Position numbers and translations under genes: made by a program. A stretch of 38,044 bases of DNA from assembly GCF_002095395.1 (NCBI RefSeq), contig NZ_MJEI01000062.1:1-38044 (forward strand). The letters are read 5' to 3'. Position 1 is the stretch's first letter. Each line of letters begins with the position of its first letter. This document shows positions 1-38,044 of the stretch, piece by piece. Under the pieces are notes generated by a model. It was given only the letters and a program-made list of their open reading frames with translations, had not been told where the DNA came from and ran no database searches. The stretch comes from Williamsia sp. 1135. GTDB lineage: Bacteria; Actinomycetota; Actinomycetes; Mycobacteriales; Mycobacteriaceae.

Positions 1-74
1 CGGCAGCCCATCGCCACAGACCCACACCCAGAACTTCATTTCGAAACAACCCGTATTCCCCTCGGTGACGTCGT

Positions 75-93
75 ACGGGGCCGAATGTGGTGG
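75..93. repeat. left copy of 19-nt direct repeat
   Basis: The sequence ACGGGGCCGAATGTGGTGG recurs at 979-997 with a single mismatch (A for G at the sixth base). The two copies lie 904 bp apart and bracket the AbiEi/DUF559-like gene. This copy spans the upstream in-frame ATG at 85, which weakens that ATG as a start. Confidence 0.6.
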
Positions 94-126
94 CATCTGA
101 ACCGCAACCGGCCACCTGTGCGTCAG

Positions 127-942
127 ATGTTCATGGATGTCGGGGTGTACAGCCGGGCCGAGCTTCGGGAGCGTGGCCTGGACGGGTGGCAACTGCGCAA
201 GCAGTTGGCAGGCGGATTACTGGTCAGCGTGCGCAATGGGTGGTATGCGTTACCGACTGCGGATTCTCTTGTCGTGGAGGCAGTTCAGCTCGGTGGAGCA
301 CTGAGCTGCGTATCCGCGTTGCACAAGCATGGGCTCTGGGTCCCGGTCGGCTACGAGCGCGTACACGTGCGGACCACCAGACACGGCAAGCAACATCGGG
401 TCCGCTCGTGCCAGGGTCCGGGCCGTCCTGTTCCGGTGAGCACCGCCCTCGACCCGATCCCGGTCGCCCTCGGGTGCGCGTTCCGCTGCATGTCGGCCGA
501 GGATTGGATCGCGGTGTGCGACTCGGTCTTGAACACTCTCGGGCTGTCGGTCCCGGCGCTGCAGGCCGAGATGGGCAGGGTCTCGCAGAAGATGTTGGAC
601 CTGATGGGCAAGTGCGACCCCAACTCCCAGTCTGGGACCGAATCGCTTGCGCGGCTGCGATTGCGGGCAGCAGGTTTCACGGTTCATGTTCAACCATCGA
701 TCCACAGGGTCGGTTACGTAGATCTGCGCATCGGCCGTCTCTTGATCGAGTGCGACAGCATCAGTCACCACACGAGTCTGGAGAACTACCGCAACGACCG
801 CCGCAGAGATCGCAACGCACTGGTGGGCAGGTGGTTGACCATGCGGCTCACCTACGACGACGTCGTCTACGGCTGGGATGAGGTGATGGCGGACATCCGA
901 GCCATCACGACCCCGGATCGCCACCGAATTCGGTCCGAGTAG
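127..942 (+). CDS. AbiEi antitoxin-like / DUF559-like protein
   Basis: The protein has about 271 residues. Its N-terminal part (YSRAELRERGLDGWQLRKQL, then VRNGWYAL) matches the winged-helix start of actinobacterial 'type IV toxin-antitoxin AbiEi-family antitoxin domain' proteins. The C-terminal part (GYVDLRIGRLLIECD, then NYRNDRRRDRNAL) resembles the DUF559/Vsr-like endonuclease fold. Such genes are usually orphans, and no partner nucleotidyltransferase toxin is present. I chose ATG 127 because it gives the normal short N-terminus (MFMDVGVYSRAEL). ATG 85 lies in a repeat, ATG 133 is also possible, and no clear ribosome-binding site decides between them. A second member of the family is at 31343-32464. 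The cellular role is unknown. Confidence 0.75.
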   Translation: MFMDVGVYSRAELRERGLDGWQLRKQLAGGLLVSVRNGWYALPTADSLVVEAVQLGGALSCVSALHKHGLWVPVGYERVHVRTTRHGKQHRVRSCQGPGRPVPVSTALDPIPVALGCAFRCMSAEDWIAVCDSVLNTLGLSVPALQAEMGRVSQKMLDLMGKCDPNSQSGTESLARLRLRAAGFTVHVQPSIHRVGYVDLRIGRLLIECDSISHHTSLENYRNDRRRDRNALVGRWLTMRLTYDDVVYGWDEVMADIRAITTPDRHRIRSE

Positions 943-969
943 GGCTGGCCGGGGGAAGATAGCCCTCGG
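935..969 (+). terminator. possible hairpin at 3' end of the AbiEi-like gene
   Basis: CCGA plus GGGCT (935-946, with a 3-nt bulge that includes the stop codon) can pair with AGCCCTCGG (961-969). No T-tract follows, so this is a terminator-like hairpin at best. A perfect 12-bp palindrome, ACCGAATTCGGT, lies just upstream at about 923-934. Confidence 0.3.
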
Positions 970-978
970 CGGCGCCAC

Positions 979-997
979 ACGGGACCGAATGTGGTGG
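979..997. repeat. right copy of 19-nt direct repeat
   Basis: The sequence ACGGGACCGAATGTGGTGG pairs with the copy at 75-93. It lies between the convergent AbiEi-like gene and the single-span protein gene whose stop is at 1000. Confidence 0.6.
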
Positions 998-999
998 TA

Positions 1000-2196
1000 C
1001 TACGCGGGCGGTTCCGGCTCGGTGGGCGGGTCGACCGTCGGGCTGGGCGGCGGATTCTGCGGCTGCGAGGAAGGCCGGGACGGTGGTGTGTAGTCCGGCA
1101 GGTCCGGCGCCGGCGGACGTTCGGAGTCGCCGGACGGCATCCGCGGCTTGGGGGCAGGACGACGGGTGGTGGTGGTTTCTACAACCATGGTCTCCACGGC
1201 GGCCGTGGTCTCGGGTACTTCGAGGGTGGTCGAGGTGACTGAGGTGGTCGAGGACGGCGCTCGGCTCGGTGATGTGGGCTTTGGCGGCACACTGGACGTC
1301 TTCGTCGTGGTCGGCGAGACACTCGTCGAGAAGGGTGCGACAACATCAGCCTTGCGCGGGCTCTCGGAACCGCCGTTCTTGATCAGATACGCCCCACCGC
1401 CGATCAGTGCAGCGGATACAGCAAGCGCGGCCACACCGGCGGCCACCATGCTCTTCTTCTTCCCTGGGCCCGCTGCGGCCACGAGCACAGCCTTGTTCGG
1501 CTTGGTGAGGGCCGCAGCGCCGTGGGCTACGGCATACTCGCCGTGTTCGATGGGCTGGACGCCGAGGCCGGTGGCCGCACCCAGCGTGCTCGCGAGGTCG
1601 GGGATCTCTGCACCGGCGCCCGCCGGGGTGATCATCTCGACGTCGCGGCCACGGCCCGGAAGCTTCGTCATCGCATCTGACACCGCCCGGGCACCCGCCA
1701 TCTCCTGCACCGGTGGGGTTCCGGGCGGCAGGGAGGCGGTGTCGACGACGGACTCCGTCACCGGGTCTACGAGCACCATCGGCTGCACTGCTGCCGTGTG
1801 GCCGGCGCTGTCGACATTGACCACCAGGATCTTGCCCATTCCGGCGAACTGGCGAGCAGCGATCACGGCCAGTGCGGTGGACACCGCAGTAATACTGGCT
1901 GCGAGGAGCCAAGGAGGAACGGCGTACTCGTCCTCGTCGTCCTCGGCGGACGATGCGGCCTTTCGTCGTGCTTCGCTGAGCATGATCTGGGTTGCGGGAT
2001 CTGCGCACGCGATTCCCACCGAGGTGATCGTCTCTGGGGCTGATCGGATCAGGCGGTCGATGGTGGCGATCAGATCGGACTGCGGCGAGATGGGGATGCG
2101 GTTCTGGGCCAGCAACTCGCCACTGGCGCCTTTGATGAGCACCGACAGGATCTCTCCGGCATCGATGGAGATTCCCAGGACGACGTCGTTCCGCAT
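1000..2196 (-). CDS. single-span membrane protein with ASKHA-like N-terminus and Pro/Thr-rich tail
   Basis: The protein has 398 residues. The N-terminus (VVLGISIDAGEILSVLIKG) resembles the first strands of an actin/Hsp70-like fold, as in mycobacterial DUF7159-type proteins. Residues 120-240 include a second such stretch (ILVVNVDSAGHTAAV). A basic stop (GKKKS) precedes one membrane helix at about 250-272. After it come about 125 residues rich in Thr, Ser and Pro, ending in PPPSPTVDPPTEPEPPA, which are probably extracytoplasmic. The ATG at 2196 has AAGGAAA about 6 nt upstream. The gene converges on the AbiEi-like gene and stands alone. The family assignment is from memory of its architecture; no function is assigned. 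Confidence 0.7.
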   Translation of the reverse strand: MRNDVVLGISIDAGEILSVLIKGASGELLAQNRIPISPQSDLIATIDRLIRSAPETITSVGIACADPATQIMLSEARRKAASSAEDDEDEYAVPPWLLAASITAVSTALAVIAARQFAGMGKILVVNVDSAGHTAAVQPMVLVDPVTESVVDTASLPPGTPPVQEMAGARAVSDAMTKLPGRGRDVEMITPAGAGAEIPDLASTLGAATGLGVQPIEHGEYAVAHGAAALTKPNKAVLVAAAGPGKKKSMVAAGVAALAVSAALIGGGAYLIKNGGSESPRKADVVAPFSTSVSPTTTKTSSVPPKPTSPSRAPSSTTSVTSTTLEVPETTAAVETMVVETTTTRRPAPKPRMPSGDSERPPAPDLPDYTPPSRPSSQPQNPPPSPTVDPPTEPEPPA

Positions 2197-2317
2197 GATT
2201 TCCTTCGTTTCAGGTTCCGATCGTGAATGTTAACGCCCGGAAGACCCGAAAATCGACGTCGCAGACGAACGATCGACACCGCGGGAGATAAAAGCTCCCT
2301 GTGAATCTTGGTCAACC

Positions 2318-2509
2318 GTGTCCAAAACGACGATCTGTTGGCACTATGGTCTGGTGCTTGCCGTTGTGATAACCATCGCGGTGGTGGTGTGGATCGCCAT
2401 CTCCGTGGTTGTCGCAGTGCTGGTGGGCCGCGCGATACGGCTGCGCGACATCAGGGACGCACGGCCAGAGTCGCCGGACGGCGACGACATGAGATCCAAG
2501 GCTTCCTGA
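2318..2509 (+). CDS. small single-span membrane protein
   Basis: A GTG-started protein of 63 residues. One long hydrophobic helix covers about residues 12-38 (from LVLAVVITIAVVVWIAISVV), followed by a charged cytoplasmic tail (RAIRLRDIRDARPESPDGDD). It is divergent from the gene ending at 2196 and lies 112 bp upstream of the PAS-GGDEF gene. No clear Shine-Dalgarno sequence was seen, and I do not recognise a family. The helix followed by positive charges makes a real gene plausible. Confidence 0.5.
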   Translation: MSKTTICWHYGLVLAVVITIAVVVWIAISVVVAVLVGRAIRLRDIRDARPESPDGDDMRSKAS

Positions 2510-2621
2510 GGGGCCTAAAGTCCGGGCTGACCCTGCTCTTTTGCTGCAACATGCTGCATACTGTCTCGAAAGGTGATCGTGAAACTCACTTTCGATGGTC
2601 TAGGGATACCAGGGGTCGGGA

Positions 2622-3596
2622 ATGCTGTCTGAATCCGAGATCGCAGCCAATAATCGGCGGTTGGTTGGTCATGCGTCGGAGCGATCGGAGCTCGCGGCAG
2701 TGGTGGACACGCTGTCGCCTGGAGTGCTGATCCTGTCGCCCCACGGTGACATCGAGGTCGCCAATGACACAGCGCGCGAGCTGCTCGGGATACTCGAGGG
2801 CCGCGGTGGTGCCCGGGTGGACATCGCCCGCCGTCAGTCGATGTATCTATCAAATGGCGAGGAAATCACCTTCGAACAGTTGCCCCACAACACCATCGTC
2901 ACGGACCGGCAAGCGGTTCGGGATCTGGAAATCCAGATCGATCGACCTGACGGCGAACGAATGTGGTTGTGTTGCAGCGTGTCCTTACTGGACAATTCCG
3001 ATCCGGAGTCGTCTGTGGTGGTGGCCCTCTCTGACATCACCGAGCTGCACATCCTGCGTGAGCGCGTGCACAAGAGCGACAACTATGACGCTGTCACCGG
3101 ACTCCCAAACCTGACCTTCGTCCTCCGGCAGATCAGTGACCTGCTCACCGACACGCGCAGAGACGACGCCGACGTCTCGACGGTCGTAATGGTCATCAAC
3201 TTCGACAAACTCAAAGAGCTGAACGTCTCCCTGGGACACCTGCGCGGTGACCGGGCGCTGGCGATGACCGCCGAACGACTGCGATCGGCACTGCCTGCAC
3301 GGCATCTGGTGGGCCGGGTCGTCGGAGCGGAGTTCGTCGCCGTCCTGACCGGCCTCGACGAAGACGGGATCGAAGACATCTCCGATCTCATTCACCTTCT
3401 GCTCACCGATCCCACCGACATCGACGGCAACGATCTGCGCATGCGGGCCAGTGTGGGACTCGTCCGGCTCCGGGCCAGCGACACCCGCAGCGCCGAGGAC
3501 ATCATCAGCGATGCCGATACCGCTATGTATCACGCAAAAATGAAGGGTGGCGGGCACACCGTCGACTTCGATCGCCTTCGGCTCACCGGCGTCTGA
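2622..3596 (+). CDS. PAS-GGDEF protein with degenerate, probably inactive GGDEF site
   Basis: The protein has 324 residues and is soluble. A PAS-like domain spans about 20-145 (VDTLSPGVLILSPHGDIEVAN, ending in VVVALSDITELH). A GGDEF-family fold spans about 155-320 (DAVTGLPN, GHLRGDRAL, SVGLVRLRA, DADTAMYHAKMKGGG). The signature is VGAEF at 234-238 instead of GGDEF, and the first metal-binding Asp of the IDLD motif is Asn193 (VINFD). Both Mg ligands known from diguanylate cyclases are thus missing, so c-di-GMP synthesis is unlikely. It may instead bind nucleotide or partner the intact paralogue 321 bp downstream, which has the same domain order. No RxxD inhibitory site is seen. The ATG at 2622 has a GGGG-type site about 10 nt upstream. 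Confidence 0.88.
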   Translation: MLSESEIAANNRRLVGHASERSELAAVVDTLSPGVLILSPHGDIEVANDTARELLGILEGRGGARVDIARRQSMYLSNGEEITFEQLPHNTIVTDRQAVRDLEIQIDRPDGERMWLCCSVSLLDNSDPESSVVVALSDITELHILRERVHKSDNYDAVTGLPNLTFVLRQISDLLTDTRRDDADVSTVVMVINFDKLKELNVSLGHLRGDRALAMTAERLRSALPARHLVGRVVGAEFVAVLTGLDEDGIEDISDLIHLLLTDPTDIDGNDLRMRASVGLVRLRASDTRSAEDIISDADTAMYHAKMKGGGHTVDFDRLRLTGV

Positions 3597-3917
3597 GCCA
3601 GTTGTTAGCCACGTGCCGCTAGTGATTTGCGATAATTAATTTGCACACCCGTCAAGCCAGTGAAATGCGTCATAGCAGCGTCGATGTAGTAGATCGTCGT
3701 CAGGCCGCACCACACCACTCTTGGGGGCCTGTCGTGTCTTCGTCACGGGCAAGGCGTCTACTCACACTCGCAAATGATCGTTGCGATCATGGTGTCCCGG
3801 TTAACTTTAGTTAGTCACCCGGAAAGTCGATGTTGCGGGCTGTTGGGCAGCCGTACAGGATCGGTAGCAGACGATACACACGCAGTCGGCCATGACTACC
3901 AAAGGGACTCGCAAGAG
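3597..3917 (+). promoter_or_regulatory. 321-bp upstream region of the intact PAS-GGDEF gene
   Basis: No convincing gene is present. There is an AT-rich patch (AATTAATT near 3635). A perfect 7-bp inverted repeat with a 3-nt loop, ATGATCG-TTG-CGATCAT, lies at 3774-3790, and a smaller one, TAACT-TT-AGTTA, at 3802-3813. These are possible regulator-binding sites. No -35/-10 pair could be fixed by eye. Confidence 0.35.
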
Positions 3918-4925
3918 ATGAAAACTTTTGCGCGACAAAACACACCGGATCCTAAAGCCTCCACGCACGGACCCGGCGGTCGAGACGCCGGCCTCGATCA
4001 CGCGTCCGTCATCAGTTCACTGCTCGAAGCGGTCGTCGTGGTCTCGGCTCGCCGGGGCATCCGCGTCGCCAATCCCGCGGCACTCGAGCTTCTCGAATTG
4101 GACGCACGTCACCTCGACCTAGGCGGCGGTCTGGCCGGCGTCCTGAGCTTCACCGACGCGGAGGGGTCGCCCCTGACTCCGGGCTCGTACCCGGATCGGA
4201 TGGTTATCCGGACCGGGCGGCCCGTCAGCGGAATGATCGTCGGCTACGTGCTGCCCAGCGGGCGCCGATTGCATCTGAAGTGCAACGCGGTGCTCGTCGA
4301 CGGAAGCGATGACGACGATCCGACCATCGCGGTGTCGATCAGGGACATCACCGAAAAGCAGGCGTCCTGGCGACGATTGGCCTACGCCGCCCAGCACGAC
4401 CTCATGACCGGACTGCTCAATCGCACTGCGGCACTCACCCGGCTGCAGGCGGCACTGACCGAGCACCCGCACGACGACGGGCAACCGCGATCTCTCGCCG
4501 TCATGTTCATCGACCTCGACCATATGAAACGGGTCAACGACACGCTGGGCCACGCCGACGGAGACAGGGCGCTGATCGCGGTGGCCCGACGCCTGCACTC
4601 GCTGATTCCGCCACCCGGTTTCGTCGGCCGACTCGGAGGCGATGAGTTCATCGCCGTGATTGACAGCAATGATCGGGACGAGGTGGAGTGGATCTCGCGC
4701 GCGATCCACCAGAGTCTCGCTGAGCCAGTGGATATCCGCGGACAGGGTTTCGTGATCAGCGCGAGCGTCGGATTGGTCTGGGTTCCGCGCCGAGGCGATC
4801 GACCGGCTGCCGACATCGTCCATGACGCCGACGAAGCGATGTACGCGGCGAAGATGGCCGGAGGCGGTCGCACCGTCGACTTCGACACCCTCGGCCGCGG
4901 TGGCATCACATCGATTGGCGCGTGA
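3918..4925 (+). CDS. PAS-GGDEF diguanylate cyclase
   Basis: The protein has 335 residues and would make cyclic-di-GMP from two GTP in the cytoplasm. A PAS-like sensor spans about 28-147 (ISSLLEAVVVVSARRGIRVANPAA, ending in IAVSIRDITEKQ). The GGDEF domain spans about 158-325 with DLMTGLLNR, IDLDHMKRVNDTLGHADGD (Asp199) and an intact GGDEF at 240-244. No RxxD I-site is seen upstream of it. I chose ATG 3918 because the reading frame upstream (back to ATG 3774) looks non-coding and overlaps an inverted repeat. AAGGGACT and AAGAG lie before 3918. It is a paralogue of the degenerate gene just upstream, and it converges on the EPS sugar-phosphate transferase gene with 22 bp between. It is a good candidate for controlling EPS output. 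Confidence 0.88.
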   Translation: MKTFARQNTPDPKASTHGPGGRDAGLDHASVISSLLEAVVVVSARRGIRVANPAALELLELDARHLDLGGGLAGVLSFTDAEGSPLTPGSYPDRMVIRTGRPVSGMIVGYVLPSGRRLHLKCNAVLVDGSDDDDPTIAVSIRDITEKQASWRRLAYAAQHDLMTGLLNRTAALTRLQAALTEHPHDDGQPRSLAVMFIDLDHMKRVNDTLGHADGDRALIAVARRLHSLIPPPGFVGRLGGDEFIAVIDSNDRDEVEWISRAIHQSLAEPVDIRGQGFVISASVGLVWVPRRGDRPAADIVHDADEAMYAAKMAGGGRTVDFDTLGRGGITSIGA

Positions 4926-4947
4926 GTCTGTGCAGAAGCACGACTTT

Positions 4948-6348
4948 TCAGGATCCTGATCCGCGGAAGACCGCCCGTATCGTCAGAATGATGATCTTGA
5001 TGTCCAGCCAGACGGACCAGTTCTCGATGTAGAAGTTGTCGTAGATCGCACGGTCGTCGATGCTGGTGTCGCCGCGAAGACCGTGAATCGCCGCCCAGCC
5101 GGTCAGGCCGACGTTCACGCGGTGGCGATCGCGGTACGACGGAATCGATTCGGTGAACTGATCGACGAAGTGCGGTCGTTCTGGCCGCGGCCCGACCAGA
5201 GACATCTCTCCACGGACCACATTCCACAATTGGGGCAGTTCGTCGATCGACGTCCGGCGAATGAAGTTGCCGACCCTGTTGACCCGCACCGCACGATCGG
5301 GATTCCAGGAGGTGTCGGATTCATCCTCTGTTACCGGCCGCATCGAGCGGAACTTGAAGAGGGTGAACTCGGTCCCGCTTCTGCCGACACGGATCTGGCG
5401 GAAGATGATCGGCGCGTCACGGTCGGACAGGAAGACCGCGAGTGCTGTTGTGGCAAGAACGGGGGACAACAGGGTCAGGGCGCTCAGGGCCACGACAAAG
5501 TCGAAGAGCCGCTTGCAATGCCAATACCAGGTGCGATAGATATCGCGCCGAACGCGCAACAGTGGAATTGTGTGAATCCGGTCCATGTCGGCGCTCAGGT
5601 GCATGAACTCGAACAAGCGGGGAACGATGAAAATCTCGCAATCGAGGCGCTCGAATTCGCGGAGCGGGGAGACCAGCTCCGAATCCGGAGCGTTTCGGAA
5701 AGCGATGATGACCGTTTCGATGGAGTGTTCGAGCACCACATCTCGCAGGCGTGCGTCGGGGACCACGGGGATCTGAAAGCGCTCGGTGTCGAACAACGGA
5801 TCCCGGTCGATCACCACGATCGGCTCGAGCCCGAGTTCGGGATGTTCGGCAATGCTCTGGGTGAGCTTCGCGGCAACCTTCCCGCCGCCGACGATGGCGG
5901 TACGGTTGCGCCGCTCCGGCGAACGGGTTCGCCGCCGCCGTTTCACAAAGTAGTAGATGACGCGGATCGCGAAGAGAACCGCGAGCACTCCCACGGAGAC
6001 GACCAGGACGCGACTGAGCCGGATGTCCATCGCGGCCGCAAGGGATATCAGCGACACCGCAGCAAGGCAGGTGACGGCGAGCCGCGGGAGATCGTTCAGC
6101 GCCGAGAGAGTGATCTGGGCGCGATAACCACCGGACAACTCCACGAGGAGGACGACGGTCAGTGCAACCAAGAGAGCCGTCCACGGGGGGTCGAAAAAAG
6201 ACAGCGCGACGGTCAGTGCGATCAGATCGGTCAGGAGGAGCGTGGTGTCGACCCGGCGCCGCTGTCTCAGATTGTATTTCGCGGCGACACGGCCGACGAC
6301 GCCCAGCCTTCTCACGGCTACGCGGGAACGTTCAGGGCGGTTCAGCAT
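4948..6348 (-). CDS. polyprenyl-phosphate sugar-phosphate transferase (EPS initiation, WbaP/CpsE type)
   Basis: The protein has 466 residues. By family it moves a sugar-1-phosphate from a nucleotide sugar to a membrane polyprenyl phosphate, the first step of repeat-unit assembly. Hydrophobic helices lie at about 35-150. A Rossmann-like middle domain follows (TAIVGGGKVAAKL, about 168-275), then a membrane-associated helix and the bacterial sugar transferase domain (about 283-462). That domain has KRLFDFVVALSAL, FKFRSM, and SIDELPQLWNVVRGEMSLVGPRPERP with the catalytic Asp-Glu pair. Its length is normal for the long polytopic class. It follows the GT4 gene at 6454-7716 on the same strand after 105 bp, probably co-transcribed. 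The exact sugar cannot be read from the sequence. Confidence 0.92.
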   Translation of the reverse strand: MLNRPERSRVAVRRLGVVGRVAAKYNLRQRRRVDTTLLLTDLIALTVALSFFDPPWTALLVALTVVLLVELSGGYRAQITLSALNDLPRLAVTCLAAVSLISLAAAMDIRLSRVLVVSVGVLAVLFAIRVIYYFVKRRRRTRSPERRNRTAIVGGGKVAAKLTQSIAEHPELGLEPIVVIDRDPLFDTERFQIPVVPDARLRDVVLEHSIETVIIAFRNAPDSELVSPLREFERLDCEIFIVPRLFEFMHLSADMDRIHTIPLLRVRRDIYRTWYWHCKRLFDFVVALSALTLLSPVLATTALAVFLSDRDAPIIFRQIRVGRSGTEFTLFKFRSMRPVTEDESDTSWNPDRAVRVNRVGNFIRRTSIDELPQLWNVVRGEMSLVGPRPERPHFVDQFTESIPSYRDRHRVNVGLTGWAAIHGLRGDTSIDDRAIYDNFYIENWSVWLDIKIIILTIRAVFRGSGS

Positions 6349-6453
6349 TCTCGGTTCTCTGGAGGATCTCTGGGCGGCGGGTGACGATCGGACTGTGTGG
6401 TTCGGAGCGCTGCGGATGCGGGCTGTCGCCGCGCTGTCATTCTCATTCGGAAG

Positions 6454-7716
6454 TCAAGACAACGTGAATGCTCTGTCGTACAGCGCGAAGACCGCCTCGC
6501 GAGAATACTCCGCATCGAAATGGTTTCGCGCGGCGTCGGATATGGCGGCGTTGTACGCGGGGGACGTGAGGTCGAGCAGGTGCGTCATGAATTCGCTCGT
6601 CGAGTCGGCCACCAGAACGCCGTGCTGCGGGCCGGAGGAAATACCGTCGGCACCAATGGGCGTGGAGACCACCGGGATTCCGCGGCCGAGCGCCTCGATG
6701 ACCTTGAGTTTGATCCCAGATCCGAAACGTAAGGGATTGATCATCGCTGCGGCACGGGTCAGAACTGCGGACAGGTCCGGGGCGAATCCCTCCAGGAATA
6801 CGCTGCCGGGGTGCTGCGCAACCGCCGCGACCAAACCGGGCAGCGGGTCCCGACCGAATATTCTGAGGATGGCATCGGGGCGCTCGGCGAGCAGTTTCGG
6901 CCAGGTCAGGTCGATGAACGAGCGTAAACCGTCGTCGTTGTGCGGCAGGGAGAGCAGGCCGAGGAACACGAACTCGGGTGCACCCTGATAGTCCCGGTCC
7001 GTTCGGGTCGGCGTGCTGATCAGAGGCGGGATCGACTGCGTCTGATCCTCGCCGACACGGGCCCGGCGACGCAGCAGGTCCGCCTCGTGCGAGTTGACGA
7101 GCAGGCTTCTGCGAAAGCGCCGGGCAACCCGGTCTTCGCTGCGCTCGACGAGGCGGCGTTCGGCGCGCAGCAGGGCTCGTTGCCCCCTTTTGTTCTCGGC
7201 GATGGGCCGCAGAGCCCGCGGGACGTGTTCAGCGAAGTTGCCGAGGGGTTGGATGTCGACGTCGGAGTACTTTTCGGCTGCCCGCAGCATTGCGGCATAC
7301 CGCTCGGAGAAGAGGTCGTCGAGATAGCAGATCTGCTTGTCGAGGCCGATGTCGGAGGCGTATTGCGCCGTGCGGACGGTGTCGAAGATTTCCAGGTTCA
7401 GATCCAGCTGCTGGAGAACACGGGTGATTTCTTCGCCGGTCTCTTTCGACCGCAACAACGACTCCTGCAGGCTTGCGCGCCCAGTTCCTGCGCCACGCAC
7501 GACATTCGCCAGGGCCGCGCGGGCACGCGGTTTCGGAATCGCACGGAGCGGGACCGGGAAGTCGGCAGTAGCGTCGCCGCCGATCAGGAGGTAGTGCACG
7601 TTTTCCGGGCCGAGTCGCTCGCTGAAGTATTCGATCAAACCCGCGAGGACAACCTTCTTGCCGGCATCGATCGGATACGGACGGACAGCACTGATCAACC
7701 CGACTGTTTCCGCCAT
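6454..7716 (-). CDS. GT4-like glycosyltransferase
   Basis: The protein has 420 residues and the two-domain GT-B layout. The N-terminal acceptor half opens VGLISAVRPYPIDAGKKVVLAGL. The C-terminal donor half has EFVFLGLLSLPHNDDGLRSF, ILRIFGRDP, VFLEGFAPDLSAVLTRA, and FGSGIKLKVIEALGRGIPVVSTPIGADGI, the typical nucleotide-sugar-binding stretch of family GT4. The ATG at 7716 is preceded by GGAGG with 5-nt spacing. It is the first gene of the minus-strand EPS unit and is divergent from the flippase operon. It probably adds a sugar to the growing lipid-linked repeat unit; donor and acceptor are unknown. Confidence 0.85.
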   Translation of the reverse strand: MAETVGLISAVRPYPIDAGKKVVLAGLIEYFSERLGPENVHYLLIGGDATADFPVPLRAIPKPRARAALANVVRGAGTGRASLQESLLRSKETGEEITRVLQQLDLNLEIFDTVRTAQYASDIGLDKQICYLDDLFSERYAAMLRAAEKYSDVDIQPLGNFAEHVPRALRPIAENKRGQRALLRAERRLVERSEDRVARRFRRSLLVNSHEADLLRRRARVGEDQTQSIPPLISTPTRTDRDYQGAPEFVFLGLLSLPHNDDGLRSFIDLTWPKLLAERPDAILRIFGRDPLPGLVAAVAQHPGSVFLEGFAPDLSAVLTRAAAMINPLRFGSGIKLKVIEALGRGIPVVSTPIGADGISSGPQHGVLVADSTSEFMTHLLDLTSPAYNAAISDAARNHFDAEYSREAVFALYDRAFTLS

Positions 7717-7917
7717 TTATCCTCCATCGTCGCAGCACCGACGCGCTCAGACTCTATCGCGAACACAACAGGTAATGCAGGACTCGTTGAATCCGTCACT
7801 ATTGTGGTTTCCGGCCAGATCTTACGACTAGTGTTGGCTTGTTCTATCGCCGGGGGATGGAACGTAATTGTCCGGAATGCGCATTCGGCGTCGGGAATGA
7901 AGAAAGTGAAGCTTCAC
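7717..7917. promoter_or_regulatory. divergent promoter region of the two EPS operons
   Basis: This region separates the minus-strand GT4/sugar-phosphate transferase unit from the plus-strand flippase operon. It is less GC-rich than its surroundings around 7780-7880 and should hold promoters for both directions. No specific operator was recognised. Confidence 0.4.
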
Positions 7918-9894
7918 ATGCACGCCCTTCGTCGCCGGCCCGTCGTCGAGCCTGACTGGCCCGACTCCGACCCCGTCACGATTCCTGAATTCCCCGCTTT
8001 TCCAGGGTCATTGTGGGCGGCGCAGACCGACGTTCTGGAGCGAATCGACATCTCGTCGCCTCGGTGGGATTCACCCACCGATGTTTTTGATCGTATCGAT
8101 GAATCCACGCCGGCGACGGGCAAGCAAGCGGCCTGGAATTACCTCGTTTTCGCGCTCAGTAAGAGTTCCACTCTGATCATGACGATCATTTTGGCACGTC
8201 TATTGAATCCCGAAGAGTTCGGTCTATTCGCTTTCGCGCTGCTCGTGGTCAATCTCTTCGATTTCGTCAAAGATCTCGGCGTGGGTGCCTCGCTCGTCCA
8301 GAGTCGGCGTAGTTGGGCCCGCATCGCGCCGACCGGGTTGACGCTGTCGGTCGTGTTCGGTGTCTTGATCGGTGGTGCGCTCGCGGCCACCGCGGGGCTC
8401 ACCTCGCGTCTCGTCGGGCATCCGGATCTGGAACCGTTGATCCAGGTGCTTGCCATCGGCCTGACCATTTCGGCACTCAGTGTGGTGCCGATGGCGTCGC
8501 TGCGACGCAAGATCGATTTCAAGGGCCGGATATTTCCAGAGTTCGTCGGCGCCCTCCTGAAGACCGTCCTCACCGTCGGGCTGGCGGTGGGCGGGCTGGG
8601 GGTGTGGAGCCTGATCTGGGGGCAGCTCCTCGGCGTGACGGTGACCATGTTGCTCTACTGGAGGGTCGCCGGGGCGTCGCTGAAGTTCGGTTACGACGGC
8701 GAGACGGCACGTGCTCTGCTCAAGTTCGGCCTACCGGTCACCGCCGTGACGCTGCTGGCATTCGGGATCTACAACATCGACTACCTCGCCGTCGGAACGC
8801 GGCTCGGTGACGCTGAGCTGGGTCTGTACACCCTCGCTTATCGGGTACCGGAGCTGCTTGTCCTGAGTCTCTGCGGCGTCATCAGCGAGGTCCTGTTCAG
8901 CTCGCTCTCCCGTTTGCAACACGATCTGCCCTCCCTCGGGAAGCACTACCTGCAGACGCTCGGTGTGGTGGTCGCGCTCACCGCACCGATCGGCATCGGA
9001 CTCGCAGTCGGGGCCGATGCTCTGATCGCGACGATGTACGGCCCCAGTTACGCGGCGGCGGGACCCATGCTCGCGGTGCTCGCTCTGTACGCGGTGATCT
9101 ACTCCGCCTCTTTTCATTCTGGCGATGTCTACAAGGCCATCGGCAGGCCGAGCGTCCTGACGGCAATCAACGCTGGCAAGTTCGCGGCACTCATCGTCCC
9201 GATCTGGTGGGCGGCAGGCCACAGCGCGGTCATGGTGGCGGTGGTGTTGCTCGGCGTCGAGCTCGTGCACTTCGCGGTGCGAATGCGGGTCGTCCACCGC
9301 GTCCTGACGCTGTCCTGGGCGGAGCTGCTGGTCACCATCGCGCGCCCGCTCTCGGCCGCAGTGGTGATGGGTGCAGTACTGCTCGGTGTGAACCACCTCT
9401 GCCGGGACCTCCCGGCCCCTGCGCTTCTCGCCGTGCTGGCGATGGCAGGGCTTGCTGTCTACATCGTCGTGGTCCGCTTCACCGCCCCGGAGATGTTCGC
9501 AATGGTGTCGGGGCCGGTTCTTCGAAAGCTCGGCCGTGAGCCCGCCCCGATCCCCGCAGACCCGAGCCCCGCAGACCTGAGCCCGGCAGACCTGAAGCCT
9601 GTGGCCCCGGAACCCCTGGCGCCGGTGGCTATGTCCCCCATGCCCGTGTCCCCGATGCCGGCGTCTTCGGCCGCAGCCACCGTCGGTGGCTCTGGTGGCC
9701 GGCACCATGCGGGACCCGGTCGCCGCCTCGTGGTCCCGGCGGGCACGACCGGTGGCGGCGGCCGGCATCGGGCCGTGCCCGTTTCGCAGCCGCAACCATT
9801 TTTGATGTCTAATTCACGAGAACCGCGGCCATCGGCCATGTCGGATTCTCGAGGTCGGCACCGCCACGTGTCGCAAACCGGAGGAAATAAATGA
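7918..9894 (+). CDS. Wzx/MVF-type polysaccharide flippase with long soluble tails
   Basis: The protein has about 658 residues and belongs to the lipopolysaccharide-biosynthesis flippase type, moving lipid-linked repeat units outward across the membrane. The membrane core spans about 70-545 (AWNYLVFALSKSSTLIMTII, LLNPEEFGLFAFALLVVNLFD). A soluble N-terminus of about 68 residues holds a duplicated motif, TDVLERIDISSP (37-48) and TDVFDRIDESTP (54-65). The C-terminal tail of about 110 residues is Pro-rich with three PADxS/K units, then GGRHHA, GGRHRAV and RGRHRHV. ATG 7918 is chosen (AAGTGAAG upstream); ATG 7897 is an alternative. The stop overlaps the ATGATG of the next gene, so translation is probably coupled. 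Confidence 0.85.
   Translation: MHALRRRPVVEPDWPDSDPVTIPEFPAFPGSLWAAQTDVLERIDISSPRWDSPTDVFDRIDESTPATGKQAAWNYLVFALSKSSTLIMTIILARLLNPEEFGLFAFALLVVNLFDFVKDLGVGASLVQSRRSWARIAPTGLTLSVVFGVLIGGALAATAGLTSRLVGHPDLEPLIQVLAIGLTISALSVVPMASLRRKIDFKGRIFPEFVGALLKTVLTVGLAVGGLGVWSLIWGQLLGVTVTMLLYWRVAGASLKFGYDGETARALLKFGLPVTAVTLLAFGIYNIDYLAVGTRLGDAELGLYTLAYRVPELLVLSLCGVISEVLFSSLSRLQHDLPSLGKHYLQTLGVVVALTAPIGIGLAVGADALIATMYGPSYAAAGPMLAVLALYAVIYSASFHSGDVYKAIGRPSVLTAINAGKFAALIVPIWWAAGHSAVMVAVVLLGVELVHFAVRMRVVHRVLTLSWAELLVTIARPLSAAVVMGAVLLGVNHLCRDLPAPALLAVLAMAGLAVYIVVVRFTAPEMFAMVSGPVLRKLGREPAPIPADPSPADLSPADLKPVAPEPLAPVAMSPMPVSPMPASSAAATVGGSGGRHHAGPGRRLVVPAGTTGGGGRHRAVPVSQPQPFLMSNSREPRPSAMSDSRGRHRHVSQTGGNK
9553..9597 (+). 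repeat. three 15-bp in-frame tandem repeats
   Basis: Three consecutive 15-bp units (9553-9567, 9568-9582, 9583-9597) encode PADPS, PADLS and PADLK in the flippase tail. They are candidates for length variation by replication slippage. Confidence 0.7.
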
Positions 9895-10616
9895 TGAAAA
9901 CCCTGCGCGGCTCTGCCCGAAAGGTCGTGGCGCTCGGCGCTCTTGTCGGCCTGCTTCTCGGGATCATTGCCGCCCTTGTTTTCTCGGCCGCGCAGTCGCC
10001 GAGCTACGAGGCGAAAGCCGTCGTGGTGATGATGCCGGCGCCGGGTGTCCCGGTGGCGGAGACGTCCTACTACTGGGAAATCCTCAGCCGCGGGCAGGTC
10101 ACGCGCACGGCCGCCATCGTGCTGGCCGACCACAACTGGCTGGACGATGCAGCGCAGGCAGCCGGGGTTCCCGAGAGTGATCTCACCCTGACCACCGGCG
10201 CCGTCGCCGACACCACACTGATCGAACTGACGATGAGCGCTGGTTCAGCCGACGCAGCGGAGAAGTCGCTGACGAAACTGATCGAGGTTGCGTCTCCCGA
10301 CGCTGCGAAGATCTCCGGGCCGTTTGTGCTGAAGGTGATCTCGTCGCCGGAGGGTAGCGCCGAGAAATCGGGGATCTCGAGTTCACAACTGGTTCCCGCG
10401 GCAGCGATCGCCGGACTGGTGCTGGGGGCCGGGATCGCGTTGCTCCTCACCCGCATCGGTGGCGCTGGCACGACAGCGCCACAGCCATCCGCCGAGCCTG
10501 TGGTGGAACCGAAGCCGGAACCAAAGCCGGAGCCAGAACCGGCACCAAACCCGGAACCAGCACCGAACCCAGAGTCGGACGGTCGGGATGACGTGTCGCA
10601 GAGAACGTCCGAGTAG
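9891..10616 (+). CDS. Wzz-like chain-length/co-polymerase membrane protein
   Basis: The protein has 241 residues. It has the polysaccharide co-polymerase layout: a membrane helix at about 12-33, an extracytoplasmic domain (about 34-160, from SPSYEAKAVVVMMPAPGVPV), and a second helix at about 163-188 (LVPAAAIAGLVLGAGIALLL). The cytoplasmic tail of about 50 residues is rich in PEPKPEP and PAPNPEP units (DNA repeats near 10506-10575). There is no fused tyrosine-kinase domain and none nearby. The strong GGAGGA site before ATG 9891 lies inside the flippase gene, and the start overlaps the flippase stop. Family members set polymer length together with Wzy. ATG 9894 is an alternative start. Confidence 0.75.
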   Translation: MMKTLRGSARKVVALGALVGLLLGIIAALVFSAAQSPSYEAKAVVVMMPAPGVPVAETSYYWEILSRGQVTRTAAIVLADHNWLDDAAQAAGVPESDLTLTTGAVADTTLIELTMSAGSADAAEKSLTKLIEVASPDAAKISGPFVLKVISSPEGSAEKSGISSSQLVPAAAIAGLVLGAGIALLLTRIGGAGTTAPQPSAEPVVEPKPEPKPEPEPAPNPEPAPNPESDGRDDVSQRTSE

Positions 10617-10625
10617 AAAACTGCG

Positions 10626-12650
10626 ATGACAACTAAGATCAGAACGGCCGAGGAACGCAGCGCCAGGGCCGGGCCGGCTCTCGCGGCCAACGACCTCGCC
10701 TGGTTCCTGATCGGAACCGGACTGGCGCTGATCGCTGCGATCACACAACTCGGTCCCCGGATCTCGCTGCTGCTGATCGTGCCCGTGGGTGTGGCGCTCG
10801 GTGTGTACGCGATGCGCCGTCCGCTGGTCACGCTTCTGCTGCTCGTCGTCGCGGAGACCGTGAACCTGGCGGGTGTTGTCGCCCTACATGTGTCGTTGCC
10901 GGTGTTTCCGGCGTCGTTGGCGCTCGGGCTGTTGACGATCGCCCTCGCCCTGCGAGATCCCGGTATGCGGGCACGACTGAATCGCTGGACGGTCGTCTTC
11001 GCCGGCCTGATCTGCGTGTACCTGGCGACGCAGGCCGTCGCGATCATGGGCAGCGTGGAATTGCAGGAGTCCATCTGGACGATCAGGCGGATCCTGCTCG
11101 ACTGCGTGTTCTTGATGATCGTATTCGTGCTGGCTCAGTTCACCGCGCGGCCGTGGACGGTTGCGGTCGCCGTCGTCGTTCCCCTTGCGGTGTTGTCACT
11201 GCTGGCTGTGGTGAACGAGCTCGTCTTTGCCGGGGGTTCATCGTTTTTCGGCTTCTCGACGGTCACGGAGGCTTCGGGCGAACTGACCACCACGCTCCGA
11301 TACGGTGGCCCACTTCCTGATTCGAACTTCTGGGGCCGGAATCTCGTCATGGGGCTACCGCTGGCGTGTGCTCTGATCCACCGGTCTGTCCGCTCGCGAG
11401 ACACCCGTGCGGCCACGCTGTGGGGCGCGTCTGTGCTCGCGCTCCTCGCGGGCATCTATCTCACCCAGTCGCGGGGCACCTTCGTCGCGGCAGCGGCGGG
11501 CCTCATCGTCTGGATTGTGTTGAGCGGCCCGACCGTCCGGAAGTGGAGTCTGCTCGCGTTTCCGCTGATGGGATTGATGTTCTTCGTCCCCGGCATCGGT
11601 AACCGGCTCACTGCGCTCTACGACGACGTCTTCGGGGAGAACGTCGACTACGGAATCGATCCGTCGATCCTCGGCCGCAAAGCAGCCCAAGAGATCGCGT
11701 GGGCGATGTTCGACGATCGGCCGATCTATGGCTTCGGACCCGGCACCTACTACACGCAGGTCCCGGAATACGCGGGGACCGTCCAGACCGCGGTGGTCCA
11801 CCCCACCGACGCCCCCCATAATCTCTATGCCCAGCTCGCTGCGGAATCGGGCATCGTCGGGCTGACCGGGTGGCTGGTGATGGTCATCGGGATCGTCGGT
11901 CTCCTCGCCCTGCGGCTGTATTCGAATCCCTCGGTGCGCGACCGTGTTCTGATGGCTGCTGCAGTGGCGGCCGTTGCCGCTTGGTCGGTGGCGAGCATCT
12001 TCCTGCACCTCGCCTATTTCCGGTCGTTCGCGCTGATCCTCGCGCTTGCCGGGGCGATGGGCGCGGCCGGGGGACCGTTCACGGCCGAGGCCACGCGAGG
12101 ATTCGCTCGTGGCGTCGCCGTGACGATCACCGCGGCGGTCGCCGGTGTGCTGGCCGCGGGAGCCGTACTGTGGTCCACGACAACCACCGAGACCACGGCG
12201 ACCCAGGAGCTCATGTTGCTTCCGCCGGGAACTTCAACGGACGACGGGTATGGCTATGCGCTCGACATCCGTTCGCGCTCACCTGTTCTGCCGACTTATG
12301 CGGCGATCATGAGATCGGCCGAGCAGTCGGCGACGGTCACCGCCGACCCTGTTCGCGGGGTGGTGACGATCAGTCGAACGGACCCGGACGCCGCCACCGC
12401 GCGCGAGGGACTGCGAGCCGATGTGGACCTCGCGCTCGAACGGATCCGAGAGGTCGACGCCGACAGCGACTACTCGATCGTCGACGTCGGTCTGCAGATG
12501 ACCAGCGAACCAACCCATTCCGGGCCGGCCACAGCAGTCGCGGTGCTGATCGGCGCGGCAGTTGCAGTCGGCGTCGGGCTGACGATTCGCAGATTCGCGG
12601 GCGAGTCTGCCGGCGTCCGCCGGCGCACAAGGGCGGGGACCGCACCATGA
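10626..12650 (+). CDS. Wzy/O-antigen-ligase-like polymerase with C-terminal Wzz-like module
   Basis: The protein has 674 residues. The first about 490 are polytopic, of O-antigen ligase/polymerase type. A large extracytoplasmic loop contains ILGRKAAQEIAWAMFDDRPIYGFGPGTYYTQVP and HPTDAPHNLYAQLAAESGIVGL, a usual Wzy/WaaL-family pattern. It should join repeat units outside the membrane. The last about 180 residues are unusual: a helix (about 495-515), an extracytoplasmic stretch of about 120 residues, and a final helix (about 636-655). This is the same plan as the Wzz-like protein just upstream, with similar segments (ELMLLPPGTSTDD...YALDIRSRSPV against VVVMMPAPGVPVA...YWEILSRGQV). It lies 9 nt after the Wzz-like gene and overlaps the next gene by ATGA. 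Confidence 0.85.
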   Translation: MTTKIRTAEERSARAGPALAANDLAWFLIGTGLALIAAITQLGPRISLLLIVPVGVALGVYAMRRPLVTLLLLVVAETVNLAGVVALHVSLPVFPASLALGLLTIALALRDPGMRARLNRWTVVFAGLICVYLATQAVAIMGSVELQESIWTIRRILLDCVFLMIVFVLAQFTARPWTVAVAVVVPLAVLSLLAVVNELVFAGGSSFFGFSTVTEASGELTTTLRYGGPLPDSNFWGRNLVMGLPLACALIHRSVRSRDTRAATLWGASVLALLAGIYLTQSRGTFVAAAAGLIVWIVLSGPTVRKWSLLAFPLMGLMFFVPGIGNRLTALYDDVFGENVDYGIDPSILGRKAAQEIAWAMFDDRPIYGFGPGTYYTQVPEYAGTVQTAVVHPTDAPHNLYAQLAAESGIVGLTGWLVMVIGIVGLLALRLYSNPSVRDRVLMAAAVAAVAAWSVASIFLHLAYFRSFALILALAGAMGAAGGPFTAEATRGFARGVAVTITAAVAGVLAAGAVLWSTTTTETTATQELMLLPPGTSTDDGYGYALDIRSRSPVLPTYAAIMRSAEQSATVTADPVRGVVTISRTDPDAATAREGLRADVDLALERIREVDADSDYSIVDVGLQMTSEPTHSGPATAVAVLIGAAVAVGVGLTIRRFAGESAGVRRRTRAGTAP

Positions 12651-13819
12651 CCAGACCCATCGTCCTGGTCGAGTTCTCACCGTCAGGCGGTCTCTTCCAA
12701 TTCGCGGTGCAGCTGGGCGAGGCTCTCGCCCGCCGGGGTGAGCGCGTCATCCTTCTCACCGGTCCGAGCCCCGAGTTCACCTCGAGCCAGCCCGGCTTCA
12801 CCATCAAGTCGTCGCTGCCGACGTGGCATCCCGCCGACACCGAGGTGCTCTCGAAGCCGCTGCGACTCGCAAGGCGCGGCTTGCGGGCCGGGCAGCTGAT
12901 GGTGGCCTGGCTCGTCCTCGCAGTGGTGTTGCTACGCATCCGCCCCCGCGCGGTGCTCTGGTCGCATTGGCGATTCACCTTTGAACCCATGTTCGTGGTG
13001 CTCATCACCCACCTGGTCCGTAAGTCGACTTTTGGAATCGTTGCGCACGAACCGCTTCCGCGATCAGACGCCCGCGACACGAGCACGCCCAAGTCGGGCC
13101 GGCTGGTGGACGCCGCCTTCGCTGCGGCCTGGCGGCGCATGGACGTGGCCTTCGTGCTCGGACCTCGTACCCGGGACGTGGTGCTCGAGCACTTCGAACC
13201 CGGCGGCGACGTGGTCGTCATCCCACACGGGGACGAAGGTCTGCTGGTGACCGGCGATGACGCTGTGCCCGTGTCCGACACGGGTCCGGTGGCGCTCTTC
13301 TTCGGGACGTGGACGACGTACAAGGGCATCGACGTCCTGCTCGACGCGTTCGCTCTGGTGCGCAGGCAATTGCCCGCCGCCGAACTCGTACTCGCCGGGG
13401 CGGTCGGTGCCGACATCGATCATGCAACTCTGTTGCGCCGGGCCGCGGAGATCGGGAATGTCGACGCCAGAGCGGGTTACGTCGCAAAAGCCGATGTCGC
13501 CGGCATCGTGCAATCGGCACGGGTGGTGGTGACGCCGTACATCCGGGCGAGTCAGAGCGGCGTCGCCCACCTCGCATTCACGTTCGGGAGGCCGGTCATC
13601 GCCTCTGCGGTGGGGGACCTGCCGGACGTCGTCAGAGATGGGCAAACAGGCCTGTTGGTGCCTGCGGGCGATGCCGCCGCATTGGCCGCGGCGATGGTCA
13701 CCCTGCTCACCGATCCTGACCTCGCGGAGCGCCTGGGGTGCACCGGACGATCATTTTTGACCGAATCGTGGTCTGTGGCGGCCGATCGGATCGTATTGTC
13801 ACTGGAGGGGGTGTCATGA
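12647..13819 (+). CDS. GT4-like glycosyltransferase
   Basis: The protein has 390 residues and a GT-B fold. The start (VLVEFSPSGGLFQFAVQLGEALARRG) carries the Gly-rich acceptor-domain loop. The C-terminal half has ALFFGTWTTYKGIDVLLDAFALV, AELVLAGAVG, GYVAKADVAGIVQSARVVVTPYI and GRPVIASAVGDLPDVVRDGQTGLLVPAGD. The usual E-x7-E is replaced by ASQSGVAHLAFTFGRPV, which retains only the general shape, so the donor site may differ from its two neighbours'. ATG 12647 overlaps the polymerase stop, and the gene's own stop overlaps the next start. Longer in-frame starts would lie inside the polymerase gene and are unlikely. The sugar specificity is unknown. Confidence 0.85.
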   Translation: MTRPIVLVEFSPSGGLFQFAVQLGEALARRGERVILLTGPSPEFTSSQPGFTIKSSLPTWHPADTEVLSKPLRLARRGLRAGQLMVAWLVLAVVLLRIRPRAVLWSHWRFTFEPMFVVLITHLVRKSTFGIVAHEPLPRSDARDTSTPKSGRLVDAAFAAAWRRMDVAFVLGPRTRDVVLEHFEPGGDVVVIPHGDEGLLVTGDDAVPVSDTGPVALFFGTWTTYKGIDVLLDAFALVRRQLPAAELVLAGAVGADIDHATLLRRAAEIGNVDARAGYVAKADVAGIVQSARVVVTPYIRASQSGVAHLAFTFGRPVIASAVGDLPDVVRDGQTGLLVPAGDAAALAAAMVTLLTDPDLAERLGCTGRSFLTESWSVAADRIVLSLEGVS

Positions 13820-14823
13820 CCAACCCGGAGGCAGACATGGGCAAACACACAGTTCAGAAGACCTGGTGGTTCGGGCTCCATCCCAAATGGCACATCGCGG
13901 TGATACTCACGGTGGTCGCGGCAGTGGCCATCGCCACGGGAGCCTTCATCTTCCGAAGTCAAACCACCTCCGCCGGAGCAACTTTCGCCAACCCCTTTGC
14001 AAGCAACAGCCCCTTCAACACAACCATCGCCAGCAACGCCCAGATCGATCCGGCGAGCCAGGCAATGATTGCGCGTGCCACGAGGGACGGCCAGGTGTAC
14101 GCGTCGACCGTCGAGTTCGGTATCCCGATCTACGGTGCAGACCGACGGACACCGCGCTATACGGTGAACTGCACGATCACATACTGGGGTCCATGTCCGT
14201 TCGCGGGCAAGCAGGTTCCCATCCCGAACGGCGCCAGACCGCACAGCGGCAGCGATGGCGCGATGGTCGTCGTCGATCAGGGCGACAACAAGATCTACGA
14301 GTTCTGGCAGGCCCGGAACTCCGGCGGAAGGTGGACAGCATCCTTCGGGGCCGTCAACCCGCTGAACGGATCGGGCTGGGGTGGCGCGAGCACCGGCTCG
14401 GGTGCATCGCGGCTCGGTGGTGTCGTCCGGATCGCAGAGATCGAACGAGGCTCGATCCAGCACGCGCTTGTCGTGCAGAGCGATAACATCTGTGCTCGAA
14501 TATTCCGCAGCCCGGCGGTGAAGACGGACGGCAATTCCACGCGTCCTGACTGCCTGCCCGAAGGTGCGCGGCTCCGCCTGGACCCGACGCTCAACCTCAA
14601 CACGCTCAAACTGACTCCGGGCGAACGCACAATCGCCCGGGCGTTGCAACAGTACGGCGCCTACGTCATCGACATAGGTGGATCGCCGCTCAGCATGAGT
14701 TTCGAACTCGACACCCGGGCCCCGGCAGGATCGATCGGCCAGGTCTACGAAAGGGCAGGATTCAGGTGGGACTACGACGGGATGTCGGCGATTCCGTGGA
14801 AACGGTTACAAGTCATCAGATGA
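13816..14823 (+). CDS. membrane-anchored exported protein of unknown function in EPS operon
   Basis: The protein has 335 residues. A short cytoplasmic start precedes one membrane anchor (about 25-46). The rest is extracytoplasmic and begins near NPFASNSPFNTTI. Visible motifs are VEFGIPIYGADRRTPRYTV, VPIPNGARPHSGSDGAMVVVD (135-154), KIYEFWQARNSGGRWTASFGA, GASRLGGVVRIAEIERGSIQHAL and LPEGARLRLDPTLNL. Cys119, Cys127, Cys226 and Cys246 could form two disulfides. I recognise this pattern only as a recurring uncharacterised family. A polysaccharide-binding, lyase or hydrolase-like role is suggested by its place among EPS genes, not by any catalytic motif. Both ends overlap neighbours by ATGA. Confidence 0.75.
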   Translation: MTNPEADMGKHTVQKTWWFGLHPKWHIAVILTVVAAVAIATGAFIFRSQTTSAGATFANPFASNSPFNTTIASNAQIDPASQAMIARATRDGQVYASTVEFGIPIYGADRRTPRYTVNCTITYWGPCPFAGKQVPIPNGARPHSGSDGAMVVVDQGDNKIYEFWQARNSGGRWTASFGAVNPLNGSGWGGASTGSGASRLGGVVRIAEIERGSIQHALVVQSDNICARIFRSPAVKTDGNSTRPDCLPEGARLRLDPTLNLNTLKLTPGERTIARALQQYGAYVIDIGGSPLSMSFELDTRAPAGSIGQVYERAGFRWDYDGMSAIPWKRLQVIR

Positions 14824-15965
14824 CACGACCGCTCCGGGTACTGCTGTTGATCGATGCCTTCCGGATGGGCGGCGCCGAGACGCTACTGGCGCCGCTCGCC
14901 GTGGCCTTCCGGGACAGCAATGTCGAGATGGAGTTCGTCAGCGTGCTCGACGCCTCGGCGGACGCCGCGAAGACGAACGAGATCCTGACCGAGGCCGGGG
15001 TGGTCACCCGGGCGCTGGGCATCAAACGGTTGCTCGACCCCACCGCGATTCCCAAGGTGGTGCGGGAGATCCGTCGCGCGGACTTCGACGTCGTGCACGC
15101 CCATCTGGAGATGGCGACGACGCTCGCCGTTCCCGCTGCCGCCATCGCCGGCCGTTCCGCGGTCTGCACGTTTCACCACGTCGCGCGCCCACTGACGGGC
15201 CGCGAGGGCGCACGTGAGCGTCTCGCCGTCGCCGCTGCCGGCCACGCCTACCGCGCGCTGTTCGTCTCGCAGGCCTCTCGCGACTCGTTCCAGGAGATCT
15301 ATCGGCCCAAGGGTCTGCCGAGCAATTGGGACGTGATGCACAACGGGATCGACATCGGCAACTTCGTACCGGGGCCGGCAGATGCAGAGGTCCGCGCGGA
15401 ATTGGGCGGTACAGAGGGACCTTTGGTGGTCCTTCCCGCCGCATTCCGGGATTTCAAGGGTATTCCCAGCGCGATCCGCGCCTGGCCGCTCGTCCTTGAG
15501 CGCTTCCCGGACGCAGTCCTCTCGCTCGTCGGCGGGGGATCCGCCGAAGCCGAGTTGCGGGCGGAGGTCGCCGCGGCCGGGGTCGGTCAGAACGTGGTGT
15601 TCGCCGGGGTTCGGTCGGACATGCCGAAGGTCTACCGCGCGGCCGACGTCGTGCTGCTGCCGTCGATACACGGCGAGAACCTGCCGACCGTGCTGATCGA
15701 GGCCGCCGCGTCGGGCCGGGTCGTGGCAGCGTCTCGCACCGGGGGTATCTCCGACATCGTCGTACACGGTGAGACCGGCATGCTGTTCGAACCGAACAAT
15801 CCACGGGCCCTGGCCGATACGGTCATCGAGTTGCTCGCCGACCCGGGGCGTTGCCGAACGCTCGGAGAGGCGGCGGTCATCCGGGCGCGCTCCGAGTTCT
15901 CGGCGTCGTCCTGGGCGGAGCGGTTGTACGCCCTGTACGCCGAGGCCGCAGGCAAGAAGCGGTGA
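14820..15965 (+). CDS. GT4 glycosyltransferase
   Basis: The protein has 381 residues with the classic GT-B/GT4 layout. The N-terminal part has RVLLLIDAFRMGGAETLLAPLA and DVVHAHLEMATTLAV. The donor-domain part has VVLPAAFRDFKGIPSAIRAWPLV, LSLVGGGSAEAELRAEV, VVFAGVRSDMPKVYRAADVVLLPS and GENLPTVLIEAAASGRVVAAS, which contains the E-x7-E motif. It is a retaining cytoplasmic enzyme expected to extend the lipid-linked repeat unit. ATG 14820 overlaps the previous stop, and its own stop overlaps the next gene's GTG, so it is translationally coupled on both sides. Donor and linkage are unknown. Confidence 0.9.
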   Translation: MTRPLRVLLLIDAFRMGGAETLLAPLAVAFRDSNVEMEFVSVLDASADAAKTNEILTEAGVVTRALGIKRLLDPTAIPKVVREIRRADFDVVHAHLEMATTLAVPAAAIAGRSAVCTFHHVARPLTGREGARERLAVAAAGHAYRALFVSQASRDSFQEIYRPKGLPSNWDVMHNGIDIGNFVPGPADAEVRAELGGTEGPLVVLPAAFRDFKGIPSAIRAWPLVLERFPDAVLSLVGGGSAEAELRAEVAAAGVGQNVVFAGVRSDMPKVYRAADVVLLPSIHGENLPTVLIEAAASGRVVAASRTGGISDIVVHGETGMLFEPNNPRALADTVIELLADPGRCRTLGEAAVIRARSEFSASSWAERLYALYAEAAGKKR

Positions 15966-17215
15966 GCGCGGGCCCGGTGCAGATCGTGTACCTGGTATCA
16001 CGATTTCCGCGTACCTCAGAGACTTTCATCGTTCGTGAGGTGGATGCGCTGTCGCGCCTGGGTCGCTTCGACATCTCCCTGCGGTCGCTCTTTCCCTCTC
16101 CGGACGCCGCCGTGCACGAGGTGTCCAGGCGGTGGACGGACCGGGTCCGGCGCCCCTCGGGTGTCGATGCCCTGCTCGCGTTCGGTTGGGCGCTCGGCCG
16201 CCATCCGCTGGCGCTGATGACCGTCCTGGCACTGGTCGTCGCCGGTCACCTCCGATCTCCGCGGCTGCTTCCGCGAGCCCTGGTGACGGTCGTGCTCGCC
16301 TGCGCGCATGCGAGAGATATCGGGCGGACGACTCCGAACGCCCACATCCACGCGCACTACGCCACGTATCCGGCTCTCGCAGCCTGGGTCTGCCACCGAT
16401 TGATCGGCGTCACCTACAGCTTCACCGCCCATGCGCATGATCTGTATGTCGATCAGTCCATGCTCTCTCGCAAGATGGCCGAGGCGACGTTCGTGGTGAC
16501 CATCTCGGAGTACAACCGGCGGTTGCTGAATCTGCGAACCGACGCAGAATCCGCTGTGCACGTGGTGCATTGCGGAATCGAGACCTCCAATTACCCGTTC
16601 CGTCCCCGGGAGCCGGCCGCGGCGGGGCCCGTGAGGGTTCTCTGCGTGGCATCTCTGCAGGAATACAAGGGGCACGAGATCCTGCTGCGGGCGCTGGCAG
16701 CCGGTGGAACGGGTGTCGATCGCATCGAACTCGACCTGATCGGCGACGGACCGCTCCGTGAGTCCCTCACCGAACTCGCCCGCGACCTCGGTCTCGGGGA
16801 ACGGGTTCGATTCCTCGGTGCTCGCACCGAAGTCTTTGTCGCCGAGAAGCTCGCGTCCACCGATGTGTTCGTGCTGCCGAGCGTCGTGGCCGCGGACGGC
16901 CAGATGGAAGGGCTCCCGGTCGCGCTGATGGAAGCGTTGGCATCAGGGGTGCCCACCGTGTCGACGTCGTTGTCCGGCATCCCGGAGATCATCGTGGACG
17001 AGGTGACCGGGGCGCTTGCCCGGCCCGGCGATGTCGACGATCTGCGGCGGGCGCTCGAAGCCACCATCGCCAGGGGCGGCGAGGCGACCCGCTTGGCGGA
17101 TGCAGGCAGAGAACTGGTTCAGCGTGAGTTCGAGTTGGCTGTCACCCTCGGTGAGCTGGCGGCGCTGTTCGACCACTACCTCGGGACCGATCAGGTTCGT
17201 CGACCGAAACGATGA
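15962..17215 (+). CDS. GT4 glycosyltransferase (WcaL-like)
   Basis: The protein has 417 residues. The opening IVYLVSRFPRTSETFIVREVDAL is typical of the colanic-acid WcaL-like subgroup. The middle has HIHAHYATYPALAAWVCHRLIGVTYSFTAHAHDLYVD. The donor half has VLCVASLQEYKGHEILLRAL, LDLIGDGPLRESLTELARDLGL, VRFLGARTEVFVAEKLASTDVFVLPS and EGLPVALMEALASGVPTVSTSLSGIPEI, with E-x7-E. GTG 15962 overlaps the previous stop and ends the plus-strand EPS operon. Its last 74 bp run antisense to the end of the AcpS-like gene. It likely adds a late sugar of the repeat unit, though order cannot be read from sequence. Confidence 0.9.
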   Translation: MSAGPVQIVYLVSRFPRTSETFIVREVDALSRLGRFDISLRSLFPSPDAAVHEVSRRWTDRVRRPSGVDALLAFGWALGRHPLALMTVLALVVAGHLRSPRLLPRALVTVVLACAHARDIGRTTPNAHIHAHYATYPALAAWVCHRLIGVTYSFTAHAHDLYVDQSMLSRKMAEATFVVTISEYNRRLLNLRTDAESAVHVVHCGIETSNYPFRPREPAAAGPVRVLCVASLQEYKGHEILLRALAAGGTGVDRIELDLIGDGPLRESLTELARDLGLGERVRFLGARTEVFVAEKLASTDVFVLPSVVAADGQMEGLPVALMEALASGVPTVSTSLSGIPEIIVDEVTGALARPGDVDDLRRALEATIARGGEATRLADAGRELVQREFELAVTLGELAALFDHYLGTDQVRRPKR

Positions 17216-17603
17216 TCACCGCCATCGCGTGACAATCGGTGTGTGACAACGACAATTGCCCGAACTGCCAGCCCAGCGCCCGGGCTCGCGCAGCGACAGA
17301 ACCTGCCAGATTCACGAACGGCACACCACGGCGCAAGACCACCTCGATCTCGCGCGGGGGTGTTGCCATCTCGGGGTCGGCGAATGTCTTGACCACTGCT
17401 TCCATCGCCGCGAACCGTGCAGCCATACGTTCGATACTGCCTGCGCAGTCCTGGAGTTCGTTCTCGGTGAAGACACGTTGCAGAAAGCGTGAACCGAACG
17501 CCGACACGGAGTCACGGATGTCGGAAATGGCCACCACATCGCAACCGATGCGGGTGCCGGGCGGCGGTGTGAGCGACAGGTGCGCGTCGGCGGGGATCAT
17601 CAC
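17142..17603 (-). CDS. AcpS-like 4'-phosphopantetheinyl transferase
   Basis: The protein has 153 residues. By family it transfers phosphopantetheine from CoA to a carrier-protein serine. AcpS-type motifs are present in order: RIGCDVVAISDI (metal-binding Asp22), RFAAMEAVVKTF (Glu68, Lys72; the usual AAKEA reads AAMEA) and LSLSHTDCHAMAVII. The length fits AcpS. GTG 17603 overlaps the stop of the GH2-like gene; ATG 17600 is an equally good start. It is the last gene of the carrier-protein operon, so its likely substrate is the small carrier protein encoded at its head. A housekeeping AcpS elsewhere in the genome would be expected. The 3' end overlaps the convergent GT4 gene by 74 bp. Confidence 0.8.
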   Translation of the reverse strand: MMIPADAHLSLTPPPGTRIGCDVVAISDIRDSVSAFGSRFLQRVFTENELQDCAGSIERMAARFAAMEAVVKTFADPEMATPPREIEVVLRRGVPFVNLAGSVAARARALGWQFGQLSLSHTDCHAMAVIIVSVDEPDRSRGSGRTAPPAHRG

Positions 17604-20017
17604 GACTCACGTTCTCGGTCGTCCACCACAACCCGGATGGGCAGGTGATGGTCGATCGAAGCCACTGTGCCCGACGGCTGCTCGCGGGCACCATCGTGTG
17701 GCACCAGCCGGACGACGTACGCCGACCCTCCGGCGAGATGGAAGAAGTTGTCGGACGGTCGCCAGCCCGCCAGAGTGATCTCCACATAGCGCAGGCACAC
17801 CGATGTCTGCAGCGTCAGATACCAATCGCCCGCGACCTGATGCGCGGCGGCGGTGAGGTCGGTACGGGCCTGCTCCGGCCTCGGCGTCACGACCAGGACG
17901 TCGCGCGCCACGACGTCGCCGTCCATGCGGAGGGAGACCTCGACGGCATCGGCGACCGCGGTCCCGAAGCCGTAGGCGTGGGACAGATCGGTGAATCGAC
18001 CTGTCAGATCAGCGTCGTGGAACGTGACCGACGAGTGCGGCTCGACGACCACGGCAGTGTCGGCGTCGGCGACGCGGTGTCCCGATGAGTTGGTCGCGAT
18101 CAACGCGAGCGTGCCCGCCAAGGGAGTCGGGCCGTCGTTGTAGACGTCGATGCGGACACCCGACAGGCCCTGGGACGTCGCGGTCACAGCGATGGGGGCC
18201 CACACCCTGGACAGCGCATCGAGTGGGGCCTTCGGATCGCCGTCCACGTCGAGTAGACCCCACCCGGGTCCCGGGCGTAGATCCCGGGCCGAGAGCACCA
18301 ACGCCCCGTCGCAGCGTGAATCCTCCCGACGCCACCAGGAGTAGCAGGCGATCATCGCCTCGGCGATCGCCGCACGACCGAGCTGCAGATAGCGGTCAGG
18401 GTCGAGCCTGCGAACCAGAAAAGGATTGACCGCGAAGACTTCCGACACGTAATGGTCGCGAACGTCCTCGAAATCCCAGGACGATCCGCGGTCTCTGGGG
18501 ACCCCGGTCTTCCAGTCGGGCGCATGCCCGGCCACCTGCGCGCCGGAGAAGTGGCGGTCGACGGCGGCCGGCGATGGCGGGATCGCAAACGCCAGGCACT
18601 CCGCGGCGAACCGGACGCCCGCATGTCGCACGTCAAGTAACGGACGAAGGTATCCGCCGACCCCGAACCAATGACTGACACCGGAATCCGGCCTGATCGC
18701 CAGATCATCGGATCCGGCGGGAGCCGAGGGGCTGGCAGGAACGTAGGGTACGTCCGCCTCGTCGGCCACCACCGTCGGCAAGACGGTGTGCAACAGTTCG
18801 ATCCACCGTTGCGCCGGGTCCAGACCGAGCATCTCGGGTTGTTGGATCGTCTCGTTCCCGCCGCTGACCACAGCAAGTGCAGGGTTTCCCGACACCGTTC
18901 GCAGCACGTCCTGCAGCTCCCTGACGAGGAGGTCGCAGACCTCCTCCGGGGGATCGAATGTCGCCTGCATCACGTCCTGCCACACCAGGATTCCGTGTTC
19001 GGCGCACAGCGCCCACAAGTCGGGACCGGCGTAGGTGGTGCCCCCAGGGATCCGGATCATGTTCGCGCCCGCGGCAGCGAGGTGTCCTAGTTGCCTGCGC
19101 AGAGCATCGGTCACGGGGGAGGCTGCGTCCTGCACCGGGTCCATCCAGACAGCACCGCGGGCGAAGATCGCCACGTCGTTGACACGGATGCCGAAGCCAC
19201 CGTCGGAGGTGGTGGCCGTGACGGTGCGAAAGCCGAAGGTGCGTTGATCAACTGCAGCCTCGTCCACCAGGGTGGTCACCGTGTACAGCGATTGCTCGCC
19301 GTAGCCGCGTGGCCACCACAGGTGTGGGTCGGGCACCGTCACCGCGACGCGGTAGCGCCCGGTCGCATCGGCGTGAACCGACGCCCGGGTGACCTCCCGA
19401 CCTCGGTACGAGATGGCCACGCTGACCGGAGTGTCGGGGGGTAACACGCCGGCGATGTCGACCCGCCCGCTCGCTGCCGCGGGGCGTACGACCATCTCCC
19501 GGGGTGCCGACTCGGGTACGAAACGCACTGGGCGCCAGAACCCGACCGGGGCTGGTGGTCCCTGGTAGATGGGTGCCCGCCCGATCAGGGAGGTGCGCAC
19601 CCATCGCATGCCCTGCGCCGCGATGAGCGATGAGCGCCAGCGGCCGCGGGGTCGACGTTTCGCGAGAGCTCGGTCGAGCGAAGGGAGGTGGACCGACAGC
19701 TGATGCCGGCCGGCGGGCACGTGGACCAGCACCGGCAGGAACATCGACTCCACCGCGGCGACGGGTTGACCGTCGATGAACACGGTGGCGGGTGCGGTCA
19801 CGCCGTCGAACGCGATGGTCCTGGGGGTGGACGACGAGAGAGAGGTCTGAAACCACCAGTCCCGCGCGTCGATCGCCTCGTCCGAGCCCCGTATCGCCCC
19901 GACGGTGGTGGCCTCGCCGATCTGTGCCGCGTCGTCCCACCGTGCGCCGAGTTCGCCGGGCGTCGTCGCGGCGCCGGGCTCGGTGCCGACGAGCCGCCAG
20001 CCGGCGACAGTCGTCAT
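17600..20017 (-). CDS. GH2/beta-mannosidase-like protein, cytoplasmic
   Basis: The protein has 805 residues with the glycoside hydrolase family 2 layout. A sugar-binding-like beta domain spans about 50-170 (RDWWFQTSL, TVFIDGQPVAAVESMFLPV). An Ig-like domain spans about 180-265 (DPHLWWPRGYGEQSLYTV), and the TIM barrel about 275-560. In the barrel, NMIRIPGGTTYAGPDLWALCAEHGILVWQD precedes VSGGNE with the predicted acid/base Glu389, and FAAECLAF gives a possible nucleophile Glu473. The C-terminal part has LSARDLRPGPGWGLLDVDGDPKA and another beta domain. No signal peptide is seen. ATG 20017 overlaps the DUF1839 stop; longer in-frame starts are Arg-rich and inside that gene. Its place in an aminoacyl-carrier operon is odd for a hydrolase, so the substrate is open. 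Confidence 0.85.
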   Translation of the reverse strand: MTTVAGWRLVGTEPGAATTPGELGARWDDAAQIGEATTVGAIRGSDEAIDARDWWFQTSLSSSTPRTIAFDGVTAPATVFIDGQPVAAVESMFLPVLVHVPAGRHQLSVHLPSLDRALAKRRPRGRWRSSLIAAQGMRWVRTSLIGRAPIYQGPPAPVGFWRPVRFVPESAPREMVVRPAAASGRVDIAGVLPPDTPVSVAISYRGREVTRASVHADATGRYRVAVTVPDPHLWWPRGYGEQSLYTVTTLVDEAAVDQRTFGFRTVTATTSDGGFGIRVNDVAIFARGAVWMDPVQDAASPVTDALRRQLGHLAAAGANMIRIPGGTTYAGPDLWALCAEHGILVWQDVMQATFDPPEEVCDLLVRELQDVLRTVSGNPALAVVSGGNETIQQPEMLGLDPAQRWIELLHTVLPTVVADEADVPYVPASPSAPAGSDDLAIRPDSGVSHWFGVGGYLRPLLDVRHAGVRFAAECLAFAIPPSPAAVDRHFSGAQVAGHAPDWKTGVPRDRGSSWDFEDVRDHYVSEVFAVNPFLVRRLDPDRYLQLGRAAIAEAMIACYSWWRREDSRCDGALVLSARDLRPGPGWGLLDVDGDPKAPLDALSRVWAPIAVTATSQGLSGVRIDVYNDGPTPLAGTLALIATNSSGHRVADADTAVVVEPHSSVTFHDADLTGRFTDLSHAYGFGTAVADAVEVSLRMDGDVVARDVLVVTPRPEQARTDLTAAAHQVAGDWYLTLQTSVCLRYVEITLAGWRPSDNFFHLAGGSAYVVRLVPHDGAREQPSGTVASIDHHLPIRVVVDDRERES

Positions 20018-20979
20018 ATCGCGACGGACTCGGCCACGATGTCGACCCCACGCGTCCAGGCCCGGCCCATCGCCATGAGCAGGTCGTCGACCTCGACAGT
20101 CCGGCCGCGGGCGGCTCGAGCCATCTTGAATTGAACGGCTTTCGCGCCTCGGGCGACGTCGAGGAAACACGGCGCTGCGTTCGCCGCCCCCGGTGCCAGA
20201 TCGGCGCCGAGATGGGAACTGAGGTCGGCGGCGAGCTCGGCGGTCGCGCCACATTGCCGAAGCGTCGCAAACGCCCACAGATGGAAGGTCTCCATTCCGG
20301 CGGCCGGCAGCCAGCCGACCGCGGAGCGGACGTCGCCCGCGAGCCGATCGATCGGATTGCCCGGAGCGCGCCGTGAGAGGTGTTCTCGGACAATCGGTAA
20401 CAATGCATCGGGCTCTTGCCGATCGGGAAACCAGCGGATCTGCTCGACGTAGGGCAACAGCCCAGGCCGCGGACTGTCGCCCAGGCCGAAGATGCCCGCG
20501 AAGTCGTCACCGGCCAGTGAGTGGGTCCCGGAGTTGTGGATATAGGTGAGCTGCCGCTGCTCTCGGTCGAACCGGACCGGCACGATGGTCGTCTTGACGT
20601 GGTTGCGGTGATAATCGGTGCCCGCGGTGTCCGGGAGCCACCAGCTGTCGACCTCGACGGTGTGCAGCAACTGCCGCCCCGGACCGCTTTCGACTGTGTC
20701 CACCAACGACATCCAGACGTTCTCCTCGGTGACCTCCAGGCCGTACAGACGGCGGAGATCCTCCTGGGTCACCTTCAGAAAGGTCCACTGGCCGCCGTCG
20801 TGGTCGGCGGAGAGGGCGCAGGCGAACGCCGGAACCGGGTCGCGGCCGAGGGCGTGGAGCAACTCGGCCCAGAGGTCGATGTAGCAGTTGGTCTCCGGCC
20901 AGATGCGGTCTCCGTCATGGACCGGATGTGGGCCGGGACCGTCGGCCGAGATGATCAGAGGTGCGGCGCCGGTGTTCAC
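20014..20979 (-). CDS. DUF1839 family protein
   Basis: The protein has 321 residues. The stretch IWPETNCYIDLWAELLHALGRDP (about 27-48), with TDYHRNHVKTTIVP (121-134) and YIHNSGTHSL, fits DUF1839, a family I know to occur beside amino acid:[carrier protein] ligases. Cys32 with His127 or His148 could form a papain- or BtrH-like catalytic pair. That would suit an enzyme taking the aminoacyl group off the carrier, but this is inference. The C-terminal half is helical (FHLWAFATLRQCGATAELAADL). GTG 20979 overlaps the carrier-protein stop, and the gene's stop overlaps the next start. It acts in the cytoplasm, with no membrane segment or signal. Confidence 0.8.
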   Translation of the reverse strand: MNTGAAPLIISADGPGPHPVHDGDRIWPETNCYIDLWAELLHALGRDPVPAFACALSADHDGGQWTFLKVTQEDLRRLYGLEVTEENVWMSLVDTVESGPGRQLLHTVEVDSWWLPDTAGTDYHRNHVKTTIVPVRFDREQRQLTYIHNSGTHSLAGDDFAGIFGLGDSPRPGLLPYVEQIRWFPDRQEPDALLPIVREHLSRRAPGNPIDRLAGDVRSAVGWLPAAGMETFHLWAFATLRQCGATAELAADLSSHLGADLAPGAANAAPCFLDVARGAKAVQFKMARAARGRTVEVDDLLMAMGRAWTRGVDIVAESVAI

Positions 20980-21221
20980 GCAACACCGTCCAGGAGTTTG
21001 TTCACCACCGTTGCAAGACTCTGGACGGACGAGAAAGTGGCCTTCTTCAAGTCCTCGTCGGGGAACTCGACATCGAACTCGTCTTCGAGGGCAAGCATCA
21101 CATTGACACTGGCGTGCGAGGTCAATCCCAATTCGTACAAATCGGCCTCGGAGGTGACCGATTGTGGGTCGACTGACAACCGGCCATGGTTCGCAAGAAC
21201 TTCGCGAATACGCTCTTCCAC
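20976..21221 (-). CDS. small carrier protein (aminoacyl-carrier type)
   Basis: The protein has 81 residues. It has the four-helix acyl-carrier shape with phosphopantetheine attachment at Ser35 in LYELGLTSHASVNVMLALED. The usual DSL motif is replaced by TSH. The next part, EDEFDVEFPDEDLKKATFSSVQSL, is the acidic helix II/III region. This motif style matches the carrier proteins loaded with glycine or alanine by amino acid:[carrier protein] ligases in Bradyrhizobium and Agrobacterium, rather than fatty-acid ACP. GTG 21221 is chosen because AGAGGGA lies 6-8 nt upstream; an ATG at 21272 would add 17 unlikely residues. It is the first gene of the minus operon and divergent from the flavoprotein-ligase operon. 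Confidence 0.88.
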   Translation of the reverse strand: MEERIREVLANHGRLSVDPQSVTSEADLYELGLTSHASVNVMLALEDEFDVEFPDEDLKKATFSSVQSLATVVNKLLDGVA

Positions 21222-21413
21222 TGCAGTCCCTCTCGTGAATCGTCCGCACGAGACAGGACCTGCACTCCGCAAAACGATTGAGTCGACGATGTTGATAGTG
21301 CTTCTTACCCCCGAGTCTCGTAGATTACAGTATCTCCGGGGGGATTTGACCTGTCGCAGTTTTGGCGGGTACCAAGGCGATTACGTGCGCCGACAATGGG
21401 ACAGGACCACATC
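21222..21413. promoter_or_regulatory. divergent promoter region of the carrier-protein system
   Basis: About 190 bp separate the carrier-protein operon (minus) from the flavoprotein-ligase-hydrolase operon (plus). The middle is AT-richer (around 21270-21325). Both operons probably fire from here, so the two halves may be co-regulated. I could not fix -35/-10 boxes or an operator by eye. Confidence 0.4.
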
Positions 21414-22577
21414 GTGACCGAATCCATTCGTGCCGGTTCGACCGGTGCCGAGCTCGACTACGAGAAAGTCGTCATTGTTGCGGCCGCAGCCGCGCACGAA
21501 GTTGATCGTGACGCTCGTTTTCCGCATGAAGCCGTTGCGGCCATGCGGGACAACGGCCTTCTCTCCTGCTCCCTGCCGACCGCACTGGGCGGACGATCGA
21601 CGAGTATCTCGGATCTGGCGACCATGGCCCGCGCTCTCGGCGCCGGCTGTAGTTCGGCGGCAATGGTATTTGCCATGCACCACACGCAAGCGCTGTCGTT
21701 GCGATGGCACGGAGCGCACGGCGACATCGCAGAACTGACCCGGTCGATCGCCGCCGAGGAGGCGTTGCTGGCGTCCGCGACCACCGAGATCTCCACCGGC
21801 GGGGATGTCCGGTCATCCGGTTGTGCCGTGATACCGGACGGGGCCGAGGTGGTGCTTGAGAAGAACGCACCGGTCATCTCCTACGGCGAGTACGCGGACT
21901 ACATCTGTGCCACCGCGCGGCGCGGTCCGGACAGCCCGCCCAGCGACCAGGTGCTCATCGTCTGTCCGCGGTCTGACATCGAGCTCGAAAAGACCGGCAC
22001 CTGGGACGTGCTCGGGTTCCGTGGGACGTGCAGCCCCGGGTTCATGTTGCGGGCCAGGACGGTGCCGTCGAATGTGCTGCCTGTCGACTACGGGACCATC
22101 TCGTCGCACACCATGCTCCCGTCCTCGCACACCCTGTGGGCATCTGTCTGGCTCGGGATCGCGGACGCAGCGGTCGCGAAGGCCAGGGTTCAGGTACGCG
22201 CTGCGGCAAGACGGAACGGCGGGGGAGCCACGGACCGTACCGCCGCGTTTGCGGACCTGCTCGTCATCCATCAACGCTTCGAGGCGTCCGTTGCCCAAGA
22301 GATCCGCCGGTACGAAGACTTTCTCGCGTCCGGGGAGCTGGAGACCACCGTCGGATTCGCCATCGCGATGAACAACCTGAAACTCAATGCCTCGCAGGCA
22401 GTCGTAGACGTCGTGTCCGCTGCGCTCGCCATGACCGGTATCAACGCATACCGGGAGGATCATGTCGCGTCGATGGGACGACTGCTCCGCGACGCCTTTG
22501 GGCCGCAGCTCATGGTTTCGAACGAACGTATCCGCGCCAACAATGCTCAATTGGTACTTGCCTACAGGGGACGATGA
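21414..22577 (+). CDS. acyl-CoA dehydrogenase-like flavoprotein
   Basis: The protein has 387 residues and the three-part acyl-CoA dehydrogenase fold. The N-terminal helical part has FPHEAVAAMRDNGLLSCSLPTALGG. The middle flavin-side beta part has ASATTEISTGGDVRSSG, DYICATARRG and GTWDVLGFRGTCSPGF. The C-terminal helical part ends in GRLLRDAFGPQLMVSNERIRANNAQLVLAYRG. It would oxidise a substrate held on CoA or, given its neighbours, on the carrier protein, possibly the bound aminoacyl group. GTG 21414 is preferred because AGGA stands 7 nt upstream; ATG 21396 is in frame but has no ribosome-binding site. The stop overlaps the ligase start (ATGATGA). Confidence 0.82.
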   Translation: MTESIRAGSTGAELDYEKVVIVAAAAAHEVDRDARFPHEAVAAMRDNGLLSCSLPTALGGRSTSISDLATMARALGAGCSSAAMVFAMHHTQALSLRWHGAHGDIAELTRSIAAEEALLASATTEISTGGDVRSSGCAVIPDGAEVVLEKNAPVISYGEYADYICATARRGPDSPPSDQVLIVCPRSDIELEKTGTWDVLGFRGTCSPGFMLRARTVPSNVLPVDYGTISSHTMLPSSHTLWASVWLGIADAAVAKARVQVRAAARRNGGGATDRTAAFADLLVIHQRFEASVAQEIRRYEDFLASGELETTVGFAIAMNNLKLNASQAVVDVVSAALAMTGINAYREDHVASMGRLLRDAFGPQLMVSNERIRANNAQLVLAYRGR

Positions 22578-23530
22578 TGACAGCGATCGACCAATCCGAA
22601 CAGCACACCGCGCTGGAGAACGCGCGTCGCGAATTTCGTGACCAACTCATCGACGCGGATCTGCTCGTCCCCTCGGGAATCGCGGGGCTTTACGGGCGCG
22701 GCGCGGTGTTCGAGGACCTCATCGACGGCATCGACCGGGTGGTGCAACGGGCCGGTTCGGCGGCACACGGCACGGGCATTCGGCGGCTGCGTTTTCCGCC
22801 GGTGTTCCCGCGGGATTCATTCGAGAAGACCGATTACATCGCGTCGTTTCCGAATCTGACCGGGGCCATCTCGACATTCGAAGGCGACAACAAGAAGCAC
22901 CGTGCACTGCTCGGTGATCGCGACGCCGGCCTGGACTGGGATCACCACCTCACCCCGGCGGGCACGATGCTCGTGTCGGCCGCGTGCCATCCCAGCTACT
23001 CCGCTCTGACGGGCACGCTGGCGCAGGGCGGCACAACGATGGACATCTACGGATACTGCTTCCGGCATGAACCGGCGATCGATCCGGCGCGGATGCAGGC
23101 CTTCCGTATGCACGAGTTCGTGCGAGTCGGGACGCCCGAACAAGCCCAGCAGCACCGGGATTCGTGGGTGCCGCGTGGTCTGCAGGTCCTCGAAGACCTG
23201 GGGCTCTCGGCCGAACCGGTCGCGGCGAACGATCCGTTTTTCGGTCGGGTCGGAAAAATGCTGGCTGCCAACCAACTCGAGGAGAGTCTCAAAACCGAAC
23301 TCGTCGTCCGTTTGTACGACGACCTCGACGAGGGGACCGCGGTCGTCTCGTGCAACTGTCACCGTGACCATTTCGGGGTCACCTTCGACATCCGGACAGA
23401 CGACGGCGAACCGGCACACAGTGCCTGTGTGGGTTTCGGAATGGAACGCATCGCGCTGGCCATGCTCCGTACCCATGGTCTCGATGTCGCCCGATGGCCC
23501 GCGCGGGTCGTCGCAGTGCTCGAAGGATAA
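22574..23530 (+). CDS. amino acid:[carrier protein] ligase (class II aaRS-like)
   Basis: The protein has 318 residues. The family is a truncated seryl-tRNA-synthetase-like class II enzyme that lacks the tRNA-binding arm. It activates an amino acid with ATP and loads it on the phosphopantetheine of a small carrier protein. Visible signatures are LVSAACHPSYSALTG (Cys138), motif 2 FRHEPAIDPARMQAFRMHEFVRVG (Arg164; Glu181), VVSCNCHRDHFGVTFDI, and motif 3 SACVGFGMERIALAML (Cys285, Arg292). Cys138, Glu181 and Cys285 match the Cys-Glu-Cys zinc site of atypical SerRS and these ligases. The length fits the family. Known members prefer Gly or Ala; specificity here is untested. ATG 22574 overlaps the flavoprotein stop; ATG 22577 is possible. 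Confidence 0.9.
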   Translation: MMTAIDQSEQHTALENARREFRDQLIDADLLVPSGIAGLYGRGAVFEDLIDGIDRVVQRAGSAAHGTGIRRLRFPPVFPRDSFEKTDYIASFPNLTGAISTFEGDNKKHRALLGDRDAGLDWDHHLTPAGTMLVSAACHPSYSALTGTLAQGGTTMDIYGYCFRHEPAIDPARMQAFRMHEFVRVGTPEQAQQHRDSWVPRGLQVLEDLGLSAEPVAANDPFFGRVGKMLAANQLEESLKTELVVRLYDDLDEGTAVVSCNCHRDHFGVTFDIRTDDGEPAHSACVGFGMERIALAMLRTHGLDVARWPARVVAVLEG

Positions 23531-23533
23531 AGC

Positions 23534-25282
23534 GTGAGCGACCTGCCGGAAACAACGTCATTGCCAACCTATTTCGGGCCCAAAGCAGCTCCCTTGTTCG
23601 GGGTCGTGCACCTACCCGCGGACGCACAGGTGCGTGGGGGTGTGGTGATGTGCCCGCCGCTGGGTAAAGAGCAGGCCGACACCACCAGGGGCATGAAGTA
23701 CCTCGGCGAAGTGTTGGCACGCAGCGGTTTCCTCGTTCTCCGCTTCGACTATGCCTGCACCGGCGAGTCGTCCGGCTCGCAAGAATCGCCGGACGCAGCG
23801 CAACGCTGGCTCGACAGCATCGACAGTGCGGTGAGTTACGTGCGCGAGCACACCGACAGCGTGTCCCTCGTCGGGCTTCGAGCAGGGGCGCTGCTCGGCG
23901 GCCAGAACCAGGACCTCCTGCAGACCCTCGACGCCCTGGTCCTGTGGGACCCAGTGGCCAAGGGGCGCCACTACGTCCGCGGACAGATGGCGCTGCACAA
24001 TATGTCGATCGGGATGGTCGATGCCGATGATCCCCGGGTGCATCTGGTGGGCACCTCGCTGGCCCAGAGCGCAGCCGACGCCTTGGCTCGCATGCACCTG
24101 ACCGCGCAGACCCTCGTCGAGGGACCAAAGGCGTTGCTGTGCGGGATACGCGACACCGACGTGAGTGGACGATTCGCGACCGAGCTGGAAGCTGCGGGTG
24201 CCGAGGTGTTCCCCATCGGTGATCCAACGCCTTTCGTGGCCTCGCACACCGTGTACTTCGAGTTCCCTGTCGCCGTGATCGAGCGAATCGCGCAGTGGCT
24301 CGATACCACCGTCGGGGCCCAAACCCGCAGTGCGGTCGTCGCGCCCTCGAACCACGCTGTACTCCCGGACAGTCCGGCGGGTCCCGCCATCAGAAAGAGC
24401 ATTCACACCCTCGACGACGGGACGATCGTGTGGATCACCGAGCCCGACAGTGAGCGGCCTGCGAGCGCGCCGTTACTCGTGGCCCATTCGACCGCCAACG
24501 ACATCCGCACCGGGCCGGCACGGCTGTGGGCTGATCTCGCGGAGCTGGTCGCGCGCCGAGGTGGCCGGGCCGTTCGCTATGACCGATACGGGGTCGGGGA
24601 GACGTCACCGGTAGATCCGGTCGACGACTTCTCGCCCCTGCACACAACCGAATCGATCGGCCAGGCGCGAGCGGTCACCGAGTTTGCGACGGTGGGTGTG
24701 CCGTCACGGGTCGTTCACGCCGGCGTGTGCTCAGGGTCATGGCTGGCTGCGCACCTCGGAACCCGGGGAGCCCAGTCCCGGGTCGTGATGATCAATCCGT
24801 TGATGTGGCGACTACGCACAACAACATTCGACACCACGAAAGCGTCTGCGATCGGTGCCGGCCCCTCGGTGTCCGAGGTGGTCGAGTCCACGGGGCCCGA
24901 CAACAGGCTGACAGCACTGCAGATGAAGTTGCGCGAGAGGTTCGGACCTCTCCTGCGAGCCCACATGCCGTACCCGGTCGTGAACCTGCTGGGGGCCGCC
25001 GGCGTGGTGCAGGCCCCGAAAATATTGCTTGCTGCGCTCGCAAAGCGCGGGGTAACACCTGATCTGCTCTTCTCGCCCTGGGATTACGAGAGATTCACCC
25101 TCAACCGTGGCCCTCGGGCGATAGAGGCACTCGGACGTCGTGGCCGACGCCCGAACGTGCGGGTGAGTGCCTCTGGCGATCATCCGGCCATGCACTGGCT
25201 CATCCGCGAGTCCGTGGTCGAGGTGTGCCTGGACGCACTCGGTCTCACAACGGAAGGTCTGAACACGCTGGAAGAGGCCTAA
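23534..25282 (+). CDS. tandem alpha/beta hydrolase, exosortase-associated type
   Basis: The protein has 582 residues and is two alpha/beta-hydrolase domains in one chain. Domain 1 (about 1-260) has GGVVMCPPLGKEQADTTRG and LRFDYACTGESSG. At the nucleophile elbow it reads GLRAG (Arg116), so no Ser or Cys is available. Domain 2 (about 285-575) has VRYDRYGVGETSP and the elbow AGVCSGSW, placing Cys399 at the nucleophile position. SGDHPAMHWL supplies a likely His. Similar paired hydrolases occur in exosortase-linked EPS loci as separate genes. Here it starts 3 nt after the ligase stop. It could release or transfer the acyl/aminoacyl group as a thioesterase; that is inference. It is cytoplasmic, and converges on the EAL gene with a 14-bp gap. 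Confidence 0.75.
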   Translation: MSDLPETTSLPTYFGPKAAPLFGVVHLPADAQVRGGVVMCPPLGKEQADTTRGMKYLGEVLARSGFLVLRFDYACTGESSGSQESPDAAQRWLDSIDSAVSYVREHTDSVSLVGLRAGALLGGQNQDLLQTLDALVLWDPVAKGRHYVRGQMALHNMSIGMVDADDPRVHLVGTSLAQSAADALARMHLTAQTLVEGPKALLCGIRDTDVSGRFATELEAAGAEVFPIGDPTPFVASHTVYFEFPVAVIERIAQWLDTTVGAQTRSAVVAPSNHAVLPDSPAGPAIRKSIHTLDDGTIVWITEPDSERPASAPLLVAHSTANDIRTGPARLWADLAELVARRGGRAVRYDRYGVGETSPVDPVDDFSPLHTTESIGQARAVTEFATVGVPSRVVHAGVCSGSWLAAHLGTRGAQSRVVMINPLMWRLRTTTFDTTKASAIGAGPSVSEVVESTGPDNRLTALQMKLRERFGPLLRAHMPYPVVNLLGAAGVVQAPKILLAALAKRGVTPDLLFSPWDYERFTLNRGPRAIEALGRRGRRPNVRVSASGDHPAMHWLIRESVVEVCLDALGLTTEGLNTLEEA

Positions 25283-25296
25283 GACATCGTCGGCGG

Positions 25297-26562
25297 CTAG
25301 GACGCGTCGATCGTGATCTCGTCGGCCGGCGCGGGTTTCCCGAACAGGTAACCCTGCCCGTGGGTGAACCCGAGCTCTCGCAGATGCGCGATCTGGCCCG
25401 GGTCTTCGACACCCTCGGCAACGGTCGCCATCCCGAGTGAGCTGGAGAGAGCACAGACGGCCTTGACGATGCTGTGCATGGTGTTGTCGTCGGCGCCCAC
25501 CTTCGCGATCAGGGAACGGTCGATCTTCACCACCTGCACCGGCTGCTCGACCATGTACCGCAGCGCCGCGAACCCGGTGCCGAGGTCGTCGACGCAGACG
25601 GTGCACCCCAGTGCGTCGAGCTCGATGAGGGTCGCCGATGCGGGCGAACCGACCTCGATGAGGTCTCGTTCGGTGACCTCGACCCACAGTGCGTCGGCGG
25701 GCACACCCGTGGACTCCAAGATTGCGGCAACGAGTTCGGGCAGCGTCCGGTCTTGTAACTGCCGGGCAGAGAAATTGACCGAGACGAACAGGCCGGGGGT
25801 CGTGGATGCGGCCCGCCAGATCGCGAGCTGCTCCAGCGCCGCCTGCACTCCCCAGCGGCCGATCGGGACGATGAGCGACGTGGCCTCGGCAGCGTCGAGG
25901 AAGTCGTGGGGTTTGCGGACCTCGTCGGCCACCTGCCACCGCAGCAGCGACTCGTAACCGACGGTCTTCATCGTGGTGATGTCGATGATCGGTTGGTAAT
26001 AGAGCGCGAAGTCGGTACCGACCGCGTTCGACAATTCGGTGGTCCTCGACACCTCGGTCTGCAATCGGGCGATCGAGTCAGGGGTCGCGTGCGCCACCGT
26101 GTCGCCGTCGACGATCGCGTAGTGGACCGCGGAGATCGCTGCCTGGACGAGGTCCGCCACGTCGGTGGCGGTGGTGACCACCGAAGAGATGGCCAGACCC
26201 TGGCAGGCCGGGACGAAGTACCCGCCGCCGTCGATTTTGAGTTGTCGCGTCAGACACTCGGAGATCAAGCGTTCCACCGTTTCCGGTGCGATGTCCCTGA
26301 CGTCGAAACCCACGGTGAGAAGGTCGTTGTAGGGTCCCACCGACACCGTGCAGGCGCGCCCGAGCATCTCGACCAGCGCACTGTGGGCCGCAGGCCTCAT
26401 CTTCTCTGACGGATCCCAGCCGACCGCGCCTGCGAGGAGACCGGTCGGGTCGAGGCACACCACCGAGACGCCAAGGAAGTCGAAGTCGAGGTGAGCGGTG
26501 CAAGCGCGGATCTCCGTGATTCCGTCGCGGGCGGACCCGGGCGACGATGGGGGGAGCGCCAT
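25297..26562 (-). CDS. EAL-domain c-di-GMP phosphodiesterase with degenerate N-terminal GGDEF-like domain
   Basis: The protein has 421 residues. By family it linearises cyclic-di-GMP. The N-terminal about 170 residues look like a decayed GGDEF fold without signature (LLTVGFDVRD, ADLVQAAISAVHYAIVDG). The EAL domain (about 175-418) has the signature as ESL (204-206) in VGYESLLRW. It retains the other catalytic residues: Asn263 (SVNFSARQL), Glu295 (VEVTERD), Asp325-Asp326 (VDDLGTGF), Lys346 (VVKIDRS), Glu383 (VAEGVED) and Gln403 (HGQGYLFGKP). Activity is therefore likely. ATG 26562 is chosen for AGGAAGG about 5 nt upstream; the upstream frame is Arg-rich. It is divergent from the membrane GGDEF gene, so synthesis and breakdown sit side by side. 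Confidence 0.88.
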   Translation of the reverse strand: MALPPSSPGSARDGITEIRACTAHLDFDFLGVSVVCLDPTGLLAGAVGWDPSEKMRPAAHSALVEMLGRACTVSVGPYNDLLTVGFDVRDIAPETVERLISECLTRQLKIDGGGYFVPACQGLAISSVVTTATDVADLVQAAISAVHYAIVDGDTVAHATPDSIARLQTEVSRTTELSNAVGTDFALYYQPIIDITTMKTVGYESLLRWQVADEVRKPHDFLDAAEATSLIVPIGRWGVQAALEQLAIWRAASTTPGLFVSVNFSARQLQDRTLPELVAAILESTGVPADALWVEVTERDLIEVGSPASATLIELDALGCTVCVDDLGTGFAALRYMVEQPVQVVKIDRSLIAKVGADDNTMHSIVKAVCALSSSLGMATVAEGVEDPGQIAHLRELGFTHGQGYLFGKPAPADEITIDAS

Positions 26563-26842
26563 GCCCAACCTTCCTGCCCACCTGCGGAGCCGACACCGGG
26601 TCGGGCTCCCATTACACGAGCTGGGTCGCCTTGAGAATACCTCCAACATACGAATGCGCTCTCTGCGCATGGTCGTGATCCCACCGGCTGTCTACACTGC
26701 ATGGAGCCGTGCGACCCGTGCTGGGTGCACCATCGAGTTTCGTGAAGCCGCCGCGGGATACGATCGTGCAAACCCATCTTCGGCATCGACAAATGTGCGG
26801 TGGGTTCGGGCTTCTCTCCACGGGAATGGACAGGCTGCGACA
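26563..26842. promoter_or_regulatory. divergent region between EAL and GGDEF genes
   Basis: This stretch of 280 bp should hold promoters for both c-di-GMP genes. The frame of the GGDEF gene stays open through it, so a longer N-terminus cannot be excluded, but the residues look non-coding. No clear operator was seen. Confidence 0.3.
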
Positions 26843-28018
26843 GTGAGTTCAAGGTATTTCGGACGCTTCGACGCGCGTTCGACTGCCGTACTCATCAGCA
26901 CCTTCGGCGCAATCGGGTTGCCGGTCTTCGCTTTGATCGCGCCGTCGCTCATCGTCGCCGGAGGATTCAAGTATCTCACGGTGATCTGGCTGTTCTCGGC
27001 CATAACATTCGCGATCACACTTTATGTGGGGCGGTTGACCGATCGGCAATTCGCGATACTCGGTTTCGGCGGAATGGTCGGAGTCGCCTGGGCCGCCTAT
27101 CTCGTGACAGATCCGGCCGTATCGCGAGCAATTGTCGCTCTGCTGGCGGCCATTCCCGCGATCGCGGCGATGGCCTCTTCGCTTCGGGTGACCATCTCGT
27201 TCGCGGTGTTCGCCATGGGCCTCGCCGTGTTCCTGTCGACTCTCAATGCCACGTCGTGGGTCGCTGCGATGGTTGCCGGTGGTGCCTCGGTGACCACCGT
27301 CCTGGTACCGGTTTTCATGGTTGGTGCACTACGCCGATCGCTCGACTTCGCGCTGTCGCGCGTGGCGAAACTGGGTGACACCGATCCGCTCACTGGAATC
27401 CTCAACCGGCGTGGATTCCTCAACAGCAGCAGTCGTCTCCTGGAATGGATCGTCGCGCACGGAAAGTGCGTGGGCTTCATGATGATCGACATAGACGATT
27501 TCAAGAACGTCAATGATGCCCTCGGCCATGCAGCCGGGGACGCGGTGTTGGTGGACGCTGTCGCGAAGATCGAGAGCGCGGCGCCGCCCTATGCTCTCCT
27601 CAGCCGATTCGGCGGCGAAGAGTTCGTCGTGATGTACGCCTCCGACAATCGAGAAGAATTCTTCCAGCTAGCCGAAAACATTCGTTTGGCCGTCGCGGAG
27701 CAATGTCCTGTCACGATCAGTGTCGGCGCCGTGCAAGCGCCGTTGGGAAAAGCCTCCGACGGAACACCGAATATCGACAAGGTCATCGATTCCCTCACCC
27801 GAATGGCCGACCAGAGCGTCTACTACGCGAAGAACGGTGGCCGCAACAGAGTGGTGTCCATGGTGGCCCCGGCGATCCAATGGACCCCAGGGCCACCATC
27901 TGAGCCGACCGTCAGGATCGTGGACACGACCCGCAACGTCGGCGTGTTGGCACTGATGCGTCGGTTCAACGACAGAGATCAGGCGGCTCCCGCGCGCGAC
28001 GGCGAGAACAGACTCTGA
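26843..28018 (+). CDS. membrane-bound GGDEF diguanylate cyclase
   Basis: The protein has 391 residues. Six or so hydrophobic helices (about 14-165, MASE-like) are followed by a GGDEF domain (about 178-345). It has DPLTGILNRRGF, MIDIDDFKNVNDALGHAAGD (Asp215, Asp217) and an intact GGEEF (257-261), so it should make c-di-GMP at the membrane. There is no RxxD I-site in the usual place. A tail of about 45 residues after VYYAKNGGRNRVV is unstructured. GTG 26843 is tentative; no strong ribosome-binding site is visible and an ATG lies upstream at 26654. The 3' end overlaps the convergent GNAT-like gene by 40 bp. Confidence 0.82.
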   Translation: MSSRYFGRFDARSTAVLISTFGAIGLPVFALIAPSLIVAGGFKYLTVIWLFSAITFAITLYVGRLTDRQFAILGFGGMVGVAWAAYLVTDPAVSRAIVALLAAIPAIAAMASSLRVTISFAVFAMGLAVFLSTLNATSWVAAMVAGGASVTTVLVPVFMVGALRRSLDFALSRVAKLGDTDPLTGILNRRGFLNSSSRLLEWIVAHGKCVGFMMIDIDDFKNVNDALGHAAGDAVLVDAVAKIESAAPPYALLSRFGGEEFVVMYASDNREEFFQLAENIRLAVAEQCPVTISVGAVQAPLGKASDGTPNIDKVIDSLTRMADQSVYYAKNGGRNRVVSMVAPAIQWTPGPPSEPTVRIVDTTRNVGVLALMRRFNDRDQAAPARDGENRL

Positions 28019-28731
28019 CGGTTTGTGGTCAGCGGCGCAGAGGTGGCCACCATCTGTGCGTACACCGCCGGGTCGGCGTCGGCGGCCAGAGTTTCCCGGT
28101 CCCACCACATCAGGCTGGTGCGGTAGCGGTTATCGGGGTACGGCGAGGCGGGGATGTCCTCGGCCACGCGACCGCCGGCCGATTCCCAGCGGCGCAGTAC
28201 GTGATCGGCGGCCGTCGCCATGATGTACCGCGTGCCCATCAGTGTGAAGGTGGGAATTGCCAGACGTGCGAGCATGCCGGCGACGGTCGGTGCGGCGGGA
28301 CCGTCGGCGGCCCAGGCGGTCTTCATCTCGACGATGCCCTCATCCAACCGTGACCGGATCGCCTCGGTGACAAGTTCCAGGCCGGGCTGTCCCGCCCACT
28401 CCAGCAGTGCGTGTGACTGATGCGGGTCGACGTACGGACCCTGCGCCCGGACGCCGCCGATGACGGCGCCGTCCTCGTCCACTGCCGCGTAGAACAACGA
28501 CGTGCACTCGCCACGCACGACGGTGTCGTATTCGAGGGCCATGGAGACGCCGTGCGACGCATACGACGCGCGGGCGCCGTCGAGGTAATCGAGCCACAGG
28601 CTCGGGTCGGACGAGGGTGTCGCGACGACCAGCGACGTCGAACCCTTGACAGTCAGGACCTGCGTCTGGATTTCACGCGCGGGGATGTCGGTGCGCGAGA
28701 AACGGTGGGCATTCACATAGTCTGTAGTCAC
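27979..28731 (-). CDS. GNAT-like acyltransferase-fold protein
   Basis: The protein has 250 residues. The order of elements (TSLFYAAVDEDGAVIGGVRAQGP, GLELVTEAIRSRLDEGIVEMKTAWA, FTLMGTRYIMATAADHVLRRWESAGG) suggests a GNAT/N-acyl-amino-acid-synthase-like fold, but I cannot point to a firm acetyl-CoA P-loop. GTG 28731 is supported by AGGAG 6 nt upstream. It lies beside an Rv1355c-family gene, as Rv1356c does in M. tuberculosis, though here the two genes are divergent. I could not verify that it is an Rv1356c homologue. If GNAT-like, the substrate is unknown. Confidence 0.6.
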   Translation of the reverse strand: MTTDYVNAHRFSRTDIPAREIQTQVLTVKGSTSLVVATPSSDPSLWLDYLDGARASYASHGVSMALEYDTVVRGECTSLFYAAVDEDGAVIGGVRAQGPYVDPHQSHALLEWAGQPGLELVTEAIRSRLDEGIVEMKTAWAADGPAAPTVAGMLARLAIPTFTLMGTRYIMATAADHVLRRWESAGGRVAEDIPASPYPDNRYRTSLMWWDRETLAADADPAVYAQMVATSAPLTTNRQSLFSPSRAGAA

Positions 28732-28894
28732 TGAGGCTCCTGGTTTTGAGGGGTTTGCATTGCTACATCATCAATTCATTTAAAACAATTGTTGATGGGT
28801 GATGGCTTGCGGCGCTACTTAGTTCGGCGTAGGAAACGGGTTCACCGCGAGGTTCATCTGGTCAATTGTCGCTCGCGGGGCATCTACATGTCAT

Positions 28895-28911
28895 CGCCGC
28901 CGTGGGCGGCG
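28895..28911. repeat. GC-rich hairpin
   Basis: CGCCGCC-GTG-GGCGGCG is a perfect 7-bp stem with a 3-nt loop in otherwise AT-rich DNA. No T-run follows on either strand, so it is not a standard terminator. Confidence 0.5.
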
Positions 28912-29077
28912 TCATAACATTGAAAATTATGAGATATCGCTAAGCCCTGATTTTCTTTTATTAGATCTCGCGTATTCGCTTGCTGCGAACCTTGATTGGC
29001 GAACTTTCTCACGCTTCGCATTTCAGTTTCCCCCATTTCTGAAGAGACGACTGCATCGGTATAACGTCTCACTACAG

Positions 29078-29093
29078 CTGGCCACTTGGCCAG
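29078..29093. promoter_or_regulatory. palindromic operator candidate
   Basis: CTGGCCA-CT-TGGCCAG is a perfect 7-bp inverted repeat 35 bp upstream of the GTG start of the Rv1355c-family gene. The position fits a repressor site over a promoter or leader. The regulator is unknown. Confidence 0.4.
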
Positions 29094-29128
29094 GAAACGA
29101 CGCAGAAGACGGATGAGGAGGCGGTGCC

Positions 29129-31258
29129 GTGCCCGCGCCAGCGCAGGATCACACGCCGGCAGGAGGGGCGGCCGTCGAGATTCTCGATCCGCGATCCTCG
29201 AACGACCAGCCCAGGCTGGATGAACTCCGAGCCGATGGCGCGGTCGACTTCATCGATCTGACCGCCGAGTTGACCGAGGCGGCAGGGAAGCTGATGCCGC
29301 CTCCGGACGGCTGGCCGGAAGCCGACGGCAGCCGCTGGGTGTTCTACCCGTGGCGCGGCAAAGCGGTGCATCTACTCGGCCAGGCCGCATACCGAAGGTT
29401 GCGGCTCGATCGGAACCGAAACAAGCTGTCAGCCGGCGAGCAAGATCACGCAGCCACCCTCCGGATCGGTGTCGTCGGTCTGAGTGTCGGTCACGCGGTC
29501 GCACACACCCTCGCCCTGGAAGGTCTCTGCGGGCAGTTGCGACTCACCGATTTCGATGAGATCGAACTGACCAACTTGAACCGGGTGCCGGGGTCGGTGT
29601 TCGACATCGGGGTGAACAAGGCCGTGGTCGCGGCCCGACGGATCGCCGAACTCGACCCCTACCTCGATGTGCAGGTGCATCAGGGCGGCGCCGAGGCAGC
29701 GACGATCGATGCGTTTCTCGACGGGCTCGATGTGGTGATCGAAGAGTGCGACTCCTTCGACGCCAAGGTGCTGGTGCGGGATCGGGCGAGGGCGCTGGGG
29801 ATTCCGGTGATCATGGAAACCAGCGACGGCGGCGTGCTCGACGTCGAACGTTTCGACCTCGAACCCGACCGGCCGCTGTTCCACGGCCTGCTCGGCGATT
29901 TCGACGCCGAGGCCCTCGCCGGACTCACCACCGAGCAGAAGGCGCCGTTCGCGTTGAAGATCCTCGATGGGGCACGGCTGACTGCTCGCATGGCGGCGTC
30001 GGCGCTCGAGATGGGCCGAACCCTGTCTGCCTGGCCGCAGCTCGGCGGCGACGTGGCTCTCGGTGGTGCGACGGTCGCTGCGGCGGTGCGCCGGATCGTC
30101 CGGGGCGAGGACCTCCCCTCCGGCCGGGTGCGCGTGGATCTCGATTCGATTCTCGAAGGCCTGGAGTCGCCGGTTGTCGACGAGATTGTGCCCGAACGTG
30201 TTCCGGCGGATGTCCACACCATCATCGACGGTCTCGCCGCCCGTGATGCGGTGCTGTTCGCGGGATTGCGTGCGCCGTCCGCCGGTAATACACAACCGTG
30301 GCGATTCTCGTCCGACGACGACGGAGTGACCGTACGGCTGGACGCGTCGCCGACGTCGAGCGCCGATGTCGAACGCCGGGCGTCAGCCGTGAGTCTTGGT
30401 GCAGTGCTACACAACCTGACTGCCGCAGCCGCAGCCGTCGGGGTGTACGGCAAGGCAGGCATCGTCGGGAACGGCGACGACGTCCAGGTGCGGGTCGACT
30501 TCGGCGACATCGCCGAAACCGGTGCGAGCGTTCATCCCATCCTCGACCGTCGCACCAACAGAGCGTTCGGGGATGGCAGCGAAATCGATGCGGGTGTGGT
30601 CGCGGCGTTGTCGTCCGGCGGATCTGTCGGCACGGGTGTCCGGTTGATCACCGAGCGCCGTGCCCTCGCCGGATTTGCAGCCGTCGCCGGGGCCGCCGAA
30701 CGACTCCGGTACCTGACCCCCGCGCTGCACGCCGAGATGATGGCCGAGATCATCGATCCATCAGATGTGCACTCCGACACCGGTATCGATGTCGACGACC
30801 TGGCGTTGCTGCCGCAACAAGCACCCCTGATGGTGCTGCTGCGCAGGCCCGACGTGATGGCTCACCTGAACGCGTGGGGGGCCGGATCGGTACTGGGCGC
30901 AGATGCCCAGGGTCGCATCATGACGTCGTCGGCGCTGGCGGTGGTGACCCAGGAAGGGCGCAGCACCGCGGACTACGTGCGCGGTGGCCAGACGATGCAG
31001 GAGCTGTGGATCCGTGCCGAGATGATGGGCCTCGCAGTGCATCCGATGAACCCGGTTTTCCTCTACGCCGACGGCCGTTCGGAGCTGGCGCAGATCGCGC
31101 CGGATCGGGTGGACGAATTGGAGGCACTGGCAGCGCAATTCGCTGATGTGTTGAGTGTCGCCGACGGCGAGGTGGTCACCACGGTGCTGCGGTTGTTCCG
31201 CACGGACGCGACACCACCGGCGAGCCGGCGTCGGTCCTTGGCGAACCTGTTGGCCTGA
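29129..31258 (+). CDS. Rv1355c family protein (ThiF/E1-like plus nitroreductase-like fusion)
   Basis: The protein has 709 residues. The N-terminal part (about 110-260) is a ThiF/MoeB/E1-like nucleotide-binding domain: IGVVGLSVGHAVAHTLALEGLCG, then LTDFDEIELTNLNR. The C-terminal part (about 365-690) is nitroreductase-like and opens AARDAVLFAGLRAPSAGNTQPWRF, the usual FMN-site pattern, with later WIRAEMMGLAVHPMNPVF. The pairing matches M. tuberculosis Rv1355c (named MoeY by analogy). An adenylation step coupled to a flavin redox step is plausible, but no substrate is known. GTG 29129 has GAGGAGG 7 nt upstream. EAL and GGDEF genes nearby recall the Rv1354c-Rv1357c neighbourhood. Confidence 0.85.
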   Translation: MPAPAQDHTPAGGAAVEILDPRSSNDQPRLDELRADGAVDFIDLTAELTEAAGKLMPPPDGWPEADGSRWVFYPWRGKAVHLLGQAAYRRLRLDRNRNKLSAGEQDHAATLRIGVVGLSVGHAVAHTLALEGLCGQLRLTDFDEIELTNLNRVPGSVFDIGVNKAVVAARRIAELDPYLDVQVHQGGAEAATIDAFLDGLDVVIEECDSFDAKVLVRDRARALGIPVIMETSDGGVLDVERFDLEPDRPLFHGLLGDFDAEALAGLTTEQKAPFALKILDGARLTARMAASALEMGRTLSAWPQLGGDVALGGATVAAAVRRIVRGEDLPSGRVRVDLDSILEGLESPVVDEIVPERVPADVHTIIDGLAARDAVLFAGLRAPSAGNTQPWRFSSDDDGVTVRLDASPTSSADVERRASAVSLGAVLHNLTAAAAAVGVYGKAGIVGNGDDVQVRVDFGDIAETGASVHPILDRRTNRAFGDGSEIDAGVVAALSSGGSVGTGVRLITERRALAGFAAVAGAAERLRYLTPALHAEMMAEIIDPSDVHSDTGIDVDDLALLPQQAPLMVLLRRPDVMAHLNAWGAGSVLGADAQGRIMTSSALAVVTQEGRSTADYVRGGQTMQELWIRAEMMGLAVHPMNPVFLYADGRSELAQIAPDRVDELEALAAQFADVLSVADGEVVTTVLRLFRTDATPPASRRRSLANLLA

Positions 31259-31265
31259 CGCCGTC

Positions 31266-31345
31266 GAATCTGCTCCGCTTCTGGGGATCTGCTCCGGTTT
31301 CAGGGTGCTGGAAGTGGAGCGTGTTTCTGGAAGTGGAGCGGATTA
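31266..31345. repeat. nested inverted/direct repeat between convergent genes, terminator-like
   Basis: The left arm (31266-31302) holds two related units, GAATCTGCTCCGCTTCTGG and GATCTGCTCCGGTTTCAGG. The right arm (31308-31345) holds two copies of CTGGAAGTGGAGCG. As RNA, unit 1 pairs with the last copy across about 18 bp using G-U wobbles, and unit 2 pairs with the first copy with about one mismatch around a short loop. The right arm covers the stop of the minus-strand AbiEi-like gene, so it may end both transcripts. Confidence 0.55.
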
Positions 31346-32464
31346 GGCGGGTCGGGGGGTGAGGATGCCGGCGTTACCGAGGGCTTCGCGCAACATGATG
31401 CGGAAACGCTGCGGATGCATGAGGTCGTCCCAGCACCAGCGGATGACGATGACGCCGAGCCGAGCGAGTTTTTGCTCGCGCTTCTTCTCACGTTCATACG
31501 CGTCGGCAATGGTCTCGCCAGGTTTCAGGTAGCGGATGTACTTGGCGTATCCGTCGAACTCACCGACAACCACGCCATCCCAGTCAAAGTCGGTGCGTGC
31601 AACGAAGGCGCCTTTCGCGTCGAAAAACTCATGTTGTAATCGGGGTCTCGGGATGTCGCCGAAGGTGTGCATCAACGCGCGCGAGAGTGATTCACCGATG
31701 CTCTCCGCGTCGCCGTCGGCAATCGCGAACGCTCGAATTGCGTTGGCGACGCCCGCCCGACCGCGGCTGCGATCAAGGACCGACTCCACTTCAGCGCGCG
31801 TCGCGCCCATCCGGAGCACGCCGTCGAAGGCGCAGACCCCTTGCAGGAAGTTGCCCTGGCGGGCCAGGTCGACGGCTGTCCTGGCCAGCGAGGTGACCAG
31901 CAATCCTTCTATCTCGACGACCTCTTCCGGGTGCCAGGGTGCCGCGTGGAGAACGTTCGCCCTACCCTTTTTTCGTCCACCCGTCTTTCGATTCGCGGTG
32001 AAGTGAACCCGCGTTGTGCTGCCGCTCAGCAGCGGCAGGCCGTGGAGGACCGCGGCTGAATGATGACTGACGGCTTTCGACCCGTCGCCGGCGTTCGCAG
32101 CGCCGAGCACCGTACGCCGATACTGAAGCTGTTCACGTTCGTGTTCAGCCAGGTCGTCGAGGTCGCAGCTGAAGGTGTAGAAGCCGCGGTAGAGCCGGGT
32201 CAGCTGTCCGGTCTTGACCCGGACCCGCAGTGCTTCGTCGTCGAGCCCGACCGACGCGGCATCGCGCCGCCGGATGAGCCGTTGGTCATCAGAAGTGTTG
32301 TCCCCATATCTCGATCTTGGTACTCCGAGGCGGTTGTCCCCCTGCCGATCAAGGAGAAATCCCTCGCCTGGGGATAAGTGGCAAGCCCGTGGACAACTCG
32401 ATCGCGCATTCGCGGTGGCTCGGCGACGACGACGCGGCGGCGGGTGTCGAAGTGGTGAGCGCAT
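31343..32464 (-). CDS. AbiEi antitoxin-like / DUF559-like protein with unclear N-terminus
   Basis: The conserved part begins DDQRLIRRRDAASVGLDDEALRVRVKTGQLTRLYRGFYTF, a winged-helix start like that of AbiEi-type proteins. It continues with AVSHHSAAVLHGLPL, VTSLARTAVDLARQGNF and a DUF559-like end (RTDFDWDGVVVGEFDGYAKY, LARLGVIVIRWCWDDL). In this frame no ATG, GTG or TTG lies near the expected start. The nearest upstream is ATG 32464, which adds about 55 Arg/Pro-rich residues unlike the family. An ATG in another frame (start of MGTTLLMTNG) stands where the family would begin, so a frameshift or a rare start codon is possible. It is orphan, with no toxin partner seen, and is a second family member in this window. 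Confidence 0.65.
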   Translation of the reverse strand: MRSPLRHPPPRRRRRATANARSSCPRACHLSPGEGFLLDRQGDNRLGVPRSRYGDNTSDDQRLIRRRDAASVGLDDEALRVRVKTGQLTRLYRGFYTFSCDLDDLAEHEREQLQYRRTVLGAANAGDGSKAVSHHSAAVLHGLPLLSGSTTRVHFTANRKTGGRKKGRANVLHAAPWHPEEVVEIEGLLVTSLARTAVDLARQGNFLQGVCAFDGVLRMGATRAEVESVLDRSRGRAGVANAIRAFAIADGDAESIGESLSRALMHTFGDIPRPRLQHEFFDAKGAFVARTDFDWDGVVVGEFDGYAKYIRYLKPGETIADAYEREKKREQKLARLGVIVIRWCWDDLMHPQRFRIMLREALGNAGILTPRPA

Positions 32465-32598
32465 GTAATTGCTAAAACTTAGTACCTCAAATCGGGATCG
32501 TCTACAGCAAATTACGAGTATCGTCCCTCGCACCAGTTCTCCGGTCTCGGGGCCCGTTGCATTGGGCCAGGCAAAGCTGCCAGCGAAAAGGGTGGACC

Positions 32599-35500
32599 AT
32601 GGGTGCAGCGAAATATGTCTCGCGAGTTCGAGGACTGGCGCTCGCCGCCGGACTGAGCGTGGCGGTAATGACGGGGCAGGGCGTTGCCTCTGCTGACCCG
32701 CTCACCGGTGAGTCGCCACCCGAGACTTCGAGTCAGATTGACGCCGCCCAGCCACCTGGTGATCTGAGTGCGATTTCGGGCGACCCTTCGACTATGGAGT
32801 CCGTGGAAGTCGAACCGGAGCAGCCGACCAGTCCGGTAGCTGACACCGGGGGACAAACTGAGGTTGAAGTGCCCTCCGCACCTGATCGGGAGGAACCGCC
32901 CGCCGTGAGCACTGTTGTGCCGGAGGCCGAGGCGCCGTCGGCGGGAGTCTCCGATCCAAACGCAACAGGAGCCCGGCCTGACGTTATTCCTGACGACGAC
33001 GGTCCCGATGAGGCGTCGCCTTCGGCACCGACCACGATCGCACCGCTCAATCGGCTAGGCGAGGAGGGCCCGCTCGGCGCCCCTGAGGCACCTGCACCGA
33101 ATTCTGTAGGTCAACCGTCGGCGGCGCCCTCCCGGCCAACTGCGCTGAGCCTGTTCGCCTCACCTTCAGATGAAGTCGTGCAGACCGCCCCGTTCTTCAC
33201 CGCTCCTGCCGCGCTGAGTCAGCCATCGTTTTCAGCTGCGCGACCTGCTCAGGTGACACTTGGATTGTTGTTCTGGGTAGGTCTGGCTCCGCTCATCGGT
33301 GGCGGTGGTGCCCCACCGATGGCCCCGCCGACTCTCTGGACACTGCTGTGGTTTGCCCGCCGTCAACACCAGTATCACTGGCACAACCACGCGCCGACCG
33401 CCGAGCCAACCACTGCCCCTCAGGGCGAGGGCGGCGAGATCGTCGGCGATCTCAACGCAACCGACCGTGAGGGCGACCCGATCACGTATCGGGTTGTTCG
33501 CGCGCCGTCGCATGGGGCGGTTTCTGTCAATTCTGATGGCACATTTCAGTACACGCCCGACGCGGAGTGGGCCCATGAGAGCGGGGGCAACGACGCGTTC
33601 ACAGTGGAGGTGAGCGACAAGACAGGCCGTCATCATCATCACTTCCTCTGGGGACAACGGGGCCACGGAACGAGAGTGGTCGTACCCGTCGGCGTCGCAC
33701 AGGTGAACGAAGCCCCCGTGCTGAATGTGACTGTGGATGAACCCGATCCTGTAACGGGCATCCGTACGTACACGGTTACTGCCAGCGACCCCGATGATGA
33801 TGACCTCGAGTTCAACGTTTCTGCGCCTGCCCACGGAACGCTTATTGCCGCCGGCGCCGGAGCCTATACCTACACGCCTGACATCCAATACTTCAATGGT
33901 CAAGGAGGTGCTGGCTCTGACGAGTTCGTCGTCACGATCAACGATGGACACGGTGGAACTGACTCTGAGACCATCACTGTTCCAGTAGTCGTCGGTCCGA
34001 TGAACATGCCGCCGGTGATCTCGGTGGTCCAGCAGGGTGAACCGGACTCGACGGGTTCGATAACGTACAGCGTGAATGTCTCCGACCCCGAAGAAGATTC
34101 GACGACTCTCGAGGTCACGGGAGGTCCTACGCACGGAGAGTTAATTCGAAATCTAGACGGTACTTACACGTACACGCCGTCCCCCGATCATGCCCATGAC
34201 GTGGCGGGTGGCGCGAACGGCGCGGACCAATTCACATTCACGGCTACAGACGGAATCGCTACGGTCACGAGCACGGTCAACGTAACCGTTGCGCCGCAAA
34301 ACACTGCCCCGACCGTAGATGTGTCCTCGGGAACACCCACTGGTGCCAACGGTTCAATTGTCTACACCGTCACCGGGCATGACGAAGACGGTGATCCGCT
34401 GACTGTGACCTTCACCGAGCCCGCACACGGAACTGTCGTGCGGAATGCAGACGGCACTCTTACCTACACCCCTGATGGCGACTACGCTCACGCGGTTCTC
34501 AATGGCGGTCCCAACACAGACTCGTTCACAGTCACGGTCGACGATGGACATGGTGGAATCGTGTCGGCCGTGCCTGTCGAGGTAACGGTGATCGGCGCAA
34601 ATGCCTTGCCATCACTCAAAGTCACACCTCTCGGTTCGCCGGATGCCAACGGAGTGCAGGTGTTCAGCGTGACCGTCACCGATTCTGACGTCGGCGACGT
34701 ACACGAGTTTGAAATAGTTCAACCTGAGAATGGAACGGTTGTCGCAAACAGCAATGGGACATACACCTTCACCCCAGATCCAGACTTCTACCACCTTGCC
34801 GCTCAACAGGGCGGAGCGACAGAGACTTTCTGGATCAAGGTTACCGACGGTCATGGAGGGGAGTCGGAACAAACGGTCAATGTAGACGTCGCGCACATAA
34901 ACGCAGCGCCCACCATCTCCTACCTCCCGACTGTCCCGGGTGCCTATACGGGCGTGGTGACGGCGGAAGATCCAGACGGTGACACGCCGATCTACCTGAC
35001 AGTTGACGCCGAGCCCGAAAATGGTGATGTCGTGCTCAATGCCGATGGGACATATACGTACACGCCCGACAGCGCCTACGCGCATTCCCTCGCAGTATCA
35101 GGATCTTCGGGAACTGACAGGTTCACAGTCTACGCGGTGGACGTGTTCGGGGCGAGATCCGAACCTCTGGAAATCATGGTCAACGTCCTGCCGACGAACG
35201 AAGTTCCAACGCTTGAAATCTCGCTGTCGACGGATGATGCGGGCTCCGAGGGGGTGTTGCTGTTCGACATAGTCTTCGATGACGTGGACGACGAGGTCTA
35301 TCCGACGTTCAGTGATCCCGCCAAGGGAAGCTTGATTGTCGACCCTCTGGAGGGTGGACGAGGCAACTTTCGGTATGTCCCGGACTACGACGAGTACCAC
35401 GAAGGGCCTGGCACAGACACCTTTACGGTGACGATCGACGACGGCCACGGTGGGATTGTCATCCGAACGATCGCAGTTGAGATTCCTCAGCTGAACAGGG

Positions 35501-36411
35501 CGCCGGAAGACGTGCATGTCGGTGGTTACTACCCATACACGGGCACTGTCGTTGCAGTCGACGAAGACGAAACCGACACGATCACTTATGAACTGGCCTC
35601 AGGCCCCGCCAACGGCACGGTAGAGATCGACCCGAACGGCAACTACCGTTACGTCCCGTTCGAGGACTACGCGCACGGCGCATCTGTAGATGCAGAAGAT
35701 CACTTCACGGTGCGCGCCGACGATGGGCACGGCGGACAGGTCGAGATCTCGGTGACGATTCAGGTCATCGGAACCAACACCCCTCCCACGCTCACTGTCG
35801 AAGGACCGACTGTGACTGACGCCCACGGCGGGCTTGTTCTCTACACCGCAGCGGGCCAAGATCCCGATGCCCACGACCAGGATTCACTCACCTACGAAGT
35901 GGTCGCAGGGCCACAGCATGGAACCGTCGAATTCGGTGGCAACAATGAGTTCTTATACATTCCAGATCTGTCCTACTACGCAAACCAGCCGGCAGGAAGC
36001 ACCGATACGTTCACGGTCGGCGTGACCGACCGACATGGAGCAACTGCATCAGAAGTGGTGACCGTGGTGGTCGCCTGGGAAAATGACGTCCCGGTGCTGA
36101 CATCTCAAGTCCAGGTCGACGAAGGCGATCCGGTCACGGGCGTTGTGACTGGTGGTTTCACTGCCACGGACTCTGTGGATAGGCTCGAGGTAACCGTGTC
36201 CGACCCGCCGAGCAAGGGCAGCGTCGATGTCCACATCGTCGAGGAGACAATCAGTTTCACGTACGAACCGTCTCCTGAAGCGCGACATGCTGCGGCCGCG
36301 GTGGGGGCCACCGATGCGGACAAAGCGGATACGTTCACGATCCTCGTTGATGACGGGTACGGCGGACGAACACCAGTCGTCATCACCGTCGCGGTCCTGC
36401 CTTCGACTTAG
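32599..36411 (+). CDS. large exported protein of ten cadherin/Ig-like repeats, cut by IS630
   Basis: The visible part has 1270 residues. A signal peptide (RVRGLALAAGLSVAVMTGQG, cleavage likely after ASA before DPL) is followed by about 200 acidic, Pro/Ser-rich residues and a short hydrophobic stretch (LGLLFWVGLAPLIGG). A His-rich link (RRQHQYHWHNHAPT) leads into ten repeats of about 95-105 residues. Each has a DPDGD-like Ca-binding-type loop, HGTV, DGTYTYTPD, and DxFTVTVDDGHGG. Repeat 1 carries an insert with HHHH. This is the build of bacterial Ig/cadherin-like or VCBS adhesins. The frame ends exactly at the edge of the IS: TAG is the TA target plus the first G of the element. No C-terminal anchor is present, so the protein is probably truncated. 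ATG 32599 has AAAGGG upstream. GC content looks lower than in neighbours. Confidence 0.88.
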   Translation: MGAAKYVSRVRGLALAAGLSVAVMTGQGVASADPLTGESPPETSSQIDAAQPPGDLSAISGDPSTMESVEVEPEQPTSPVADTGGQTEVEVPSAPDREEPPAVSTVVPEAEAPSAGVSDPNATGARPDVIPDDDGPDEASPSAPTTIAPLNRLGEEGPLGAPEAPAPNSVGQPSAAPSRPTALSLFASPSDEVVQTAPFFTAPAALSQPSFSAARPAQVTLGLLFWVGLAPLIGGGGAPPMAPPTLWTLLWFARRQHQYHWHNHAPTAEPTTAPQGEGGEIVGDLNATDREGDPITYRVVRAPSHGAVSVNSDGTFQYTPDAEWAHESGGNDAFTVEVSDKTGRHHHHFLWGQRGHGTRVVVPVGVAQVNEAPVLNVTVDEPDPVTGIRTYTVTASDPDDDDLEFNVSAPAHGTLIAAGAGAYTYTPDIQYFNGQGGAGSDEFVVTINDGHGGTDSETITVPVVVGPMNMPPVISVVQQGEPDSTGSITYSVNVSDPEEDSTTLEVTGGPTHGELIRNLDGTYTYTPSPDHAHDVAGGANGADQFTFTATDGIATVTSTVNVTVAPQNTAPTVDVSSGTPTGANGSIVYTVTGHDEDGDPLTVTFTEPAHGTVVRNADGTLTYTPDGDYAHAVLNGGPNTDSFTVTVDDGHGGIVSAVPVEVTVIGANALPSLKVTPLGSPDANGVQVFSVTVTDSDVGDVHEFEIVQPENGTVVANSNGTYTFTPDPDFYHLAAQQGGATETFWIKVTDGHGGESEQTVNVDVAHINAAPTISYLPTVPGAYTGVVTAEDPDGDTPIYLTVDAEPENGDVVLNADGTYTYTPDSAYAHSLAVSGSSGTDRFTVYAVDVFGARSEPLEIMVNVLPTNEVPTLEISLSTDDAGSEGVLLFDIVFDDVDDEVYPTFSDPAKGSLIVDPLEGGRGNFRYVPDYDEYHEGPGTDTFTVTIDDGHGGIVIRTIAVEIPQLNRAPEDVHVGGYYPYTGTVVAVDEDETDTITYELASGPANGTVEIDPNGNYRYVPFEDYAHGASVDAEDHFTVRADDGHGGQVEISVTIQVIGTNTPPTLTVEGPTVTDAHGGLVLYTAAGQDPDAHDQDSLTYEVVAGPQHGTVEFGGNNEFLYIPDLSYYANQPAGSTDTFTVGVTDRHGATASEVVTVVVAWENDVPVLTSQVQVDEGDPVTGVVTGGFTATDSVDRLEVTVSDPPSKGSVDVHIVEETISFTYEPSPEARHAAAAVGATDADKADTFTILVDDGYGGRTPVVITVAVLPST

Positions 36412-36438
36412 TGGTCTGAGCCGTTAGTTCGTCGGGGG
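36410..36438 (+). repeat. left terminal inverted repeat of IS630 element
   Basis: These 29 nt are an exact reverse complement of 38016-38044. The first A belongs to the TA target, so the element's own repeat is 28 bp. Confidence 0.95.
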
Positions 36439-36439
36439 G

Positions 36440-37582
36440 TCATGCCGCCTCGCTGCTTTGATCGATCAGTTTGAGTTGGCGGTGGAGGTCCCGGCGGGTG
36501 TATTTCCAGGCGAAGGGTTCGGCGGTGCGGTTGTAGCGTTCGGCGAAGGTGTGCAACCGGTTCTCGACTGAGGTGAGGTCGGGAAAGTCATTGGGCGTGA
36601 GGACTTTGCGTTGGACGATGGAAAAGTAGATCTCGACTTGGTTGAGCCATGATGCGTGCACCGGGGTGTGCACCATGACCGCGTTCGGGTATCGGGCGGT
36701 GAGGCGGTCGATCGATGCTTGTCCGCGGTGCGAGGAGCCGTTGTCGACGACCCAAAACACCCGGTCGGCGGACGCGTACGGTTCGCTCGTCATGACCTGA
36801 TCGACGAGGGCGGTGAACTCGGTGATGCCGGTGCTTTGCTCGCAGCGGCCGAAGACCCGTGCGGTGTGGACGTCGTAGGCAGCGAGGTAGGTGAGCGCGC
36901 CGCGGCGGCGGTAGTCGTGGCTGACGCGCATCGGGCGACCTGGTGCGGCGGCGGTGGTGCGGTGGCAGCGGTCGCGGGCTTGGATCGACGGCTTTTCATC
37001 GGCCGAGATCACAAACTCGTTGCTGCCCAACGGTTTGCCTGCGTAGCGGCGTGCGTACAGGTCGAGAACGACAGATGCTCTCATCTCGAAGTTCGGGTCG
37101 CGGGCGGCGATCCAGGAGCGATGCTGCCACGGTTTGAGCGCATCCTCGTCCAGCCACCGGCGCACCGTCGACACCGAGACGGTCATGCCGTCGCGTGCGA
37201 GTTGGGCGGCGAGTTCCGGGGTGGACCACCGTGCGATCGGAATATCGTGATCGGCCGGGATCTGACACGCCCACGCTTTCACTGCAGCGATGTCAGCGGG
37301 GGTGTAGATCGGTGGCCGGCCCGACCGTGGTGCGTCGGCGAGGGCATCGATACCGTGATGGTGGAACCGGCTGCGCCACTTACGGACCGTGTCGGGATGA
37401 ACGTCGAGTTCGATGGCGATACTTGCGTTGGTGCAGCCGTCCGCGGCGAGCAGCACGATCAGAGACCGCAGCACTGTCTTCTGCGGTGTCGACCCACACC
37501 TCACCCATGTTTCGAGAACCTGACGGTCGCTGGTGGACAGGACGATCACGCAGGCCGAGGGTCGAGCGGTTTTGTCACTCAT
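36440..37582 (-). CDS. IS630 family transposase
   Basis: The protein has 380 residues. It cuts and pastes the element at TA sites. The N-terminal half carries helix-turn-helix units (TNASIAIELDVHPDTVRKWRSRF; STPELAAQLARDGMTVSVSTVRRWL). The catalytic DDE residues are visible: Asp195 (ISADEK), Asp280 (VVDNGSSH) and Glu317 (ASWLNQVEIYFS). The length is normal and no frameshift is seen, so the enzyme is probably active. ATG 37582 is about 100 bp from the passenger gene's start on the other strand. The stop lies one base inside the left inverted repeat. Confidence 0.95.
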   Translation of the reverse strand: MSDKTARPSACVIVLSTSDRQVLETWVRCGSTPQKTVLRSLIVLLAADGCTNASIAIELDVHPDTVRKWRSRFHHHGIDALADAPRSGRPPIYTPADIAAVKAWACQIPADHDIPIARWSTPELAAQLARDGMTVSVSTVRRWLDEDALKPWQHRSWIAARDPNFEMRASVVLDLYARRYAGKPLGSNEFVISADEKPSIQARDRCHRTTAAAPGRPMRVSHDYRRRGALTYLAAYDVHTARVFGRCEQSTGITEFTALVDQVMTSEPYASADRVFWVVDNGSSHRGQASIDRLTARYPNAVMVHTPVHASWLNQVEIYFSIVQRKVLTPNDFPDLTSVENRLHTFAERYNRTAEPFAWKYTRRDLHRQLKLIDQSSEAA

Positions 37583-37682
37583 GCCTCAAAAGGACACCTG
37601 AGTCACACCTGTCTCGGGCCGCGGCACGCCGATGATCCGCGAAATGTTGGGTGGACCACACGGATCGGGCACGATCGGATGC

Positions 37683-38030
37683 GTGCCGACACCACCGGAA
37701 TCGACGAAAAGCTCACTGCGCCTCAAGCTCAGCGGCCACGCCCGAACGAGGTGGCCGCAACTCGCGCGAGTCAACGTCCGATTTCGTGGCGCGTTCGCCT
37801 ACGTCGACGGTGTACTACCGGACGAGTCGGTCCTGGTGTTGATGCGGCTGCGATACAACGGCTCCGCTAGCAGATGGGGCTTCGCGATCCACCTCGCGTC
37901 CAAGGGCAAGTACGAAGATTCGCTGCTGCCTACAGGCGACTTCACCGGCAGCCCTGAAGACGCACTCGACACCGCATGCGGGCTCTACCTCGGCGACCCG
38001 ACAGCCTGGCAAATACCCCCGACGAACTAA
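37683..38030 (+). CDS. IS630 passenger protein of unknown function
   Basis: The protein has about 115 residues. Its opening (PTPPESTKSSLRLKLSGHARTRWPQLARVNVRFRGAFAYVDGVLPD) and later RLRYNGSASRWGFAIHLASKGKYEDSLLPTGDFTGSPEDALDTACGLYLGDPTAW are of a small family I recall beside IS630 transposases in actinobacteria. No known domain is recognised. GTG 37683 gives the family-like start; ATG 37632 would add 17 residues. The stop (38028-38030) lies inside the right terminal repeat, so the gene fits tightly within the element. A role in transposition control or as cargo is possible. Confidence 0.7.
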   Translation: MPTPPESTKSSLRLKLSGHARTRWPQLARVNVRFRGAFAYVDGVLPDESVLVLMRLRYNGSASRWGFAIHLASKGKYEDSLLPTGDFTGSPEDALDTACGLYLGDPTAWQIPPTN

Positions 38031-38044
38031 CGGCTCAGACCACT
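38016..38044 (-). repeat. right terminal inverted repeat of IS630 element
   Basis: Exact reverse complement of 36410-36438. It runs to the last base of the window, suggesting the sequence was cut at a repeated element. Confidence 0.95.

Follow-up and report, generated by a model that had tools for sequence, protein, structure and literature searches.

What do a small carrier protein and a ligase that would load it with an amino acid do beside an exopolysaccharide (EPS) locus? This question is raised by the window analysed here, a stretch of 38,044 nucleotides from Williamsia sp. 1135 (NZ_MJEI01000062.1, positions 1 to 38,044). A preliminary description of this DNA had placed seven genes in two tightly coupled divergent operons, and the gene positions and overlapping junctions agree with this, as two divergent strings hold all seven genes (17142..25282). 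The minus-strand string encodes an AcpS-like 4'-phosphopantetheinyl transferase (PPTase; 17142..17603, 153 aa), a beta-mannosidase-like GH2 protein (17600..20017, 805 aa, ATG at 20017), a DUF1839 protein (20014..20979, 321 aa) and the carrier protein (20976..21221, 81 aa), with overlaps of GTGA (PPTase/GH2), ATGA (GH2/DUF1839) and GTGA (DUF1839/carrier). The plus-strand string encodes an acyl-CoA dehydrogenase-fold (ACAD) flavoprotein (21396..22577, 393 aa), a SerRS-like amino acid:[carrier protein] ligase (22574..23530, 318 aa, ATG at 22574) and a tandem alpha/beta-hydrolase (23534..25282, 582 aa); the first two overlap by ATGA, and 3 bases separate the ligase and hydrolase genes. Read from the sequence, the divergent 174-base stretch between the carrier and flavoprotein genes (21222..21395) is presumed to be a promoter region. 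Curated models above their cut-offs bear out the family labels previously given to the ligase, the carrier, the AcpS-like enzyme, the ACAD-like flavoprotein, DUF1839 and the GH2-like protein, and the Pfam matches (PF08893, PF01648, PF00550, PF02771 and PF00703) each exceeded the gathering score. Conservation percentages were computed with gaps left out of the alignments.

The set had been proposed to form one pathway. We compared the neighbourhoods of the ligase in a sample of loci chosen by similarity to the window ligase. The ligase was steadily linked to the other genes, and the set recurred beyond Actinomycetota, in Pseudomonadota, Planctomycetota, Acidobacteriota and others. This supports a single pathway and rules out a chance assembly of genes. 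DUF1839 and GH2 were strictly paired. Both were absent from 27 of the 63 full loci, which counts against the reading that we propose. On balance, we favour the reading that the whole set is a carrier-protein amide-coupling pathway, which, if true, would explain why the gene set is conserved across all these phyla.

The pathway would begin with activation of the carrier. The carrier protein matched NF005480 at 104.3 bits (cut-off 72) as well as the PP-binding family PF00550 above its gathering score, and Ser35 of its GLTSH motif, singled out in the preliminary description, was invariant (100%) across 83 aligned carriers. This serine would receive phosphopantetheine from the AcpS-like enzyme, which matched PF01648 (ACPS) at 41.5 bits; the AcpS-type NCBIfam equivalogs scored below their cut-offs and the domain model TIGR00556 above its own. 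PPTase relatives were present in 39 of 87 loci, and the enzyme is a probable dedicated activator of the carrier. The ligase matched the curated family model NF005479 at 439.8 bits (cut-off 357) and the structure of Bradyrhizobium Bll0957 (3mey) at 3.3e-71 over an aligned span of 36-321. It has in common with Bll0957 (3mey, 4h2w) both the family and the Cys/Glu/Cys positions: Cys144 (100%), Glu187 (96%) and Cys291 (100%; alignment of 86) align with the Cys, Glu and Cys of crystal chain 4h2w, consistent with the apparent Cys-Glu-Cys zinc site noted earlier. We take these residues to be the zinc site. Such ligases load Gly or Ala on small carriers. The family membership and the 3mey/4h2w alignment support a carrier-loading ligase, and we strongly infer that it puts an amino acid on the carrier: with ATP it would activate a small amino acid, by precedent Gly or Ala, and load it.

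The carrier-bound group may then be oxidised by the ACAD-fold flavoprotein. This protein matched Acyl-CoA_dh_N (PF02771) above the gathering score, and its structure model (pLDDT 93) matched the folds of acyl-CoA dehydrogenases as well as monooxygenases, so that it may be of either kind. Matches included a dehydrogenase (1.6e-25), DnmZ (7e-21) and KijD3 (5e-20). Acyl-CoA dehydrogenases have an invariant acidic base; Asp355 of the flavoprotein lies at or beside that position in the alignments, with Asp or Glu there in only 56 of 75 sequences. Class D flavin monooxygenases (DnmZ, KijD3, DszC) have a flavin reductase partner; no reductase gene was found among the seven widely conserved neighbour families.

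The presence of a transfer enzyme in the set, also proposed earlier, is supported by the fold of DUF1839. The protein matched PF08893 at 345 bits (gathering score 22.5), and its structure model (pLDDT 95) had CcbD, AziU3 and CtaG as best structural matches, with a nearly full-length fold match and moderate Foldseek TM-scores of 0.49-0.64 (rmsd 5-7). CtaG (closthioamide) and BtrH (butirosin) are acyltransferases; AziU3, which is among the best matches too, is not known to catalyse amide condensation. CcbD joins carrier-bound proline to an amino-octose and binds the carrier through an Arg-rich C-terminal region. In DUF1839, conserved basic residues lie on the last-but-one helix (Lys280, 53/54; Arg288, 53/53) and directly behind it (Arg/Lys293, 50/53). 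In a sequence comparison with BtrH_N, 11 of 44 reached E<=1, the lowest value being 8.7e-4, and hhalign gave a probability of 56%. Against solved structures, a single-sequence search gave no match at E<=1 and a profile search a best E of 0.24. From the model, we predict that DUF1839 is a papain-fold condensing enzyme that accepts the aminoacyl group from the carrier. The group would pass to Cys32 of DUF1839 and from there to an amine, in the manner of CcbD. No printed link between DUF1839 and CcbD was found among the matches listed from the open-licence literature.

The amine that accepts the group probably belongs to an amino sugar, given the DUF1839 fold, the strict GH2 pairing and the EPS linkage. 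The GH2 protein matched PF00703 (Glyco_hydro_2) at 28 bits (cut-off 23) and the beta-mannosidase 5n6u at 4.4e-27. Glu488 (49/49, 100%) and Glu404 (97%; alignment of 49), numbered on an 820-aa form starting at 20062, appear from motifs and the 5n6u match to be the catalytic pair. No signal peptide was apparent from the start (ATG at 20017) and hydropathy. Because of the strict pairing with DUF1839, it is unlikely that the GH2 protein is an EPS-degrading enzyme unrelated to the pathway; more speculatively, it would trim or release the sugar part.

The EPS locus reported beside the gene set was confirmed in the window (4948..17215), with Bac_transf (4948-6348) and a GT (6454-7716) on the minus strand and Wzx-like (7975-9894), Wzy-like (10626-12650) and three GT genes (12647-13819, 14766-15965 and 15926-17215) on the plus strand. 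The further proposal that the product is used on EPS held in part. Of 26 genomes, 6 had Bac_transf close to the ligase (0.34 expected), and EPS-type markers were found in 36 of 87 loci. However, stand-alone operons of the six genes occur in Azospirillum sp. B510 and Mycetohabitans endofungorum, where the gene table, itself incomplete, lists no EPS operon up to 15 kb away. These operons rule out an EPS-only role as a general rule. They fit a different reading, in which the pathway makes a small metabolite (a signal, an antibiotic-like or a stress compound) that is free and belongs to no polysaccharide, and EPS genes often adjoin only since both types of cluster gather in variable regions. An EPS marker was likewise missing from 14 of 36 DUF1839 loci, and CcbD, CtaG and AziU3 all belong to antibiotic pathways. 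Nevertheless, we regard this reading as rather unlikely, given the enrichment of Bac_transf, the carrier, PPTase and ligase genes of Tsukamurella, which lie inside an EPS gene run without the remaining genes, and the lipid A aminoarabinosyltransferase and LTA-synthase-family genes within 15 kb of the Mycetohabitans operon. ABC transporters, the sole named transporter family among the neighbours, were rare (5 loci), a further point against a free metabolite, most small families being unannotated. In Williamsia sp. 1135 the conjugate of the amide-coupling pathway probably enters or decorates the EPS of the neighbouring locus, and in other organisms it may be a free metabolite.

The active site of DUF1839 bears on the reaction. 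In condensing enzymes of the CcbD/CtaG/BtrH type, a Cys opens the first core helix, followed by a His on a later core strand and then by Asp/Glu. The conserved residues of DUF1839 are Cys32, Thr/Ser130, Thr/Ser131 and His148. Cys32 (54/54), the first residue of helix 32-43 in the model, aligns with Cys21 of BtrH_N, but the canonical His of CcbD/BtrH is absent: Thr/Ser130 occupies the His column of BtrH_N in 54 of 54 aligned sequences, and His148 comes after. The site thus reads Cys-(Thr/Ser)-His, in contrast to Cys-His-Glu in lincosamide CcbD and to the Cys-His-Asp suggested for CtaG by its variants Cys11, His128 and Asp144 (PDB titles). The same exchange is described in PMC10318531. Since the His is not at its canonical place, DUF1839 may not perform the same reaction. 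It might instead be a hydrolase or editing enzyme that frees the carrier of its amino acid, or use the swapped triad for another transfer, with coupling left to the Cys-type hydrolase. The preliminary description had called the latter a tandem hydrolase, and its two-domain layout stands, but the N-terminal elbow is degenerate (Arg in 48 of 60, Ser in 2 of 60). Only the C-terminal half, with conserved Cys399 (nucleophile elbow), Asp517 and His550, looks catalytic. That triad would suit a coupling enzyme, as would the 19 of 63 loci with the hydrolase and no DUF1839, the reverse occurring in 9. The C-half alone had a best solved relative at E 0.024 and hit nothing in Pfam at E<=1; the hydrolase fold stands because two relatives, L059 and L078, have C-halves that match Abhydrolase_6 above cut-off, the L078 half also matching DLH above cut-off. 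We consider an editing DUF1839 with a coupling hydrolase unlikely, as the nearly full-length fold match is to carrier-dependent condensing enzymes and no condensing-enzyme relative of the hydrolase was found among solved structures or in Pfam. In the amide-coupling pathway, the hydrolase might, speculatively, transfer or clear carrier-bound acyl groups.

The general idea of joining an amino acid to a sugar amine is not new, having been in print since 2010, when a note in proof (Biol Direct 2010, 5:48; PMC2922099) connected it with this gene set. The neighbourhood given there has a SerRS paralogue, an ACP, a redox enzyme, a conserved uncharacterised ORF, a glycosidase and liposaccharide genes in common with the window; the ORF named there is Atu2574, whose putative counterpart here is DUF1839 with its modelled fold. 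That the amino acid is instead a building block for non-ribosomal peptide synthesis (NRPS), a role which, according to PMC2922099, was put forward by those who discovered the ligase, is very improbable. In its favour, the only annotated protein of neighbour family 9 (9 loci, 6 groups) is an A-C-PCP protein next to the distant ligase L016, but no condensation domain occurs in the window set or among the seven widely conserved families, and the 2010 note in proof argues against it likewise.

A 2022 review (PMC9437257, section 12) still counts what amino acids do on such carriers among the unknowns, and titles and abstract openings among the matches listed from the open-licence literature gave no product for the gene cluster. 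In the lincosamide system (CcbD/LmbD) the carrier is loaded by an A-domain, whereas the window has an aaRS-like ligase. Tentatively, and with less confidence than in amide coupling itself, we propose a widespread third route to amino acid-amino sugar amides: the aaRS-derived ligase would charge a free carrier, the flavoprotein modify the amino acid, DUF1839 with its swapped Cys-Thr/Ser-His site transfer it to a sugar amine and GH2 trim the glycoside, so that the products would form a class of glycoconjugates that has yet to be isolated. If true, this suggests a function for Pfam family DUF1839, so far without one, and points to unseen amino acid-sugar conjugates, some probably in exopolysaccharides. 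The CcbD-type link makes the 2010 guess directly testable in vitro with few purified proteins. To the 2010 picture we add the strict DUF1839-GH2 pairing and the hydrolase. The latter shares N-half similarity and an EPS-type context with exosortase A-associated hydrolases 1 and 2 (TIGR03100, TIGR03101). However, it falls below both cut-offs (66 bits against 202.75 for TIGR03101, so that assignment to hydrolase 2 was rejected), and its own putative catalytic half is C-terminal, with Cys.

The genome holding the window is 5.98 Mb in size. At 17142-25282 of the window, the cluster is arranged as two divergent gene strings whose starts are separated by 174 bases. The minus strand carries the genes for the carrier protein (21221-20976), the DUF1839 protein (20979-20014), the GH2 protein (20017-17600) and the AcpS-like enzyme (PPTase; 17603-17142), and the plus strand those for the acyl-CoA dehydrogenase (ACAD)-like flavoprotein (21396-22577), the predicted amino acid:[carrier protein] ligase (22574-23530) and the hydrolase (23534-25282), with a 4-base overlap at four junctions. 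The carrier and the ligase scored over their curated NCBIfam cut-offs, and DUF1839 far above its Pfam cut-off. The cluster is flanked on its left by Bac_transf, Wzx-like and Wzy-like genes together with several for glycosyltransferases, and on its right by EAL and GGDEF genes.

Relatives were found with a six-sequence ligase alignment, and the 80 named loci are the best 80 of 583 confirmed matches, a sample biased towards near relatives. Among these 80, the closest ligases were those of Williamsia limnetica (97%) and Williamsia sp. 1138 (96%). Together with six further genome stretches and the window, they gave 87 loci, which were scanned with profiles built from the window proteins. The carrier was present in 83 loci, ACAD in 80, the hydrolase in 60, DUF1839 in 55, GH2 in 51 and the PPTase in 39. 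The order ACP-ACAD-ligase-DUF1839-GH2-hydrolase recurs in many Pseudomonadota, Planctomycetota and Acidobacteriota loci; those of Williamsia, Mycobacterium, Gordonia asplenii and Enemella have, like the window, the carrier-DUF1839-GH2-PPTase side inverted. Neighbouring ORFs were also clustered independently of the window genes, with 16 taxon groups assigned by hand from record titles; per-family counts are lower here than in the profile scan, as clustering splits families. The seven cluster families span 10 to 16 of the 16 groups, followed by GT4, with 22 loci in 10 groups, and Bac_transf, with 17 loci in 9, and the rest drop to ≤6. The gene set lies where the preliminary description placed it and is a true grouping.

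Individual loci vary. In a Mycobacterium locus (L032, 8781-9955) the ACAD gene appears split over two overlapping frames, through a broken gene or a sequence error. Locus L015 (genome G139) has two differing ligases separated by ~9 kb; both have a carrier gene of their own, and ACAD, DUF1839 and GH2 accompany one only. At L016 (3789-7055) an A-C-PCP protein of the non-ribosomal peptide type adjoins a distant ligase; such distant ligases may serve other pathways.

DUF1839 and GH2 are strictly paired. Of the 63 of 87 loci with at least 6.5 kb on each side of the ligase (24 were set aside), 36 contained both, 27 neither and none one alone. In a ligase-independent check, DUF1839 was matched three times in 296 Actinomycetota genomes and seven times in 249 genomes from the phylum of an Azospirillum. 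GH2 adjoined DUF1839 in all ten matches, of which the window and the Azospirillum centre had been picked deliberately. The ligase lay inside the 1.5-kb flank in 8/10, and in the window and genome G278 it was 1.6 and 2.4 kb off by coordinates. The ligase also occurs without DUF1839: of the seven genomes with ligase-like matches, G204, G107 and G128 show no DUF1839, and G292 is absent from the three Actinomycetota DUF1839 matches. Elsewhere in genome G000, a BtrH_N-type protein (L110, C103:4560-4961) is possibly a second carrier-to-amine acyltransferase.

The ligase matched Bll0957-type structure chains at 3.3e-71 and 1.9e-72, and its zinc positions were conserved in the alignment. The fold of the flavoprotein is certain and its chemistry is not: its profile matches dehydrogenases, at best with 1.6e-25, as well as monooxygenases, among them DnmZ (7e-21) and KijD3 (5e-20), and 56/75 sequences have Asp or Glu at the acidic position close to the dehydrogenase base. 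The closest solved structure to GH2 is a beta-mannosidase (4.4e-27), with Glu404 and Glu488 conserved. No signal peptide was apparent, suggesting that GH2 probably acts in the cytoplasm. In the hydrolase, gaps excluded, Cys399 is conserved in 58/58 sequences, His550 in 100% and Asp/Glu517 in 52/55, and the elbow of the N-terminal half has Arg in 48/60; a Cys nucleophile would be compatible with acyl transfer or thioester cleavage. The swapped site of DUF1839 was already described in a 2023 paper (PMC10318531) and is borne out here by 54 sequences. Among the proteins listed as changed in a Bradyrhizobium phaR mutant are both Bll0957 and the acyl-CoA dehydrogenase Bll0958, which bears the next number (PMC10888616).

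The preliminary description read the cluster as a complete route of carrier activation, amino acid loading, oxidation, and transfer or release, with a product used on an EPS or glycolipid intermediate. This is partly supported and partly anticipated: a 2010 note in proof described the ligase neighbourhood and proposed that an amino acid is amide-coupled to a cell-surface sugar amine, the coupling being assigned to an uncharacterised ORF and the redox enzyme being seen as probably a monooxygenase (PMC2922099), so that the idea has printed precedent. A 2022 review gives the role of amino acids on these carriers as unknown (PMC9437257). The locus is a further member of this known kind of gene set. 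We add that the ORF occupying this position in the present loci is DUF1839, whose model resembles the lincosamide condensing enzyme CcbD, together with the strict DUF1839-GH2 pairing, the Cys-type hydrolase, and figures for spread and EPS linkage. The function of the cluster is now directly testable.

The proposed EPS connection held in part. Some EPS-type marker was found in 36/87 loci and Bac_transf in 17/87, the window being scanned over its entire 38 kb. Among full loci, a marker was present in 22/36 with DUF1839 versus 6/27 without. A random-placement control was run for Bac_transf alone among the markers, on 26 genomes picked from the 80 after the marker scan and before Bac_transf copies (1 to 6 matches per genome) were counted. 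Bac_transf lay within ±10 kb of the ligase in 6/26 genomes against 0.34 expected (P 8e-7, kinship ignored); the Williamsia loci L018 and L020 were scored as misses, with Bac_transf ~17 kb away if contig numbers match. Against this, Azospirillum sp. B510 and Mycetohabitans endofungorum have six of the genes, and their incomplete gene tables show no EPS operon up to 15 kb away; M. endofungorum does have genes for a lipid A aminoarabinosyltransferase and an LTA-synthase-family protein within that distance. Tsukamurella has its carrier, PPTase and ligase embedded in a run of EPS genes, with none of the remaining four genes annotated within 12 kb.

Several further features surround the cluster. Genes for c-di-GMP flank the region on both sides, with two GGDEF genes on the left, beyond the EPS genes (2622-4925), and the EAL-GGDEF pair on the right (25297-28018), the latter also present in loci L018-L021. 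Two EPS-locus proteins lack a Pfam match over cut-off: that at 13738-14823 recurs among the 87 loci in L018-L021 only, and that at 9891-10616 resembles a chain-length regulator by eye. Farther right are an Rv1355c-family protein above its cut-off (29129-31258), in which a ThiF/E1-like part is fused to an Acg-like FMN part, a 1284-aa adhesin-like protein with tandem-95/VCBS-type repeats (32557-36411) and, close to the right end of the window, an IS630-family transposase above its cut-off (36440-37582).
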